Shown here: piece by piece, positions 1 to 64,000 of the stretch
Position numbering within the stretch: position 1 is the first letter of the stretch
Layout: each line of letters begins with the position of its first letter
From: Paracoccaceae bacterium
GTDB lineage: Bacteria; Pseudomonadota; Alphaproteobacteria; Rhodobacterales; Rhodobacteraceae
Assembly: GCA_026417295.1 (NCBI GenBank)
Contig: JAOADN010000005.1
Coordinates: 1-64,000, forward strand
Direction of reading: 5' to 3'
Length of the DNA: 64,000 bases
The notes under the pieces: generated by a model
What the model saw: the letters and a program-made list of their open reading frames with translations, nothing else
Databases searched by the model: none
Told to the model about the DNA's origin: nothing
Position numbers and translations under genes: made by a program

Positions 1-5
1 CCGCC

Positions 6-824
6 GTGACCGAAGCCGCCCCCGCCGCCGTGCCGCCGCTGCGCACCCTGCCCGACGCCCAGACCGTGCTGAGCGTCAGGCACTGGACGGACCGCCTGTT
101 CTCGTTCCGGGTGACACGGCCCCGGTCCCTGCGCTTCCGTTCCGGCGAGTTCGTGATGATCGGCCTGCCCGACGAGGCCGGCAAGCCGATCCTGCGCGCC
201 TATTCGATCGCCTCGCCGAGCTGGGACGAGGAGCTCGAGTTCTACTCGATCAAGGTGCCGGACGGGCCGCTGACCAGCCGGCTTCAGCACATCAGGCCGG
301 GCGACCAGATCATCCTGCGCCCCAAACCCGTGGGCACGCTGGTGCTGGATGCGCTGCTGCCCGGCCGGCGCCTGTGGTTCCTGGCCACCGGCACCGGCAT
401 CGCCCCCTTTGCCAGCCTCATGCGCGACCCCGAGACCTACGAGAAGTTCGGGCAGGTGATCATGATGCATACCTGCCGCGAGGTGGCCGAGCTGGAATAC
501 GGCCGCCAGCTTGTCGAGGGCCTGAAGGACGATCCGCTGATCGGCGAGATGGTGCAGGGGCGGCTGCTCTACTATCCGACGACGACGCGCGAACCTTCGG
601 CGCGGATGGGGCGGATCACCGACAACCTGACATCGGGCAGGGTCTTCGCCGATCTTGCCATCGCGCCGATGGACAGCACGCAGGACAGGGCGATGGTCTG
701 CGGCTCGCTGGCCTTCAACCTGGATGTCAAGGCGGTGCTGGAAGGCTTCGGCCTGCGCGAGGGGGCCAATTCCGAGCCGCGCGAATACGTCGTCGAGAAG
801 GCCTTCGTGGGCGACGGGATCTGA
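6..824 (+). CDS. fpr: Ferredoxin/flavodoxin-NADP+ reductase
   Basis: This is a 272-residue bacterial (Rhodobacter-type) ferredoxin-NADP+ reductase. It exchanges electrons between NADPH and ferredoxin or flavodoxin through FAD, in the cytoplasm. The FAD-binding RAYSIAS motif lies near residue 66. The NADP-binding GTGIAPF motif follows, and the C-terminus ends AFVGDGI, nearly the tail of R. capsulatus FPR. The start is a GTG only five bases into the window, so a slightly longer N-terminus or its ribosome binding site could lie outside. It converges with the next gene. The fold assignment is secure; the redox partner is not visible here. Confidence 0.93.
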   Translation: MTEAAPAAVPPLRTLPDAQTVLSVRHWTDRLFSFRVTRPRSLRFRSGEFVMIGLPDEAGKPILRAYSIASPSWDEELEFYSIKVPDGPLTSRLQHIRPGDQIILRPKPVGTLVLDALLPGRRLWFLATGTGIAPFASLMRDPETYEKFGQVIMMHTCREVAELEYGRQLVEGLKDDPLIGEMVQGRLLYYPTTTREPSARMGRITDNLTSGRVFADLAIAPMDSTQDRAMVCGSLAFNLDVKAVLEGFGLREGANSEPREYVVEKAFVGDGI

Positions 825-921
825 CGGAAGACGCCGGTGCCGGGCCGGCGCCCGGCCGGGATGCGCGCGCGGAAGATCGAAGATCGCGGAATGGCGCGGA
901 AGGGAACGCGGCAGGGCAGCG

Positions 922-963
922 GAAGGAAGGAAGAAGGGCCGCGGAAACGGGTTCCGCGGCCCT
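922..963 (-). terminator. Rho-independent terminator of the Ala-rich membrane protein gene
   Basis: A perfect 12-bp stem (935-946 pairing with 952-963) with a 5-base loop lies just past the stop codon of the minus-strand gene. Read on the minus strand it is followed by a T/C-rich tract (TTCTTCCTTCC), as expected for an intrinsic terminator. It also separates that gene from convergent fpr. Confidence 0.7.
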
Positions 964-981
964 GGTCCGTCGCGCCGGCGC

Positions 982-1440
982 TTACTGGATCTTCAGCGCG
1001 GCCTTGATCTGGGTGATGACCTCGCCGATCTTCGCGGCATCGGTGCCGGCGGCGGTGATCGCCGCCTTGATCGTCGACTTGGTCGCGTCGTCGAGCGCGG
1101 AGGCATCGATCATCGCGGTCACCTTGGCGGCATCCCAGGCCGCCGGATCGAGCAGCTTCGCGGCATCGGCCATGGCGCCGCTCGCGGCCTCGGTCGCGGC
1201 ACCGGCGGCCTCGGTCGCAGCCTGGGTCGCGGCGCCGGCGGCCTCGGTCGCGGCCTTGGTGGCGTCCGCCGCAGCCTCGGTCGCGGCCTTCGTCGCGTCG
1301 GCCGCAGCCTCGGTCGCGGCCTTGGTCGTCTCGGCAGCGGTCTCGGCCGCCTTCTGGGCAGCCTGCTTGCCCGAGTACCAGTACCATCCGCCAATGGCCA
1401 GGATGATGACGATGATGGCGATGATCACGTTGCGGTTCAT
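982..1440 (-). CDS. Membrane-anchored Ala/Thr/Glu-rich protein with LEA-like 11-residue repeats
   Basis: This is a 152-residue protein of unrecognised function. Residues 5-22 form one N-terminal membrane segment. Residues 38-88 are about four and a half copies of an 11-residue repeat close to ATKAATEAAAD. The C-terminal 60 residues are a less repetitive Ala-rich helical region. Such 11-mers resemble LEA-type or apolipoprotein-like amphipathic helices, so the protein probably projects a long helix from the inner membrane. That role is an inference from composition. An AGAGGGAA ribosome binding site precedes the ATG. The gene is divergent from infC, stands alone and has its own terminator. Confidence 0.75.
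   Translation of the reverse strand: MNRNVIIAIIVIILAIGGWYWYSGKQAAQKAAETAAETTKAATEAAADATKAATEAAADATKAATEAAGAATQAATEAAGAATEAASGAMADAAKLLDPAAWDAAKVTAMIDASALDDATKSTIKAAITAAGTDAAKIGEVITQIKAALKIQ
1177..1329 (-). repeat. 33-bp coding tandem repeat (11-residue units)
   Basis: The stretch encodes residues 38-88 of the Ala-rich membrane protein. The 33-base units are strongly similar at the DNA level, with recurring blocks of gcctcggtcgcggcc and variants. Copy number may vary between strains through slippage. Confidence 0.75.
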
Positions 1441-1558
1441 GTCGCGTTCCCTCTGTTGTCCCGGGAGCTTCAGTTAACGGCCTCTCCATGACAGAAAGCG
1501 GCCCGGATTGGAAGGATGTCCGTGCATCGCCGTGCCGGGCCGCGCCGGGGAAATCCGG

Positions 1559-1587
1559 TTGAAACGGCCCGTTCCCGCGACTATTTT
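1559..1587 (+). promoter_or_regulatory. Sigma-70-type promoter of infC
   Basis: TTGAAA at 1559-1564 and TATTTT at 1582-1587 are separated by exactly 17 bases. They would place the transcript start near 1594, about 47 bases before the infC start. The match is by eye. Confidence 0.55.
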
Positions 1588-1640
1588 CCCCCGCAATCCG
1601 CCGCACAGGCGCCCCGTCAACGACAGAAGGACCGAAGGCC

Positions 1641-2180
1641 ATAGCCCGCAGACCGCACAGTGCCCCGCCGCAGAGAGAGACAGGCCCCCGCGTCAACGAC
1701 CGCATCCGCGCCCCCGAGATCCGGCTGATCGGCGCGGAAGGCGAGAACATCGGGGTGGTCACCCCGGCACGGGCGCTGATGCTGGCCGAGGAGGCCGGCC
1801 TCGACCTGGTGGAGATCTCGCCCACGGCCGTGCCGCCGGTGTGCAAGATCATGGATTTCGGCAAGTTCAAGTACGAGACCCAGAAGCGCGAGGCCGAGGC
1901 GCGCAAGAAGCAGAAGATCATCGAGATCAAGGAGATCAAGTTCCGCCCCGGCACCGACACGCATGACTACGAGGTCAAGATGCGTTCGGTGAACAAGTTC
2001 CTCGGGGAAGGCGACAAGGTGAAGATCACCCTGCGCTTCCGCGGCCGCGAGATGGCCCACCAGGAGCTCGGCCTCGACCTGCTGAAGCGGGTCGCCGCCG
2101 ATGTCGAGGGCGTGGCCAAGATCGAGCAGATGCCGAAGCTCGAGGGCCGCCAGATGGTGATGATGATCGCGCCCAAGTAG
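1641..2180 (+). CDS. infC: Translation initiation factor IF-3, AUA start codon
   Basis: IF-3 binds the 30S subunit, prevents premature 50S joining and proofreads the start codon. The conserved body runs from [14 protein letters not shown] to [11 protein letters not shown]. The first ATG (1755) would remove the conserved N-terminal domain. The reading frame continues upstream through [20 protein letters not shown], the usual family N-terminus, to an ATA at 1641. An AAGGA ribosome binding site lies at 1627-1631. This gives 179 residues, the usual length. Rare start codons in infC (AUU in E. coli) let IF-3 repress its own translation. A sigma-70-like promoter precedes it and a terminator follows, so it appears monocistronic. 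Confidence 0.92.
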
Positions 2181-2201
2181 CGCCGTGGCAACGGCGCGGA
2201 C

Positions 2202-2227
2202 GGCCCTCCCCCGGCGGGAGGGCCTTT
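2202..2227 (+). terminator. Rho-independent terminator after infC
   Basis: A 9-bp perfect stem (2202-2210 with 2216-2224) is followed by TTT. It lies directly after the infC stop codon and before the rlmJ ribosome binding site. Confidence 0.8.
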
Positions 2228-2246
2228 GCGTTCCGGGAGGCCGCGC

Positions 2247-3134
2247 ATGCTGTCCTACCAGCACCTCTATCACGCCGGCAATGCCGCCGACGTGCACAAG
2301 CACGCCCTGCTTGCCGCAGCCCTGGCGCTGATGACGGCGCGGCCGAAGCCGCTGAGCTACATCGAGACCCATGCCGGGCGCGGGCTTTACGACCTGGCGG
2401 CGCCCGAGGCGCTGAAGACCGGCGAGGCGGCGCAGGGAATCGGCCGGCTGGAGGCCGGGCTGCCGGCCGACCACCCGCTGCGGCTGGCGCTGGGGCGCGT
2501 GCGCGCGGCGCACGGGCCTGCGGCCTATCCGGGCTCGCCGCTGGTGGCGGCCGCTCTCCTGCGCCCGGGGGATCGCATGCAGCTGGCCGAGCTGCATCCG
2601 CAGGAACATGCCGCGCTTCAGCAGGCCATGCGCGGAACGGGCGCCGTGCTGCGCCGGCAGGACGGATTCGCCCTGGCCCTGTCGCTGGTGCCCCCGGTGC
2701 CGCGGCGCGGTTTCATGCTGATCGACCCGAGCTTCGAGGTGAAGGCCGACTACGACCGCCTGCCCCGCCTGGTGGCGCAGGTCCACGCGAAGTGGAACGT
2801 CGGCGTCCTGATGCTGTGGTATCCGCTTCTGGCCGACGACCGCCACGGGCCGATGCTGGCGGCGCTCGCCGGCCTCGGCCTGCCCAGGACCCTTCGCCAC
2901 GAGGTCCGCTTCCCGCCCGCGCGCCCCGGCCACGGGATGACCGGGTCGGGTGTCTTCTTCGTGAACGCCCCGCATGGCCTCGAGGCCGAGGCCGGGCGCA
3001 TCGCTTCCCTCTTCGCCGGCGCAGGGGGCCGGGAGGGGCCGCCGGCCGGCGCTGCGCCCGCGGCGCGCCCCGGCCCTGCCCTGCCCCGCCCGCCCGTCAG
3101 GCCGCGGCCACGGCGCGGGCCGTCAGCACCCTGA
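2247..3134 (+). CDS. rlmJ: 23S rRNA (adenine(2030)-N(6))-methyltransferase
   Basis: RlmJ methylates N6 of A2030 in 23S rRNA with S-adenosylmethionine. The N-terminus MLSYQHLYHAGNAADVHKH is diagnostic of the family. The catalytic motif appears as DPSFE, where many members have DPPYE. I chose the ATG at 2247 because GGGAGG precedes it and because family proteins begin there. The last 40 or so residues are a Pro/Arg/Ala-rich extension of doubtful function, and the 3' end overlaps the convergent coxM by 38 bases. The gene follows the infC terminator, so it probably has its own promoter. Confidence 0.88.
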   Translation: MLSYQHLYHAGNAADVHKHALLAAALALMTARPKPLSYIETHAGRGLYDLAAPEALKTGEAAQGIGRLEAGLPADHPLRLALGRVRAAHGPAAYPGSPLVAAALLRPGDRMQLAELHPQEHAALQQAMRGTGAVLRRQDGFALALSLVPPVPRRGFMLIDPSFEVKADYDRLPRLVAQVHAKWNVGVLMLWYPLLADDRHGPMLAALAGLGLPRTLRHEVRFPPARPGHGMTGSGVFFVNAPHGLEAEAGRIASLFAGAGGREGPPAGAAPAARPGPALPRPPVRPRPRRGPSAP

Positions 3135-3885
3135 CGAGGTTCGCCCGGTATTCGGGCGTTCCGTGCAGGTCGCCGATCATGCCCTTGGGCGAGACCTTCA
3201 GCCCCTCGACGGCAGAGGGCCTGAAGGCGGCCGTCAGCGCCTTCTCGGCCTCCTTCCAGCGGTAGACCCCGCCCTCGGAGGCGCCCGTCACCGCGACGCG
3301 CACGCCGTCGTCGAACCGGGCCACGAAGACCCCGGTCAGGGCGAAGCGCGAGGCTGGCTGGCGGAACTTCTGGTAGCTCGCCTTCCTTGGCACGGGGAAG
3401 CGCACCTCGATGATGATCTCGCCCTCGGCGAGGGCCGTCGAGAACATGCCGCGGAAGAACTTGTCGGCCGGGATCTTCCGCCGGTTGGTGACGATCGTCG
3501 CGCCCGAGGCCAGCACCGCCGCCGGGTAGCAGGCGGCCGGATCGTTGTTGGCAAGCGAGCCGCCGATGGTTCCGCGCGAGCGCACCGCCGGGTCGCCGAT
3601 TCCGCCGGCCAGCGCGGCCAGCGCGGGATAGAGCTTGCGCGCCTCGCGGGCGACGACGGCATGGGGTGTCCCGCCGCCGACGGCGACCATCCCGTCATCC
3701 GTCCGGCAGACCCCCTTCATCTCGGCGATGCCCGTCAGGCTGACCAGCACCGAGGGCGAGGCCAGCCGGTTCTTCAGCGTCGGGATCAGGGTCTGGCCGC
3801 CGCCGAGGGCGAGCGCCTCGTCGCGCTTCAGGGCCTTGACGGCCTCGGCGATCGTCCTGGGGCGGGCGAATTCGAAGGCATACAT
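3097..3885 (-). CDS. coxM: Molybdenum hydroxylase FAD subunit (CO dehydrogenase medium-subunit type)
   Basis: This is a 262-residue FAD-binding subunit of the xanthine oxidase/CO dehydrogenase family. It takes electrons from the [2Fe-2S] subunit and passes them to the electron acceptor. It starts MYAFEFARPRTIAEAV. The FAD-binding motif ALGGGQTLIP is near residue 27 and RSRGTIGGSLANNDPA near residue 105. The ATG at 3885 is preceded by a GGGGGAG ribosome binding site. It is the third gene of a coxS-coxL-coxM operon, the order seen for form II enzymes. The substrate is not evident. Confidence 0.9.
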   Translation of the reverse strand: MYAFEFARPRTIAEAVKALKRDEALALGGGQTLIPTLKNRLASPSVLVSLTGIAEMKGVCRTDDGMVAVGGGTPHAVVAREARKLYPALAALAGGIGDPAVRSRGTIGGSLANNDPAACYPAAVLASGATIVTNRRKIPADKFFRGMFSTALAEGEIIIEVRFPVPRKASYQKFRQPASRFALTGVFVARFDDGVRVAVTGASEGGVYRWKEAEKALTAAFRPSAVEGLKVSPKGMIGDLHGTPEYRANLVRVLTARAVAAA

Positions 3886-3904
3886 GGTCCGGCTCTCCCC
3901 CTTC

Positions 3905-6277
3905 TCAGCGCTGCATCGCCGACCAGACCCGCACCGGGCTGAGCGGCATGTCGATGTGCCTGACATGCGTGTAGCCGCCCCGGTGCAGGGCATCGATCAC
4001 CGCGTTGACGACCGCCGGCGGCGAGCCGATGGCCCCGGCCTCGCCGCAGCCCTTGACCCCCAGCGGATTGTGGGTGCAGGGCGTCCGGCAGGAATGGTCG
4101 ACGCGGAAGAACGGCAGGTCGTCGGCGCGCGGCATGGCATAGTCCATGTAGCTCGCCGTCAGCAGCTGGCCGGAGGAATCGTAGACCGCCCCCTCGGTCA
4201 GCGCCTGGCCGATGCCCTGCGCAAGGCCGCCATGGACCTGCCCCTCGACGATCAGCGGGTTGACGATGTTGCCGAAGTCGTCCGCCGCCGCGAATGAGGC
4301 GATGGTCACCTTGCCGGTCCCCGGATCGACCTCGACCTCGCAGGCATAGGCGCCGGCCGGATAGGTGAAGTTCGCCGGATCGTAGAAGGCCGTCTCCTCG
4401 AGCCCGGGCTCGAGGCTCTCGTGCGGGAAGTTGTGCGGCACATAGGCCTTCAGGCAGACCGCGCCCCAGTCCACGGACTTGTCGGTGCCCACGACGCTGA
4501 ACTTCCCGTCCCTGAACTCGACGTCCTCGGGGGCGGCCTCCATCATGTGGGCGGCGATCTTCTTCGCCTTGGCGATGATCTTGTCGGTCGCCCGCACGAT
4601 GGCCGAGCCGCAGACCGCCAGCGACCGCGAGCCGTAGGAGCCCATGCCGAAGGGAATCTTCGAGGTGTCGCCATGGACGATCTCGATGCTCGATTCGGGG
4701 ATGCCCAGCCTTTCGGCCACGACCTGGGCGAAGGCGGTCTCGTGCCCCTGCCCGTGGCTGTGGGCGCCGGTCATGATCGACAGGTTTCCGGTCGCGTTCA
4801 CCCGCACGGTGGCCGCATCGTAAAGGCCGACGCGCGCGCCGAGCGCCCCGACGAGGTTCGAGGGCGCGATGCCGCAGGCCTCGATGTAGCAGTTCACGCC
4901 AAGCCCGCGCAGCAGGCCCTTGCGGGCGCTCTCGGCCCGGCGCTGCTCGAAGCCGGCGATGTCGGCGATCTCGACCAGCCGGTCCATCGTCGCCCCGTAG
5001 TTGCCGGTGTCGTACTGCAGGCCGACCGGCGTGGTATAGGGGAACATGTCGGGCGTGATGAAGTTCCTGCGGCGGATCTCGATCGGGTCGATCCCGAGCT
5101 CGCGCGCGGCCACGTCGATCACGCGCTCGATCGAGAAGGTCGCCTCGGGCCGTCCGGCGCCGCGATAGGCATCGACGGGGGCGGTGTTGGTGAACACCGT
5201 CTTGACGTTCACGTAGACGTTGGGAACGCGGTAGTTCCCCGCCATCAGCGTGCCGTGCAGGAAGGTGGGCGTGACGGTCGAGAAGTTCGACAGGTAGGCG
5301 CCCACGTTGGCCAGCGTCTCGGTGCGGATGGCGATGAAGGTCCCGTCCTTCTCGCAGGCCAGCTCGATCTTGGTCACATGGTCGCGGCCATGGGCATCGG
5401 CAAGGAAGCTCTCGGACCGTTCGGCCGTCCATTTCACCGGCCGCCCGAGCCTGCGCGCCGCGGCCAGGACCAGCGCCTCCTCGCCGTAGTGGTAGATCTT
5501 CGATCCGAAGCCGCCGCCCACATCGGGGGCGACCACGGTAAGCTTGTGTTCGGGGATGCCCAGCACGAAGGCCGCCACCAGCAGCCGCGTCAGATGCGGA
5601 TTCTGGCTGGTCGTCGTGAGCCGGTAGTCGCCCGTTCCGGGATTGTACTCGCCGATCGACGCGCGGGGTTCCATCGCGTTGGGGATCAGGCGGTTGTTGA
5701 CGAGGTGCAGCGTCGTGACATGCGGCGCCGCCCTGATCGCGGCATCGACCTTCGCGCGGTTGTCCTCGATCCAGCCCCAGTCGAAGCAGACGTTGTCGGG
5801 CAGTTCGTCATGGACCCGGTTCTTCGGGTTGCGCACCGCCTCGGCCATGTCGACGACGGCGGGCAGTTCCCGGATGTCGGCGACGATCGCCTCGGCCGCG
5901 TCGCGCGCCTGGGCATAGGTCTCGGCGACGACGGCGGCATAGGCGTCGCCGACATGGCGCACCTTGCCATGGGCAAGGACGGGGCGCTTGGGCTCGCGCA
6001 TCGGGGTGCCGTCGCGCGAGCCGATGAACCAGCCGGCGGGGTTGCCGCCCACATCCTTGAAGTCCTCGCCGGTGAAGATCGCAAGGACCCCCGGCATCTT
6101 CGCGGCGGCGCGGGTATCGATCTTGCCGATCCGTCCATGCGCCACCTGGCTGCGCAGGAACACCGCATGCGCCTGGCCCTGCACGTTCACGTCGTCGGTA
6201 TAGGTGCCGCGCCCCATCAGGAAGCGGACATCCTCGCGGCGCGTCATCGGCGCACCGATGCCATGATCCTTCGGCAT
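3905..6277 (-). CDS. coxL: Molybdenum hydroxylase large subunit, form II CO-dehydrogenase type
   Basis: This is the 790-residue molybdopterin subunit of an aerobic CO dehydrogenase/xanthine oxidase-family enzyme. Cofactor-binding GGGFGSK is at residues 254-260. The catalytic Glu lies in [17 protein letters not shown], around residue 746. The active-site loop reads AYRGAGR (370-376). Genuine form I CO dehydrogenases have AYXCSFR there, including the Cu/Mo-bridging cysteine, which is absent here. The enzyme is therefore a form II member whose physiological substrate may not be CO. It starts at [20 protein letters not shown] and follows coxS by 14 bases. Maturation requires the CoxD/CoxE/CoxF-like proteins found 5-12 kb away. 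Confidence 0.92.
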
Positions 6278-6291
6278 GACTGACCCCCTTC

Positions 6292-6777
6292 CTATTCCGC
6301 CGCGATCCGCGACACGTCCTGGCCGGACGCGGCGAGCACCGCCTTGACGATGTTGTGATAGCCCGTGCAGCGGCAGATGTTGCCGTCGAGATAGGCGCGG
6401 ATCTCGGCCTCGGTCGGCTTGCGGTTCTCCTTCAGAAGCGCCGCGGCCGACATCACCATGCCGGGGGTGCAGAAGCCGCATTGCAGGCCGTGATGGTCCT
6501 GGAAGGCCTTCTGGATGACGCCGAGCGACCCGTCCGGGTTCGCCATGCCCTCGATCGTCGTCACCTTCGCCCCTTCGGCATCAAGCGCGAAGACCGAACA
6601 GGCCTTGACCGGCGCGCCGTCGAGATGGACCACGCAGGCGCCGCATTGCGAGGTGTCGCATCCGACATGGGTGCCGGTCAGCCCCAGATCGTCGCGCAGG
6701 AAGTCGGACAGGAGCGTCCGTCCCTCGACCTCGCCGGAAACGGCCATGCCGTTCACGGTCATCGTCACCTTCGGCAT
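6292..6777 (-). CDS. coxS: Molybdenum hydroxylase [2Fe-2S] subunit (CO dehydrogenase small-subunit type)
   Basis: This is the 161-residue iron-sulfur subunit of the same enzyme. The plant-ferredoxin-type cluster uses Cys40, 45, 48 and 60. The second, C-terminal cluster uses Cys100, 103, 135 and 137 (CGFC and CRC motifs). The start at 6777 has a strong AGGGAGGAAAAT upstream region. It is the first gene of the coxSLM operon and diverges from the VOC gene across a 150-base GC-rich gap. Confidence 0.93.
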
Positions 6778-6929
6778 ATTTTCCTCCCTTTTCCCGGCCG
6801 GAAGTTTAAGCATGGGCCATCGAGTCGGGGAACGGGCTTGTTGCGGGGGTCTGGCAGGCCCCGCCCGCCGGGGGCCGGCCCTCCCCTGCGGTCCCCGCGG
6901 GCAGGATCGGGCCGAAGGGGGGGGCAGAC

Positions 6930-7337
6930 ATGGCCCGCGTGACGGGAATCGGCGGCATCTTCTTCAAGGCCAGGGGCAATCCGGCCGCACTTGCGGCCTG
7001 GTACCGCGACTATCTGGGCCTGCCGTTCCAGGACTGGGGCGGTGCGGTCCTGGACTGGCAGGCCGACGCCCGGGCCGATGGCGGGCTGACGGTCTGGCAT
7101 CTGGCCGAGCCGGGATCGGACTGGTTCGCCCCCTCGGCGGCCCCGTTCATGGTCAATTACCGGGTGGACGACCTTGACGGCATCGTCGCGCGCCTGGCGG
7201 ATGGCGGCTTTCCGCTGGCGCAGGGCCCCGAGGATCACCCCAACGGCCGCTTCGCCTGGGTCATGGATCCCGAGGGCAACCGGGTCGAGCTGTGGGAGCC
7301 GCGGCCCTGGCAGGAGGAGCCGGGCCAGGGGTCCTAG
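6930..7337 (+). CDS. VOC-family (glyoxalase/bleomycin-resistance fold) protein
   Basis: This is a 135-residue protein with the vicinal-oxygen-chelate fold. It contains an N-terminal [11 protein letters not shown] segment and the family-typical [13 protein letters not shown] near residue 115, whose Glu usually binds metal. The substrate cannot be told. A GGGGGG-rich ribosome binding site precedes the ATG. It diverges from coxS and its last four bases overlap the convergent LysE-type gene. Confidence 0.8.
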
Positions 7338-7984
7338 CGGGCCTGCGTCCTGAGGATCGTCACGGCGAAGACGCCGAAGACGCCGGCGAAGAGCCAGTCG
7401 ATCACGCGCAGCACGCCGGGATTGCGGCGCAGGACGGCAAGGAACCGCGCCGCGCCGGCGATCAGGATGGCGGCGAGCACGAAGTTGACCGCGATGAAGT
7501 AGAAGCCGAGGAAGAAGAGCTTGGCCGGCGCATGCGGGTCGGCGGCCGACACGAAGCCGGGCAGGAAGGTGATGAAGAAGATCACCACCTTCGGATTGGT
7601 CAGGTTGACCATGAGACCGGTCAGGAACACCGGCACAAGCGGCAGCTGGCGCGGCGGGGCGCCCGTCTCGTCCACGCGCAGCACCGTGCCCCTGCGGATC
7701 GTCTGGACGGCGAGGAACAGGAGGTAGACTGCGCCGACGATCTTCATCGTGTTGAAGGCCACCGGCGAGGCGCGGATGAGGACCGAGATCCCGAGCGCGG
7801 CAAGCACCGTATGGACGGCGCAGCCGAGGCTGGTTCCCGCCATGGCGGCAAGGCCGGCCCGGCGCCCGCCGGCGACGGTCTTGGCCAGCCACAGGCTCAT
7901 GTCCGGGCCTGGCGTCGCGAAGAGGATGAAGCCCGCCACCGTGAAGGCGAGCAGGACCGGCAGATCTGGCACGAAGAAGGGCAT
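7334..7984 (-). CDS. LysE/RhtB-family amino-acid exporter
   Basis: This is a 216-residue inner-membrane protein with about six hydrophobic segments. The family signature GPDMSLWLAKTVAGGRRAGLA lies near residue 26. Members export amino acids or related small molecules. The actual substrate is unknown. It is divergent from the DUF2189 gene and stands alone. Confidence 0.85.
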   Translation of the reverse strand: MPFFVPDLPVLLAFTVAGFILFATPGPDMSLWLAKTVAGGRRAGLAAMAGTSLGCAVHTVLAALGISVLIRASPVAFNTMKIVGAVYLLFLAVQTIRRGTVLRVDETGAPPRQLPLVPVFLTGLMVNLTNPKVVIFFITFLPGFVSAADPHAPAKLFFLGFYFIAVNFVLAAILIAGAARFLAVLRRNPGVLRVIDWLFAGVFGVFAVTILRTQAR

Positions 7985-8154
7985 GGAGGCGACGCTTAGG
8001 CGAGGGCCGGGGCGGCCGCAAGGCGCCGGGTGCCGGAAAGTTGCATGCAGGGCGCGCGAAACGTGCTAGGCTTGCGGCCGACGGGTGACGGCGCGACGGG
8101 GCGCATGTCCCTGCCCGCCGCCGGCCGCCCGCGGACCATACGGGAGGACGGGCG

Positions 8155-9009
8155 ATGACGGAAACCATCGGCAACCCCCTTTCCTGGGGCGCGCAGTTCT
8201 TCGGCCGGGCGGGAGAGGCGGCGCAGGCCGCCCATGACGGGCTGGCGGGGGCGGCGGCCGAGCCGCCGGCGATCCGTGCCATCGGCACGGCCGACATCCG
8301 GGCGGCGCTGCGGGACGGCATGGCCGACTTCATGGCCCTGCGCACCGACGTGATCGCCATGTGCCTGCTCTATCCGCTGATCGGGGCGCTCATCGTCTAT
8401 GCGGCGCTGAACCAGAACTTCGTGCATCTGGTCTATCCCCTGCTCTCGGGCTTTGCGCTGGTCGGGCCCGCGGCGGCGGTCGGGCTTTACGAGATGTCGA
8501 AGCGCCGCGAGGCCGGGCTGGAGACCGGCTGGGCCGACGGATTCCGCGTGCTCCGCTCGCCCTCGATCGCCGGGATCGCGGTCCTTGCGGCGATGCTGGC
8601 CGGCACCTTCGCGATATGGATCCTCGTCGCGCTCGGCGTCCATGCCCTGACCATGGGCCCCGACCTGCCGGTATCGGCGCGCGCCTTCCTGACCGAGGTC
8701 CTGACCACCGGCCACGGCTGGGCGATGATCGTCCTCGGCACCGGCGTGGGCTTCGTCTTCGCCGCCGCCGTGCTGGTCGCCAGCGCCTTCTCCTTCCCGC
8801 TGATGGTGGACCGTCCGGTCGGCCTGCCGGTGGCGGTCGTCACCTCGGCGCGGGTGGCGCGGCAGAGCCCCGGCACGGTCGCCCTCTGGGGGCTGATCGT
8901 CGCCGCCCTGCTTGTCCTGGGCTCGATCCCGCTGCTTCTGGGGCTGGCGGTCGTGCTGCCCGTCCTCGGGCACGCGACGTGGCACCTCTACCGCCGCGCC
9001 GTGGTCTGA
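8155..9009 (+). CDS. DUF2189-family integral membrane protein
   Basis: This is a 284-residue inner-membrane protein. A soluble N-terminal 70 residues is followed by about six membrane segments, and the charged stretch LYEMSKRREAGLETGWADGF in the middle is typical of DUF2189. No function is established for the family. A GGGAGGA ribosome binding site lies at the right distance from the ATG. Confidence 0.8.
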   Translation: MTETIGNPLSWGAQFFGRAGEAAQAAHDGLAGAAAEPPAIRAIGTADIRAALRDGMADFMALRTDVIAMCLLYPLIGALIVYAALNQNFVHLVYPLLSGFALVGPAAAVGLYEMSKRREAGLETGWADGFRVLRSPSIAGIAVLAAMLAGTFAIWILVALGVHALTMGPDLPVSARAFLTEVLTTGHGWAMIVLGTGVGFVFAAAVLVASAFSFPLMVDRPVGLPVAVVTSARVARQSPGTVALWGLIVAALLVLGSIPLLLGLAVVLPVLGHATWHLYRRAVV

Positions 9010-9075
9010 GCGGGCCTTGCGGCGGGCGGGCTTCGGCGGCAGGTTCGGCGGCAGAGCCTGCTGCGGAGCCCTGCC

Positions 9076-9387
9076 ATGACCCGATCCCTCTGCGCCCTTG
9101 CCCTGATCGCGGCCTCTGCCCTGCCCTCCTGCACCCAGCCGTCGAAATGGGGCGAGGTCGAGGGCGTGGCCGAGGCCGCGCCCGGCGCCGTGGCGGCCTG
9201 CGCCTATGTCGCCGACATCACGGTGAAGCCTTCGGCCTATGGCGTGCTGGAAAGCGAGGGGCGCGCCTATGCCCGCTACCAGGTCAAGCGCGAGGCGCGC
9301 GACGGCGGGGCGAACGTGGTGGTCTTCGAGCCGCCGCGCCAGGGCGATGACCCCTACCTCGTCCGCGCCACGGCCTATCGCTGCTGA
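9076..9387 (+). CDS. Small putative lipoprotein
   Basis: This is a 103-residue exported protein. The signal peptide ends in an LPSC lipobox, so it is probably anchored by the Cys near residue 19. The mature part (YVADITVKPSAYG, then GGANVVVFEPP) resembles the DUF4156-like enterobacterial small lipoproteins, but the match is weak. Its 3' end overlaps the convergent next gene by 13 bases. Confidence 0.6.
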   Translation: MTRSLCALALIAASALPSCTQPSKWGEVEGVAEAAPGAVAACAYVADITVKPSAYGVLESEGRAYARYQVKREARDGGANVVVFEPPRQGDDPYLVRATAYRC

Positions 9388-10346
9388 TCGGGCCAGCGCC
9401 GCTTCGGCAGGCGGATCCCCTCGGCGCGCAGTTCGGCCTCGAGCTCGGCCAGGCGCACCTGGAAGCGCGGATTGCGCAGCCGCTCGACGACGTTGCGGCA
9501 GACCAGCGCGTTGAGATAGGGCCGCTCGTCGCGCTCGAGCCGCTCGGAGAGGGCCCGCAGGTAGGGCTGGTGGTTGCGCCTTGCCCGCATGAAGGTCGCG
9601 AAGAGGCGGGCATCGAATGTGCCCGTGCCGGCGGCATGCAGGATGGCCGTCATCACGCTCATCTCCTCAAGCGCGGCGGCCAGTCCGGGGCCGAAGTAGC
9701 GGCAGGGCAGGAGCGTCGTCCAGGGGCGGGCGAACAGCGCGGCATGCATCGCGTCGAGCCGTTCGAATGGATCGTAGAGGATGAAGACCGGCCCCGCGCC
9801 CTCGGTCATCTCCGGGGCGAAGCCGTAGCGGTCGGTGAACGAGACGCGGCGCATGGCGCGGAAGCGCGGGTCCCATCCGGCGACCGCCGGGTCGAGCGAG
9901 GCCTGGGGATGCACGGCGACCACGGTGGCCCCCGGCGCGCTGACCGAGAAGGCGGCGGCGGCATAGCCGGCCATGCCCGCCCCGTAGAAGACGACCTGGT
10001 CGAAATCCTCGAAGAAGGCGTCGTCCACCAGCCTGTCGAAGAGCGCATAGACGGCCCGGTCGCGATACCAGGTGTCGCCGTCGGCAAGCAGGCAGAGATG
10101 CGACCAGCCCTTGCGCCCGGCGGCGCGGAGCCCGAAGGGCAGCTGCACCATGTCGCGGCCGCGCACCCCTGCGATGGTCTCGAAGGTCACGATCAGGACC
10201 GGCCCGTCATCGACGTAGAGTGCGGCATGCCGCGGCCCGAGCCGCGCGAAGAAGCCGCCGTCGTCGGCATACCCCGCGAGGTGGTCGAGCCACTCCCTGT
10301 CGGACAGCGACCGAAGGTCGTTGTCGCTTACCGCCATGTCCGGCAT
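9375..10346 (-). CDS. Conserved protein, alpha/beta-hydrolase-like segment, function unknown
   Basis: This is a 323-residue soluble protein that I do not firmly recognise. It contains VVFYGAGMAGYAAAAFSVSAPGATVVAVHP around residues 115-145. That reads like a nucleophile elbow plus following strand of an alpha/beta-hydrolase fold, but without the catalytic Ser. The C-terminal third is an Arg/Glu-rich helical region. It lies directly downstream of a glycosyltransferase on the same strand. Relatives in this family may carry unrelated database names, so no enzyme name is given. The start may be the ATG at 10346 or the one three codons later at 10337. Confidence 0.6.
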   Translation of the reverse strand: MPDMAVSDNDLRSLSDREWLDHLAGYADDGGFFARLGPRHAALYVDDGPVLIVTFETIAGVRGRDMVQLPFGLRAAGRKGWSHLCLLADGDTWYRDRAVYALFDRLVDDAFFEDFDQVVFYGAGMAGYAAAAFSVSAPGATVVAVHPQASLDPAVAGWDPRFRAMRRVSFTDRYGFAPEMTEGAGPVFILYDPFERLDAMHAALFARPWTTLLPCRYFGPGLAAALEEMSVMTAILHAAGTGTFDARLFATFMRARRNHQPYLRALSERLERDERPYLNALVCRNVVERLRNPRFQVRLAELEAELRAEGIRLPKRRWPDQQR

Positions 10347-10367
10347 CCCCGGCCGTATCAGTTCCGC

Positions 10368-10383
10368 GTGAAGAAAATTTCAC
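10368..10383. promoter_or_regulatory. GTGAA-N6-TTCAC inverted repeat
   Basis: A perfect 5-bp inverted repeat with an AT-rich centre lies 22 bases upstream of the start at 10346, inside otherwise very GC-rich DNA. It is a possible operator. Confidence 0.3.
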
Positions 10384-10499
10384 ACCCCGCAGACACTCTG
10401 CCCGCCCGGTCCGGGGCGTGCAAGAAGCCATCGCGCGCCCCGGCAACTTCGCTGGGGATATGCCTGCGGCCGGCCGGGCCCGGCGTTCGCGCCGCGCAA

Positions 10500-11582
10500 T
10501 CAATCCCCGGCAGAGGACGCCTCTGTTGACCGTCGCGCACCCGCGGCCGCCCGCGCCGCATGGGCATGGAGCAGCGCGACAGCGCGCCCGGGCAGCACGC
10601 GCGAGGGCGGCGCCATCATCAGGCGGGCGAACAGGGCCCGGACCCGCTCGTCGCGCATGAGATCGGCGAATCGCTGCCGGCGCCAGCGGACCGCCGCCTC
10701 GTGCAGCGGGCCCAGCACGGGATCGGCGCGCAGCGCCGCGCGCAGGGGCGCGCTGCGCTCCTCGATCCCCTGGATCGTGCGGTCCTCTTCGGTCACGAAG
10801 TTGCGGTCGATCCAGTAGGACATGTCGAAGGGTTCGGCCGCGCGGTTGGCCCGCCCGCGACCGACCTTGACGACATAGCTTTCCATCGCGCCGAGCGCAT
10901 AGTGGTTCAGCTGGACAAGGCCGTGGTTGTCCTGCCCGAGTTCCGAGAAGATGCGTCCGCGGCGGAAGGCCGGGGGCAGCGGGCGCCCCGCGCCGTCCAC
11001 CCAGCGCGCCGCCTCGATGCGGGCGGGATCGGGATCGCGCGGCCGGTGCACGCCCAGCCGCCGGTAGGTGCCGTCGTTGCGGAAGAGCGTCTTGAACAGC
11101 GCCGCCCGCCAGGGCCAGTGCAGGTCGTGCGGCGCGGCGCGGACGAACTGGGCGGTGACCGGCTGGTCCCGGTAATCGACGATCCCGGCATTGCCGAAGA
11201 GCCGCCAGGTCATCGCGATGGCCGTCGCCCCCGGCACCGCGGCGAGCAGGGCCGGGACGGTCCGGTCGCCGGCATGGATGTTGACGTATTCGTCGATGTC
11301 GATGACCGCGATCCAGTCGGCGGCGCGCCGCAGCGGGTGGCCCTCGGCCTGCCGCAGGGCCGCCCATTGCGGGCCGTTCCCGTGCGGGCCGGGATTGGGC
11401 AGATGGGTAAGCCAGCCCATCGCCTGGAGGCGGTCGAGCATGGCATCGGTGCCGTCCGAACAGTCGTTCGAGAAGACGAGGAAATCGGTGAATCCCGTGG
11501 CGCGGTGGTGGGCCAGCCAGTCGATGAGGAAGGCGCCCTCGTCGCGCACGGTCAGGACGGCAAGGATGCGGGCGGCGCTCAA
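10500..11582 (-). CDS. Glycosyltransferase family 2-like protein
   Basis: This is a 360-residue glycosyltransferase of the Glyco_tranf_2_4 / GT92-like type. The N-terminus reads LAVLTVRDEGAFLIDWLAHH and the metal/nucleotide-sugar site DIDEYV lies near residue 95. The start codon is a TTG, chosen because the conserved N-terminal strand begins right after it; GGAACG upstream is a weak ribosome binding site. The protein has no clear membrane segment. The acceptor is unknown. The downstream partner is the unknown 323-residue protein. Confidence 0.78.
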   Translation of the reverse strand: MSAARILAVLTVRDEGAFLIDWLAHHRATGFTDFLVFSNDCSDGTDAMLDRLQAMGWLTHLPNPGPHGNGPQWAALRQAEGHPLRRAADWIAVIDIDEYVNIHAGDRTVPALLAAVPGATAIAMTWRLFGNAGIVDYRDQPVTAQFVRAAPHDLHWPWRAALFKTLFRNDGTYRRLGVHRPRDPDPARIEAARWVDGAGRPLPPAFRRGRIFSELGQDNHGLVQLNHYALGAMESYVVKVGRGRANRAAEPFDMSYWIDRNFVTEEDRTIQGIEERSAPLRAALRADPVLGPLHEAAVRWRRQRFADLMRDERVRALFARLMMAPPSRVLPGRAVALLHAHAARAAAGARRSTEASSAGD

Positions 11583-11663
11583 CGGGCGTTCCAGCGACAG
11601 GACGGCAGCGCAGTCCTAGCACGGTGGGAGGGTCGCGCAACCGCCCTTGCCTGCGGCCGAGCC

Positions 11664-11691
11664 TTGACCCGGCCGCCCCGCGCCGTAACGT
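11664..11691 (+). promoter_or_regulatory. Candidate promoter of the coxD-coxE operon
   Basis: TTGACC at 11664-11669 and TAACGT at 11686-11691 are spaced by 16 bases, about 30 bases before the coxD GTG start. The -10 box is weak. Confidence 0.35.
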
Positions 11692-11721
11692 GGCCGTCAT
11701 GCCGCAGAGGACATCCGTGCC

Positions 11722-12633
11722 GTGACCGCGCTTCCCGGCAGCATCGACGCCACCCGGCAGATGCTGGCCGCCCATGGCTATGTCGCCGGACGCGACCTGG
11801 CCACCGTCTGCTTCCTTGCGCTGAAGCTGCCGCGCCCGCTCTTCCTCGAGGGCGAGGCCGGCGTCGGCAAGACCGAGATCGCCAAGACCCTGGCCGCGGC
11901 GCTGGGCCGGCGGCTGATCCGCCTGCAGTGCTACGAGGGGCTCGATGCCGCCTCGGCCGTGGCCGACTGGAACTTTGCCGCGCAGATGATCGCGATCCGC
12001 GCGGCCGAGGCCTCCGGCGGGGCGGACCGCGACGTGCTCCGGGCCGAGCTCTTCACCGAGGACTACCTGATCGAACGTCCGCTGCTTGCGGCCATGCGTC
12101 CGCAGCCGGGCGGCGCGCCCGTCCTGCTGATCGACGAGGTGGACCGCACGGACGAGCCCTTCGAGGCCTTCCTCCTCGAGGCCCTTTCCGATTTCCAGGT
12201 GACGATCCCCGAACTGGGCACGATCCGTGCCCCAGAGCCGCCGATCGTGGTGCTGACGTCGAACCGCACGCGCGAGGTGCATGACGCGCTGAAGCGGCGC
12301 TGCCTGTATCACTGGGTGGACTACCCCGATTTCGCCCGCGAATGCGCGATCCTCGCCGCGCGCGTGCCCGATGCCTCCGAAAGGCTCAGCCGCGAGGTCG
12401 TCGCCTTCGTCCAGCGCCTGCGGGCCGAGGACCTCTACAAGCGCCCCGGCGTTGCCGAGACGATCGACTGGGCGAAATGCCTACTGGCGCTCGACGTGGT
12501 CACCCTGTCGCCCGAGGTCATCGCCGACACGCTGGGCGCCCTGCTCAAGTACCAGGACGACATCGCCCGCCTGCAGGGATCCGGCGTCGCGCATCTGCTC
12601 GAGGAGGTGCGCCGGGGCCTGGCCGCGCCATGA
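11722..12633 (+). CDS. coxD: MoxR-type AAA+ ATPase, CO dehydrogenase maturation factor CoxD
   Basis: This is a 303-residue AAA+ ATPase. Walker A GEAGVGKT is at residues 44-51 and Walker B VLLIDEVDR around 134-142. In carboxydotrophs CoxD is a chaperone-like ATPase needed for building the active-site metal cluster of CO dehydrogenase, acting with CoxE. The start is GTG, preceded by AGAGGA. A metallo-beta-lactamase-fold gene begins 10 bases after its stop and coxE follows, so the three form one operon. The operon is separated from coxSLM by about 5 kb. Confidence 0.88.
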   Translation: MTALPGSIDATRQMLAAHGYVAGRDLATVCFLALKLPRPLFLEGEAGVGKTEIAKTLAAALGRRLIRLQCYEGLDAASAVADWNFAAQMIAIRAAEASGGADRDVLRAELFTEDYLIERPLLAAMRPQPGGAPVLLIDEVDRTDEPFEAFLLEALSDFQVTIPELGTIRAPEPPIVVLTSNRTREVHDALKRRCLYHWVDYPDFARECAILAARVPDASERLSREVVAFVQRLRAEDLYKRPGVAETIDWAKCLLALDVVTLSPEVIADTLGALLKYQDDIARLQGSGVAHLLEEVRRGLAAP

Positions 12634-12643
12634 GCCGGGCGCC

Positions 12644-13537
12644 GTGACCGGCCTGCTCGGCCACCTGCGCCTGTTCGAGCCCCTGCCCGGCATCCTTGCC
12701 TGGTATGACGGGCGCGTGCCGGGCTACCGGCTGGATCCCGCGCCGAACTGGGTGGACGAGGGCGCGCTGTCGGTCGGGATCGCCGCCTACGCGATCTGGG
12801 GCGACGGCGAGGCCCTGGTCTACGACACCCATGTCACGACGGCCCATGCGGAACGGATGCGCGCCGATCTGGCGGCACGCGGCGTCACGCGGTTCCGCGT
12901 GGTCCTCAGCCACTGGCACCGCGACCATGTGGCCGGGACGGCGGTCTTCGCCGACAGCCCGGTGATCGCCAGTGTCAGGACCGCCGCCCACCTGGCGCGC
13001 CACAGGGCGGCGCTCGAGGACGGCAGCTTCGGCACCCCGCCGGCCATCCGGCCGCTGATCCTGCCCACCGCGACCTTCGACGGCGAGATGCGGATCGCCG
13101 TCGCCGGGCGCGAGGTCCGGCTTCTGACCTTCGACATCCATTCCGACGACGCCACCGTCCTGTGGCTTCCGCGCGAGCGGCTGCTGCTTGCCGGCGACAC
13201 GCTCGAGGATCCGCTGACCTACGTTGCCGAACCGGAAGGCCTGCGCCGGCACGTGGCCGAACTCGCCCGGATGTCGGCCCTCTGCCCCGACCGCATCCTG
13301 CCCGCTCACGGCGATCCCGGCCGGATCGCCGCCGGCGGCTTCGGCGCAGGGCTCATCGCGGCGACGGCCCGCTATGTCGGGTGGCTGGCCGAGCTGCCCG
13401 GCCAGCCTGCGCGGGCGTCCACGCCCCTTGCCGCGCTCCTCGCCGGGGACATCGCCGCGGGGCATGTCGTCGCCTGCGACCTCTACGACGAAGTCCATGC
13501 CGAGAACGTCGCTGCCGTCCTGCAGGCCGCGGGATGA
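12644..13537 (+). CDS. Metallo-beta-lactamase-fold hydrolase in the coxD-coxE operon
   Basis: This is a 297-residue MBL-fold protein. The metal-binding HxHxDH motif is SHWHRDHVAG, with His90, His92, Asp94 and His95. Further ligands are likely in FDIHSDDATVL, LLAGDTLEDP and LPAHGD. The substrate is unknown; family members hydrolyse thioesters, lactones or phosphodiesters. I chose the GTG at 12644, the first start after the coxD stop. Its stop overlaps the coxE ATG (ATGA), indicating translational coupling. That suggests a role tied to maturation or function of the molybdenum hydroxylase, which is inference. Confidence 0.85.
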   Translation: MTGLLGHLRLFEPLPGILAWYDGRVPGYRLDPAPNWVDEGALSVGIAAYAIWGDGEALVYDTHVTTAHAERMRADLAARGVTRFRVVLSHWHRDHVAGTAVFADSPVIASVRTAAHLARHRAALEDGSFGTPPAIRPLILPTATFDGEMRIAVAGREVRLLTFDIHSDDATVLWLPRERLLLAGDTLEDPLTYVAEPEGLRRHVAELARMSALCPDRILPAHGDPGRIAAGGFGAGLIAATARYVGWLAELPGQPARASTPLAALLAGDIAAGHVVACDLYDEVHAENVAAVLQAAG

Positions 13538-14790
13538 GCGCGCCGCCGGCCCCGCCCGTCCCCGCCGCAGGGAGCCTCGCGCGCAACATCCTGCTCTTCG
13601 CGCGCGCCCTCAGGAAGGCGGGCCTGCCGGTGGGGCCGGGCCAGACGGTCGAGGCGGTGCGTGCCGTCGCCGCCGCCGGCTTCACCCGCCGCGAGGACTT
13701 CTACTGGACGCTGCACGCCGTGTTGGTCCGCCATGCCCGCGACCGGGCCGTCTTTGCCCAGGTCTTCCGCCTGTTCTGGCGCGACCCGGCCTTTCTCGAG
13801 CACATGATGTCGATGCTGCTTCCCGCGGTGCACGGCACGCAGGACGACCGCCGCGCCGTGGCGGGCGAGAAGCGGGCGGCCGAGGCGCTGCTCGACGGGG
13901 TCGAGCGGCCGCCGCCCGTGCTGCCGGAGGGCGCGGCGGAGGAGGCCGCGATCGAGATCGACGCACGCGCCACGGCCTCGGCCGAGGAGCGTTTGCGCCA
14001 GCTCGACTTCGAGCAGATGTCGGCGGCGGAGCTGGCCGCGGCGCGGCGGATGGTCGCGCGTCTCGTCCTGCCGGTTCCGCCGCTTGCCGCGCGCCGGACG
14101 GCGCCGGCCCCGCGGGGGCGGGCCCCTGACTGGCGTGCGACCTTCAGGCAGGGGATGAGGAAAGGCGGAGAACTCCCTGCCCTGTCGTGGAAGATGCGGC
14201 GGCAGCGCTGGCCGGCGCTGGTGGCGCTCTGCGACATTTCGGGGTCGATGGCGACCTACAGCCGGATGATGCTGCACTTCCTGCACGCCGTCGCCAACAC
14301 GCCCGGCGAGGGCTGGAGCCGCGTCCATGCCTTCACCTTCGGCACGCGGCTCACCAACGTGACGCGCCAGCTTCAGGCGCGCGATGCCGACGAGGCACTC
14401 GCCCTCTGCGGGGCCGAGGCGCAGGACTGGGAGGGTGGCACGCGCATCGCCGATTGCCTGCGCGCCTTCAACCGCGACTGGGCAAGGCGGGTGACCGGAC
14501 AGGGCGCCGTGGTCCTGCTGATCACCGACGGGCTCGATCGCAGCCCCGCGGGCGGGGCCGACCTCTCGCGCGAGGCGCGGCGCCTGCGCCTCTCGGCGCG
14601 CCGCCTGATCTGGGTCAACCCGCTGCTGCGCTGGGACGGATTTGCACCGAGGGCGCGCGGCATCCGCGCCATCCTGCCCCATGCCGATGCGATGGTCGCC
14701 GGCCATTCGCTGGCCTCGCTCGAGGCGCTCGGGGCGGCGCTGACGGCGGCCGGCGGCCTCGGCAGACGGCCGCCGGCAACGAAGGTTTGA
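13534..14790 (+). CDS. coxE: VWA-domain protein, CO dehydrogenase maturation factor CoxE
   Basis: This is a 418-residue protein of the CoxE family with a C-terminal von Willebrand A domain. The MIDAS motif DISGS is at residues 234-238, followed by further metal-coordinating positions around GAVVLLITDGLD. CoxE pairs with the CoxD ATPase during metal-cluster assembly in CO dehydrogenase, in the MoxR-VWA manner. The start overlaps the stop of the upstream MBL gene (ATGA). Confidence 0.87.
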   Translation: MSAPPAPPVPAAGSLARNILLFARALRKAGLPVGPGQTVEAVRAVAAAGFTRREDFYWTLHAVLVRHARDRAVFAQVFRLFWRDPAFLEHMMSMLLPAVHGTQDDRRAVAGEKRAAEALLDGVERPPPVLPEGAAEEAAIEIDARATASAEERLRQLDFEQMSAAELAAARRMVARLVLPVPPLAARRTAPAPRGRAPDWRATFRQGMRKGGELPALSWKMRRQRWPALVALCDISGSMATYSRMMLHFLHAVANTPGEGWSRVHAFTFGTRLTNVTRQLQARDADEALALCGAEAQDWEGGTRIADCLRAFNRDWARRVTGQGAVVLLITDGLDRSPAGGADLSREARRLRLSARRLIWVNPLLRWDGFAPRARGIRAILPHADAMVAGHSLASLEALGAALTAAGGLGRRPPATKV

Positions 14791-14895
14791 ACCCTTCCGG
14801 GTTGCGGGGCGCGCCGCTTTTCGCTAGCGGAATCCCAAGACCGGCCGTCTGAAGCCGGAAACAAGGGTCGGTTCGCAACTTCTGGAGGCTGGCCC

Positions 14896-16605
14896 ATGCG
14901 CCGCATTCTGAACACCACCACCGCCCTCGTGGCCTCCCTTTCCCTGGCGGTCCCCGCACCCCTCCGGGCGCAGGAGTCCTCCGGCGAGGTGCTTCTCTGC
15001 CTCGACGGGAACCCGCCGCCCTGCGCCCCCGGCCAGGATCCGAACAACCCCGAGGATGTCGCGGCCAAGGCGGCCGCCGAGGCAAAGGCGGCCGAGGAGG
15101 CCGCAGCCGCCGAAGCCGCCCGGAAGGCGGCCGAGGAGGCCGCGGCGGCGGAAGCCGCGCAGAAGGCGGCCGAGGAGGCCGCAGCGGCGGAAGCCGCGCA
15201 GAAGGCGGCCGAGGAGGCCGCGGCAGCGGAAGCCGCGCAGAAGGCGGCCGAAGATCAGGCGACCACCGATGCGAAGGCGCTGGAGGAAGCCCTCAAGGCC
15301 GAGGAGGCCGCAAAGGCCGAGGAGGCCGTCGAGACCGCGCCCGCGTCGCCGGAGCCTTCGGTGCAGGGGGAACCCGAAACCGCCGGGAGCGCAGAATCCC
15401 TGCCGGCCGAAGGTCAGCCCGGATCCGGGTCCGTGACCGAAGACGACCTGGCCCAGGCCCTGGCGGCCGAGGGCGGTGCGGCCGCGCCGGAAGAGGTTCC
15501 CGACCTGCCCGTCCAGCCGGATGCCAGCACCGGCGCGCCACCGGTGGCGGCAGCACTGGCCGCCGGGCCGGCGAAGGGCGACGACCCCGCCGCGCCGCTC
15601 GCCGAAGCCGCCGGCGTCGCGGTGGCCGAAGAGGTCGTGACCGAGAAGGATGTCCGCGCCTCGTCGGAGGATTTCGCCACCAAGGTCACCGAGACCGCCC
15701 CCGCCGCGGCGAAGAAGAAGAAGGAACGCCTGTCCGACCTCGAGAAGGCGCTTCTCGTCGGGCTCGGCGCGGTGGCGATCGGCGCCATCATCTCGAACAA
15801 CCGCCGGGTCGAGCTCAACTCGGGCGACCGCGTCGTCGTCAGCCGCGACGACGGCAGCTATCAGGTGATCAAGGACGACGATGTCCTGCTCCGCCGGCCG
15901 GGCGACAAGGTGCGCACCGAGACCTTCCGCGACGGATCCTCGCGGACCATCGTGACACGTCCGGACGGATCGCGCGTCGTCACCATCCGCGATGCCGAAT
16001 ACCGCGTGATCCGCCGTTCGGTGATCGACGCGAATGGTCGCGAATACCTGCTGATCGACGATTCGCAGGCCTACGACCCGGTGGTGGTCGGCAAGCTGCC
16101 GCGCCCCGCCCGCCCCGTCGTCGTCGATGCGACGGACGAAAGGGCCCTGCGCGAGGCGCTGGCACGCGAATCCGACTTCGGCCGCAGGTTCAGCCTCGCC
16201 CAGATCCGCGACATCGCCGAGGTGCGCTTCCTCGTTCCGGCGATCGATCTTGACGAGATCACCTTCGAGACCGGCTCGGCCGCGATCCGCCCCGACCAGG
16301 CGCGCGCCCTCGCCGCGCTCGGCCGGGTGATCCAGGACTACATCGCCCGCAACCCGCGCGAGATGTTCCTGATCGAGGGGCATACGGATGCGGTCGGACG
16401 CGCCAGCTACAACCTCGCGCTCAGCGACAGGCGCGCGGAATCGGTGGCCAAGGCGCTGACCGAATACTTCGACATCCCGCCCGAGAACCTGGTCGTGCAG
16501 GGCTACGGCGAGGAGTTCCTCAAGATCGACACGCAGGAGGCCGAGCGGGCGAACCGCCGGGCCAGCGTGCGGCGCATCACCAGCCTCCTGCGCACCGCGG
16601 GCTAG
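14896..16605 (+). CDS. OmpA-family protein with Lys/Ala/Glu-rich repeat region
   Basis: This is a 569-residue exported protein. The signal peptide is at residues 1-25 (ending PLRAQ). Residues 55-150 are an Ala/Glu/Lys-rich helical region with four 13-residue repeats. A Pro/Ala/Glu-rich linker follows. A hydrophobic Ala/Gly stretch lies near 285-300, just after a KKKKER basic patch, so it may be a second membrane segment. The C-terminal 120 residues are an OmpA peptidoglycan-binding domain (FLIEGHTDAVGRASYN, LSDRRAESV). It probably links peptidoglycan to the envelope. GGAGG precedes the ATG. Confidence 0.87.
   Translation: MRRILNTTTALVASLSLAVPAPLRAQESSGEVLLCLDGNPPPCAPGQDPNNPEDVAAKAAAEAKAAEEAAAAEAARKAAEEAAAAEAAQKAAEEAAAAEAAQKAAEEAAAAEAAQKAAEDQATTDAKALEEALKAEEAAKAEEAVETAPASPEPSVQGEPETAGSAESLPAEGQPGSGSVTEDDLAQALAAEGGAAAPEEVPDLPVQPDASTGAPPVAAALAAGPAKGDDPAAPLAEAAGVAVAEEVVTEKDVRASSEDFATKVTETAPAAAKKKKERLSDLEKALLVGLGAVAIGAIISNNRRVELNSGDRVVVSRDDGSYQVIKDDDVLLRRPGDKVRTETFRDGSSRTIVTRPDGSRVVTIRDAEYRVIRRSVIDANGREYLLIDDSQAYDPVVVGKLPRPARPVVVDATDERALREALARESDFGRRFSLAQIRDIAEVRFLVPAIDLDEITFETGSAAIRPDQARALAALGRVIQDYIARNPREMFLIEGHTDAVGRASYNLALSDRRAESVAKALTEYFDIPPENLVVQGYGEEFLKIDTQEAERANRRASVRRITSLLRTAG
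15085..15240 (+). repeat. Four 39-bp coding tandem repeats
   Basis: The repeats encode residues 64-115 of the OmpA-family protein: four near-identical copies of the 13-residue unit KAAEEAAAAEAAQ (first copy ends in R). The DNA units are almost identical, differing mostly at wobble positions. Confidence 0.85.
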
Positions 16606-16612
16606 ATCGCCG

Positions 16613-16638
16613 GGTCCGGGCGCGCACGCGCCCGGACC
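16613..16638. terminator. Strong stem-loop after the OmpA-family gene
   Basis: A perfect 12-bp GC-rich inverted repeat (16613-16624 with 16627-16638) starts eight bases after the stop codon. There is no T-run, so it may act as an mRNA 3'-end stabiliser or a Rho-dependent end rather than a classical terminator. Confidence 0.4.
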
Positions 16639-16729
16639 GCGCGCCCGGATCGCGCGAAGGCGCAGGATCCGGGTCGCGCCGGGCGGCATTCCGCGCGATC
16701 TCCCCCGGAACACGAGAAGGGAGAGGATC

Positions 16730-17245
16730 ATGCGTCTCGAGTTCCAGCCCATCCCCACCGCGACCGTCGCCGCCATACGCGCGGGCGGGCCGGACGCGAA
16801 CGGCCAGCCGGCCGAGCGCGGCCATGTCTCGGACGGCACGGGCGTGCCCTGCCGGCACTGCCTGCGCCACACGCCCGCGGGCCGCGGCTACCTCATCCTC
16901 GCCCACCGCCCGTTCCCCGCGCCCCAGCCCTATGCCGAGACCGGACCGGTCTTCCTGTGCGAGGACGCCTGCGAGGCCTGGTCCGGCGAGGGCGTGCCCG
17001 AGATCCTGCGCACCGCGCCCGACTACCTGATCAAGGCCTATTCGGCCGATCACCGGATCGTCTACGGGACCGGCCGGATCGTCGCGCGCGACGCGCTCGA
17101 GGACCGGGCGGCCGCGCTCTTCGCCGACCCGCGGATCGCCTTCGTCGATGTCCGCTCGGCGCGCAACAACTGCTTCCAGACGCGCATCCTGCGGGCCGCG
17201 CCGGCGGCGGCCCCGGGCGGGGTGGTCCCCGCCGGGAACTTGTGA
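16730..17245 (+). CDS. DUF1203-domain protein
   Basis: This is a 171-residue soluble protein spanning a whole DUF1203 domain (PCRHCLRHTPAGRGYLILAH, then VDVRSARNNCFQTRI near the end). A CxxC pair is present near residue 40. The function of the family is unknown. GGGAGAGG precedes the ATG. It lies between an OmpA-family gene and the xdhC-like gene without obvious relation to either. Confidence 0.8.
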   Translation: MRLEFQPIPTATVAAIRAGGPDANGQPAERGHVSDGTGVPCRHCLRHTPAGRGYLILAHRPFPAPQPYAETGPVFLCEDACEAWSGEGVPEILRTAPDYLIKAYSADHRIVYGTGRIVARDALEDRAAALFADPRIAFVDVRSARNNCFQTRILRAAPAAAPGGVVPAGNL

Positions 17246-17319
17246 CGGGGCGTCGCCGCCTTCGGGCTGGCGCGCGCCACCGGGTGTGGTCATAGTCGGG
17301 CACAAGGAGGCCGCCTGCG

Positions 17320-18291
17320 ATGGACAGACCCGACCACGACCGCATCCCCGAGATCGCGCTGCGCTGGCACCGCGACGGCCGCGGGGCGGCCATCGCCACG
17401 GTGATCGAGACCTGGGGCTCGGCGCCGCGGCAGGTGGGCGGCCAGCTCGCCGTCTCGGGCATGGGCGAGATGATGGGCTCGGTCTCGGGCGGATGCGTCG
17501 AGGGCGCCGTGGTCGAGGAGGCGCGCGCGGCCCTCGCCGATGGCGAAAGCCGCGTGCTGACCTACGGGGTCAGCGACGAGGATGCCTTCGCCGTGGGCCT
17601 CGCCTGCGGCGGCACGATCAGGGTCCTGGTCGAACCGGTGGGCCCCGGCCTGACCGAGGCGCTGCTCGAGGATCTGGTGACCGCGCGCGCCCGGCGGGAG
17701 GCGGTGGCCTATGTGGTCAACCTCCGCACCTGGGAGCGCAACCTCGCCCCGCGCGGCCCCGCCCTCGAGGAGCGCTTCAGGGCCGACCGCTCGGGCATCG
17801 ACGGCGACGAGTTCGTGGCCATCCACAATCCGCCCCTGCGGCTGGTCGTCGTCGGCGCCGTCCACATCGCCCAGCCGCTTCTCCGGATGGCGCGGGACTG
17901 CGGCTACGACCCGCTCCTGATCGATCCGCGTCAGGCCTTCGCGGCCGAGGGCCGTTTCCCCGGCGAGACCGTGCTCGACGAATGGCCCGACGAGGCCATG
18001 GCCCGGACCGGTCTCGATGCCCGGACGGCGGTCGTGACGCTGACCCACGACCCCAAGCTCGACGATCCCGCCATCCGGGCGGCGCTGGAATCGGACTGTT
18101 TCTACCTCGGCTGCCTCGGCTCGCCGCGCACCCATGCAAGGCGCCTCGCCCGGCTCGCCGAGGCCGGGCTGACGCCGGCGCAGCTCGAGCGCATCCACGC
18201 ACCGGTCGGCCTCGACATCGGGGCGAAGTCGCCCGCCGAGATCGCGGTCAGCATCATGGCCGAGGTGACCCGGGTCCTGAGGAAGGGATGA
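17320..18291 (+). CDS. XdhC/CoxF-family molybdenum hydroxylase maturation protein
   Basis: This is a 323-residue protein. XdhC/CoxF proteins bind the molybdenum cofactor and promote its sulfuration and insertion into xanthine or CO dehydrogenases. The N-terminal domain has GSVSGGCVEGAV near residue 50. The C-terminal Rossmann-like XdhC_C domain begins RLVVVGAVHIAQPLLRMA near residue 173. AAGGAGG precedes the ATG. Its stop overlaps the next gene (ATGA), which encodes a molybdopterin-binding protein, so the pair forms a cofactor-handling operon serving the nearby coxSLM enzyme. Confidence 0.88.
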   Translation: MDRPDHDRIPEIALRWHRDGRGAAIATVIETWGSAPRQVGGQLAVSGMGEMMGSVSGGCVEGAVVEEARAALADGESRVLTYGVSDEDAFAVGLACGGTIRVLVEPVGPGLTEALLEDLVTARARREAVAYVVNLRTWERNLAPRGPALEERFRADRSGIDGDEFVAIHNPPLRLVVVGAVHIAQPLLRMARDCGYDPLLIDPRQAFAAEGRFPGETVLDEWPDEAMARTGLDARTAVVTLTHDPKLDDPAIRAALESDCFYLGCLGSPRTHARRLARLAEAGLTPAQLERIHAPVGLDIGAKSPAEIAVSIMAEVTRVLRKG

Positions 18292-19286
18292 AGTTCGGAC
18301 CCGTCCCCCTTGCCGAGGCGGCAGGTGCCATCCTTGCCCATTCGGCCTTCGCGGGCGGCCGCCGCATCGCCAAGGGCAGCCTCCTCGCACGGGAGGACCT
18401 CGAGGCCCTGGCAGCCGCCGGCCTCGCGCAGGTGACGGTCGCGCGACTCGAGCCCGGCGACGTCGGCGAGGCCGAGGCCGCGCGCAGGCTCGGCGCCGCG
18501 CTCGTCCCCGATCCGCGGGCCGCGGGCCTGTCGGTCAGCGAACCCGTCAACGGACGGGTCAACATCCATGCCACCGGGCCGGGCCTCCTCGATGTCGACG
18601 CCGCCAGGGTCCTCGCCCTCAATGCCTGCGATCCGGCGATCACGCTGGCCACGCTCGCGCCCCTCACGCGCGTCGGCCCCGGGGTCCTCGTCGCGACGGC
18701 GAAGATCATCACCTACGCCGTCCCCGGCGCGGCGCTCGATCGCGCCTGCGCGCTGGCCGGCGGCGCGCTCCGCCTCCGTCCGGTGGTCCTCGAAACCGCG
18801 GGTCTCATCCTCACCGATGCGCCAGGCCAGACGGCGCGGCTCGGGGCGAAGGGCCGCGCCGCGGTGGAGAAGCGGCTGCGCGCGCTCGGGATGCGGCTTG
18901 CCGCCGTGCGCGAGGTTCCCCACGATGCATCCGCCATCGCCGGGGCGCTCTCGGGCCTTGCCGGGGACATCCTGCTCATCCTCACCGGCGCGGCGACCTC
19001 CGACCCCGCGGACGACGCGCCCGCGGCCGTGCGCATGGCAGGCGGCCGGATCGAACGCTTCGGCATGCCGGTCGATCCGGGCAACCTCCTCTTCCTCGGC
19101 CGGTATGGCGACCGGCCGGTGATCGGCCTGCCCGGCTGCGCCCGCAGCCCGGCGCTGAACGGGGCGGACTGGGTGCTCGAACGGCTCGCCTGCGGCCTTG
19201 CGGTGACGGGCGCGGACATCGCCGCCATGGGCGTTGGCGGCCTGCTCAAGGAGATTAAGACCCGCCCCCACCCGCGCGAGGGGTGA
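18288..19286 (+). CDS. Molybdopterin-binding (MoCF domain) protein
   Basis: This is a 332-residue protein with a MoeA/MogA-type molybdopterin-binding domain in its C-terminal half (ILLILTGAATSDPADDAP, then GMPVDPGNLLFLGRYGDRPVIGLPG). The N-terminal half reads LAEAAGAILAHSAFAGGRRIAKGSLL. Proteins of this type are found with XdhC and MocA in molybdenum hydroxylase clusters. They probably handle the cofactor before insertion. The ATG overlaps the stop of the upstream xdhC-like gene, so the two are translated together. Confidence 0.82.
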   Translation: MKFGPVPLAEAAGAILAHSAFAGGRRIAKGSLLAREDLEALAAAGLAQVTVARLEPGDVGEAEAARRLGAALVPDPRAAGLSVSEPVNGRVNIHATGPGLLDVDAARVLALNACDPAITLATLAPLTRVGPGVLVATAKIITYAVPGAALDRACALAGGALRLRPVVLETAGLILTDAPGQTARLGAKGRAAVEKRLRALGMRLAAVREVPHDASAIAGALSGLAGDILLILTGAATSDPADDAPAAVRMAGGRIERFGMPVDPGNLLFLGRYGDRPVIGLPGCARSPALNGADWVLERLACGLAVTGADIAAMGVGGLLKEIKTRPHPREG

Positions 19287-19292
19287 GCGTCG

Positions 19293-20108
19293 CTAGGCCA
19301 GCCCCTGGTCGCGCCGCCAGATCCAGTCGTGGTCGGGGTCGTTCCGGAAGCGCCACTTGCGGATCGGCCCGGCCATGACGTTCAGGTAGTACATCTCGTA
19401 GCCATAGGGCGCCCCGGCCGGATGATGGCCGCGCGGAACAAGCGTCACGTCGTGGTTCTTCACCACCATCGCCTCGTCGAGGCTGCCGTCCTCGGTATAG
19501 ACGCGGTGCAGCCCGAACCCCTGGGGCGGGTTGAACCGGAAATAGTAGGTCTCCTCGAGATAGGTCATGTTCGGCCAGTCGTCCTCGTCGTGCCGGTGGG
19601 CGGGCCAGGACGACCAGTTGCCCTGCGGGGTATAGACCTCGGTCACCAGCAGGCTGTCGGCATAGTCCTCGTTCTCCATCGCGATGTTGTGGATGAAGCG
19701 CGTGTTGGCCCCCTGTCCGCGCTGGACAAGGCTGATCCCCGCGGGCCCGATCCGCTGCGCCGCATGCCCGCCCCGGCCCGGGGCCGTGCAGACCGCCAGG
19801 GTGCAGGCCGTCTCGGCCACCGCCTCCCAGTGGCTTGCGGCGGGCACGTAGAGGCTGTGCGGGGGCGTCTTCTCGAAGACGTCCATCCGCTCGCCGAGAC
19901 GCCCGTACTCCACCCCCCCGGCCGAGACCATCGCCCTGCCCTCGATCATGACGAGGATCGCCTCCTGCCCGCCCGTGGCCTCCGCCGCCGCCTCGCCCGG
20001 GCCAAGGCGCCACAGCGCGAATCCCACATAGGACCAGCCGGCGGATTGCGGGGTCACGTCATGGACCTTGCCCGCAACCCCGAGCGGCTTCCGCAAGAGC
20101 CCTGCCAT
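19293..20108 (-). CDS. iolB: 5-deoxy-glucuronate isomerase
   Basis: IolB converts 5-deoxy-D-glucuronate to 2-deoxy-5-keto-D-gluconate in myo-inositol catabolism. This is a two-cupin protein of 271 residues. The C-terminal cupin carries the metal ligands in WPAHRHDEDDWPNMTYLEETYYF and NHDVTLVPRGHHPA. I prefer the ATG at 20108 because GGAGGGG sits just upstream. The ATG at 20120 would add four residues. It is the last gene of iolC-iolD-iolE-iolB, separated from iolE by a hairpin. Confidence 0.93.
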   Translation of the reverse strand: MAGLLRKPLGVAGKVHDVTPQSAGWSYVGFALWRLGPGEAAAEATGGQEAILVMIEGRAMVSAGGVEYGRLGERMDVFEKTPPHSLYVPAASHWEAVAETACTLAVCTAPGRGGHAAQRIGPAGISLVQRGQGANTRFIHNIAMENEDYADSLLVTEVYTPQGNWSSWPAHRHDEDDWPNMTYLEETYYFRFNPPQGFGLHRVYTEDGSLDEAMVVKNHDVTLVPRGHHPAGAPYGYEMYYLNVMAGPIRKWRFRNDPDHDWIWRRDQGLA

Positions 20109-20148
20109 GCGCCCCTCCATCTTCTGCCCGGAAATATCCTCGGGGGGC

Positions 20149-20171
20149 CAGGGGGGCAGACGGCCCCCCTG
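20149..20171 (-). other. Stem-loop between iolE and iolB
   Basis: A perfect 9-bp G/C stem with a 5-base loop lies in the only real gap of the iol operon. It is followed, in the transcript direction, by GGATATTTCC. It may stabilise the upstream mRNA or lower iolB expression. It resembles repetitive intergenic hairpins known in Rhodobacteraceae, but only one copy is seen here. Confidence 0.4.
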
Positions 20172-20184
20172 CCCCGGCCCGTCC

Positions 20185-21081
20185 TCAGCCGATCTCCAGA
20201 CCCGCCTCGCGGCAGAGCTTCACGATATGCGCGTAGCCCAGCTTCGAATAGTCGTAGGCGGGCGCCTTGGCGGGGTCCTGCTCGGCCTCGACGACGATCC
20301 AGCCCGCGTAACCCATGTCCTTCAGCTTGCGCGTGATGGCGGCAAAGTCGATGCAGCCGTCGCCCGGCACGGTGAAGGCGCCCGCGATCACCGCGTCGAG
20401 GAAGCTGCGGCGGTTCGCGCGCACGTCGCGCACGACCTCGGGGCGGATGTCCTTGTAGTGCACGTGATGCACCCGGTCGGCCCATTTCTCCAGAACCGCG
20501 AGCGGGTCGGCGCCGCCGAAGAGAAGGTGCCCGGTGTCGTAGAGAAGGCGCACCTCGGGGCCCGAGCCCTCCATCAGCCAGTCCACGTCCTCGGCGTCCT
20601 CGATCATCGAACCCATGTGGTGGTGATAGGCGAGTGGCATCCCCTCGCCCTCCATCCACTTCGCAAGCTCCGTGAGCTTCTTCGCGTAACCCGTTACCTC
20701 GTCTCGGGAAAGCTTCGGGCGGTCGTTGACCGGCACGGCGATGTCGCCCTGCACCGTGTTCGAGCATTCGGCATAGACGATGCAGGGCGCACCGAGCGCC
20801 ACGAACTGCTCGACCTGCTGGCGCACCGCCCCGATCTCGTCCCTCACCGAATTGACCATCAGGTTGCCCGAGCACCAGCCGCCGCAGAGCGCGAGGTCGT
20901 ATTTCTTCAGGTAGGCGCGCAGGCCCTCGGTGTCGGCGGGCATGCGCCGGCCGCGCTCCACGCCGGTATAGCCGATCTCGCGCGCCTCGCGCAGCGCCTG
21001 CTCCATCGTGTAGGCCGCCGTCAGGTCCGGCAGGTCGTCGTTCTGCCAGGCAATCGGCGAGATCCCGATCTTCACGCTCAT
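20185..21081 (-). CDS. iolE: myo-Inosose-2 dehydratase
   Basis: IolE dehydrates 2-keto-myo-inositol (scyllo-inosose) to the trihydroxycyclohexane-dione. The 298-residue TIM-barrel protein starts MSVKIGISPIAWQNDDLPDL, a hallmark of the family. Metal ligands are expected in YHHHMGSMIED and in the conserved Glu of IVVEAEQDP. AAAGGACAGGA precedes the ATG. It sits 13 bases after iolD. Confidence 0.94.
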   Translation of the reverse strand: MSVKIGISPIAWQNDDLPDLTAAYTMEQALREAREIGYTGVERGRRMPADTEGLRAYLKKYDLALCGGWCSGNLMVNSVRDEIGAVRQQVEQFVALGAPCIVYAECSNTVQGDIAVPVNDRPKLSRDEVTGYAKKLTELAKWMEGEGMPLAYHHHMGSMIEDAEDVDWLMEGSGPEVRLLYDTGHLLFGGADPLAVLEKWADRVHHVHYKDIRPEVVRDVRANRRSFLDAVIAGAFTVPGDGCIDFAAITRKLKDMGYAGWIVVEAEQDPAKAPAYDYSKLGYAHIVKLCREAGLEIG

Positions 21082-21094
21082 CGATCCTGTCCTT

Positions 21095-22927
21095 TCAGTC
21101 GGCCCGCTGCAGGCCCGTCTTGTTCGCCTCGTAGCGGGCCCGCGCGGCCCTCACCTCGGCCCGGGACGAGACTTCCGGCACTGCGACCTCCCACCAGTGG
21201 CCGCCGGCTTCCGTCGTCGGCCAGGGATCGGTGTCGATCACGATCACCACCGGCCGGTCGGCCCCCTTCGCCGCCAGAAGTTCCGCTTCCAGTGCCTTGA
21301 TGTCATTTGCCTTCACCGCCTTCGCACCCATGCTTGCGGCATGCGCGACGAAATCGATGCGGCTGGGATTGACGTGCCGCGCATCGTCCAGAAGGTTGTT
21401 GAAGCCCGCACCCCCCGTCCCCTTCTGCAGGCGGTTGATGCAGCCGAAACCGCGGTTGTCGGTGACGACCACGGTGAAGGGGATGCCCATCATCACGGCG
21501 GTGGCAAGCTCGGAGTTGGCCATCATGTAGCTGCCGTCGCCCAGCATGCACACCACATCTGCCCCGGGCCGCGCCATCTTGATGCCGAGGGCGCCGGCGA
21601 TCTCGTAGCCCATGCAGGAAAAACCGTATTCCATGTGATAGCCGCCGGGCGCGGCATCCCAGATCTTGTGCAGCTCGCCCGGCATCGTCCCGGCCGCGCC
21701 CATGACGATCGTGTCCGGTCCCGCGGTGCGGTTGACGGCGCCGATCACCTGCATGTCGGTGGCCAGCGCATTGCCCGGCTCCGGCGGCGCCTTCACCCTG
21801 GCCCTGGCCGCCGCCCATTCCGCCCTCAGCCCCGGATCGGGCGCCGCGAACTTCTGCGACCCGAGCGCCCTGCCAATGGCTTCCAGCGCGATCTTCGCAT
21901 CCGACACAAGGCCCTGCGCGCCATGCTTGCCGGCATCGTAGGGCTGCACGTTGATCGACAGGATCCGGCGCGCGGGATTCCTGAAAAGCGCCCAGCTTCC
22001 CGTGGTGAAGTCCTGGAACCGGGTGCCGAGCCCGATCACCAGGTCGGCCACCTCGCAGACCGCGTTGGCCGATGAGGCGCCGGTCACGCCCACGGGGCCG
22101 AAGTTCAGCGCGTGATCGTGCGCGAGCGCCGACTTGCCGGCCTGGGTCTCGACGACCGGGATGCCGTGCCGCGTGGCAAAGGCGGCCAGCTCGGCCTCGG
22201 CGCCGGAATAGATCACGCCGCCGCCGGCGACGATCACCGGGGCCTTCGCCGCCTTCAGCGCGGCGACGGCGGCGGCCAGCTCGGCCGCGTCGGGCTCGGG
22301 CCGGCGGATGCGCCAGACGCGCGGCTCGAAGAAGCTTGCGGGATAGTCGAAGGCCTCGGCCTGCACGTCCTGGCAGAAGGCCAGCGTGACCGGGCCGCAT
22401 TCGGCCGGGTCGGTCATCACGCGCAGCGCGCGCGGCAGCGCGGTGATGATGTGTTCTGGCCGCATTATCCTGTCGAAATAGCGGCTTACCGGGCGGAATG
22501 CATCATTTGCAGAAACCGTCCCGTCCTGGAAATCCTCGACCTGCTGGAGCACCGGGTCGGGCGCGCGGCTGGCGAAGACGTCGCCGGGGATGATGAGGAC
22601 CGGCAGGCGGTTCACATGCGCAAGCGCCGCCGCGGTGACGACGTTCAGCGCGCCGGGCCCGATCGAGGTGGTGACGGCCATCGCCTTGCGCCGCTTCATC
22701 GCCTTGGCATAGGCGATCGCGGCATGGGCCATCGTCTGCTCGTTGTGGCCCCGCCAGGTGGGAAGGTCGTCGCGGTGGGCATGCAGCGCCTCGCCGAGGC
22801 CCGCCACGTTGCCGTGGCCGAAGATCGCCCACATCCCTTCGATGAAGCGCCCGCCGTCCTCGGCCTTCTGCGCCGCAAGCCAGCGCACCATCGCCTGCGC
22901 GGCGGTCAGCCTGATCGTCGTCGTCAT
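21095..22927 (-). CDS. iolD: 3D-(3,5/4)-trihydroxycyclohexane-1,2-dione acylhydrolase
   Basis: IolD is the thiamine-diphosphate-dependent hydrolase that opens the inositol ring to 5-deoxy-D-glucuronate. The protein has 610 residues. The N-terminal Pyr domain starts IRLTAAQAMVRWLAAQ, and the C-terminal ThDP motif runs from GDGSYMMANSEL to VVTDNRGFGCINR. The start at 22927 overlaps the iolC stop (ATGA), so iolC and iolD are translationally coupled. Confidence 0.95.
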   Translation of the reverse strand: MTTTIRLTAAQAMVRWLAAQKAEDGGRFIEGMWAIFGHGNVAGLGEALHAHRDDLPTWRGHNEQTMAHAAIAYAKAMKRRKAMAVTTSIGPGALNVVTAAALAHVNRLPVLIIPGDVFASRAPDPVLQQVEDFQDGTVSANDAFRPVSRYFDRIMRPEHIITALPRALRVMTDPAECGPVTLAFCQDVQAEAFDYPASFFEPRVWRIRRPEPDAAELAAAVAALKAAKAPVIVAGGGVIYSGAEAELAAFATRHGIPVVETQAGKSALAHDHALNFGPVGVTGASSANAVCEVADLVIGLGTRFQDFTTGSWALFRNPARRILSINVQPYDAGKHGAQGLVSDAKIALEAIGRALGSQKFAAPDPGLRAEWAAARARVKAPPEPGNALATDMQVIGAVNRTAGPDTIVMGAAGTMPGELHKIWDAAPGGYHMEYGFSCMGYEIAGALGIKMARPGADVVCMLGDGSYMMANSELATAVMMGIPFTVVVTDNRGFGCINRLQKGTGGAGFNNLLDDARHVNPSRIDFVAHAASMGAKAVKANDIKALEAELLAAKGADRPVVIVIDTDPWPTTEAGGHWWEVAVPEVSSRAEVRAARARYEANKTGLQRAD

Positions 22928-24843
22928 GCCGCTTCTCCCCTCGCGTGCCGCGCCTCGGCCCGTGCCGCGTCCCAGACGCCGCAGAGGCGGCGATAGTTGG
23001 CGGCCATGCGGGCCACCGCCTCGGCATCGCCGATGCGGCCCTGCATCCAGTCGGCCCCGCAATCGGCGTGGATCGTGCGCCCGACCGCGAAGCCCTTCAC
23101 CAGCGGATGCCTGGCGGCAAGCCGGAAGCTCGATTCAAGCTCGGCCTCGCCCTGCCCCAGCCCCAGAACGACGATGCCGCGCGTATGCGGATCGTTGCGC
23201 TCGACGGCGGCGCAGGTCGCGGCCCAGGCGGCGTCGGACTGCATGGGCTCGAGCTTCCACCAGTCGGGGAAGATGCCGATGTCGTAGAAGCGCTGGATGA
23301 GCGTGGCGACGGTTCCGTCATCGACCGGTCCGACCTTCGAGGGAATGATCTCCAGCAGGAATTCCAGCCGGTTGCGGCGGCAGGCCGCGAAAAGCCGGGT
23401 GATCACGTCCTCCTGGCTCGCCCGCATCGCGGCGTCGTCGTCGGGATGGCAGAAGCACAGGACCTTCACCACATGCTCGAGCGGCCATTCCGACAGGCCG
23501 CCATAATCCGGCCCGATCTCGGGCTCGAGCGTCAGGGGCCGCGAGGTCGGCCATTCGACCGGCCGGCCGATCCACAGGCCCCGGCCCGACGCGCGGTAAA
23601 GCGCGCTGCGCCCCAGGCGGCTGTCGCAAAGCAGCCCGTAGCCGGGCCTGCCCTGCGCCACCTCGATCGTAGCATCAAGGCACAACTCCTTGAACCGCGC
23701 GATCTTTTCTGGCGTGGCCCCCGGCGCTTCCTCAAGCTGGATGCGATGGTCGAAGGCAAAGACCCGCATCGTCGACCAGTCGCCGTGACGGTTCGTCGAC
23801 CAGTGGATCTGCTCAAGCTCGGCATCCTTGCGCAGCGCCGGCGTCCGCACGCCGCGCCGCAGGAAGAACTGCAGCTCCTCCCAGCTCGGATAGCTCGGCG
23901 TGCAGCCGTGCCGGCTGACGGCGAAGGCGCCGCAGGCATTGGCATAGGTCAGCGCGGTCGGCCAGTCCTGCCCGGTGAGCCAGCCCTTGAGCAGGCCCGA
24001 CATGAACCCGTCGCCCGCGCCGAGCACGTTGAAGACCTCGATCGGGAAGCCCGGGCCGGACTGCCCCTCGTCCAGCGTGCCGGGAATCTCTCCGGTGAAG
24101 GCGGCCGCACCCATCGGCCCCCGCTTGCACACGAGCGTGGCCTTCGAGACGGCGCGCACGGCACGCAGCGCGGCGATCGTGTCGGTCGTTCCGCCGGCGA
24201 TGTGGAATTCCTCCTCGGTGCCCACGATCAGGTCGAAAAGGTGAAGCGCTGCCTGCAGTTTCGCGGTGACCTTCGCGCTTTCTATGAAGCGCTCCTCGCC
24301 CGCGCCGTGGCCGGCGAGCCCCCACAGGTTCGGCCGGTAGTCGATGTCGAGCGCGGTCTGCGCCCCGTGTTTGCGGGCCAGCGTCAGGGCCTTCAGCACG
24401 GCCGCCTCGGTGCGCGGATGCGACAGGTGCGTCCCGGTCGCGACGACGGCACGCGCCTCGGCGATGAAGTCCTCGTCGATGTCGTCCTCGCACAGCGCCA
24501 TGTCGGCGCAGTTCTCGCGGTAGAAGATCAGGGGAAACTGCTTCTCGTCGCGGATGCCCAGAAGCACCAGTGCGGTCAGGCGCTCGGGGTCGGTCCTGAC
24601 GCCGCGCACGTCCACCCCCTCGCGCGCCAGTTCCTCGCGGATGAAGCGCCCCATGTGCTCGTCCCCGACCCGGGTGATGAGCGCCGACCGGAGGCCGAGC
24701 CGCGCCGTCCCCGCCGCCATGTTCGTGGGCGAGCCGCCGATGTACTTCTGGAACGAGCCCATGTCCTCGAGCCGGCCGCCGACCTGGGCGCCGTAGAGGT
24801 CAACCGAGGAGCGGCCGATCGTGATGACGTCCAGCGTTTTCAT
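22924..24843 (-). CDS. iolC: Bifunctional 5-dehydro-2-deoxygluconokinase / DUF2090 (IolJ-like) protein
   Basis: This is a 639-residue fusion. Residues 1 to about 320 are a PfkB-family kinase (DVITIGRSSVDLYG start; ATP/catalytic motif NVLGAGDGFMSGL) that phosphorylates 2-deoxy-5-keto-gluconate. Residues from about 330 on are a DUF2090 domain, a TIM-barrel aldolase-like module thought to cleave the product to malonate semialdehyde and dihydroxyacetone phosphate. The same fusion is known in rhizobia. It is the first gene of the iol operon and carries an IolR-like palindrome 53 bases upstream. Confidence 0.93.
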   Translation of the reverse strand: MKTLDVITIGRSSVDLYGAQVGGRLEDMGSFQKYIGGSPTNMAAGTARLGLRSALITRVGDEHMGRFIREELAREGVDVRGVRTDPERLTALVLLGIRDEKQFPLIFYRENCADMALCEDDIDEDFIAEARAVVATGTHLSHPRTEAAVLKALTLARKHGAQTALDIDYRPNLWGLAGHGAGEERFIESAKVTAKLQAALHLFDLIVGTEEEFHIAGGTTDTIAALRAVRAVSKATLVCKRGPMGAAAFTGEIPGTLDEGQSGPGFPIEVFNVLGAGDGFMSGLLKGWLTGQDWPTALTYANACGAFAVSRHGCTPSYPSWEELQFFLRRGVRTPALRKDAELEQIHWSTNRHGDWSTMRVFAFDHRIQLEEAPGATPEKIARFKELCLDATIEVAQGRPGYGLLCDSRLGRSALYRASGRGLWIGRPVEWPTSRPLTLEPEIGPDYGGLSEWPLEHVVKVLCFCHPDDDAAMRASQEDVITRLFAACRRNRLEFLLEIIPSKVGPVDDGTVATLIQRFYDIGIFPDWWKLEPMQSDAAWAATCAAVERNDPHTRGIVVLGLGQGEAELESSFRLAARHPLVKGFAVGRTIHADCGADWMQGRIGDAEAVARMAANYRRLCGVWDAARAEARHARGEAA

Positions 24844-24894
24844 GCGTCGCCCCCCGGTCCTCCCGTGGAGCGATGGAATCGATCCCCCGGGTTT

Positions 24895-24910
24895 TGGAAT
24901 TTTTATTCCA
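24895..24910. promoter_or_regulatory. IolR-type operator upstream of iolC
   Basis: A GGAA-N6-TTCC palindrome (perfect as TGGAAT/ATTCCA) lies in an AT-rich island in front of iolC. It matches the motif reported for Sinorhizobium meliloti IolR. Confidence 0.65.
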
Positions 24911-24935
24911 TACAGAATCGAAATGGAAGGCTTTT

Positions 24936-25775
24936 CTATGTCCCGTTGCGGCTGCGCCGCGCGCCCACGGCGACCGCCAGCGTGATCGCCAGCGCCAGGG
25001 TCGCCGAGAGCGACCGGAAGGCACCGAAGTCCACCTCGGGAACGGTCAGGACGGCGGCCGAAAGCTGCGCCACCGGACTGATCGGTGTATCGGTCAGGGC
25101 CACCACCGCCAGCCCGCGTCGCGACGCATGTTCGGCCAGCGCCACCGTCTCGGGGCTGTAGGGCGCGAAGGTGATCGCCATCAGCGCATCGCCCGGCCGC
25201 AGCGCATGGGAGTGGTCGAGCTTGCCCGTGCCGTCGTGCAGCATCGTCGGCACGTTCATCTTCTCCAGCGCATAGGCAAGGTAGCTGGCCACCGGAAAGG
25301 CCCGTCGGAACCCGGCCAGATGGATCATCCCGGCCTTCGCGAGGTGGTTCACCGCCTCGTCGAGGACCTTCTCGTCGGTCGACCGCGCCAGCCCCTCGAG
25401 CGACTGCCGCCCCGCCTCGACGAATTCCGCAAGCAGCGCCGCCGAGGACCCCGCCCCCTTGTCGCGCAGGTTCCGCAGCCGCGTCGCATAGTCCGGCCGC
25501 CCCGGGACGTAGCTGTCGCGGAAGAGGCGCTGCATCTCGGAAAAGCCCGAGAAGCCGAGGATCTGGCAGAACCGCATCAGCGCCGAGGGGGGCACGCCCG
25601 CGCCCTGCGCAAGCTCGGCGACCGTCGAGACGGCGATCCGGTCGATGTTGCCCGCGATGTAGTCGGCGCACTGGCGCAGCCGCTTGGGCAGGCCGTCGGA
25701 CACCGCGATCAGCCGTTCCTGGAAGGCCTCGACCGTATCCGGGGCACCTTGCGGGAAGGCTTCCGAACTTGTCAT
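24936..25775 (-). CDS. iolR: RpiR-family transcriptional regulator, probable iol repressor
   Basis: This is a 279-residue regulator with an N-terminal RpiR helix-turn-helix (about residues 15-95, including VAELAQGAGVPPSALMRFCQILGF) and a C-terminal SIS sugar-phosphate-binding domain (about 130-260). Its place between iolC and the divergent oxidoreductase, and two GGAA-N6-TTCC sites flanking it, make it the likely repressor of inositol catabolism. The effector is probably a phosphorylated inositol intermediate. The function is inferred from context; the family is certain. Confidence 0.85.
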   Translation of the reverse strand: MTSSEAFPQGAPDTVEAFQERLIAVSDGLPKRLRQCADYIAGNIDRIAVSTVAELAQGAGVPPSALMRFCQILGFSGFSEMQRLFRDSYVPGRPDYATRLRNLRDKGAGSSAALLAEFVEAGRQSLEGLARSTDEKVLDEAVNHLAKAGMIHLAGFRRAFPVASYLAYALEKMNVPTMLHDGTGKLDHSHALRPGDALMAITFAPYSPETVALAEHASRRGLAVVALTDTPISPVAQLSAAVLTVPEVDFGAFRSLSATLALAITLAVAVGARRSRNGT

Positions 25776-25819
25776 TCCGCGCCTCTTGTTCTATGCGCCG
25801 TTTCATTCGATAGCATATC

Positions 25820-25835
25820 TGGAACATTTGTTCCA
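25820..25835. promoter_or_regulatory. IolR-type operator between iolR and the oxidoreductase gene
   Basis: TGGAACA-TT-TGTTCCA is a perfect 16-base palindrome containing GGAA-N6-TTCC. It is about 45 bases from the iolR start and 30 bases from the divergent oxidoreductase start, so it could control both. Confidence 0.65.
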
Positions 25836-25864
25836 AGAATCTCCATGCGAGGGGAGCGGGGCCG

Positions 25865-27007
25865 ATGGCAGGACGGACGGAAACGCTGGGCGTCGGGCTC
25901 ATCGGCACCGGTTTCATGGGCAAGAGCCATGCGCTGGCCTGGCGGAATGCCCGGGCCGTCATGGGCGGCCTGCTGCCGGGCCTGCCGAAGGTGCGGCTGG
26001 AGATGCTGGCCGACACGCCGGCGGACCAGGCGGTGCGGATGGCCGACCAGTTCGGCTTTGCCCGGGCCACGGCCGACTGGCGCGACCTCGTCTCGGACCC
26101 CGCCGTCGATGTCGTGTCGATCACCACGCCCAACAAGCTGCATGCCGAGATCGCCCTCGCCGCGCTCGCCGCCGGCAAGCATGTCTGGTGCGAGAAGCCG
26201 CTGGCGCTGACGATCGAGGATGCGCGCGCGATGGAGGCGGCCGCGCGCCGCAGCGGCAGGGCGACGATGGTGGGCTACAACTACATCCGCAACCCCGCCC
26301 ACCAGCATGCGATCCGCCTCATCCGGGAGGGCGCCATCGGGCGGCCCTTCGAGTTCCGCGGCTGGGTCGAGGAGGACTATACCGCCGACGAGGCGATGCC
26401 CTGGTCCTGGCGCGCCATGGTCAGCGAGGCGGGGCTGGGCGCGCTGGGCGACATCGGGACCCACCTCATCAGCATGACCGAGGGCGTCATGGGGCCGATC
26501 GCCGACCTCGCGGGCGACATGCAGACCGTCTATCCGACGCGGAAGAAGGCCGACGGATCGGGCGAGGCCCCGGTCGAGAACGAGGACTGCGCCTCGGCCC
26601 TGGTGCGCTTCGCCAGCGGCGCCCGGGGCACGCTTGTCGCCAGCCGCGCGGCCTGGGGGCGCAAGTCGCGCCTCGGCTACGAGGTGCACGGCACGACCGG
26701 CATGATCGTCTTCGATCAGGAGCGCATGAACGAGCTGCACCTCTACCGCAATGCCGGCCCGAAGGCCGAGCAGTGCTTCACCACGATCCTGACCTCGGCC
26801 GAGCATCCGCCCTACGGCGCCTTCGTGCCCGCGCCTGGCCACCAGCTGGGCTTCAACGACCTGAAGATCATCGAATGCGCGGCCTTCCTCGACGCCATCG
26901 GCCGCGGCGTCCGGCCGGATGCGGACTTCACCTATGCGCTGCGCATCGAGGAGATCATCCATGCCTGGGCGCGCTCGGCCCGCACCGGGACGCGCGTCGC
27001 CGTCTGA
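25865..27007 (+). CDS. Gfo/Idh/MocA-family NAD(P)-dependent oxidoreductase, inositol locus
   Basis: This is a 380-residue sugar/inositol dehydrogenase. The Rossmann motif GLIGTGFMGKSHA is at the N-terminus. EKPLALT follows, with the catalytic lysine of the family, and GDIGTHL lies further on. An equivalent gene beside the rhizobial iol cluster (called iolY, from memory) is needed for scyllo-inositol use. Inositol isomer oxidation is therefore likely. It diverges from iolR across an IolR-type palindrome. No other inositol dehydrogenase gene (idhA/iolG) is in the window. Confidence 0.85.
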   Translation: MAGRTETLGVGLIGTGFMGKSHALAWRNARAVMGGLLPGLPKVRLEMLADTPADQAVRMADQFGFARATADWRDLVSDPAVDVVSITTPNKLHAEIALAALAAGKHVWCEKPLALTIEDARAMEAAARRSGRATMVGYNYIRNPAHQHAIRLIREGAIGRPFEFRGWVEEDYTADEAMPWSWRAMVSEAGLGALGDIGTHLISMTEGVMGPIADLAGDMQTVYPTRKKADGSGEAPVENEDCASALVRFASGARGTLVASRAAWGRKSRLGYEVHGTTGMIVFDQERMNELHLYRNAGPKAEQCFTTILTSAEHPPYGAFVPAPGHQLGFNDLKIIECAAFLDAIGRGVRPDADFTYALRIEEIIHAWARSARTGTRVAV

Positions 27008-27012
27008 GCCGG

Positions 27013-27531
27013 TCAGAGGGCCCTGAGGCCGGCCCGGAACCGTGCCGCGTTGCGCCGGTAATGCGCGGCCGAGGCGCGGAGCTTCTCGCGGGCGGCCTCG
27101 TCGAGGCTGCGCACGATGCGGAACGGATTGCCGAAGACCAGGCTGCCGTCCGGGATCGCCTTGCCCTCGGGGATCAGCGTGCCCGCGCCGATCAGGCAGC
27201 CTGCGCCGATCCGCGCGCCGTTCAGCACCGTGGCCGACATCCCGATCAGCGACCCCTCGCCGACCGTGCAGCCGTGCAGCATCGCCTTGTGGCCGATGGT
27301 GCAGTCCGCCCCGATCGTCAGCGGAAAGCCCGAATCGGTATGCAGGACGCAGTTCTCCTGCACGTTCGATCCGCGCCCGACGAGGATGGGTTCGGTATCG
27401 CCGCGCAGCTGCGCCCCGAACCACACGTTCGCCTCGTCCTCCAGCACGACATCGCCGATCACGTTCGCGTCCGGGGCGATCCAGACGTCGCGGCCCAGAC
27501 GCGGGGCCATGTTGTCGAGCATCCAGATCAT
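27013..27531 (-). CDS. Gamma-class carbonic anhydrase-family protein
   Basis: This is a 172-residue left-handed beta-helix protein of the gamma carbonic anhydrase family, built of hexapeptide repeats ([41 protein letters not shown]). Histidines that would bind metal are present (DSGFPLTIG region, GHKAMLHG). Whether it hydrates CO2 is not certain for such homologues. The ATG overlaps the gmk stop (ATGA), so it is the last gene of yicC-gmk-gamma-CA. Confidence 0.87.
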
Positions 27532-28178
27532 CTTGCGTCGAACTCCCGGTTGAGGTCGCGGACGAAATCGGCAAGCCAGGGCTGGCGTTCCCGCCGCAGG
27601 CGCTCGGCCTGAAGGATGGTGCGCAGCTGCGCCTCCGAGACGTCGAGATCGTCGTTGACGATGACGTAGTCGTATTCGGCCCAGTGGCTGATCTCGGCCT
27701 CGGACTTGGCCATCCGGCCGCGGATCACCTCGTCGCTGTCCTGGGCGCGTCCGTGCAGCCGCCGTTCCAGCTCGGCGATCGACGGCGGCAGGATGAAGAT
27801 CGACACGACATCCTCGCGCATCGCCTGCTTGATCTGCTGGCCGCCCTGCCAGTCGATGTCGAACAGCGTGTCGCGCCCCGCCGCCATCGCCGCCTCGACC
27901 GGCGCGCGCGGGCTGCCGTAGAGGTTGCCGAACACCTCGGCATGTTCCAGCATCTCGCCGCGCGCCACCATGGCCTCGAATTCGGCGCGCGAGCGGAAGA
28001 AGTATTCGCGCCCGTCCTCCTCGCCCGGCCGGGGCGGGCGCGTCGTGGCCGAGACCGAGAAGCGCAGCGTCGGGTCCCAGGCCATCAGCCGGCGCGACAG
28101 CGTGGTCTTTCCCGCGCCCGAGGGCGAGGAAAGGATGACAAGCATCCCGCGTCGTGTTCGCTCTGCCGGGCCGGTCAT
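27528..28178 (-). CDS. gmk: Guanylate kinase
   Basis: It phosphorylates GMP to GDP with ATP. The P-loop [10 protein letters not shown] is at residues 17-26. The GMP-binding segment is [19 protein letters not shown] and the lid region follows. The 216-residue length is normal. The start at 28178 overlaps the stop of the yicC homologue, and its own stop overlaps the next gene, so three genes are coupled. Confidence 0.96.
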
Positions 28179-29089
28179 TCGACGTTCTGGACCTGTTCGC
28201 GAAGCTGGTCGATCACCGTCTTGAGGTCCAGGCCGATCCGCGTCAATTCCCGGTCGCCCGACTTGGAACACAGCGTGTTCGCCTCGCGCATGAATTCCTG
28301 CATCAGGAAGTCGAACCTGCGCCCGATGGCGCCGCCGGCGGACAGAAGCCCGCGCGCCGCCGCGACATGGGCGCGCAGGCGGTCGATCTCCTCGGTGACG
28401 TCGGCCTTGACGGCAAGCAGCGCAAGCTCCTGCGCGACCCGGTCCGGATCGGCCCCCGGCGCCTCGGCCATGACCCGTGAAAGGCTTTCGGCAAGCGCCT
28501 TCTGCATCAGCGGCCGGCGCGCTTCTGCCGCGGCCGCGGCATCCTCCACCAGGGCCCCGATGCGGTCGAGCTGCTGGCCGATCACCCCGGCAAGGGCGGC
28601 GCCCTCGGCCCGGCGCGCCGCCGCGAAATCGGCCAGAAGGCCCGCGGCATCGGCCAGAAGCGCCGCCAGCAGGGGCGCGCTGTCCTCGGCCTCGGCCTGC
28701 ACATCGGCCACGCCGCGCAGCGCCAGGACCTCGGCCGGGGTCGAGGGGGCCAGCGTCAGCCCCGCCCCGCGCGCCGCCGCCTCGATCTCGGCCAGGGCGG
28801 CCATCGTCGCCCGCAGCGTGTCGGGATTGACGCGCACCTCGGCCGCGCCCTGGCTGCGCGAGACCCTGAGCGAGAGCGAGATGTTGCCCCGCTGCGCCAC
28901 CCGCGCCACCTCGGCCCGCAGCGCCTGTTCCAGCCCGTCGATCCAGTCGGGCACGCGCAGGCGCAGGTCGAAGCCCTTGCCGTTGACCGACCGCAGGTCC
29001 CAGGACCATTCGTAGCCCGCGCCCTGCCCGCGCCGGGCCGCGAAGCCGGTCATCGACACGGCCTGCTGAAGCGGCGGATCCTTAACCAT
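28175..29089 (-). CDS. yicC: YicC-family endoribonuclease-like protein
   Basis: This is a 304-residue YicC homologue. The family acts as an endoribonuclease affecting mRNA or sRNA turnover. The conserved N-terminus is [36 protein letters not shown], given here in parts: SMTGFA, then [16 protein letters not shown]. The C-terminus is [22 protein letters not shown] kept the ATG at 29089, with GGAGGGGG upstream though rather far away. The internal ATG at 29053 is an alternative that would begin MTGFA. It is coupled to gmk, a common arrangement. Confidence 0.88.
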
Positions 29090-29245
29090 TTAATACTTTC
29101 GGCCCCCTCCGCCCGCTGCAAGCGTGTATCTTAACTTCCGGTAAATCATTCCGGAATTACGGTTAACAGACCGTTCGGAGGACGACAACGCAAGGCCGGG
29201 ACCGGGGAAGCTTCCCCTCCCGCGCCCGGCAGGAGAGACGCGAGG

Positions 29246-29941
29246 ATGGCAAAGGCTGGCGGCACGATGGACACCGGATCACCCCTTCAGGGCCCTGCGG
29301 CGGCCGCCTCGTTCCGCCCGCTGGCCCAGGTCTATGCCTACTGGGACGCCCTGCGCGGCGGCCGGCCGCTGCCCCTGCGCAGCGAGGTGGACCCCCGCGG
29401 CATCGAATCGGCGCTCGACCATACCTTCATCCTCGAACGCATCGCCCCCGAAGTGTCGCGGTTCCGCCTTGCCGGCTCGCGGCTGGCCGACCTGATGGGG
29501 ATGGAGGTCCGGGGGATGCCGGCCACCTGCCTCTTCGCCGCCGCGGCGCGGGCGCAGGCCGCCAGCGCCATCGACCGCGTCTTCACCGCCCCGGCGATCC
29601 TGGAAATCGGGCTCGAGGCCGAAACCTCCTTCGGCCGGCCGGCCCTGACCGCGCGCCTTCTGGTCCTGCCCCTGCGCAGCGACCTCGGCGATGTCAGCCG
29701 CGCGCTGGGCTGCCTCGTGGCCGAGGGCCAGATCGGCCGCGCGCCGCGCCGCTTCGTGATCACCGGCCTGCGCGAGCGCGGACTGGCCGCCGGCACGCCC
29801 GCCCTGCGCGTCGTCGCGGGGGCCGAGGGTGCGGACGGCGCCGTGCCCGGCCTGGCCGAGCCGCCGCGGCGCTTCGTCCCGGCCCCCGGCCCGACGCTCG
29901 CGCCCGGCCGCCACCTGCGCCTCGTCAAGTCCGACGCCTGA
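29246..29941 (+). CDS. PAS-domain (PAS_5 type) protein
   Basis: This is a 231-residue single-domain protein of the alphaproteobacterial PAS_5 family (LAQVYAYWDALRGGRPLPLRSEVDP near the start, ILERIAPEVSRFRLAGSRL after it). The C-terminal 60 residues are Pro/Arg/Ala-rich. Members are sensory or localisation domains with no attached output. The function here is unknown. AGGAGAG precedes the ATG. It diverges from yicC. Confidence 0.82.
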   Translation: MAKAGGTMDTGSPLQGPAAAASFRPLAQVYAYWDALRGGRPLPLRSEVDPRGIESALDHTFILERIAPEVSRFRLAGSRLADLMGMEVRGMPATCLFAAAARAQAASAIDRVFTAPAILEIGLEAETSFGRPALTARLLVLPLRSDLGDVSRALGCLVAEGQIGRAPRRFVITGLRERGLAAGTPALRVVAGAEGADGAVPGLAEPPRRFVPAPGPTLAPGRHLRLVKSDA

Positions 29942-29950
29942 GGCGAAGGC

Positions 29951-29978
29951 GGGCCGCCCGCGCCGGGCCGCCCGCGCC
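29951..29978. repeat. Tandem 14-bp GC-rich repeat (two copies)
   Basis: GGGCCGCCCGCGCC occurs twice head-to-tail in the short gap between the convergent PAS and DAHP synthase genes. It can fold locally and may act as a shared 3' end. Confidence 0.4.
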
Positions 29979-29985
29979 GGGCAGC

Positions 29986-31362
29986 TCAGGCCCGGGCCTC
30001 GCGGGCCCGGCCGTTCGCGCGGCGGTCCTGCAGCTCCTCGGCCACCAGGAAGGCCAGCTCCAGCGCCTGGCTGGCGTTGAGCCGCGGGTCGCAGGCGGTG
30101 TGATAGCGGTCCGACAGGTCCTCGTCGGTGACCGCACGGACGCCCCCCGTGCACTCGGTCACGTCCTTGCCCGTCATCTCGAAATGCACCCCGCCGGGGA
30201 TCGTGCCCTCGGCCTTGTGGATGGCGAAGAACTCCCGCACCTCGCGCAGCACCGAATCGAAGGGGCGCGTCTTGTAGCCCGTCGACGACTTGATCGTGTT
30301 GCCGTGCATCGGGTCGCAGGACCAGACGACCTCGGCCCCCTCCTCGCGCACGGCACGGATCAGCCGCGGCAGGTGGTCGCCCACCTTGCCCGCGCCGAAG
30401 CGCGCGATCAGCGTCAGGCGGCCGGGCTCGTTGGCCGGGTTGAGCCTGGCCATCAGCACCTTCAGGTCTTCGGCTGTGGTGGTGGGGCCGCATTTCAGCC
30501 CGATCGGGTTCTGCACCCCGCGGCAGAACTCGACATGCGCGCCGTCGGGCTGCCGCGTGCGGTCGCCGATCCAGATCATGTGCCCCGATCCCGCCACCGG
30601 CAGGCCGGTCGTCGAATCGACGCGGCAGAGCGCCTCCTCGTATTCCAGCAGAAGCGCCTCGTGGCTGGTGTAGAAGTCCACCGTCGCCAGCGAGACCGCG
30701 GTGTCCGAGTTGATGCCGGCCGCGGCCATGAAGTCCATCGCATCCTGGATCCGCAGGGCGATCTCGCGGTAGCGCCTGGCCTCCTCCTCCTCGGTGAAGG
30801 ACGAGATCCAGGATTGCACGCGGTGGATGTCGGCATAGCCGCCCGTCGAGAAGGCGCGCAGCAGGTTCAGGCTGGCGGCGGCCTGCGTATAGGCCTGAAG
30901 CATCCGCGCCGGATCGGGCACCCGCGCCTCGGCCGTGAAGTCGAAGCCGTTGATGATGTCGCCGCGGTAGGAGGGCAGCTCCACCCCGTTGACGACCTCG
31001 GTCGGGGCGCTGCGCGGCTTGGCGAACTGGCCCGCCATCCGGCCCACCTTCACGACCGGCACCTTGGCGCCCCAGGTCAGCACGATCGCCATCTGCAGCA
31101 TCACCTTGAAGGTGTCGCGGATGTTGTCGGCCGAGAATTCGGCGAAGCTCTCGGCGCAGTCCCCGCCCTGCAGCAGGAAGGCCCGGCCCGCCGCCACCTC
31201 GCCCAGCGCCCGCCTGAGCTTGCGCGCCTCGCCCGCAAAGACCAGGGGCGGAAACTTCGCGAGCTGCGCCTCGACGGCCCTGAGTGCGGCCTGATCGGGA
31301 TAGTCGGGCATCTGGATTCGGGGCTTCCTGCGCCAGTCGGATTTCGTCCAGGCCTTCGTCAT
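29986..31362 (-). CDS. 3-deoxy-7-phosphoheptulonate synthase, class II
   Basis: This is a 458-residue class II (plant-type) DAHP synthase. It condenses phosphoenolpyruvate with erythrose 4-phosphate as the first step of the shikimate pathway. Conserved blocks are [31 protein letters not shown] (metal-binding) and VTECTGG. The ATG at 31362 begins [14 protein letters not shown], the usual start in Rhodobacteraceae. It is divergent from the GlxA-type regulator. Confidence 0.95.
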
Positions 31363-31451
31363 CGCAATCTCCGTCGGTTTCCGGCCATGGCCGCGCCATC
31401 CGGAACGGGCCACGATATAGCCGCCCGCCCCGCCCCATGCAAACCGTTCAT

Positions 31452-31466
31452 TGTCGTTTAGCGACA
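31452..31466. promoter_or_regulatory. TGTCG-N5-CGACA inverted repeat in front of the GlxA-type regulator
   Basis: The site lies in the aroG-like/regulator intergenic region. Its minus strand reads TGTCGC-N8-AA, close to the half-site I recall for Pseudomonas ArgR, an AraC-family regulator of the same architecture. A related ACGACA half-site lies at 31518-31523, next to the regulator's start. Confidence 0.45.
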
Positions 31467-31538
31467 TCGGATGGTCGGCCCTTGCGCCTGACCGCGTTTG
31501 GTGGTTCTGTGCGCAAAACGACATCGAAGGGTCGCGGA

Positions 31539-32558
31539 ATGCAGGTCGCATTGGCGCGCAGGGTCCCGGCGCCCGAGGCGGGATCGCGGCAGAAGCGCTT
31601 TGTTTTCCTGCTGCTTGACCGGTTCACGATGCTGTCATTCGCCTGCGCGATCGAACCCCTGCGGCTGGCCAACCGGGTGCTCGGGCGCACCGCCTATACC
31701 TGGGTCCTGGCCGGCGAGGGCGGGCGCGAGGCCGTCTGTTCGAACGGCGTCGCCTTCCGCCTCGACATGGGGCTCGAGGAGATCGGCCGTGACGATGTCG
31801 TGATGGTCTGCGGCGGCATCGACGTGCAGCAGGCCACGACGCGGCCGATCCTCAACTGGCTCCGCCGCGAGGCCCGCCGCGGCGTGACCATCGGCGGGCT
31901 CTGCACGGGCGCCTACACGGTGGCCAAGGCCGGGCTCCTGGACGGCCGCAAGGCGACGATCCACTGGGAGAACCAGGACAGCTTCGTCGAGGAATTCGAG
32001 GACGTGAAGCTGACCAAGAGCGTCTTCGTCGCCGATGGCAACCGCCTGTCCACCGCGGGCGGCACGGCCTCGATCGACCTGATGCTGAAGATCATCGCCG
32101 AGGATCACGGCGAGGATGTCGCCAACACCACCGCCGACCAGCTCATCTATTCCTCTATCCGCACCGACCAGGATACCCAGCGCCTGTCGATCCCGACCCG
32201 CATCGGGGTGCGCCATCCGAAGCTGTCCAAGGTCATCCAGATGATGGAGGCCAATGTCGAGACGCCGATGAGCCCCGCGATCCTGGCCGAAGACGTGGGC
32301 ATGTCCACCCGCCAGCTCGAGCGCCTCTTCCGCCGCTATCTCAACCGCAGCCCCAAGCGCTACTACATGGAACTGCGGCTGCAGAAGGCGCGCAACCTGC
32401 TGATGCAGACCGACATGAGCGTCATCAACGTGGCGCTGGCCTGCGGCTTCGCCTCGCCCAGCCATTTCTCGAAATGCTACCGCGCCCATTACCAGACCAC
32501 GCCCTACCGCGAACGCGGCGCGCACGGGTCCGGCCCCCTGGGGCGGCTGTCGATCTGA
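31539..32558 (+). CDS. GlxA-family transcriptional regulator (PfpI-like + AraC HTH)
   Basis: This is a 339-residue regulator. Residues about 20-190 form a DJ-1/PfpI-like sensor domain, with Cys in [14 protein letters not shown] at the nucleophile-elbow position. Residues about 240-335 form the AraC double helix-turn-helix ([20 protein letters not shown] and [20 protein letters not shown]). Relatives control arginine, glycine-betaine or carnitine catabolism. The nearby amine dehydrogenase and liv-type transporter are candidate targets. The ATG at 31539 starts [22 protein letters not shown] upstream is a modest ribosome binding site. Confidence 0.85.
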
Positions 32559-32572
32559 ACCCGTCTTGCGGC

Positions 32573-32598
32573 GCCGGGGCGTGCCCTGCCGCCCCGGC
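32573..32598. terminator. Stem-loop between convergent regulator and DUF805 genes
   Basis: A perfect 9-bp stem (32573-32581 with 32590-32598) and 8-base loop sit in the 48-base gap. There is no clear T-run on either strand, so the terminator assignment is tentative. Confidence 0.4.
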
Positions 32599-32606
32599 CC
32601 CCTGCA

Positions 32607-33026
32607 TCAGGCGCCCTGGCCCGCCAGCGGGTCGGGTCCATAGCTGTTGTCGCCGCGGGTGCCGCGCGTCACGAACCAGACAAGCAGGATGATCGCGCCG
32701 ATCACCGGGATGAAGGCGAGAAGCAGCCACCAGCCGGACTTGTCGCCGTCATGCAGCCGGCGCACCGCGACCGCGAGGCCCGGAAGCAGCACGAAGAGGC
32801 TCCAGATGGCCGAGGGCACGCTCGGCTTCACCATCGCGTAGGCCTCCATCATCGACTCGCCCGCCGTGGCCCCCATGTCCACGGCGACGGGCGGGAAGAT
32901 CGCCGCGATGACCGCGCTGACGATCACGTTGAACAGCACGAACCACCAGTATTCCGACCGCGCGGCGCGCCCCCTGAAGGTGGCGTATTTCCGAAAACAG
33001 GTCCTGACGGCTTCGACCATGCCCAT
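32607..33026 (-). CDS. DUF805-family membrane protein
   Basis: This is a 139-residue inner-membrane protein of the YhaH/DUF805 family. The N-terminal FRGRAARSEYWWFVLFN motif is typical, followed by four membrane segments with LAVAVRRLHDGDKSGWW in the loop. The function of the family is unknown. GGGAG precedes the ATG. Confidence 0.88.
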   Translation of the reverse strand: MGMVEAVRTCFRKYATFRGRAARSEYWWFVLFNVIVSAVIAAIFPPVAVDMGATAGESMMEAYAMVKPSVPSAIWSLFVLLPGLAVAVRRLHDGDKSGWWLLLAFIPVIGAIILLVWFVTRGTRGDNSYGPDPLAGQGA

Positions 33027-33146
33027 CTTGTTCCGGCTCCCTTGTTGTTGTCGGCGGGATGTTGCGGGCGGCGCAGCCCCACGGCAACCGGAAATGCGAT
33101 GGCAGGCCCTCGCCGGCCCGCGGGATTGCCCCGTGGCAACATCCCC

Positions 33147-34265
33147 CTAGCGGCCGGGCGGCGCGATCCGGTAGACGGCGCCGTTGCCCACCGAAAGGAA
33201 CCAGATCGACCCGTCGGGCGCCTCGCGCACGTCGCGCACGCGGATCGTCTCGGGCGATTGCAGCGCCTCCTCCGCCCAGCCGCCCGGCCCCGGCCTGTCT
33301 GGATCCATCCGGGCGATGTAGTCGAACTTGAGCGACCCGATGAAATGGTCGCCCGCCCAGTCGGGCCACAGCCTGCCCGAATGGATCGCATGGCCCGAGG
33401 GCGCGATCGAGGGGTCCCAGTAGTGGTCGGGCTGGGCCAGCCCCTCGCGGGCCGTCCCGACACCGATCGGCGATCCGTCATAGTCGGTGCCGTAGCTGAT
33501 CACCGGCCAGCCGTGGTTCACGCCCTTCGGGACCCGGTCGATCTCGTCCCCGCCCGCCGCGCCATGGGCGCTGACCCACAGATCGCCCTGCGCATCCAGC
33601 GCCGCGCCCTGCGGGTTGCGGTGCCCCGCGGACCAGATCTCGGGCGCCGGACCGCCGGCGAAGGGGTTGTCGGGCGGGACCGACCCGTCCTTCGCGATGC
33701 GGACGATCTTGCCCGCATGGCTTGCCGGATCCTGCGCCTCCATCCCGTCGGGCCCCGTGCCGCGGTCGCCGATCGTCAGGAACAGCGTGCCGTCCCGCGC
33801 CTCCACCAGGCGCCCGCCGAAATGCCGGCCGCTGTCCGAGGCCGCGTTCATGACGAAGATGAACCGCCCGTCCAGCAGCCTGTCGCCCTCCAGGCGCGCC
33901 GACCAGATCGCGGTGGCCCCGCCGCCGTCCACGGGCGCGGCGAGCGACAGGAAGAGACGCCCGCCCCGGGCGAAGTCGCGCGGCACCAGCACGTCGAAAA
34001 GCCCCCCCTGCCCCTCGGCGAAGACGGCGGGCAGGCCGGCGACCGGCCTCCCCGCCCCGCCGCCCGGCGGAAAGCGGGTCAGCCGCCCGTCGCGCTCGGT
34101 CACCAGGAACCCGCCGTCCGGCAGGAAGGCAAGGCTCCAGGGCTCCACCAGTCCGGCAGCCATCCCGGTGACGGCCAGCCTGCCCTGGCTCGACTCCATC
34201 GCCATCGCCGCCTGCACGGCGACGAATGCGACCAGCGGAAACGTCAACAATCCCGCAGCGGACAA
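33147..34265 (-). CDS. Exported PQQ-dependent aldose sugar dehydrogenase-like protein
   Basis: This is a 372-residue six-bladed beta-propeller of the YliI/soluble glucose dehydrogenase family. Such enzymes oxidise aldoses to lactones in the periplasm with PQQ. Conserved stretches are PWSLAFLPDGGFLVTER, LFLTIGDRG, SAGHRNPQG and GGDEIDRVPKGVNHGWP. The start is a TTG at 34265 with AAGGGGGG seven bases upstream; it gives a clean signal peptide (LLTFPLVAFVAVQAAMA). No upstream ATG gives a plausible signal peptide. It diverges from the liv-type binding-protein gene across about 200 bases. Confidence 0.8.
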   Translation of the reverse strand: MSAAGLLTFPLVAFVAVQAAMAMESSQGRLAVTGMAAGLVEPWSLAFLPDGGFLVTERDGRLTRFPPGGGAGRPVAGLPAVFAEGQGGLFDVLVPRDFARGGRLFLSLAAPVDGGGATAIWSARLEGDRLLDGRFIFVMNAASDSGRHFGGRLVEARDGTLFLTIGDRGTGPDGMEAQDPASHAGKIVRIAKDGSVPPDNPFAGGPAPEIWSAGHRNPQGAALDAQGDLWVSAHGAAGGDEIDRVPKGVNHGWPVISYGTDYDGSPIGVGTAREGLAQPDHYWDPSIAPSGHAIHSGRLWPDWAGDHFIGSLKFDYIARMDPDRPGPGGWAEEALQSPETIRVRDVREAPDGSIWFLSVGNGAVYRIAPPGR

Positions 34266-34470
34266 TTCATCGCCCCCCTTCCGGAAACCGCACGACCGGC
34301 GCCGGCGCGGCCCGCACCGCGGGCGGCGTGCGCGCAGCCGCACGGGGCGGCGCCGGCCGGCCCAGAGTCCGGACTTCCGCATCGCGGCGCAAGAGCCCGA
34401 AACACTTTTCTTTTCGGACCGGCCGGACTAGGTTCGCGCCAGGACGAATGGTCCAACATGGGAGAGACCA

Positions 34471-35649
34471 ATGAAAAAACTCTATGCTGCCACGGCAGCC
34501 TGCGCCCTTCTTGCGGGCGCCGCCTCGGCCGAGGAGATCAAGCTCGGCATCCTCTTCGGCTTCACCGGACCGATTGAATCGCTCACCGGGTCGATGGCGG
34601 CGGCGGCCGAGAAGGCGATCGCCGAGGTCAACGAATCCGGCAAGCTGCTCGGCGGCTCGACGGTGACGGCCGTGCGCGGCGACTCCACCTGCATCGACGC
34701 CGCGGCGGCCCAGGCTGCGGCCGAGAAGATGGTGGCCGACGGCGTCAAGGCGATCATCGGCGGCGACTGCTCGGGCGTCACCATCGCCACGCTGACCAAC
34801 GTCGCGGTGCCGAACGGCCTGGTGATGATCTCGCCGTCGGCCACCTCGCCGGCCCTCAGCACGACCGAGGACAACGGCCTGTTCTTCCGCACCTCGCCGT
34901 CCGACGCGCGCGAGGGCGAGATCGCCGCCGACATCATGATGGAACGCGGCATCAAGGAAGCGGCGCTCACCTATTCGAACAGCGACTACGGCAAGGGCCT
35001 GGCCGAGGCCATCCAGAAGGCCTTCGAGGCCAAGGGCGGCAAGATCACGCTGTCGGCCGCGCACGAGGACGGCAAGGCCGACTATTCGGCCGAGGTCGCC
35101 GCCCTCCAGGCCGCCGGCGGCCAGATCCTGATCGTCGCCGGCTACATCGACCAGGGCGGTGCCGGGATGATCCGCGCCGCGCTCGACACCGGCGCCTTCT
35201 CGCTCTTCGAGCTGCCGGGCGGGATGATCGGCGACAACCTCGAGAAGAACTTCGGCGCCGAGATCAACGGCTCCTTCGGCCAGGTGCCGGGGTCGGACTC
35301 GCCGGGCATGGAAGTGCTTCAGGGCATGGGCGCGGGCGCCTTCGACGTCAATTCGCCCTACACGGCGGAAAGCTACGACGCCGCCGCCCTGATGATGCTG
35401 GCCATGCAGGCGGCCGGATCCTCGAAGGCCACCGACTGGGCCGGCAAGGTGATGGACATCGCCAACGCGCCGGGCGAGCCGATCATGCCGGGCGAACTCG
35501 GCAAGGCGCTCGACCTGATCGCGGCGGGCACCGACATCGACTATCAGGGCGCCTCGGGCGTGGAACTGATCGGGCCGGGCGAATCCGCGGGCCGCTACCG
35601 CGAGATCGAGATCAAGGACGGCAAGATCACCACGGTCAAGTACCGCTGA
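34471..35649 (+). CDS. livK: Branched-chain-amino-acid-type ABC transporter substrate-binding protein
   Basis: This is a 392-residue periplasmic type I binding protein (Peripla_BP_6). The signal peptide ends AGAASAEE; the mature protein starts IKLGILFGFTGPIESL. The gene begins the transporter operon and is separated from the ATPase genes by a hairpin, a usual way of making excess binding protein. GGGAGAG precedes the ATG. The ligand is not predictable. The dehydrogenase gene at the operon's end suggests an N-methylated amine or amino acid, but that is inference. Confidence 0.88.
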   Translation: MKKLYAATAACALLAGAASAEEIKLGILFGFTGPIESLTGSMAAAAEKAIAEVNESGKLLGGSTVTAVRGDSTCIDAAAAQAAAEKMVADGVKAIIGGDCSGVTIATLTNVAVPNGLVMISPSATSPALSTTEDNGLFFRTSPSDAREGEIAADIMMERGIKEAALTYSNSDYGKGLAEAIQKAFEAKGGKITLSAAHEDGKADYSAEVAALQAAGGQILIVAGYIDQGGAGMIRAALDTGAFSLFELPGGMIGDNLEKNFGAEINGSFGQVPGSDSPGMEVLQGMGAGAFDVNSPYTAESYDAAALMMLAMQAAGSSKATDWAGKVMDIANAPGEPIMPGELGKALDLIAAGTDIDYQGASGVELIGPGESAGRYREIEIKDGKITTVKYR

Positions 35650-35678
35650 CCGCCGCATCACTGTCAGGAGAATGCATC

Positions 35679-35706
35679 AAGCCCGGGTTTACCCCCGGGC
35701 TTGTTT
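35679..35706 (+). terminator. Attenuator-like terminator between binding protein and ATPase genes
   Basis: A 9-bp perfect stem (35679-35687 with 35694-35702) followed by TTGTTTG lies 30 bases after livK. It would stop most transcripts, letting a fraction read through into livG. Confidence 0.72.
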
Positions 35707-35785
35707 GCGGCAGAAGGGTCTGACGCCGCACGACGGATCCCGGACTACGGGGCGCAGGCAGCGGCACAGGGGGGTGGCATCCGCG

Positions 35786-36571
35786 ATGATCGTCGTCGAG
35801 GATCTTCACAAGCATTTCGGCGGCTTCCGCGCCGTGGACGGCGCCTCGCTCGAGATCGCCACGGGCTCGATCACCGGGCTGATCGGCCCGAACGGGGCGG
35901 GCAAGTCCACCCCGTTCAACGTCATCGCCGGGGTCTACCGGCCGACCTCGGGCCGCGTGCTGATGGACGGCGAGGACATCACCGGCCTGCCGCCGCATGC
36001 GCTTTTCCACAAGGGCCTGCTGCGCACCTTCCAGATCGCGCACGAGTTCCACTCGATGACCGTGCGCGAGAACCTGATGATGGTGCCTGCCGGCCAGTCC
36101 GGCGAGGGGCTCATGAACGCCTTCTTCCGCCGCCGGATCATCCGCGAGGAAGAGGCGCGGCTGGCCCGCCGGGCCGACGAGGTTCTGGACTTCCTGACCA
36201 TCTCGCATCTGGCCGAGGAACGCGCGGGAAACCTCTCGGGCGGCCAGAAGAAGCTTCTCGAGCTCGGCCGGACGATGATGGTCGAGGCCAAGGTCGTCTT
36301 TCTCGACGAGGTCGGCGCCGGCGTGAACCGGACGCTGCTCAACACCATCGGCGACGCCATCGTCCGGCTGAACAGGGAACGCGGCTACACCTTCTGCGTG
36401 ATCGAGCACGACATGGACTTCATCGCCCGGCTCTGCGATCCGGTGATCGTCATGGCCGAGGGCAAGGTCCTGGCCAGGGGGTCCTCGGACGAGATCATGA
36501 AGAACGAGGCGGTCATCGAGGCCTATCTCGGCCGCGGCCTGAAGAACCGGGTGAAGGAGGGGGTGGCGTGA
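35786..36571 (+). CDS. livG: Branched-chain-amino-acid-type ABC transporter ATPase (LivG-like)
   Basis: This is a 261-residue ABC ATPase. The Walker A motif reads GPNGAGKSTPFN, with Pro where almost all relatives have Leu after GKST/GKTT. The signature is LSGGQKK and Walker B is VVFLDEVGAGVN. The LivG-type C-terminal extension (CVIEHDMDFIARLCDPVIVMAEGKVL) is present. The ATG at 35786 begins MIVVEDLHKHFGGFRAVDG, the normal start. Its stop overlaps the livF GTG start. Confidence 0.9.
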   Translation: MIVVEDLHKHFGGFRAVDGASLEIATGSITGLIGPNGAGKSTPFNVIAGVYRPTSGRVLMDGEDITGLPPHALFHKGLLRTFQIAHEFHSMTVRENLMMVPAGQSGEGLMNAFFRRRIIREEEARLARRADEVLDFLTISHLAEERAGNLSGGQKKLLELGRTMMVEAKVVFLDEVGAGVNRTLLNTIGDAIVRLNRERGYTFCVIEHDMDFIARLCDPVIVMAEGKVLARGSSDEIMKNEAVIEAYLGRGLKNRVKEGVA

Positions 36572-37287
36572 CCGCCGGGACCGAGCCCTTCCTGATCGGC
36601 GACCAGATGACCGGCGGCTACGGGCCGACCGACATCCTGCATGCCTGCACGCTGAGCGTCGACAAGGGCAAGATCGCGGTGATCGTCGGCCCGAACGGGG
36701 CGGGCAAGTCCACCGCCATGAAGGCCGTCTTCGGCATGCTCCGCCTGCGCGGCGGCCATGTGCGCATCCGCGGCGAGGACATCACCCACCTCTCCCCGCG
36801 CGAGCGCGTCGGGAAGGGCATGGCCTTCGTGCCGCAGACCAACAACGTCTTTCCCTCGATGACCGTCGAGGAGAACCTCGAGATGGGCGCCTTCCTGCGC
36901 CGCGACGACATCCGGGCGTCGATGGAACAGGTCTACACCCTCTTCCCGATCCTCAAGCAGAAGCGCCGGCAGGCAGCGGGCGAACTGTCCGGCGGCCAGC
37001 GCCAGCAGGTCGCCGTCGGCCGGGCGCTGATGACCGACCCCGAGGTCCTCATGCTCGACGAGCCGACCGCGGGGGTCAGCCCCATCGTGATGGACGAGCT
37101 CTTCGACCGCATCATCGAGGTCGCCCGCGCCGGCATCACCATCCTGATGGTGGAACAGAACGCCCGCCAGGCGCTGGAGATCGCCGATACCGGCTTCGTC
37201 CTGGTGCAGGGGCGCAACGCCTATACCGACACGGGCAAGGCCCTGCTCGCCAATCCCGAAGTGCGCCGGACCTTCCTGGGAGGATGA
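36568..37287 (+). CDS. livF: Branched-chain-amino-acid-type ABC transporter ATPase (LivF-like)
   Basis: This is a 239-residue ABC ATPase: Walker A GPNGAGKST, signature LSGGQRQQ, Walker B VLMLDEPTAGVSP, and VEQNARQAL switch region. The GTG start overlaps the livG stop (GTGA), and GGAGGGGG precedes it. It is followed directly by a small exported protein and the permease genes. Confidence 0.9.
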   Translation: MTAGTEPFLIGDQMTGGYGPTDILHACTLSVDKGKIAVIVGPNGAGKSTAMKAVFGMLRLRGGHVRIRGEDITHLSPRERVGKGMAFVPQTNNVFPSMTVEENLEMGAFLRRDDIRASMEQVYTLFPILKQKRRQAAGELSGGQRQQVAVGRALMTDPEVLMLDEPTAGVSPIVMDELFDRIIEVARAGITILMVEQNARQALEIADTGFVLVQGRNAYTDTGKALLANPEVRRTFLGG

Positions 37288-37289
37288 GG

Positions 37290-37688
37290 ATGCGCGCCGC
37301 CCTTTCCGGCCTTTCCGCCCTTTCCGCCCGTTCGGCCCCTGCCGCGGTCCTTGCCGTGCTTGCCGCCGCGCCCGCTCCGGCCGAGGGGCGGCACGACCCC
37401 GTCCTCGACTGCACCTTCGGCACCGAGTCGGTGAGCGTTCTTCAGGACGGCGACGGGTTCCGCATCGCCGTCGGCGGCCAGACCTTTCCGGCGGTGCTGG
37501 CCCGTCCCGGCCCGGTCGGGCGCGTGGTGGGCATCTTCGCCATGCTGGACGCCGGCCCGGTGATGATCGCCGTCCAGACGACCAGGGGCCAGACCGAGCA
37601 CATGGCCGAGATCCTCGCCTCCACCGAGGCGAAGGGCGCGCTGGCCACACGTTCCACCCGCGGCACCTGCACGGAGGCGACACCCTGA
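37290..37688 (+). CDS. Small exported protein embedded in the liv-type operon
   Basis: The protein is 132 residues and of unknown family. An Ala-rich signal peptide ends around APAPAEG. The mature part of about 100 residues has two Cys (in LDCTFG and in TRGTCTEA) that could form a periplasmic disulfide. I prefer the ATG at 37290, which has GGGAGG at proper distance; the ATG at 37284 overlaps the livF stop. Its stop shares one base with the livH start. Translational coupling between livF and livH suggests an accessory of this transporter. Confidence 0.7.
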   Translation: MRAALSGLSALSARSAPAAVLAVLAAAPAPAEGRHDPVLDCTFGTESVSVLQDGDGFRIAVGGQTFPAVLARPGPVGRVVGIFAMLDAGPVMIAVQTTRGQTEHMAEILASTEAKGALATRSTRGTCTEATP

Positions 37689-38698
37689 TGGATGTCCTGA
37701 ACGGCCTCGTCCTCTTGATGAACTTCGTCGTCGTGCCGGCGCTGTCCTACGGTTCGCAGCTGGCGCTCGGGGCGCTGGGCGTGACGCTGATCTACGGCAT
37801 CCTGCGCTTCTCGAACTTCGCGCATGGCGACACGATGGCCTTCGGGACGGGCATCACCATCCTCGGCACCTGGGGCCTCCAGGCCTGGGGCGTGACGCTC
37901 GGCATCCTGCCCACGGCGCTGCTGGCCCTGCCGCTCGGCATCCTCGTCACCATGGGGATCGTCCTCGTGACCGACCGCGTCGTCTACCGCTTCTACCGCC
38001 GGCAGCGCGCCAGGCCGGTGATCCTGGTCATCGCCTCGGTCGGGGTCATGTTCATCATGAACGCGCTGACGCGGTTCATCATCGGCACCGACGACCGCGC
38101 CTTCGCGGACGGGCCGCGCTTCCTCGTGAACGCCCCCGCCTTCAAGGCGGCGACCGGGCTTGACGAGGGGCTGTCGATCAAGGCCACCGCCGCCCTGACG
38201 GTGGTCGTCGCCGTCATCGCGGTGGGGCTGCTCTTCTGGTTCCTCAACAGCACGCGCACCGGCAAGTCGATGCGCGCCTATTCGGACAACGAGGATCTGG
38301 CGCTGCTCTCGGGCATCAACCCCGAACGCGTGGTCACCATCACCTGGATCATCGCCACCACCCTCGCGGTGACCGCGGGCGTGCTCTATGGCCTGGACAA
38401 GTCCTTCCGGCCCTTCAACTACTACGCCCTCCTGCTGCCCACCTTCGCCGCCGCGATCGTCGGCGGTCTCGGCAATCCGCTCGGCGCCATCGCGGGCGGC
38501 TTCCTGATCGCCTTCTCGGAAGTCAGCTTCACCTACGCCTTCAAGAAGGTCGTGGGCTACCTGACCCCCGGCACCTGGGAACCCCCGGGCCTCGTCCAGC
38601 TCCTGTCGACCGACTACAAGTTCGCCGTGTCGTTCACGATCCTGATCATCGTCCTGCTCTTCCGCCCGACGGGCATCTTCAGGGGGAAGTCGGCATGA
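37688..38698 (+). CDS. livH: Branched-chain-amino-acid-type ABC transporter permease (LivH-like)
   Basis: This is a 336-residue permease with about eight membrane segments. The family start is LALGALGVTLIYGILRFSNFAHGD and the coupling loop region is AIVGGLGNPLGAIAGGFLIA. The ATG overlaps the previous stop by one base, and the stop overlaps livM (ATGA). Confidence 0.92.
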   Translation: MDVLNGLVLLMNFVVVPALSYGSQLALGALGVTLIYGILRFSNFAHGDTMAFGTGITILGTWGLQAWGVTLGILPTALLALPLGILVTMGIVLVTDRVVYRFYRRQRARPVILVIASVGVMFIMNALTRFIIGTDDRAFADGPRFLVNAPAFKAATGLDEGLSIKATAALTVVVAVIAVGLLFWFLNSTRTGKSMRAYSDNEDLALLSGINPERVVTITWIIATTLAVTAGVLYGLDKSFRPFNYYALLLPTFAAAIVGGLGNPLGAIAGGFLIAFSEVSFTYAFKKVVGYLTPGTWEPPGLVQLLSTDYKFAVSFTILIIVLLFRPTGIFRGKSA

Positions 38699-40047
38699 GC
38701 CAGAACCGCGTCGCCGAACGGCACGGATCGCAGCGGATGCGCGCGGCCGTCCTCTTCGCCCTTGTCGGCCTGCTGTTCCTGCTCGAGGCGCTGACCGGCA
38801 GCTGGAACACCATGCTCGGCATCTTCAACATGGCGCTCGTCTCGGCGATCATGGCGCTGGGCGTGAACATGCAGTGGGGCTATGCCGGGCTGTTCAACGT
38901 GGGCATCGTCGGCTTCGTCGCCCTCGGCGGGCTCGCGCCGGTCCTCATCTCGATCCCGCCGAACCACGAAGCCCTCGCCGCCGGCGGCTGGCGCATCCCC
39001 GTGGCGCTGCTCGTCGGCGTCCTCGCCATCATCGCCGCCATCCTCGTCTACGGGCGCACCCGCGGCCGGCTGCGCGGGATCGCCGTCACCGCGATCCTTA
39101 TCGGCGGCTTCGTCCTCTACCGCGCGATCTTCGACCCGGCGGTCGAGATCGTCGAGACCACGAACCCTTCCTTCGCCGGCAACATCGGCGGCCTCGGCAT
39201 CAACCGCATCTTCGGCCTGCATGTCGGCGTCCTGCTCGCCTGGCCCGTCGGGATGCTGCTGGCCGCCGGCGCCGCCTGGGTGATCGGCAAGATCGCCCTG
39301 GGGCTGCGGTCGGACTACCTGGCGATCGCCACGCTGGGGATCGGCGAGATCATCATCGCCGTGCTGAAGAACGAGGACTGGCTGGCGCGCGGCGTCAAGA
39401 ACATGACCAACATCCCCCGCCCCGTGCCCTACGAGGTGGACCTCCAGCAGAGCACCTACTGGCAGGGCTGGGCCGCCGCCTTCGGCACCGACCCGGTCAC
39501 CTTCTCGACGATCTTCGTCAAGCTCTGCTGGATGGCGCTGTTCCTCGTCATCCTTCTGGGCATCATCTGGCTCAGCGAACGCGCGATCAACAGCCCCTGG
39601 GGCCGCATGATGCGGGCGATCCGCGACAACGAGACCGCCGCCGAGGCGATGGGCAAGGACGTGACGCGGCGCCACCTGCAGATCTTCGTCATCGGTTCGG
39701 CCGTCTGCGGACTGGCCGGCGCGATGATGGTCACGATGAACGGCGTCCTCGTCCCGTCCGAATACACGCCCCTGCGCTATACCTTCCTTGTCTGGGTCAT
39801 GGTCATCGTCGGCGGCTCGGGCAACAACTGGGGTTCGGTCCTCGGCGCCTTCCTCATCTACTACCTCTACATCAAGGTCGGCGACTGGGGCCCCTCGCTG
39901 ATGCACAGCCTGACGGCGGGCATGCAGCCCGGCCCGATCAAGGACCACCTCGTCGACAGCGCCGCCCACATGCGGATGATGACTCTCGGCGTGATCCTGC
40001 TTCTGGTGCTGCGCTTCAGTCCGCGGGGCCTTCTGCCCGAACGCTAG
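38695..40047 (+). CDS. livM: Branched-chain-amino-acid-type ABC transporter permease (LivM-like)
   Basis: This is a 450-residue permease, longer than typical LivM (about 320-430) because of an extra membrane/periplasmic segment near residues 100-180. Family features are GVNMQWGYAGLFNVGIVGFVALGG, SDYLAIATLGIGEIII and MRAIRDNETAAEAMG. It completes the transporter; the amine dehydrogenase-like gene follows after a 130-base gap. Confidence 0.92.
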   Translation: MSQNRVAERHGSQRMRAAVLFALVGLLFLLEALTGSWNTMLGIFNMALVSAIMALGVNMQWGYAGLFNVGIVGFVALGGLAPVLISIPPNHEALAAGGWRIPVALLVGVLAIIAAILVYGRTRGRLRGIAVTAILIGGFVLYRAIFDPAVEIVETTNPSFAGNIGGLGINRIFGLHVGVLLAWPVGMLLAAGAAWVIGKIALGLRSDYLAIATLGIGEIIIAVLKNEDWLARGVKNMTNIPRPVPYEVDLQQSTYWQGWAAAFGTDPVTFSTIFVKLCWMALFLVILLGIIWLSERAINSPWGRMMRAIRDNETAAEAMGKDVTRRHLQIFVIGSAVCGLAGAMMVTMNGVLVPSEYTPLRYTFLVWVMVIVGGSGNNWGSVLGAFLIYYLYIKVGDWGPSLMHSLTAGMQPGPIKDHLVDSAAHMRMMTLGVILLLVLRFSPRGLLPER

Positions 40048-40096
40048 GGGCAGGACGGGCGCCGTGCCGCCCGGCCCCCGGCGCGACCTGCGAAAA

Positions 40097-40113
40097 GCGA
40101 CGCGAAATGTCGC
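40097..40113. promoter_or_regulatory. GCGAC-N7-GTCGC inverted repeat upstream of the amine dehydrogenase gene
   Basis: The repeat contains a TGTCGC half-site like the one in front of the GlxA-type regulator and lies about 65 bases before the start codon. Confidence 0.35.
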
Positions 40114-40177
40114 CGGCGGCTAGAGCGCGGCGTGCCGCTCTGCAATGATGGCGCGAATTGAGCGGGAGACGCAGCCC

Positions 40178-42598
40178 ATGAAGACGCATACCAGGGTTCT
40201 TGTCATCGGCGGCGGTGTCGTCGGCTGTTCGGTGCTCTACCACCTGACCAAGCTCGGCTGGAAGGACGTCATGCTGGTCGAGCGGTCCGAGCTGACCTCG
40301 GGCTCGACCTGGCACGCCGCGGGCGGCTTTCACACGCTGAACGGCGACACCAACATGGCCGCGCTGCAGGGCTACACGATCGGGCTCTACAAGGAGCTCG
40401 AGGCGATCAGCGGCCTGTCCTGCGGGCTGCACCATGTGGGCGGCATCACGCTGGCCGACAACCAGGCACGCTTCGAGATGCTGGTGGCAGAACGCGCCAA
40501 GCACCGCTACATGGGCCTGCATACCGAGATCCTGACCCCCGCCGAGATCGCCGCGCGGACCGACGGGCTGGTCAACACCGAGGGCCTCGTCGGCGGCCTC
40601 TACGACCCGCTCGACGGCCATCTCGACCCTTCCGGCACGACCCATGCCTATGCCAGGGCGGCGCGGCTGGGCGGGGCCGAGATCGTGCTCCACAACCGGG
40701 TGCTGGAGACCAACCCCCGCCCCGACGGGACCTGGGACGTGGTCACCGAGAAGGGCACGATCCATGCCGAGCACGTGGTGAACGCCGCCGGCCTCTGGGC
40801 GCGCGAGGTCGGGGCGATGGCGGGCATCTACCTGCCTTTGCTGCCGATGGCCCACCAGTATCTCGTCACCGACGACATCCCCGAGATCGTGGCGATCCTC
40901 GGCCAGGGGCGCGAATTCCCCCATGTCATCGACCCGGGCGGCGAAAGCTACCTGCGCCAGGAGGGGCGCGGCTTCGTCATCGGCTTCTACGAGAAGCGCG
41001 CCGAGGGCTGGTCGCTCGACGCCACGCCCTGGACCTTCGGCCACGAGCTGCTGCCCGACGACCTCGACAAGGTGTCGGAATCCGTGGAATTCGCCTATCG
41101 CCGCTTCCCGGTCCTCGAACGCACCGGCGTGAAGCGTGTGATCCACGGCCCCTTCACCTTCGCCCCCGACGGCAATCCCCTGATCGGCCCGGTCCCCGGC
41201 CTGCGCAACTACTGGTCGGCCTGCGCCGTCATGGCCGGCTTCAGCCAGGGCGGCGGCATGGGCAAGAGCCTCGCCGAATGGATGATCCACGGCGAGACCG
41301 AGGTCGATCCCCGCGGCTTCGACGTGGCCCGCTTCGGCACCTGGACAAGCCCCGGCTACACGATCCCCAAGGTGATCGAGAACTACAGGATGCGGTTCTC
41401 GGTCAGCTACCCCAACGAGGAACGCCCCGCCGCCCGGCCCTTCCGCACGACGCCCATGTACGACATCTTCGACGGGATGGGCGCCGTCTGGGGCCAGCAG
41501 TACGGGCTCGAGGTGGTGAACTACTTCGCGCTTCCGGGCGAGCCGCGCTACGAGACGCCCTCCTTCCGCCGCTCGAACGCCTGGGAGGCGACGGCCCGCG
41601 AGGTGCGCGCCGTGCGCGAAGGGGTGGGGATCAACGAGATCCAGAACTTCGGCAAGTTCCGCGTGCGGGGCCGCAATGCCCGCGCCTGGCTCGACACGAT
41701 GATGGCGGGCGCGATCCCGCAGCCCGGTCGCCTGTCGCTGACCCCCATGCTCAGCCCCCGGGGCCGGATCTTCGGCGACTTCACCGTCACCTGCCTGTCC
41801 GAGCAGGAATTCCAGATCACCGGCAGCTACGGCGCGCAGGATTTCCACCGCCGCTGGTTCGAGCGCCATGCCGAACCCGGCGTCACGGTCGAGAACGTGT
41901 CGGACCGCATCACCGGCTTCCAGATCGCCGGCCCGAAGGCGACCGAGCTTCTGTCGCGCGTCACGCGGGCCGATGTCTCGACCGCGGCCTTCCGCTTCAT
42001 GGACGCACGCCAGATCACCGTCGGCATGGCGCCCTGCCTGGTGCAGCGCGTCAGCTACACGGGCGACCTCGGCTACGAGATCTTCACCGACTTCATGAAC
42101 CAGCGCGCGCTCTGGCACGCGCTTTGGCAGGCCGGGCAGGACCTCGGGCTGCGCCCCTTCGGGATGCGGGCCATGATGTCGCTCAGGCTCGACAAGCTCT
42201 TCGGGTCCTGGAGCCGCGAGTTCAGCCCCGACTACTTCCCCGGCGAGACGGGCATCGACCGCTTCATCCGCTGGAACAAGGAGGCCGACTGGATCGGCAA
42301 GGCCGCGGCGCTGAAGGAAAAGGCCGAGGGGCCGAAACGCCGTCTCTGCGCCTTCGTCGTCGATGCCGCCGATGCGGACGTTGTCGCCTACGAACCGATC
42401 TGGGTGAAGGACAGGGTCGTGGGATTCTGCACCTCGGGCGGGTTCTCGCACTGGACCGGCAGGTCCGTGGCCCAGGGCTTCCTTCCGGCCGACCTGCTGG
42501 ATACCCGCGAGGTCGAGATCGAGATCCTGGGCGAGAGGCGCCGGGCCACGCGGGTCGACGGGCCGATCTGGGACGACGGCGGGCGGATGCGCGGCTGA
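40178..42598 (+). CDS. Dimethylglycine/sarcosine dehydrogenase-like FAD/GcvT oxidoreductase
   Basis: This is an 806-residue flavoprotein. The N-terminal FAD-binding DAO domain (residues 1-370, VLVIGGGVVGCSVLYHL) is followed by an FAO_M linker and a C-terminal glycine-cleavage-T domain (from about 430) that binds tetrahydrofolate. His46 in GSTWHAAGG is at the position that covalently binds FAD in dimethylglycine dehydrogenase. The reaction is likely oxidative N-demethylation with formaldehyde captured by folate. The substrate among dimethylglycine, sarcosine and analogues is unresolved. The start at 40178 follows GGGAGA. Confidence 0.88.
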   Translation: MKTHTRVLVIGGGVVGCSVLYHLTKLGWKDVMLVERSELTSGSTWHAAGGFHTLNGDTNMAALQGYTIGLYKELEAISGLSCGLHHVGGITLADNQARFEMLVAERAKHRYMGLHTEILTPAEIAARTDGLVNTEGLVGGLYDPLDGHLDPSGTTHAYARAARLGGAEIVLHNRVLETNPRPDGTWDVVTEKGTIHAEHVVNAAGLWAREVGAMAGIYLPLLPMAHQYLVTDDIPEIVAILGQGREFPHVIDPGGESYLRQEGRGFVIGFYEKRAEGWSLDATPWTFGHELLPDDLDKVSESVEFAYRRFPVLERTGVKRVIHGPFTFAPDGNPLIGPVPGLRNYWSACAVMAGFSQGGGMGKSLAEWMIHGETEVDPRGFDVARFGTWTSPGYTIPKVIENYRMRFSVSYPNEERPAARPFRTTPMYDIFDGMGAVWGQQYGLEVVNYFALPGEPRYETPSFRRSNAWEATAREVRAVREGVGINEIQNFGKFRVRGRNARAWLDTMMAGAIPQPGRLSLTPMLSPRGRIFGDFTVTCLSEQEFQITGSYGAQDFHRRWFERHAEPGVTVENVSDRITGFQIAGPKATELLSRVTRADVSTAAFRFMDARQITVGMAPCLVQRVSYTGDLGYEIFTDFMNQRALWHALWQAGQDLGLRPFGMRAMMSLRLDKLFGSWSREFSPDYFPGETGIDRFIRWNKEADWIGKAAALKEKAEGPKRRLCAFVVDAADADVVAYEPIWVKDRVVGFCTSGGFSHWTGRSVAQGFLPADLLDTREVEIEILGERRRATRVDGPIWDDGGRMRG

Positions 42599-42675
42599 GC
42601 GCCGCCCATGGCCCGCCGGCCCGCTTGATCGCCGGGCCCGGGCGCCTATCCTGACCGGAAGCGCCGGAGGGGCCC

Positions 42676-43275
42676 ATGGTCGACGTGGCGATCCTCGTCC
42701 CCGCAGCGGGGGCTTCGTCCCGCATGCGGGGCACCGACAAGCTGCTCGAGCCGGTCGACGGCACCAGCGCGCTGCGCCGGGCCGCGGCGATGGCGGCGCG
42801 CGTCGCCCCGCGTGTCTTCGTCACCCTGCCCGAAGGCGGGCCGCACGCAGCCCCGCGCCAGGCCGAGCTCTCGGGCCTCGGCGTGACGGCCCTGCCCCTG
42901 CCCGACGCGCATGAGGGCATGGCCGCGTCGCTGCGCGCCGGCGCCGCCGCGGCGGGCAATGCCGACGGGCTGATGATCCTGCTGCCCGACATGCCCGACA
43001 TCGGCGAGGACGATCTCCGCCTGCTTCTGGCCGTCTTCGCCGAAGAACCCGCCTGCCCGGCCCGCCTCGGCACGCCCGACGCGCGGGACGGCCATCCGGT
43101 CATCCTGCCGCTGCGGCTGTTTCCGGGGCTCCTCGTCCTGACCGGCGACGAAGGCGCCCGCCGCGTCCTTGCCGGAGAGGAGGTCAACCTCGTCCTGCTC
43201 GACGACGACCGCGCCCTGCGCGACCTCGACACGCCCGAGGACTGGGCGCGCTGGCGCCGGCTGCGCGGTCAGTAG
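42676..43275 (+). CDS. MobA/MocA-like nucleotidyltransferase
   Basis: This is a 199-residue NTP-transferase. The nucleotide-binding motif is LVPAAGASSRMRGTDKLLEPV, the metal site MILLPDMPDIG, and the substrate loop DGHPVILPLRLFPGL. MocA transfers CMP to molybdopterin, giving the cytosine dinucleotide used by CO dehydrogenase-type enzymes. This protein is therefore a candidate partner of coxSLM, 36 kb away. GGAGGGG precedes the ATG. The 3' end overlaps the convergent TauE/SafE gene by seven bases. Confidence 0.8.
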   Translation: MVDVAILVPAAGASSRMRGTDKLLEPVDGTSALRRAAAMAARVAPRVFVTLPEGGPHAAPRQAELSGLGVTALPLPDAHEGMAASLRAGAAAAGNADGLMILLPDMPDIGEDDLRLLLAVFAEEPACPARLGTPDARDGHPVILPLRLFPGLLVLTGDEGARRVLAGEEVNLVLLDDDRALRDLDTPEDWARWRRLRGQ

Positions 43276-44087
43276 CCGGCCGCCTTGCGCAGCATGTTCA
43301 GCGCCACCACGGCCAGAAAGACGGCGAAGATGCGCTTCAGCGGTCCGGGATCGGTCGCGTGCGCCAGGCGCACGCCCCAGGGCGCCGTCACCAGCGTCAT
43401 GGCGATGACGATGGCGAAGGCGGGCAGGTTCACCGCGCCTATGGTGAAGGGCGGCGGATGGGCGATGTCCATCATCAGGAAGCCCGCGATCGAGGGCAGC
43501 GCGATGGCCACGCCGAACCCCGCCGCCGTGGCGACGGCACGGTGGATCGGCACCGAATATAGGCTCATCAGCGGCACCCCGAAGGACCCCCCGCCGATCC
43601 CCATGAGCACCGACAGGAACCCCACGCCCGGCGACAGGACGGCGCGCAGGGGCCCCTTCGGCATTGCCGGCCCCAGCCGCCACCTTTCGCCGCCGAGGCC
43701 CAGATAGGCCGCGACGAACAGCGCCAGAAGGCCGAAGATCGCCTGCAGGGCCGCCGTCCTCAGCGCCGAGACGACGAAGACCGCAAGCACCGCGCCGACG
43801 GCGATGCCCGGCGCCCAGCCCTTCAGGATCGTCCAGTCCACCGCGCCGCGCCGGTTGTGCGCGAGGAGCGAGCGGGCCGAGGTGACGATGATCGTGGCAA
43901 GCGACGTGCCAAGGCAGACCTGCATGAGCTGGTCGCCGCCATAGCCGAGATGGCCGAAGGCATAAAGGAAGGCGGGCACCAGCACGATCCCGCCGCCGAC
44001 GCCCAGAAGGCCCGCGATGACCCCGGCGAAGGCGCCGATCGCGGCAAGAAGGGCCGCCATCAGGACGATCTCGGTCATCGGGGGCAT
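43269..44087 (-). CDS. TauE/SafE-family sulfite/organosulfur exporter
   Basis: This is a 272-residue membrane protein with about eight hydrophobic segments. Family motifs are GLLGVGGGIVLVPAFLY near residue 28 and the repeated MGIGGGSFGVPLMSLY in the second half. Members move sulfite, sulfoacetate or similar anions. The start may be the ATG at 44087 or the one three codons later. It is downstream of dusA on the same strand. Confidence 0.88.
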   Translation of the reverse strand: MPPMTEIVLMAALLAAIGAFAGVIAGLLGVGGGIVLVPAFLYAFGHLGYGGDQLMQVCLGTSLATIIVTSARSLLAHNRRGAVDWTILKGWAPGIAVGAVLAVFVVSALRTAALQAIFGLLALFVAAYLGLGGERWRLGPAMPKGPLRAVLSPGVGFLSVLMGIGGGSFGVPLMSLYSVPIHRAVATAAGFGVAIALPSIAGFLMMDIAHPPPFTIGAVNLPAFAIVIAMTLVTAPWGVRLAHATDPGPLKRIFAVFLAVVALNMLRKAAGY

Positions 44088-44159
44088 GGCGTCTCCTTCC
44101 CGGCCATCCTCGCCCGCCGGGCGGCGAGGCGCAAGGCGCCGCGTCCCGGCGGCCCCGCC

Positions 44160-45152
44160 TCAGGCGGCATCCTGATGCAGTCCGGCCAGCGCCTCGTCCA
44201 GCACCTCGGGCCCGGCGCCGGGGCGGTGCGCCCGCTCCGACAGGATCCGCCGCCAGTGGCGCGCCCCCGGCCGGCCGTGGAACAGGCCCAGCATGTGGCG
44301 CGTGACATCGTGAAGCTGCCCGCCCGCCGCCAGATGCCGCACGACATGGGGGCGCATCGCGGCGGCGGCCTGCCAGGGCGAGGGGCCCGGGGCATCGCCC
44401 CAGATCGCGGCATCGGCGCGGCCGAGGATCTCCCAGGGCTCGTGATAGGCGGCCCGGCCGACCATCACGCCGTCGATCCCCCGCGCGAGGAGCCCCCGCG
44501 CCTCCTCCAGCGTGCCGACGCCGCCGTTGATCGTGACATGCAGGCCGGGGAAGCGGTCCTTCATGCGCAGGACGAGCTCGCGGTCGAGGGGCGGTATCTC
44601 GCGGTTCTCCTTCGGCGACAGGCCCTGTAGCAGCGCCTTGCGGGCATGGATGGTGACCCGCCGCACGCCCGCCCCCGCCACCGCCTCGAGGAAGGCCGGC
44701 AGGGCGACGGCCGGGTCCTGCCCGTCCACCCCGATCCGGCACTTGACCGTCACCTCGCGCGGCTGGGCGGCGGCCATGGCCGCGACGCAGGCCGCGACCC
44801 GGTCGGGCGTCCGCATGAGGACCGCCCCGAAACAGCCCGACTGCACGCGATCCGAAGGGCAGCCGCAGTTGAGGTTGATCTCGTCATAGCCGAAGGCGGC
44901 CCCGATCGCGGCCGCCTCGGCCAGTTCGCCGGGATCGCTGCCCCCCAGCTGCAGCGCCACGGGGCCGGCGACCCCGCCGGTATCGAGAAGCCGGCCGCGG
45001 TCGCCGCGGACGATGGCGGCCGAGGTCACCATCTCGGTATAGAGCAGCGCGTTGCGGCAGAGGACGCGGTGGAAGGCCCGGCAATGCCGGTCCGTCCAGT
45101 CCATCATCGGCGCGACCGCCAGTCTGCCGGCTTGCGTCACCACCTGCGACAC
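44160..45152 (-). CDS. dusA: tRNA-dihydrouridine synthase A
   Basis: DusA reduces uridine 20/20a in the tRNA D-loop with FMN and NADPH. The protein has 330 residues. The catalytic Cys98 lies in NLNCGCPSDRVQSGCFGAVLM (given in parts: NLNCGCPSDRVQ, FGAVLM), and VAPMMDWTDRHCR is at the N-terminus. I chose the GTG at 45152, preceded by GGGAG, because the conserved core begins right after it; a longer N-terminus from 45230 looks unlike the family. Confidence 0.92.
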   Translation of the reverse strand: MSQVVTQAGRLAVAPMMDWTDRHCRAFHRVLCRNALLYTEMVTSAAIVRGDRGRLLDTGGVAGPVALQLGGSDPGELAEAAAIGAAFGYDEINLNCGCPSDRVQSGCFGAVLMRTPDRVAACVAAMAAAQPREVTVKCRIGVDGQDPAVALPAFLEAVAGAGVRRVTIHARKALLQGLSPKENREIPPLDRELVLRMKDRFPGLHVTINGGVGTLEEARGLLARGIDGVMVGRAAYHEPWEILGRADAAIWGDAPGPSPWQAAAAMRPHVVRHLAAGGQLHDVTRHMLGLFHGRPGARHWRRILSERAHRPGAGPEVLDEALAGLHQDAA

Positions 45153-45278
45153 CTTCTGCTCCCGTCCCCGGGCGTCCGCGGACGCGGGCGCCGGACCGGC
45201 CTGATGCACGCGACAGGGACACAAGGTCAAGGCCCCTGCCCGGCCGCCCCCCGCCGCGGCCGTCGGGGGCCGCGCCCG

Positions 45279-46046
45279 CTAGCCCTGGCCCTCGGCCGGT
45301 CCCGGCGTCCTTGCCGGGCCGCGGGCCCGCCGCCGCGCCAGCCACAACTCCAGTTCGCGCTCGGCGATCTCCAGGCTCTCGGCATTTATCGCCCGCGTCG
45401 CGATGGCGCGCGCCACCGCCCGCACCCGCTTGTTCACCTGCAGTTCCGAACGCCCCCCCGGGCTCGCCTCGACCCCGAGCTTCTCGTACAGCGACAGAAG
45501 CCGGTTCTGCACGGTGCGCAGCGACATCCCCTGACGCAGGGCGATCTCCTTGTCCGGCAGGCCCAGCGCCATGTCCATCAGCACCGCATATTCGCTGTCC
45601 GTCAGCGCCTCGGCCGGGCGCGCCCGCCGCTGCTGGACCGTGTGGATCTCGCGGTCGACGACGATCTGGCCCTCGACCAGCACCGCCCGCAGCGCCAGGT
45701 GCAGCTTCTCGCTCGTCGCCGTCTTCAGGACGTAGCCATAGGCCGATTCCTTCGGAACGATGCGCGCGATGCCGCGCAGATAGGCCTCGTCGGCATAGTT
45801 CGACCAGAACAGGATGCGCGACGAGGGCCGCTCGGCCCAGATCGTGCGTGCCGCGTCGATCCCGTTTCGCTCCTTCATCTGGAGGTCCATGACGATCGCC
45901 TCCACGCCCGCCTGGCGGGCGATCTGCTCGCCCTCGCGCCCGTTCACCGCCAGGCGGACATCGGTCGCCTCGGGCAGGGCGCGGGCCACGGCATCGCGCA
46001 GGAAGGCCGCATGATACTTGTCGTCCTCGACGAGCAACACCTTCAT
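45279..46046 (-). CDS. LuxR-family response regulator
   Basis: This is a 255-residue response regulator. The receiver domain (VLLVEDDKYHAAF) has phosphoacceptor Asp54 in IVMDLQMKERNG. A LuxR-type helix-turn-helix spans about residues 148-210 (LTDSEYAVLMDMALGLPDKEIA, in parts LTDSEYAVL and DKEIALRQGMSLRTVQNRL). The start overlaps the stop of the upstream kinase gene (ATGA), so the two are a co-expressed pair. Confidence 0.92.
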   Translation of the reverse strand: MKVLLVEDDKYHAAFLRDAVARALPEATDVRLAVNGREGEQIARQAGVEAIVMDLQMKERNGIDAARTIWAERPSSRILFWSNYADEAYLRGIARIVPKESAYGYVLKTATSEKLHLALRAVLVEGQIVVDREIHTVQQRRARPAEALTDSEYAVLMDMALGLPDKEIALRQGMSLRTVQNRLLSLYEKLGVEASPGGRSELQVNKRVRAVARAIATRAINAESLEIAERELELWLARRRARGPARTPGPAEGQG

Positions 46047-47305
46047 TGCGCCGCCTCTCTGCGCTGGCGCCCGCGCGGCGCCGGCTCGGGCTGGGCCTCG
46101 GCCGGCGTCGGCACCAGGACCTCGACGATCGTGCCGCGGCCCGAGGCATCGGCCTGGCGCACGGCGAAGCCCGCATTGATCAGCCGCGCCCGCGTGTGCA
46201 TGTGCGCGAGGCCGCCCGTCCGCCTGCCGTCCTCGGGCGACAGGGCGGCGGGCGAAGGCAGGCCGCTTCCGTTGTCGCAGACCCGCAGCCTCAGCCCCCT
46301 GTCCCAGTCGATCTGAACCTCGATCCGGTCCGCGCCGGAATGGCGCGCGGCATTGTTGATCGCCTCCTGGGCGATCCGGTAGAGCGCGATGCGCGTTGTC
46401 GAATCCAGCGCATCGGCGGCGTTCCCCGTCTCGTCCACCACGCTGACCGCCACGCTGCCGCCCTCGCCGATCGCCCGCTCCAGGTGGATGCGCACCGCAT
46501 GGGTGAAGCCGAACAGCTCCAGAAGCGTGGGCATCGCCGTGTCGATGATCCGGCGCAGGTCGCCCACGCAGTCCTGCAGCCGCGCAAGCAGCGAATCGGG
46601 GGCGATCTCGCCGCGGGCGACATCGCGCATGATGCGCGTCAGGTCGGCCAGCGTCTGGTCGTGCAGGTCCATGCCGATGCGCTGGCGCTCGCGTTCCAGC
46701 GCCTGGGTCAGCTGCAGGGCGCCCAGGCGCAGCCCCTCCTCCCGCGCCTGCGCCTCGGCCCGCACGATCGCCGCCCGCTTTGCCTTGTCGGCGGCCCGCA
46801 GCGCGTAGAAGTATGGCGCCAGCACGTCGGCCACGATGCGCACCCGCTCGACGGTGGACATGTCGTAGATGTCCGGCCTGAAGGACGAGCAGTTGAGCGA
46901 CCCGATCGTGCGCCCGAGGATCTTCATCGCCACGTTGATCCGGCTGCGCAGCCCGTGGGTCAGGATCGGCTGGGCCGCGGCCCCCGGAAAGACGTAGCGG
47001 GGATCCTCCATCGCGTTGCCGGTCAGCATGAAATCCGTCTTGCCCGTCAGCACGTCGCGCACCGGCGAGATGGCGACGGCCGAACGCGAAAGGCTCCAGC
47101 GCGTCCGCAGGCCCACCTCGTAGGCGGTGATGAACTGCTCCTCGTCGTCCATCAGGCAGACATCGAGGTGATCGACGGGAAGGATCTTCTCGATCTCGGC
47201 CTTCACCGAACGCAGGGCATCGCGGATCTCGACCTTCCCGGCGAGATGGCCGGAAATGAGAAGCAGGTAGTCGGCGCTGCTGACGGACTTGCCCGGATCT
47301 TCCAT
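46043..47305 (-). CDS. Cytoplasmic GAF-domain sensor histidine kinase (HisKA_3 type)
   Basis: This is a 420-residue kinase with no membrane segment. A GAF-like sensor domain covers about residues 25-170. A coiled-coil follows, then the dimerisation/phosphoacceptor block ERERQRIGMDLHDQTLADL with His215. The NarL-type ATPase domain has N-box QEAINNAARHS and G-box DNGSGL. The ATG at 47305 starts MEDPGKSVSS. The signal is unknown. It is divergent from a sugar ABC transporter across 235 bases containing a palindrome, so control of that transporter is plausible. Confidence 0.9.
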   Translation of the reverse strand: MEDPGKSVSSADYLLLISGHLAGKVEIRDALRSVKAEIEKILPVDHLDVCLMDDEEQFITAYEVGLRTRWSLSRSAVAISPVRDVLTGKTDFMLTGNAMEDPRYVFPGAAAQPILTHGLRSRINVAMKILGRTIGSLNCSSFRPDIYDMSTVERVRIVADVLAPYFYALRAADKAKRAAIVRAEAQAREEGLRLGALQLTQALERERQRIGMDLHDQTLADLTRIMRDVARGEIAPDSLLARLQDCVGDLRRIIDTAMPTLLELFGFTHAVRIHLERAIGEGGSVAVSVVDETGNAADALDSTTRIALYRIAQEAINNAARHSGADRIEVQIDWDRGLRLRVCDNGSGLPSPAALSPEDGRRTGGLAHMHTRARLINAGFAVRQADASGRGTIVEVLVPTPAEAQPEPAPRGRQRREAAQ

Positions 47306-47405
47306 GTTGGTCCCGCTGGCGACGGCTCGGGCCGGCGACCCTGCAATCCTGCCCCTCGCGGGCGCGACCGGCAAGGATTCAGGCGCAGGCCGGATGCAGG
47401 CCATT

Positions 47406-47449
47406 TGCGGGTTCCCGCATCTGGCATGCGCGAGTTGCGCTTTCCCGCA
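47406..47449. promoter_or_regulatory. Palindrome and repeated half-site between kinase and sugar transporter genes
   Basis: TGCGGG-TT-CCCGCA (47406-47419) is a perfect 14-base palindrome. The half TTCCCGCA recurs in direct orientation at 47442-47449, 30 bases on, i.e. about three helical turns. This spacing fits cooperative binding by a regulator. Confidence 0.45.
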
Positions 47450-47540
47450 GGGCCGCCGGCTGCAACTCTTGCCGGATCGCGCCGGCGCCGTCCGCGGCCG
47501 GCCGTGCATTCACAGGGCGGCAAACGCCGAGGGAGGAAAC

Positions 47541-48557
47541 ATGAAGACGAGGACGAAGCTCTTGGGCGCCGTGGTGCTGCTGTCGGCCGGCCTTCCGGTC
47601 GCGGGAACCGCAGACACGTCGGACAAGCGGATCGCGCTGTCCAACAACTATGCCGGCAATTCCTGGCGGCAGGCGATGCTGCAGAGCTGGGACAAGGTGA
47701 CCAAGCAGGCCGTGGCCGACGGCGTCGTCGCGGCGGCCGATGCCTTCACCACCGCCGAGAACCAGGCCACCGAACAGGCGGCGCAGATCCAGAACATGAT
47801 CCTCGAGGGCTACGACGCCATCGTCCTCAACGCCGCCTCGCCGACGGCGCTGAACGGCGCGGTGAAGGAGGCCTGCGATGCCGGCATCGTCGTCGTCTCC
47901 TTCGACGGCATCGTCACCGAGCCCTGCGCCTACCGCATCGCCGTGGACTTCAAGGAAATGGGCCGGATGCAGGTGGAATACCTCGCCGGGCGCCTGCCCG
48001 AGGGGGGCAACCTGCTCGAGATCCGGGGCCTTGCCGGGGTCTTCGTCGATGACGAGATCAGCGCCGGCATCCATGCCGGGGTCGAGCAGTTCCCGCAGTT
48101 CAAGATCGTCGGCTCGGTGCATGGCGACTGGGCGCAGGACGTGGCCCAGAAGGCCGTCGCCGGCATCCTTCCCTCGCTGCCCGACATCGTCGGCGTGGTC
48201 ACCCAGGGCGGCGACGGCTACGGCGCCGCGCAGGCCATCGCGGCGGCCGGCCGCGAGATGCCGATCATCATCATGGGCAACCGCCAGGACGAGCTGAAAT
48301 GGTGGAAGGAGGCGCGCGACGCCAACGGCTACGAGACCGTCTCGGTGTCGATCGCGCCGGGCGTCTCGACGCTGGCCTTCTGGGTCGCCCAGCAGGTCCT
48401 CGACGGCCAGAAGGTGCCCCAGGACCTGACGGTGCCCTTCCTCCAGATCAACCAGGCCGATCTCGACGCCGCGCTCGCCACCACGCCCGAAGGCGGGGTT
48501 GCGAATGTCGAATACACGCTCGAAGATGCCAAGAAGGTGATCGCGGGCGCGATGTAG
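47541..48557 (+). CDS. Sugar ABC transporter substrate-binding protein (RbsB/Peripla_BP_4 type)
   Basis: This is a 338-residue periplasmic binding protein. The signal peptide ends around VAGTADT; the mature protein starts KRIALSNNYAGNSWRQ. QNMILEGYDAIVLNAASPTALNGA is the hinge-region strand typical of the ribose/galactose class. GGGAGGAAAC precedes the ATG. It is the first gene of a transporter operon that ends in a gluconolactonase, so an aldose is the likely ligand. Confidence 0.88.
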   Translation: MKTRTKLLGAVVLLSAGLPVAGTADTSDKRIALSNNYAGNSWRQAMLQSWDKVTKQAVADGVVAAADAFTTAENQATEQAAQIQNMILEGYDAIVLNAASPTALNGAVKEACDAGIVVVSFDGIVTEPCAYRIAVDFKEMGRMQVEYLAGRLPEGGNLLEIRGLAGVFVDDEISAGIHAGVEQFPQFKIVGSVHGDWAQDVAQKAVAGILPSLPDIVGVVTQGGDGYGAAQAIAAAGREMPIIIMGNRQDELKWWKEARDANGYETVSVSIAPGVSTLAFWVAQQVLDGQKVPQDLTVPFLQINQADLDAALATTPEGGVANVEYTLEDAKKVIAGAM

Positions 48558-48587
48558 GCCCGCGAAACGTCGAGGAGCGGGTCCGGA

Positions 48588-50066
48588 GTGGGGGAGGCCG
48601 TGAGCGCACAGTCGGGCGTTGCCGGACCTCCCCCTGCCGCCGCCGCGCTGGTCGAGCTTGCCGCCGTGCGCAAGCATTTCGGCGCGGTGCGCGCGCTCGA
48701 CGGCGTGTCGCTGGCGATCCGGCCGGGCGAATGCCTCGGCCTCGTCGGGCACAACGGCGCGGGCAAGTCCACGCTGGTCAGCCTGCTGAACGGCGGGCTC
48801 GAACCCACCGAGGGCACGATCCGCTTCGCCGGGCTCGAGGGTCCCGGCGCGGCCCGCCGGGCCGGCGTGCGCACCGTGTTCCAGGAGCTCTCGCTCTGCC
48901 CGAACCTGACCGTGGCCGAGAACCTGCGCATTCCCGACCACGACCTCGCCGGCCCGGGCTGGCGCCGCCGCGCCCGGGCTGCCGTGCGCGAAAGCCTCGC
49001 GCAGGTCTTTCCCGGCCACCGCATCGACCCCGACGACACGGTGGCCGACCTGACGCTGGCCGAACGGCAGATGGCCGAGATCGCCATCGGCTTCGCCAGC
49101 GGCACCATCCCCGCCCGCCTCGTGATCCTGGACGAGCCCACCTCCTCGCTCGATGCGGCCATCGCCGAACAGCTTCTGGCGCATATCCGCAGGTTCTGCG
49201 CCCGGGGCGGCGCCGTCATCTTCATCTCGCACCTCCTGGGCGAGGTCCTGTCGGTCGCCTCCCGCATCGTCGTCATGCGCGACGGCCTGATCACCGACGA
49301 GCGCCCGGCCGGCGCCTTCACCCGCCAGGGGCTGGTCGCCGCCATGGGCCATGTCGGTTCCGTCGCGGTTGCCGCCGTCCGCCCCGGCCCGCAGGCCGCG
49401 TCGGGCGAGGTCACGGTCGAGACGCCCGAGGGGATCCGCGCCCGCCGGGGCGAGGTCGTCGGGCTGGCGGGGCTGGCCGGCCACGGCCAGGCCGAGGCGC
49501 TGAAGCGGCTCTACCTCGGGCGGGTCTCCGGCTGGCAGGCCAGCCGCACGCCCGCCGCCGTCTTCGTCGCCGGTGACCGGGTGCGCGACGGGCTGATGCC
49601 GCTCTGGTCGGTCCGGCGGAACCTCACGCTCTCGCGCCTCGTGGCCCTTGCGCGCGCCGGTCTGGTGGACAGGGCGGCCGAACGCAGCCTGGCCGAGGAC
49701 TGGCGCAGCCGGATCGGCATCAGGACGGCCGATACCGCCGACCCGATCCTGTCGCTCTCGGGCGGCAACCAGCAGAAGGTGCTCTTCGCCCGGGCCCTGG
49801 CCACGGACGCGCCGCTCGTCGTGATGGACGACCCGATGCGCGGGGTCGATGTCGGCACCAAGGCCGAGGTCCATGCCATGATCCGGGCCGAGGCCGGGCG
49901 GGGCCGGACCTTCCTGTGGTATTCGACCGAGACCGAGGAGACCTGCCTCTGCGACCGCGTCTTCGTCTTCCGCAACGGCCGCATCTCGGCCGAGCTGACG
50001 GGCGCCGAGATCACCGAGGAACGCATCCTCGAGGCGTCCTTCGAGATGAAGGAGGTCAGGCCCTGA
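48588..50066 (+). CDS. Sugar ABC transporter ATPase with two nucleotide-binding domains
   Basis: This is a 492-residue RbsA-type duplicated ATPase. Domain 1 has a good Walker A (GHNGAGKST) and Walker B (LVILDEPTSSLD), but its signature reads LTLAERQ instead of LSGGQ. Domain 2 has no real Walker A (GLAGLAGHGQAEAL), a good signature (LSGGNQQ) and Walker B LVVMDDPMRGVD, with Asp in place of the catalytic Glu. One composite site is thus intact, as in many sugar importers. The start may be the GTG at 48588 or the one at 48600. The stop shares one base with the permease ATG. Confidence 0.88.
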   Translation: MGEAVSAQSGVAGPPPAAAALVELAAVRKHFGAVRALDGVSLAIRPGECLGLVGHNGAGKSTLVSLLNGGLEPTEGTIRFAGLEGPGAARRAGVRTVFQELSLCPNLTVAENLRIPDHDLAGPGWRRRARAAVRESLAQVFPGHRIDPDDTVADLTLAERQMAEIAIGFASGTIPARLVILDEPTSSLDAAIAEQLLAHIRRFCARGGAVIFISHLLGEVLSVASRIVVMRDGLITDERPAGAFTRQGLVAAMGHVGSVAVAAVRPGPQAASGEVTVETPEGIRARRGEVVGLAGLAGHGQAEALKRLYLGRVSGWQASRTPAAVFVAGDRVRDGLMPLWSVRRNLTLSRLVALARAGLVDRAAERSLAEDWRSRIGIRTADTADPILSLSGGNQQKVLFARALATDAPLVVMDDPMRGVDVGTKAEVHAMIRAEAGRGRTFLWYSTETEETCLCDRVFVFRNGRISAELTGAEITEERILEASFEMKEVRP

Positions 50067-50989
50067 TGCGCCGCGATCCCCGCATCCTTCTGCCCGTCCT
50101 GTCCCTCGCTTTGCTTCTGGCCGCGGTGTTCTGGGTCCAGCCCAGGGCCATGAGCTATTTCGGGATCAACCTGCTCTTCAACCTGGCCGTGCCGATCGCG
50201 CTGGCCACCATCGCCCAGATGTTCATCATCATGGTCGAGGACGTCGATCTCTCGACCGGCACCTTCGTCAGCTTCGTGGCCTGCGTGACGGCGACCTTCC
50301 TTGTCGAGACGCCGCTCCTCGGCAGCGCGATCCTCGTCGGCGCGATCCTCGTCTATGCCGCGCTCGGCGCGCTCATCCATGCCCGCCAGCTGCCCGCCAT
50401 CGTCGTCACGCTGGGCATGTCCTTCGTCTGGGGCGGCCTTGCCGTGCTGATCCTTCCCGCGCCGGGCGGCGCCCCGCCCGACTGGATCCGCTGGCTGATG
50501 ACCTCGAAGCCACCCCTCGTGCCGATGGCGATCGTGGCCAGCGTGCTGATCGCCGCCGTCACCCACCTGCTCGTCATGCGCTCGGCCTTCGGCACGCTCC
50601 TGCGCGGGGTCGGCGGCAATGCCCGCTCGGTGGCCCGCGCGGGCTGGAACGTGACCTGGCTCAAGGCGGCGGCCTACGGACTGGCCGGGCTGTTCGGCGT
50701 GCTCGCCGGCATGTCGCTCGTCGGGCTGACGACCTCGGCGGATGCCAACATCGCCCTGCGCTACACGCTGCTTGCCATCGCCGGGGTGATCCTCGGCGGC
50801 GGCGAGTTCACCGGCGGCAGGGTCTCGCCCGTGGGCGCCGTGATCGGGGCGCTGACGCTGACGCTCGCCGGCAGCTTTCTGTCCTTCCTCAAGCTCTCAC
50901 CCGACTGGCAGATCGGCGCGCAGGGCGCGATCCTGATCCTGGTCCTGGCCGCGCGGCTCATCCTGCGCCGCGGGAGGGCCGCGGCGTGA
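50066..50989 (+). CDS. Sugar ABC transporter permease 1 (RbsC type)
   Basis: This is a 307-residue permease with about nine hydrophobic segments; EDVDLSTGTFVSFVACVTATF is the family motif (normally GIDLSVGS) near residue 63. The second half contains GLTTSADANIALRYTLLAIAGVILGGGEFTGG. It pairs with the next permease. ATG overlaps the ATPase stop by one base. Confidence 0.9.
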   Translation: MRRDPRILLPVLSLALLLAAVFWVQPRAMSYFGINLLFNLAVPIALATIAQMFIIMVEDVDLSTGTFVSFVACVTATFLVETPLLGSAILVGAILVYAALGALIHARQLPAIVVTLGMSFVWGGLAVLILPAPGGAPPDWIRWLMTSKPPLVPMAIVASVLIAAVTHLLVMRSAFGTLLRGVGGNARSVARAGWNVTWLKAAAYGLAGLFGVLAGMSLVGLTTSADANIALRYTLLAIAGVILGGGEFTGGRVSPVGAVIGALTLTLAGSFLSFLKLSPDWQIGAQGAILILVLAARLILRRGRAAA

Positions 50990-51924
50990 CGCTTCTCTCC
51001 AAGCCCTGGATCTGGGCCTATCTGGCGGCCGCGCTGACCTTCGTGCCCACGGCGATGCTCTCGCAGGGCGTGGGCGGCGCATGGGAGCTCGTCCTCGCGG
51101 CGCTGACCTTCGCCGCCTTCTCCGTCCTGGTCGGGCTCGGCCAGATGCTCGTCATCACCATGGGGCCGGGCAACATCGACCTGTCGATCCCGGCCACGAT
51201 GACGCTCGCGGGCACGCTGTCGCTGAAATACATGGACGGCGCCGCCGGCACCGGCGCGGCGGGCCTTGCCGTGGCCCTTGCGGTGGGTCTGGCCTGCGGG
51301 GCGGGCAACTACCTGCTCATCCGGCTGCTCCGCATCCCGCCGATCATCGCCACGCTCGCCGCCTCGTTCCTCTACCAGTCGCTCGCCATCTGGTCGAACC
51401 GCGGGCTGCGCATCAAGCCGCCCGCCTGGCTTGCCGACTTCGCCACCGGCGCCGCCCTCGGCGTGCCGAACGTCGCCGTCGTGGCCGGGCTTCTCGCCGT
51501 CCTCTTCTGGGTGCTGCTCGAAAGGTCGGTCTACGGGCGCTGGCTCTCGGCCATCGGGCAGAACCAGCGGGCGGCGCGGCTGGCCGGCGTGCCGGTCGAT
51601 CTCGTGCGCATGGCGACCTACCTGATCTCGGCCGTCATGGCCGCCCTCTGCGGGTTCCTCCTCTCCTGCTTCTCGGGCGGGGCCGCGCTGAACATGGGGG
51701 CGGAATACCTGCTCATCTCGATCGCCGTCGTGGTGATCGGGGGCTCCTCGATCGCCGGCGGCAATTCCAACGTGCCGGGGATCTGGGGCGCCTCGCTGTT
51801 CCTTTTCCTGATCGTGTCGATGCTCAATTCCTACGGGCTCGGCGCGGGCGTCCGTCTCATCATGACCGGCGTCATCATCATCGCGATCGTCGCCGTCGCC
51901 AGCGGCAGCAGGAGGGCAAGTTGA
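50986..51924 (+). CDS. Sugar ABC transporter permease 2 (RbsC type)
   Basis: This is a 312-residue permease, the second half of a heterodimeric channel. The family motif appears as MGPGNIDLSIPATMTLAG near residue 60, and GGAALNMGAEYLLISIAVVVIGGSSIAGG in the C-terminal half. The GTG start overlaps the previous stop (GTGA), and the stop overlaps the gluconolactonase TTG. Confidence 0.9.
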   Translation: MTLLSKPWIWAYLAAALTFVPTAMLSQGVGGAWELVLAALTFAAFSVLVGLGQMLVITMGPGNIDLSIPATMTLAGTLSLKYMDGAAGTGAAGLAVALAVGLACGAGNYLLIRLLRIPPIIATLAASFLYQSLAIWSNRGLRIKPPAWLADFATGAALGVPNVAVVAGLLAVLFWVLLERSVYGRWLSAIGQNQRAARLAGVPVDLVRMATYLISAVMAALCGFLLSCFSGGAALNMGAEYLLISIAVVVIGGSSIAGGNSNVPGIWGASLFLFLIVSMLNSYGLGAGVRLIMTGVIIIAIVAVASGSRRAS

Positions 51925-52826
51925 CCGAGGACAGCCCCTACGAGATCCACGACCCCCGCTTCCGCCGGCTGATCCACCCCAGCGCCAGGCTGGAGCGCAT
52001 CGCCACGGGATTCCGCTGGGCCGAAGGGCCGGTCTGGTTCCCGGCCATGGGGTGCCTGCTGTTCTCGGACATCCCCGAGAACCGGATGATGCGCTGGACC
52101 GAGGACGGCCAGCTCGGCCTGTTCCGCGCGCCCGCGGACTTCGCCAACGGCAACACGCGCGACCGGCAGGGGCGGCTGGTCACCTGCCATCACGGCACGC
52201 GCTCCGTGGTGCGCACCGAACATGACGGGACGCGGACCATCCTTGCCGACCGCTTCGCCGGGCAGCGCCTGAACTCGCCCAACGACGTCGTCGTCCGGTC
52301 GGACGGCTCGATCTGGTTCACCGATCCCACCTACGGGATCATGTCGGACTACGAGGGCCATGCCGCCCCGCGCGAACAGGCGGCCAACCGCGTCTACCGG
52401 ATCGATCCCGCCTCCGGCGAGGTCGCCGCCGTCAGCGAGGATTTCGTCCAGCCGAACGGGCTCGCCTTCTCGCCGGCCGAGGACATCCTCTATGTCGCCG
52501 AAAGCGGGTCCAGCCACGACCCCGCCGTGCCCGCCGTGATCCGCGCCTATCCCGTCGCCGGCGACCGGCTGGGCCCGGGGCGGGACTTCGCGACGATCGA
52601 CAGCGGCCTGCCCGACGGGTTCCGCCTCGACCGCAGCGGCAACCTCTGGTCGTCGGCGGCCGATGGCGTGCATGTCTTCTCGCCCGAAGGGGTGCTCCTC
52701 GGCAAGATCCGCACGCCCGAGACGGTCGCCAACCTGACCTTCGGCGGGCGGCGCGGCCACCGGCTCTTCATCGCCGCGACGACCTCGGTCTATGCGGTCT
52801 ATGTCGAGGCCGCGGGCGCCGTCTGA
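51921..52826 (+). CDS. SMP-30/gluconolactonase-family protein
   Basis: This is a 301-residue six-bladed propeller without signal peptide. Metal-binding positions are in WAEGPVWFP, LNSPNDVVV, VQPNGLAFSP and the Asp of GLPDGFRLD. It hydrolyses sugar lactones in the cytoplasm. The start is a TTG overlapping the permease stop (TTGA), with AGGAGGGC just upstream. Its place at the end of the transporter operon suggests that the imported sugar is oxidised to a lactone and then hydrolysed. The dehydrogenase is not in the window. Confidence 0.88.
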   Translation: MTEDSPYEIHDPRFRRLIHPSARLERIATGFRWAEGPVWFPAMGCLLFSDIPENRMMRWTEDGQLGLFRAPADFANGNTRDRQGRLVTCHHGTRSVVRTEHDGTRTILADRFAGQRLNSPNDVVVRSDGSIWFTDPTYGIMSDYEGHAAPREQAANRVYRIDPASGEVAAVSEDFVQPNGLAFSPAEDILYVAESGSSHDPAVPAVIRAYPVAGDRLGPGRDFATIDSGLPDGFRLDRSGNLWSSAADGVHVFSPEGVLLGKIRTPETVANLTFGGRRGHRLFIAATTSVYAVYVEAAGAV

Positions 52827-52841
52827 CGCCTGCCCCGGGGA

Positions 52842-52985
52842 CCCCCGCAGCCCGCACCACCCGCACCGCCCCCGCAGCCCGCACCACCCGCGCAAGCCTG
52901 CGCGCGCCCCCGCACGCCCCCGCGCGCCCCCGCGCGCGCCCCCGCACGCCCCCGCGCGCCCCCGCACGCCCCCGCGCGCGCACTG
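52842..52985. repeat. Extremely GC-rich low-complexity tandem repeat
   Basis: This fills the gap between the gluconolactonase and CoA-transferase genes. First, a 23-base unit is repeated with a 27-base period (52842 and 52869). Then irregular 10-12-base units of the type CCCCCGCGCG / CCCCCGCACG continue to 52984, with almost no A or T. No gene is seen in it. Confidence 0.8.
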
Positions 52986-52990
52986 CCCGG

Positions 52991-54205
52991 TCAGGCCGCC
53001 GGCGGGCCGGCGACGATCCCCCGGTCGTGCAGGGCGCCGATGGCCCCCGAGGGCAGGCCCAGAAGCTCGGCCAGGACGGCATCCGTGTCGGCCCCGAGCG
53101 CGGGCGCCGGCCGCTGCGCCCGGCGCGCCTCGCCGGCGATGCGCGCGACGGCCCCCGCGGCAAGGTGCCGGCCCACGCCCGGCGTCCCGATCACCTCGAA
53201 CAGCGGATTGGCGGTCGAGACCCGCGGGTCCTCCGCCAGCAGGCCCCGCACCGTCCGGTATTCGCCCCAGCACACGCCGTGCCGGTCGAAGGCCTCCGCC
53301 ACCTCGGCCAGTCCGCGCCCCTCGAACCACAGCGCGACCAGCGCGCCGATCAGGTCGCGCCCGCGGAAGCGGTCCTCCTCGTCCGCGAAGTCCAGGCCCG
53401 TCGCCGCCTCCAGCGCCGCGATGCCCGGCCCGATCCCGCAGGCGGCGACCAGCGCCTGCCACTGCCGGCCCGAGATCGCCGCCACCATCACCCGCCGCCC
53501 GTCCGCGGTCACGAAATCCCGGCCGAAGGCGCCATAGATGTCGTTGCCGATGGCCGGCCGGTCCCGCTCCAGAAGCTCCGCCTCGGCCAGGACGCCGAGA
53601 TGCGACAGGGTCGCGAAGGCCACGTCCGACAGGGCGATGCGCAGCGCCGCGCCCGCCCCCGTGGCCTGCCGGCGCAGCATCGCCGCCGCCAGGGCGGTGC
53701 TGGCCTGAAGGGCGCAGGCGATGTCCCAGGCGGGCAGCGCATGGTTCACCGGCGGCCCGCCAGGCTGCCCGGTCATCGCCGGATAGCCGGTGGCGCAGTT
53801 CACCGTGTAGTCGACCGCCGTCGAGCCGTCCGGGTTGCCCTCGATGACGCAGCTGATCATGTCGGCGCGGCGCGCCGCCAGCACCTCGTGGGCCAGCCAG
53901 GGCACGGCGATGTTGGTCAGCAGCACCCCCGCCTGCGCCGCCGTCGCCAGCGCCGCCACCAGCTCGCGCCCCTCGGGCGCACGGATGTCCACCGCGACCG
54001 AGCGCTTGCCCTTGTTCAGCCCCGTCCAGTACAGGCTGCGCCCGCCGGGCATCCGCGGCATCCGGTTGTAGTCGATGCCGCCCCCGATCGGGTCGATGCG
54101 GATGACCTCGGCGCCGTACTGCGCCAGCGTCAGCCCGCAGAGCGGGGCGGCGATGAAGGCCGAGCTCTCGATGACCTTCAGCCCGTCGAGCAACCCGTAG
54201 GTCAT
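52991..54205 (-). CDS. CaiB/BaiF-family CoA-transferase
   Basis: This is a 404-residue type III CoA-transferase. N-terminal [30 protein letters not shown] is followed by the catalytic Asp161 in [10 protein letters not shown]. The acyl group is unknown. I chose the ATG at 54205; a longer start at 54247 would run towards the tRNA. No dehydratase or acyl-CoA dehydrogenase is adjacent. Its 3' end faces the GC repeat. Confidence 0.9.
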
Positions 54206-54258
54206 CTGGCGTTCCCCGGCCTTCCCGTCGATCCCGGCCGGCGGCATCTCCGGTAACG

Positions 54259-54335
54259 TGGCGCACCCGACAGGATTCGAACCTGTGACCTCTGCCTTCG
54301 GAGGGCAGCACTCTATCCAGCTGAGCTACGGGTGC
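54259..54335 (-). tRNA. tRNA-Arg(CCG)
   Basis: A complete 77-base cloverleaf is present. The acceptor stem GCACCCG pairs with CGGGTGC. The anticodon arm CTGCC-CTCCGAA-GGCAG gives anticodon CCG (reads CGG), and the T-arm is ACAGG-TTCGAAT-CCTGT. Discriminator G is followed by an encoded CCA. Confidence 0.96.
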
Positions 54336-54533
54336 CTCGCGCGCCCCTATAGACCGCCGCGCCGGGCCGGGCAACGGGGAACTGCGCGGCAGAACTCCGC
54401 CGGTCCCCGCCCCGCCCGGGGCGCGTCGAGGGCACCCGCGCTTGCCACGCGAGCGGCGAATCGGGTTCAAATGCGCGGATGGCCCGCGGCCGGGCGAAGG
54501 CCCGCGCGTGCTCCGGGGGGATGGAGTATCTGG

Positions 54534-56690
54534 ATGAGGGTGACCGCCAGGTCCGGCCTTGCGCGCGGCCTTGTGCTGCTTGCCGCGGCCGGAACGCTCG
54601 CGGCCTGCAGGGGCGGCGGGCTGACCGGCTTCGAGAACCCCAACGATCCCCCCGCCCCGCGCGACGGCAGCGTGCTGTCGGCCTTCTTCCGGCAGGCCTT
54701 CTCGCCCGCCGAGGTCGCCGCCGCCCTCCCGCTCCTGACCGATGACGCGCGCTATACCCGCCAGCAGAACACCTGGTCCTTCACGGATTCGCAGGGCGCG
54801 CCGACCAGCCCGTTCTACGACAGCTTTCCCCTGCGCAATTCCGGGGCTGCCTTTGCCCATGCCACCGGCCTGACCGGCGCGGGCCAGACCGTCGTCGTCG
54901 TCGACGCGGGCTTCCGCGCCAGCCACGAGGCGATCGCCGGCCGCGTCGCGGCCACGATCGGCGCGGTCGGTCAGGACAGCCACGGCACCTCGGTCGCCTC
55001 GGTGGTGGCCGGCAACTCGGCCACGATGACCGGCATCGCGCCGGGCGCGATGGTGGCCCTCGGCAGCTACGCCACCCTTTCGACCCTGACCGCCGCGACG
55101 ACCTACGCCGACAGCGTGAATGCCGTCGCCCAGAACAATTCCTGGGGCTATGTCGATGCGCCCGTGGGGCAGACCTCCTACCAGGACATCCTCGGCGGCC
55201 CGGCGGGCGCGGGCTACGAGGCGGCGCTGCGCAGCTACCTGTCCGGGGCCGCCGGCGGCGTCGTCGTGTTCTCCGTGTCCAACCGGTCGGGGGCGCGCAA
55301 TGCCGGCCTGATGGAAGCGCTGCCCTGGGTCCTGCCCGACCTCGAGAAGGGCTGGATCGCAGCGGCGAACGCCGTCCCCACGATGTCGGGCGATACCGTC
55401 ACCTCGGTCCAGATGATCTCGGCCCCCTGCATGGAGGCCGCCCGCTGGTGCCTTCTGGCCGACGGAACCTGGCAGGCCGCCACCGCCGACAGCGATACCG
55501 CCTACGGGCTGGTGACCGGGTCCTCCTTCGCCGCGCCCCAGGTCTCGGGCGCGCTCGCCCTGCTTGCCCAGGCCTTCCCCGGGCTCGGGCCGCAGGACCT
55601 GCGCCTGCGCCTGCTCGCCTCGGCCCAGGACGACTTCTTCGTGCCCGACGCCTCGGTCGAACTGGCCGCAGGCTTCACCAAGGGCTACTCCTGGCGCTAC
55701 GGCATGGGCTTCCTCGACATCCGCGCCGCGCTCCTGCCCATCGGGACGACGTCCATGACCATGGCCGACGGCCGCGTGGTGGCAACCGGGGCGGCCCGCA
55801 TGACCGCCGGTTCGGCCATGGGCGATGCGGTGACGAAGGCGCTGTCGGGCATCGACATCGCCGTCACCGACAGCCTCGGGGCGGGCTTTGCCATGCCCGG
55901 CGAGGCGCTCGTCACCCGCAGCGCGCCCGCCCCGCTGGTGGCCGGGCTGCGCGCCGCGGCCTTCTCGGGCGATCTCAGGCTGCGCCGGATGGCCGCGCCC
56001 GGGGCCGCTTCCCTGGCCTTCGACGCCTTTCCCGGCCGGACGCTCGCCTTCGCCGCGCCCGAGGGCGGCGCCCATGGCGCCATCCTCCTGCCCGGCGCCG
56101 GCAGCTACGGCCTGGCCCTCGGCCATTCCCTCACCGCGGGCGACACGCGGCTCGACCTCGGGCTCCGGCTGGCCAGCGACGGCGGGCAGCTCGTCGGGCT
56201 TGCCCCCGGCGCCGGGGCCGACCTCGCCGGGCTGGCCTTCGGCCTGACGCAGGAGACGGGGGGCGGCTTCCTGCGCCTGGCAGGCGAGGCCGGGATCGCG
56301 CGGATCGCCGCGCCTGCCGGGGTCAGCCGCATCTCGGGCGCGGGCTATGACAGCCTCGCCCTCGGCGCGGGTGCCTACGACGTCTTCGCCCGCGGCGACC
56401 GGCTGACCCTCGGCATCGGCATGCCGCTGGCCATGCGCTCGGGCACGGTGCGGATGACCCTGCCCGTCGCCGTCGCCGCCAGCGCCGCCGGCGGCCCGGC
56501 CACCGAGAGCCGCAGCATCGACATCGGCCTCGCGCCCGAGGACCGCCAGATCGACCTGTCGCTCGACTACCAGGTGCCGGTCGGCCAGGGCACCGAGATC
56601 CTGTTCGGCCTGCGCCATGCCGAGAATTTCGGCAACCAGGCCGGAATCAGCGATACCGGCGGGGTCCTCGCCATCCAGATCAGCTTCTGA
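54534..56690 (+). CDS. Lipidated subtilase (S8) autotransporter
   Basis: This is a 718-residue surface protease. The signal peptide ends in lipobox LAAC (Cys25). The S8 peptidase domain covers about residues 110-390, with Asp124 (VVVVDAGF), His150 ([13 protein letters not shown]), oxyanion Asn250 and Ser331 ([14 protein letters not shown]). The C-terminal 280 residues are Gly/Ala/Leu-rich strands ending in AIQISF, like an autotransporter barrel with terminal Phe. The layout resembles NalP of Neisseria and SphB1 of Bordetella, lipoprotein proteases that process surface proteins. GGAG precedes the ATG. It lies right after the tRNA-Arg on the other strand. Confidence 0.85.
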
Positions 56691-56698
56691 CCCGCGCC

Positions 56699-57574
56699 CT
56701 AGTCGCCCAGCGGGACGGCCAGGACGCGCCCCTCGTAGGGGGCGCCGGCCGTGTTGTCGACGGCCATGACATACATCACCCTGCCGTCCGGGGCGAAGGT
56801 CAGGTTGGGCGCCGCCGTCGCGCCGGTGTCATGCACGCGCACCAGCGTGCCGTCCGGCGCCACCTCGAGGATCCGCCCCGAGGAATACTGGCCGACGAAG
56901 AAGTTGCCGTTCGGCCCCAGCTTGATCCCGTCCGGATAGGCGCCCGCATCCTCGCCCATCCGGTAGAGCCGGATGAAGAGGCGCCGGTCCTCCAGCCCGC
57001 CATCCGCCCCCACCGCGAACGAGATCACGCGCCCCGCCTCGGATTCGTTCACGTAAAGGCGCCCGTCCGGCCCGAAGGCCACGCCGTTGGCATAATGCAG
57101 GTCGTCGGCGACCGGGCGGGCCACCCCGTCCGGCGTGACATGCACGATCCGACCGACGATGGGGCCCGCCTCCCATGGCCCCGAGAGCGAGACATAGGCC
57201 CCGCCCCGGCCGTCGGGCGCCCCGTCGTTCGGCCCCTGCAACGCCCCGCCCCCGGCATCGGCATCGATCACCCGCAGCGTCTCGCCCGCCTGCGAGATGA
57301 CGGCCAGCGTGCCGCTGTCGTAGCATGTCACCAGCCAGTCCGCGCCGAAGGGAATGACGGCCGAGGGGCCGCAGCCCTCCTGCCGCCAGAGGGTGCGGCG
57401 GGCCTTGCCGTCCCAGGCGGTGACCTCGTTGCCGGCATACTGGGCATAGACCAGCGTCGATCCGGCCATGACCGGCCCCTCGGGAAAGAGCGCATGGTCG
57501 TCGATCACCCCCGTCTCGGCCCCGGCCGGCGCCGCAAGCCAGGCGGCCAGGACTGCAATCGGCATGCGGGACAT
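56699..57574 (-). CDS. Exported SMP-30/gluconolactonase-like protein
   Basis: This is a 291-residue propeller protein. A signal peptide (MSRMPIAVLAAWLAAPAGAE) makes it periplasmic, unlike the cytoplasmic homologue at 51.9 kb. Motifs are FPEGPVM, QGPNDGAPDGRGG, ANGVAFGPDGRLYVNE and YPDGIKLGPNGNF. A periplasmic lactonase acting after a PQQ-type sugar dehydrogenase is possible but unproven. GGGGGGAGG precedes the ATG. It converges with the autotransporter gene. Confidence 0.82.
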   Translation of the reverse strand: MSRMPIAVLAAWLAAPAGAETGVIDDHALFPEGPVMAGSTLVYAQYAGNEVTAWDGKARRTLWRQEGCGPSAVIPFGADWLVTCYDSGTLAVISQAGETLRVIDADAGGGALQGPNDGAPDGRGGAYVSLSGPWEAGPIVGRIVHVTPDGVARPVADDLHYANGVAFGPDGRLYVNESEAGRVISFAVGADGGLEDRRLFIRLYRMGEDAGAYPDGIKLGPNGNFFVGQYSSGRILEVAPDGTLVRVHDTGATAAPNLTFAPDGRVMYVMAVDNTAGAPYEGRVLAVPLGD

Positions 57575-57689
57575 GGCGTCCTCCCCCCTTCCCGGTGAAG
57601 CCTGCCGCCAGTCAAGACCCGCAGGCGGGCCGCAGGCAAGCCGAATCGCATGCCGGCCGCCCGCGCCCCCTGCGCCCGCCGGGCTGCGG

Positions 57690-58910
57690 CTAGCCGAAAA
57701 GGTCGTGGCAAAGCTCCAGCGCCTCGACCAGCGCGTCCACCTCGGCCGTCGTGTTGTAAAGGCCGAAGGACGCCCGGCAGGTCGCGCTGACCCCCAGATG
57801 CGCCATCAGCGGCATCGCGCAGTGGGTGCCTGCGCGCACCGCGATCCCGCGCTGGTCCAGCACGGTTGACAGGTCGTGCGCATGGGCCGGGCCGTCCAGG
57901 GTGAAGCTGAATATGGCGCCCTTGTCCTTCGACGTGCCCTGCAGGTTCAGCCAGTTCAGGCCGCGGAACCGCTCCATCGCGTAGTCGCGCAAGGCCGCCT
58001 CGTGGGCGGCCACGTTCTCCATCCCGAGGCCCATGAGGTAGTCGAGCGCCACGCCCATGCCGATCTGCTGGACGATGCCGGGGGTTCCGGCCTCGAACTT
58101 CATCGGCGGGTCGTTCCAGGTCACGCTCTCGCGCGTCACCTCGCGGATCATGTCGCCGCCGCCAAGGAAGGGGCGCATCTCGGCCATCCGCGCCTTCGCG
58201 ATCCAGATCGCGCCCGATCCGCTCGGCCCGTAAAGCTTGTGCCCGGTGATCGCGTAGAAATCGCAGTGCAGGTCCGGCACGCTGACCGGCGCATGGACCG
58301 CCCCCTGCGAGCCGTCCACCAGCACCGGCACGCCCCTTTCGTGCGCCGCCCGGCCGATCGCGGCCACGTCCACGCGCGCGCCGGTCACGTTCGACATCTG
58401 CGTCACCGCGACAAGCCGCGTCCTGGGCCCGATCGCGTCGATCACCTTCTGCGGGTCAAGCCCGCCATCGGGCTCCGGCTCGACCCATTTCAGCACCACG
58501 CCCTGCCTTTCGCGCAGGAAATGCCAGGGCACGATGTTGGCGTGATGTTCAAGGACCGACAGCACGATCTCGTCGCCCGCCTGCATCCGCGGCGCGGCCC
58601 AGGCGTAGGAGACAAGGTTGATCCCCTCGGTCGTGCCGGTCGTGAACACGATCTCCTCGGGGTCGGGCAGGCCGAGGAAGCGCGCCACGATCCCGCGCAC
58701 GCCCTCGTAGCGCTCGGTCGCGATCGTCGAAAGCGTGTGCAGGCCGCGGTGGACGTTGGCATAGTCCTCCTCGTAGACCTGCGTCATCGCGTCGATCACC
58801 ACGCGCGGCTTCTGCGCGCTGGCGCCGTTGTCGAGGTAGACGAGCGGCCGCCCGTTCACCTTGCGCGACAGGATCGGAAAGTCGCCGCGGATCCTCTGCA
58901 CGTCATACAC
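57690..58910 (-). CDS. sufS: Cysteine desulfurase SufS
   Basis: This is a 406-residue PLP enzyme that takes sulfur from cysteine as a persulfide for Fe-S assembly. The PLP lysine is Lys225 (ITGHKLYGPSG) and the persulfide cysteine Cys364 (RAGTHCAMP, where many homologues read RAGHHC). It is the last gene of the suf operon and its start overlaps the upstream YIP1-family gene by eight bases. Confidence 0.95.
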   Translation of the reverse strand: MYDVQRIRGDFPILSRKVNGRPLVYLDNGASAQKPRVVIDAMTQVYEEDYANVHRGLHTLSTIATERYEGVRGIVARFLGLPDPEEIVFTTGTTEGINLVSYAWAAPRMQAGDEIVLSVLEHHANIVPWHFLRERQGVVLKWVEPEPDGGLDPQKVIDAIGPRTRLVAVTQMSNVTGARVDVAAIGRAAHERGVPVLVDGSQGAVHAPVSVPDLHCDFYAITGHKLYGPSGSGAIWIAKARMAEMRPFLGGGDMIREVTRESVTWNDPPMKFEAGTPGIVQQIGMGVALDYLMGLGMENVAAHEAALRDYAMERFRGLNWLNLQGTSKDKGAIFSFTLDGPAHAHDLSTVLDQRGIAVRAGTHCAMPLMAHLGVSATCRASFGLYNTTAEVDALVEALELCHDLFG

Positions 58911-59511
58911 CTGCGGGCACCTCCGGCAGTTCCGGCACCAGCCCCAGCACCGACAGGATCAGGACCATGAGGAAGGCGCCGGCGAAGAGACCGGCCACCA
59001 CGCCGGCCAGCGTCCGGCCGGCCGAGCGGAAGCCGTTCGCCTCGGCGGTGAAGGCGGTGAGATACCAGAAGAACAGGCCCACCGACAGGATCCCCGCAAC
59101 CAGCGACAGGGCGGGCAGGACAAGCAGCACGGCCACCAGCCCCAGCTGGACGACCAGCAGCACGAATTCCAGCCAGGCCGCCAGCAGCAGGCCGTCGGCA
59201 AAGCGCGCCGTGCCGCCGAACCAGCCCGCAACCACCGACATGCCGAAGGCCAGGCCCAGGATCAGCAGCCCCTGCGTCGTCGCCGCGGCAAGCGGGCTGC
59301 GCATCATCGTCTCGACCGGGTTCGACGGATCGGCCGGCGCCGCCAGCAGCAGAAGCTGCGACATGAGCAGGCTCAGCACCACCACGGTCCCGGCCGCCAG
59401 CCAGCGCGCCTCGACCGGAAGGCCCAGCGCCAGCAGCCCGCGCGCCCCGGCGCGGGGATCGCCGAGCGTCGTCCGCAGGAGCGGCAGGACCGGGGCGAAG
59501 GGGCCGCTCAT
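58903..59511 (-). CDS. YIP1-family membrane protein (second of two)
   Basis: This is a 202-residue inner-membrane protein with about five hydrophobic segments and the YIP1-type FGMSVVAGWFGGTARFADGLLL core. The ATG at 59511 overlaps the stop of the preceding YIP1-like gene (ATGA). Its function is unknown. Its place between sufD and sufS with overlapping ends suggests co-translation with the suf genes. Confidence 0.78.
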   Translation of the reverse strand: MSGPFAPVLPLLRTTLGDPRAGARGLLALGLPVEARWLAAGTVVVLSLLMSQLLLLAAPADPSNPVETMMRSPLAAATTQGLLILGLAFGMSVVAGWFGGTARFADGLLLAAWLEFVLLVVQLGLVAVLLVLPALSLVAGILSVGLFFWYLTAFTAEANGFRSAGRTLAGVVAGLFAGAFLMVLILSVLGLVPELPEVPAGV

Positions 59512-60002
59512 GCCGGCTGCCCCCCGAAGGCGGCCGCCCGCAGCCCGCCGAACCAGATCCACAGGAAGGCCCCGAAGACCACGGCCCCCGACAGCGTCAG
59601 GGCCGGCCCCGGCCCGGCAAGCCCGGCGATCAGGCCCTGCACCAGCATCAGCGGCGAGACGGCGAGCAGCGCCCAGAACAGCGCCAGCCGCGCGCCATGG
59701 GCGCTTCCCCGCCCGCCCATCAGGCGTGCGACCAGATGGCTGGCCCAGGCGACGGCGTAGGCGACAAGCGGCATGACGAAGACCGCGGCCATCAGCCGCC
59801 CCGCGACCAGCGCCTCCAGCGGCACCGTCGGGTCCAGCAAGGCCGCCCGCCGGGCCGGGGCCAGGCCGGCCACGAAGATCAGCGCCGCGGCCAGCATCAG
59901 CACGGCAGCCGCGCGGTCCTCGCGCGGGCCCTGCGCCAGCATCCGGCGCATGACCCCGCCGGGGTCGCGGTAGCTCTGCAGGATGTCCGTGGTGACTGCC
60001 AT
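59508..60002 (-). CDS. YIP1-family membrane protein (first of two)
   Basis: This is a 164-residue inner-membrane protein with about four hydrophobic segments (VAYAVAWASHLVARLMGGRG in the middle). Starting MAVTTDILQSYRDPGGVMRRML, it resembles YIP1-family proteins of Rhodobacteraceae. It follows sufD by 25 bases and is coupled to its neighbour of the same type. The two may be a heteromeric pair. Confidence 0.75.
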   Translation of the reverse strand: MAVTTDILQSYRDPGGVMRRMLAQGPREDRAAAVLMLAAALIFVAGLAPARRAALLDPTVPLEALVAGRLMAAVFVMPLVAYAVAWASHLVARLMGGRGSAHGARLALFWALLAVSPLMLVQGLIAGLAGPGPALTLSGAVVFGAFLWIWFGGLRAAAFGGQPA

Positions 60003-60027
60003 GGCCTACCGCCGCCGCCTTCCCGCC

Positions 60028-61328
60028 TCAGGCCCGGTGGCGGGCGAGCCAGGCCTCGAGCCGCTCCACGATCGCCTGCCGCAGCGCCTCGTCCTCGATC
60101 TCGCCGATCGCGTCGGCCAGGAACGACAGGACAAGCAGCGTGACGGCCGCATCCCGCGGCACCCCGCGCGAGCGCAGGTAGAACAGCGCCGTCGCGTCCA
60201 GCGCGCCGGTGGTCGAGCCGTGGCTGCACTTCACGTCGTCGGCGTGTATCTCCAGCTCCGGCTTGGCCAGGAACTGGCTGTCCTCGTCCAGAAGCAGCGC
60301 CTGGCTGATCTGGTAGCCGTCGGTCTTCTGCGCCCCCGGCCTGACCAGGATCTTGCCCTGGAACACGCCCACGGCGCCGTGCCGCAGCACCTTCTTGAAG
60401 ACCTGCCGGCTCTCGCAGCCCACCGCGTCATGGGTGACAAAGACCGTGTCGTCATGGTGGAAGGCGCCTGTCGCCCCGTCGCCCAGGGCCGCGCCGGCCA
60501 CATGCGCAACGGCCCCCGCCCCCGCCAGCTCGATCACCGCCTCGTTGCGCGTCAGCACGCCGTTCATCGCCAGGGTGAAGGACTTGAACAGCGCCCCCGC
60601 CCCGACCCGCGCGAAGATGTGGGTCGCCGCGCGCCGCCCGTGGTCGCGGCCCTGCACGCGGACATGGTGGAACCGCCCGCCCGCGGCGACATCGACCTCC
60701 ATCACCGCGTTCAGCCGCGCCGCTGCCGTGCCCGTCTCCAGCAGCGTCACCTCCGCCCCCGGCTCGACCCGGATGCAGTGGTGCAGCACCGCGTCGGATG
60801 CCGCCGCGCGCCGCTCGTGGACCAGGCAGACGGGCCTTGCCGCGCGGCCCGTCACCCGCATCAGGATCCCGTCGGTCGCCGCGCCCGTGTTCAGCGCCGC
60901 CAGCGGGCGCGGCACCGCCGCCTGTCCCGCCGCCTCGAGCGTGCCGTAGATCCCCTGCGCCCAGTGGATGTCGGCCCGGTCGGCCTCGGCCAGCCGCGTG
61001 ATCTCGACCCCGGCCAGATCCAGGGGCCCCGAGCGGGCGGGATCGAAGACGCCATCGACGAAGACGATCTCCAGCCGGTCCGTTCCGGCGAAGACATGGG
61101 CTTCCCGCGGATCGAAGGGCGCGCCTGCCGCCGGCGCGGGCGCGGCAAGATCCGCAGGATCGGTGAAACGCCAGTATTCGTCGCGCCGCGACGGCAGGCC
61201 GAAGCCGCGCAGCCGCGCCAGAGCCTCGGCCCGCGCCGCCCGCGTGAAGCCGCCGCGCGGCAGGTCAAGCGCGGCGATGCGCGCCTCGGTCTCGGGCTGG
61301 CGCCGCGGGTCGCGTGCAAGCAGGGCCA

Positions 61329-61329
<1 letters not shown>
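60028..61329 (-). CDS. sufD: Fe-S cluster assembly scaffold subunit SufD
   Basis: This is a 433-residue SufD, a beta-helix subunit of the SufBCD scaffold. The conserved C-terminal block is KPELEIHADDVKCSHGSTTGALD, followed by LFYLRSRGVPRDAA. The N-terminus has GLPSRRDEYWRFTD. The ATG at 61329 shares one base with the sufC stop (TGATG). Confidence 0.94.
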
Positions 61330-62084
<755 letters not shown>

Positions 62085-62107
62085 CTGATCCTCTCAGGAT
62101 GGCAGGG

Positions 62108-62242
62108 GGCGGCGACGGACCGCAGGTCCGCGCCGCGCGCAGGGGGGAAATCGGCGGCGGCGGACCGCAGGTCCGCGCCGCGCGCAGGGGGGAAATCGGC
62201 GGCGACGGACCGCAGGTCCGCGCCGCGCGCAGGGGAGAAGGG
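62108..62242. repeat. Three tandem 45-bp repeats with hairpins, upstream of sufC
   Basis: The exact 45-base period starts at 62108, 62153 and 62198. Each unit contains CGGACC-GCA-GGTCCG, able to form a tight hairpin, followed by a CGCCGCGCGCAGGGG tract. They fill the gap between the small membrane protein gene and sufC and would be transcribed in the suf mRNA. A short reading frame crosses them on the minus strand, because 45 is a multiple of three, but it has no start or ribosome binding site of its own. Confidence 0.9.
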
Positions 62243-62250
62243 CCGGCCGG

Positions 62251-62769
62251 TCAGCCGGCGGCAGGGGTCAGCCTGAAGCCCGCGCCCTGCGCGGCCAGCT
62301 CGGCCGCATAGTCGGGCGAGAACATCTCGGCCCAGAGCTCCGGCGCGTTCGAGGCCATCGCGCTCTCGCCGAAATGCATGAGCAGGCAGCCCAGCGCCAG
62401 GGCCTGCATCCGCGGCCGGGTGGACAGATGGAAGACCACCGTCAGGATGCCCGCCAGCACCAGCGCGAAGATCAGCATCCCCCGCCCGCCGAGATTGACG
62501 AAGGCCTCGGGCATCCCCTCCATCTGCGCCAGGTGGAAGTAGAGGAACCGCCCGCCGAAGACCGCGACGATCCCCGAAAGGAAGGCGATGGGCAGCATCA
62601 GGATGTCCGCGAACGACCGCCTGCGCCGCGGCTTCGTGCCGTAGCGGCGGTTGAAGGACTTCTGCGTGCGGTGACCGATCACGTCCTCGGGCTCGTACTG
62701 CCGGCCCGCGTTGATCCGCTTCAGCCGCTCCTGGAATGCGACCTTCTGGTCTACTGTCTGGACTGCCAT
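62251..62769 (-). CDS. Hypothetical membrane protein in the suf operon
   Basis: This is a 172-residue protein of unknown family. A basic N-terminal cytoplasmic stretch (FQERLKRINAGRQY, RRYGTKPRRRRSF) precedes two or three membrane segments (about 60-80, 100-120 and possibly 125-140). The ATG at 62769 begins MAVQTVDQKVAF. Longer starts upstream give an implausible Arg/Pro-rich N-terminus. It sits between the FkbM gene and the 45-bp repeats. Confidence 0.7.
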   Translation of the reverse strand: MAVQTVDQKVAFQERLKRINAGRQYEPEDVIGHRTQKSFNRRYGTKPRRRRSFADILMLPIAFLSGIVAVFGGRFLYFHLAQMEGMPEAFVNLGGRGMLIFALVLAGILTVVFHLSTRPRMQALALGCLLMHFGESAMASNAPELWAEMFSPDYAAELAAQGAGFRLTPAAG

Positions 62770-62952
62770 CCCGCGCCCCCAGCGCACCCTTGCCCGTGGC
62801 CCACCCAGCCGCCGGCTCCGGGACGCAGGGAACACCCCCATTCGGGCGGAAATCGGGATCGGAATCGGGGCATTTCGCGGCACCCGCGCCCCGATGACGC
62901 CGCAATGGGGCACAAGCTTCGCCCCCTTCGGCAGGCTTCGGCGCGGGCATGA

Positions 62953-63924
62953 TCAATCTTCGTCCTCCGCCGCAGGCACCGCCCCCTCCGGCTCCCTCAG
63001 GCTCTCGGGAAGCAGGTCGACGTAGCGGGCGGCAAGATCGCCGGGCACGGCGCCCCGACCGGCCAGATGATCAAGGCAGAACAGCGCCAGGGTGTGGCTC
63101 TCGAATACCGACGCCGCAAGGATCGCAAGGCGCGAAAGCTGCCCGTCGGAATATTGGGCGACCTTCGCCATGTCCCTGACATAGACGACGTCCCCGTCGA
63201 TCGCCTGATCGGCAACGCGCCGCTTTCTCAGGCGGGCCATCTGCGAATTCGGAACCGGCTTGGACTTGACGCCGAGAAACTTGTGAATGAAGAAGCCCTG
63301 CGCGCGCAGCTCCCCGTCCACCCCGCCGATCATCGGCTCGCCCGCGTAGATGGGGTAGTAGCGCATCTCGACGATCACGGCCATCGTGCCGGCCATCGCC
63401 GCACGTGCATTGGCAAACACATCCAGTTCACCGCCCTGGATGTCGATCTTGAACAGGTCGAACGGTCCGACATCTGTCCGGTCGTCCATCCGCACCGTCT
63501 CGAGGGGCACGCGCTTCTCGATCTTCCGCCAGCTCCGCGTCCCGACGAAGGCCGAGGCGGCGAGGTAGGGCTCGAAAAGCGACGTGAAGCCCGGAGACTT
63601 GTAGATCTTCAGTTCCCCGCGCGAGCCGTTGCCGACAGCGAAGGGGAAGTAGGTCTCCCGCGCAGACTTCGTCTCCTCCAGACGGCGGAACGCCTCGGGG
63701 TTCGGCTCGAATCCCACGATCTCGCAGCCGCCCATCGCGAGCAGCGGGCGGTATGGCGCCGGGATGATCGGGCTCGCGCCCACGTCGAGGATGCGGACTG
63801 GCCGGTCCAGCCTCAACGTGTCGAGCAGCAGTCTCACATGGGCGGCGCCGCCCGCTTCGTGCGCCTCCCCCACCTGTCCGCCCTTGGCCGCTGCTTCGGC
63901 GGCCGCCGTGGAAGCCCCGCTCAC
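62953..63924 (-). CDS. FkbM-family methyltransferase inserted in the suf operon
   Basis: This is a 323-residue SAM-dependent methyltransferase of the FkbM type. VRILDVGASPIIPAPYRPLL (residues about 40-60) is the SAM-binding strand and loop, and DVGPFDLFKIDIQGGELDVFANA is the characteristic FkbM motif. The target is unknown, usually a sugar or small-molecule hydroxyl. The GTG start overlaps the sufB stop (GTGA). Base composition is lower than its surroundings: 53% GC in 63241-63300 and 57% in 63421-63480, against about 72% in a sufC stretch, suggesting acquisition. Confidence 0.85.
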   Translation of the reverse strand: MSGASTAAAEAAAKGGQVGEAHEAGGAAHVRLLLDTLRLDRPVRILDVGASPIIPAPYRPLLAMGGCEIVGFEPNPEAFRRLEETKSARETYFPFAVGNGSRGELKIYKSPGFTSLFEPYLAASAFVGTRSWRKIEKRVPLETVRMDDRTDVGPFDLFKIDIQGGELDVFANARAAMAGTMAVIVEMRYYPIYAGEPMIGGVDGELRAQGFFIHKFLGVKSKPVPNSQMARLRKRRVADQAIDGDVVYVRDMAKVAQYSDGQLSRLAILAASVFESHTLALFCLDHLAGRGAVPGDLAARYVDLLPESLREPEGAVPAAEDED

Positions 63925-64000
63925 CCCACGCTCCCCTCGAGGCTGATCGCCACCAGGCTCTGCGCCTCCATGGCGAATTCCATGGGCAGCGCCTGCAGCA
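63921..64000 (-). CDS. sufB: Fe-S cluster assembly scaffold SufB (C-terminal end only)
   Basis: Twenty-five codons at the window edge read LQALPMEFAMEAQSLVAISLEGSVG, given here in parts: LQALPMEFA and LEGSVG. This is the conserved SufB C-terminus. The rest of the gene lies outside. Its stop overlaps the FkbM GTG start. Confidence 0.9.
   Translation of the reverse strand, partial: LQALPMEFAMEAQSLVAISLEGSVG

What the first reader, a model, noticed from the sequence alone, without database searches (positions are those of the whole stretch)
54534..56690. Lipoprotein subtilase autotransporter
Perfect lipobox, complete Asp124/His150/Ser331 triad and a C-terminal barrel ending in Phe give the NalP/SphB1 architecture, so far mainly known from pathogens of Neisseria and Bordetella. 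At 718 residues it is clearly smaller. In a probable free-living alphaproteobacterium its surface targets are unknown.
Basis: partly seen in the sequence, partly recalled or inferred. Interest (0 to 1): 0.58.

Follow-up and report, generated by a model that had tools for sequence, protein, structure and literature searches.

The report
Lipid-anchored stalkless subtilase with membrane barrel
An alphaproteobacterium carries a protein-cutting enzyme that is probably tied to the cell surface by a fat molecule and exported by its own built-in outer-membrane barrel; it looks like a stripped-down version of known pathogen proteins and uses a kind of barrel that the standard family libraries do not recognise.

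Summary
ORF 54534-56690 (718 aa) has a strict lipobox (LAAC25), the S8 triad D124/H150/S331, and a C-terminal domain that AlphaFold builds as twelve long strands (513-716; pLDDT 80, pTM 0.74). All of this is conserved: 30 of 30 full-length relatives keep lipobox and triad, and 27 of 29 with an intact end finish in Phe. Two points change the reading. First, the beta-helix stalk of known subtilase autotransporters is missing: only 97-141 residues lie between protease and barrel in every relative, which explains the small size. Second, the barrel is not detectably the Pfam Autotransporter domain PF03797 (no hit; profile-profile probability about 1%, positive control 100%). It belongs to an unmodelled alphaproteobacterial barrel family (64 of 385 genomes) that sits almost always behind an S8 protease. 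The gene is patchy (21 of 198 genomes of the family) and inherited at a fixed site (tRNA-Arg(CCG) - gene - sufS) in one clade. Most likely it is a lipid-tethered surface protease exported by an autotransporter-like route. Surface exposure, lipidation and substrates are inferred, not shown. New variant of a known kind.

The parts
54534..56690 (+). whole gene, 718 aa lipoprotein S8 protease with C-terminal barrel
54523..54526 (+). likely ribosome-binding site GGAG, 7 bases before the ATG
   Evidence: read from sequence; not tested
54534..54605 (+). signal peptide with lipobox (residues 1-24)
   Evidence: lipobox kept in 30 of 30 relatives
54606..54608 (+). Cys25, predicted lipidated residue
   Evidence: 30 of 30
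54609..54854 (+). spacer or pro-region, residues 26-107 (low confidence in the model, two short helices)
54855..55739 (+). S8 protease domain, residues 108-402
   Evidence: PF00082; Foldseek to subtilisins, fusolisin, Ssp
54903..54905 (+). catalytic Asp124
   Evidence: 30 of 30
54981..54983 (+). catalytic His150
   Evidence: 30 of 30
55281..55283 (+). Asn250, probable oxyanion-hole residue (assignment recalled from subtilisins)
   Evidence: 29 of 30
55524..55526 (+). catalytic Ser331 in GSSFAAP
   Evidence: 30 of 30
55740..56069 (+). junction, residues 403-512: flexible linker (403-422), conserved strand/helix segment with invariant D446, short helices before the barrel; takes the place of the beta-helix stalk
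56070..56687 (+). 12-strand outer-membrane barrel (predicted), residues 513-718, ending in Phe718
54259..54335 (-). tRNA-Arg (CCG), divergent neighbour; syntenic marker, not part of the protein system
57690..58910 (-). class-V aminotransferase, called sufS here (name recalled), right-hand syntenic marker

Best explanation
A lipid-anchored, stalkless surface protease exported by an autotransporter-like route. Steps: the precursor crosses the inner membrane by Sec; Lgt and Lsp attach lipid to Cys25 and cut the signal peptide (inferred from the conserved lipobox); the C-terminal domain is inserted in the outer membrane as a 12-strand barrel with the help of BAM (one Omp85-family gene is in the genome); the subtilase is threaded out through the barrel or a BAM-barrel hybrid, the junction helices being left in or near the pore; folded outside, the subtilase is held by its lipid at one end and by the barrel at the other, and may cut itself free in the flexible linker 403-422 and then stay tethered by lipid alone. 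It would trim or shed neighbouring surface proteins, as NalP and SphB1 do. Shown here: sequence, conservation, predicted fold, absent stalk, barrel outside PF03797, distribution and synteny. Inferred: lipidation, passenger outside, self-release, substrates.
For: PF00082 hit and complete triad in 30 of 30 relatives; lipobox in 30 of 30, residue after Cys never Asp; 12-strand C-terminal model with pLDDT 80.4, pTM 0.74 and inside/outside alternation; VIA-align places it with outer-membrane barrels, autotransporters among them: AIDA-I Z 11.7 over 205 residues (rmsd 4.1), EspP Z 11.7 over 212 (rmsd 4.2), BrkA Z 11.3 over 181 (rmsd 4.0); in Foldseek EspP is the first row (E 1.6e-3) and NalP the sixth (5.2e-3), neither reaching 1e-3; C-terminal Phe in 27 of 29; Omp85 gene present; barrel family linked to S8 in 30 of 34 barrel ORFs examined.
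Against: No detectable sequence homology to the PF03797 translocator. In VIA-align the top rows are not autotransporters but KdgM, OmpG, CymA and FadL (Z 12-14), so the fold alone does not show an export barrel. No stalk or autochaperone, which the solved subtilase autotransporter Ssp has. Nothing here shows the passenger outside the cell. No classical autotransporter above cut-off was found in the own genome as a NalP-type substrate (the genome is 77% complete).
Confidence: 0.68

Rival explanations
1. Periplasm-facing outer-membrane lipoprotein protease: the barrel is a membrane anchor or porin-like module, the lipid sits in the inner leaflet, and the subtilase works in the periplasm on envelope proteins.
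For: Barrel outside PF03797, best VIA rows are porins and channels, no beta-helix to drive export.
Against: Position C-terminal to a single passenger, helix-bearing junction directly before strand 1, 12 strands and terminal Phe are the autotransporter plan; EspP and NalP are among the best Foldseek rows.
Confidence: 0.2
2. Released protease: export is as above, but the passenger is freed into the medium with little surface residence, the lipobox serving only transit or targeting to the outer membrane.
For: Low-confidence, probably exposed linker 403-422 between protease and junction; self-cleavage and release are described for Ssp (PMC9977779 passages).
Against: Strict conservation of the lipobox in 30 of 30 relatives argues for a lasting tether; for NalP lipidation is needed for function (title of a reference seen in PMC9289746).
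Confidence: 0.1
3. No export module at all: residues 430-718 are soluble beta-rich sequence and the barrel is a modelling artefact.
For: No Pfam or NCBIfam model covers it; the full-length model has modest overall confidence, mean pLDDT 65.
Against: A second run on the C-terminus alone gives the same 12 strands at pLDDT 80, alternation exceeds 5000 of 5000 shuffles, VIA Z up to 13.6 to outer-membrane barrels.
Confidence: 0.02

Closest known systems
NalP (Neisseria meningitidis) and SphB1 (Bordetella pertussis)
   Same: Lipobox, S8 protease passenger, C-terminal barrel; lipid-tethered processing of other surface proteins (passages)
   Different: They belong to a group described with a ~200-residue beta-helix after the protease and a PF03797 translocator; both are absent here. 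This protein is much shorter (their lengths are recalled). Substrates unknown.
Ssp (Serratia marcescens) and fusolisin (Fusobacterium nucleatum)
   Same: Among the closest solved subtilase autotransporter passengers: Ssp 8e7f by sequence profile (E 3.5e-26), both in Foldseek
   Different: [quoted passage not shown] the present protein has none. The lipobox status of these two was not tested here.
EstA (Pseudomonas aeruginosa)
   Same: Autotransporter without a beta-helix (PMC9977779 passage); EstA appears in the barrel Foldseek list
   Different: Esterase passenger, not S8; no lipobox comparison made
Unnamed alphaproteobacterial S8-barrel proteins (L055-L083)
   Same: Homologous barrel (hhalign 99.9%) behind an S8 domain
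   Different: Only partly covered here, so the lipobox is mostly not visible; some lack the usual serine motif by simple pattern

Membership tests
Lipidated subtilase autotransporter (NalP/SphB1 type) | Lipobox at the end of the signal peptide | tested here: met
   LAAC; 30 of 30 relatives match the strict pattern
Lipidated subtilase autotransporter (NalP/SphB1 type) | S8 domain with Asp/His/Ser triad | tested here: met
   PF00082 70 bits; triad 30 of 30
Lipidated subtilase autotransporter (NalP/SphB1 type) | C-terminal 12-strand outer-membrane barrel | tested here: met
   by prediction only:
Lipidated subtilase autotransporter (NalP/SphB1 type) | beta-helix stalk (about 200-250 residues) between protease and barrel | tested here: not met
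   97-141 residues in 30 of 30 relatives, 109 in the window protein
Type Va autotransporter translocator PF03797 | sequence match to PF03797 | tested here: not met
   no Pfam match at E 1 in 8 of 8 members; hhalign 1.0% against 18 alphaproteobacterial PF03797 barrels, control 100%
Type Va autotransporter translocator PF03797 | same fold as solved translocators | tested here: inconclusive
   AIDA-I, EspP, BrkA at Z 11.3-11.7, but porins and channels at Z 12-14
Lipidated subtilase autotransporter (NalP/SphB1 type) | protease domain exposed on the cell surface | not testable with these tools
   needs shaving or labelling of cells
Lipidated subtilase autotransporter (NalP/SphB1 type) | cuts other surface proteins | not testable with these tools
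   own genome: no PF03797 protein over cut-off; TPS search uninformative because the controls were silent; several RTX-repeat ORFs exist

The most novel reading that the evidence does not exclude
The C-terminal domain represents a separate, undescribed translocator family of Alphaproteobacteria, dedicated to S8 proteases and either not descended from, or long parted from, the PF03797 barrel. In Rhodobacterales one branch of it is a minimal lipid-anchored autotransporter that exports an S8 protease without any beta-helix or autochaperone.
Probability: 0.45. Interest if true: 0.62.

Novelty: new variant of a known kind. Interest (0 to 1): 0.47.

Why it matters
It extends lipid-anchored surface proteolysis, so far described from host-associated pathogens, to ordinary alphaproteobacteria. 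It shows that an S8-linked barrel family found in 64 of 385 sampled alphaproteobacterial genomes is invisible to the standard autotransporter model, so surveys based on PF03797 would undercount such proteins. A stalkless lipoprotein is also a simple test object for two open points: what pulls a passenger out when there is no beta-helix, and in which leaflet the lipid of a lipidated autotransporter ends, which the review PMC8151025 states has not been determined (passage).

Tried and rejected
Upstream start GTG 54258 (810 aa ORF): rejected, it overlaps the tRNA-Arg gene and the conserved signal peptide starts at 54534. Long antisense ORF 51831-56618 (-) of 1595 aa: taken as a high-GC shadow ORF; not tested further. 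Mobile-element reading of the tRNA neighbourhood: 13 of 36 loci have a tRNA close by, but the seven complete tRNA-Arg copies form one clade (100/99), and 8 of 18 family relatives with sufS also have tRNA-Arg(CCG) within 1.5 kb of it though they lack the gene, so this is an inherited site, not repeated integration at tRNA ends; tRNA-Ala, -Glu and -Gly neighbours in four other loci were not followed. Substrate search in the own genome: PF03797 gave one sub-threshold hit (21 bits, cut-off 26) in a 457-residue open frame, not taken as an autotransporter; PF05860 was uninformative, its controls being silent. Conserved partner genes: the recurrent real neighbour was the sufS locus, in 8 of 33 sources; most other recurrent clusters were shadow ORFs, most flanks were only about 1.5 kb, and the middle of that output was cut, so a weaker partner could be missed. 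Literature: searches listed no paper on subtilase autotransporters of Rhodobacterales or on a non-PF03797 S8 barrel; this covers only the open library. In one search two of 20 PF03797 rows (L129, L139) had been taken in a wrong frame; one search repeats it with the 18 sound ones. In one search the ORFs of 29 loci were mostly cut about 1.5 kb upstream of the barrel match, so a missing lipobox there means nothing. In the Foldseek list for the full-length model only the protease half is tested.

Full report
Observation. The ORF 54534-56690 on the plus strand encodes 718 residues. The start is sound: GGAG lies 7 bases upstream, the 24-residue signal peptide ends in L-A-A-C25, and the in-frame GTG further upstream overlaps a tRNA-Arg(CCG) gene. 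PF00082 covers residues 115-373 with 70 bits. D124, H150 and S331 sit in VVVVDAG, DSHGTS and TGSSFAAP. It is the only PF00082 match in the own genome, a 2.73 Mb, 77% complete assembly.

Relatives. The search for related loci returned 8 loci in genome contigs, in Tabrizicola thermarum, Yoonia, Marivivens and two Pelagibacterium species among others. Whole-genome searches with the protein found matches in 21 of 198 genomes of the family, each of another genus, at E 1e-3 (some of these are only distant S8 proteins); with the profile at E 1e-40 in 18 of 390 genomes of the order and in 2 of 31 near relatives, the window's own included. The family is therefore widespread but patchy.

Conservation. 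Thirty full-length ORFs were aligned, the window's included; one (L024) is a distant member and one (L004) lacks its C-terminus. Copies with broken frames and short pieces were left out before the count. C25, D124, H150, N202, W204, C299, C306, S331 and D446 are kept in 30 of 30, N250 in 29 of 30, and the last residue is Phe in 27 of 29 with an intact end (Tyr in L008, Leu in L020). The strict lipobox [LVI][ASTVI][GAS]C (pattern as given in PMC8151025, passage) is met in 30 of 30, and the residue after Cys is G 19, K 4, Q 3, and R, N, V, L once each, never Asp. That makes lipidation very likely, though it is not shown.

Barrel. The full-length AlphaFold model from an 8-row alignment has mean pLDDT 65 and pTM 0.53; its C-terminal strands are at about 80. 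A second run on residues 420-718 gives pLDDT 80.4, pTM 0.74 and the same twelve long strands, 513-716. Hydrophobicity alternates in these strands with a mean difference of 0.72, against 0.35 (sd 0.07) after shuffling within strands and 0.33 in passenger windows; 0 of 5000 reach it in either control. One strand (656-665) shows almost no alternation. Foldseek against the PDB gives no match below 1e-3; EspP is first (1.6e-3) and NalP sixth (5.2e-3), mixed with porins. VIA-align puts KdgM, OmpG, CymA, FapF and FadL at Z 12-14 and AIDA-I, EspP and BrkA at 11.3-11.7. So a transmembrane barrel is well supported; an export barrel is the likeliest kind by layout, not by fold score.

Not PF03797. No member of the 8-row alignment matches PF03797 at E 1, nor do nine further S8 proteins tested at E 0.1. 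Profile-profile comparison of the family barrel (28 rows) with 18 alphaproteobacterial PF03797 barrels gives probability 1.0%, near the reversed control of 0.1%; two halves of the PF03797 set find each other at 100%. A search with the barrel alone found 64 of 385 genomes of the class at E 1e-4. The family barrel matches the wider set of 29 at 99.9%, and that wider set too fails to find PF03797 (3.7%). Of 34 barrel ORFs examined, 30 also carry an S8 domain at E 1e-3; of the other four, L076 and L084 are short ORFs (305 and 577 residues), L088 begins at a contig end, and L089 is cut and a near miss (E 0.0012). Some of these wider relatives lack the usual serine motif by simple pattern, and one ORF runs to 3397 residues. 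The barrel family thus looks like an S8-dedicated module that the libraries searched here do not model.

No stalk. Known subtilase autotransporters are described with an N-terminal protease of about 400 residues and a beta-helix of about 200 (PMC9289746, passage); [quoted passage not shown] Here residues 404-512 are all there is between protease and barrel: 109 residues in the window protein, 97-141 in the 30 relatives, predicted as a flexible linker, a small strand/helix segment with invariant D446, and short helices. This is what makes the protein small. An earlier survey of subtilisins saw autotransporter-linked ones clustering in Beta- and Gammaproteobacteria (PMC2605481, passages); it used the Pfam model that misses the present barrel.

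Neighbourhood. tRNA-Arg(CCG) lies just upstream, divergent in all but one case (L002), in 9 of 36 loci; other tRNAs lie close by in 4. The seven complete tRNA-Arg copies form one clade with support 100/99. On the right, the class-V aminotransferase called sufS here recurs in 8 sources. In 8 of 18 family relatives that have sufS, tRNA-Arg(CCG) lies within 1.5 kb of it, and none of these eight has the protease gene at E 1e-40. The gene therefore came in once between two old neighbours, or was lost often, and has since been inherited there. No partner gene stands out. No sigma-70-like promoter or terminator was found near the gene, which says little for this kind of organism.

Mechanism. Sec export, lipidation at Cys25, barrel insertion by BAM (one Omp85-family gene), export of the subtilase through or beside the barrel, surface folding, tether by lipid and barrel, perhaps self-release in 403-422. 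Only the sequence and fold parts are shown; the pathway is taken from what is known of lipoproteins and autotransporters. Substrates: the own genome has no PF03797 protein over cut-off (none at 1e-15 either), so NalP-like processing of classical autotransporters is unlikely there, with the caveat of 77% completeness; RTX-repeat proteins are present (51 repeat matches) and are possible targets, a guess only.

Verdict. By the membership test it is not filed as a PF03797 autotransporter nor as a full NalP/SphB1-type member, because stalk and translocator family were tested and not met; it most likely works like one.

Noticed in passing
window 54259-54335 and 57690-58910: tRNA-Arg(CCG) and the class-V aminotransferase flank the gene in a clade of relatives; in 8 of 18 relatives without the gene the two markers lie within 1.5 kb of each other.
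   Followed up: yes
L006, L015, L044, L022: Four relatives outside the tRNA-Arg clade also lie near a tRNA gene (Ala, Ala, Glu, Gly); L006 and L015 are sisters in the tree.
   Followed up: no
L085 (G754:C12:123500-135500), ORF 324-10514: A 3397-residue ORF with a lipobox-like start, an S8 match at 1991-2120 and the same kind of barrel at the end.
   Followed up: partly
L016, L021, L038: Copies with broken reading frames, suggesting that the gene is dispensable and being lost in some lineages, or assembly errors.
   Followed up: no
L061, L067, L068, L069, L073, L080, L082: Wider barrel relatives whose S8 domain lacks the usual serine motif by simple pattern; either an altered motif or inactive proteases.
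   Followed up: no
own genome C124, C129, C144, C146, C16, C172, C182: 51 RTX (PF00353) repeat matches in several ORFs, one of 2545 residues: possible surface or secreted proteins.
   Followed up: no
window 56699-57574 (-): SMP-30/gluconolactonase-like gene with a signal-peptide-like start lies between the protease gene and sufS, convergent with the protease gene.
   Followed up: no
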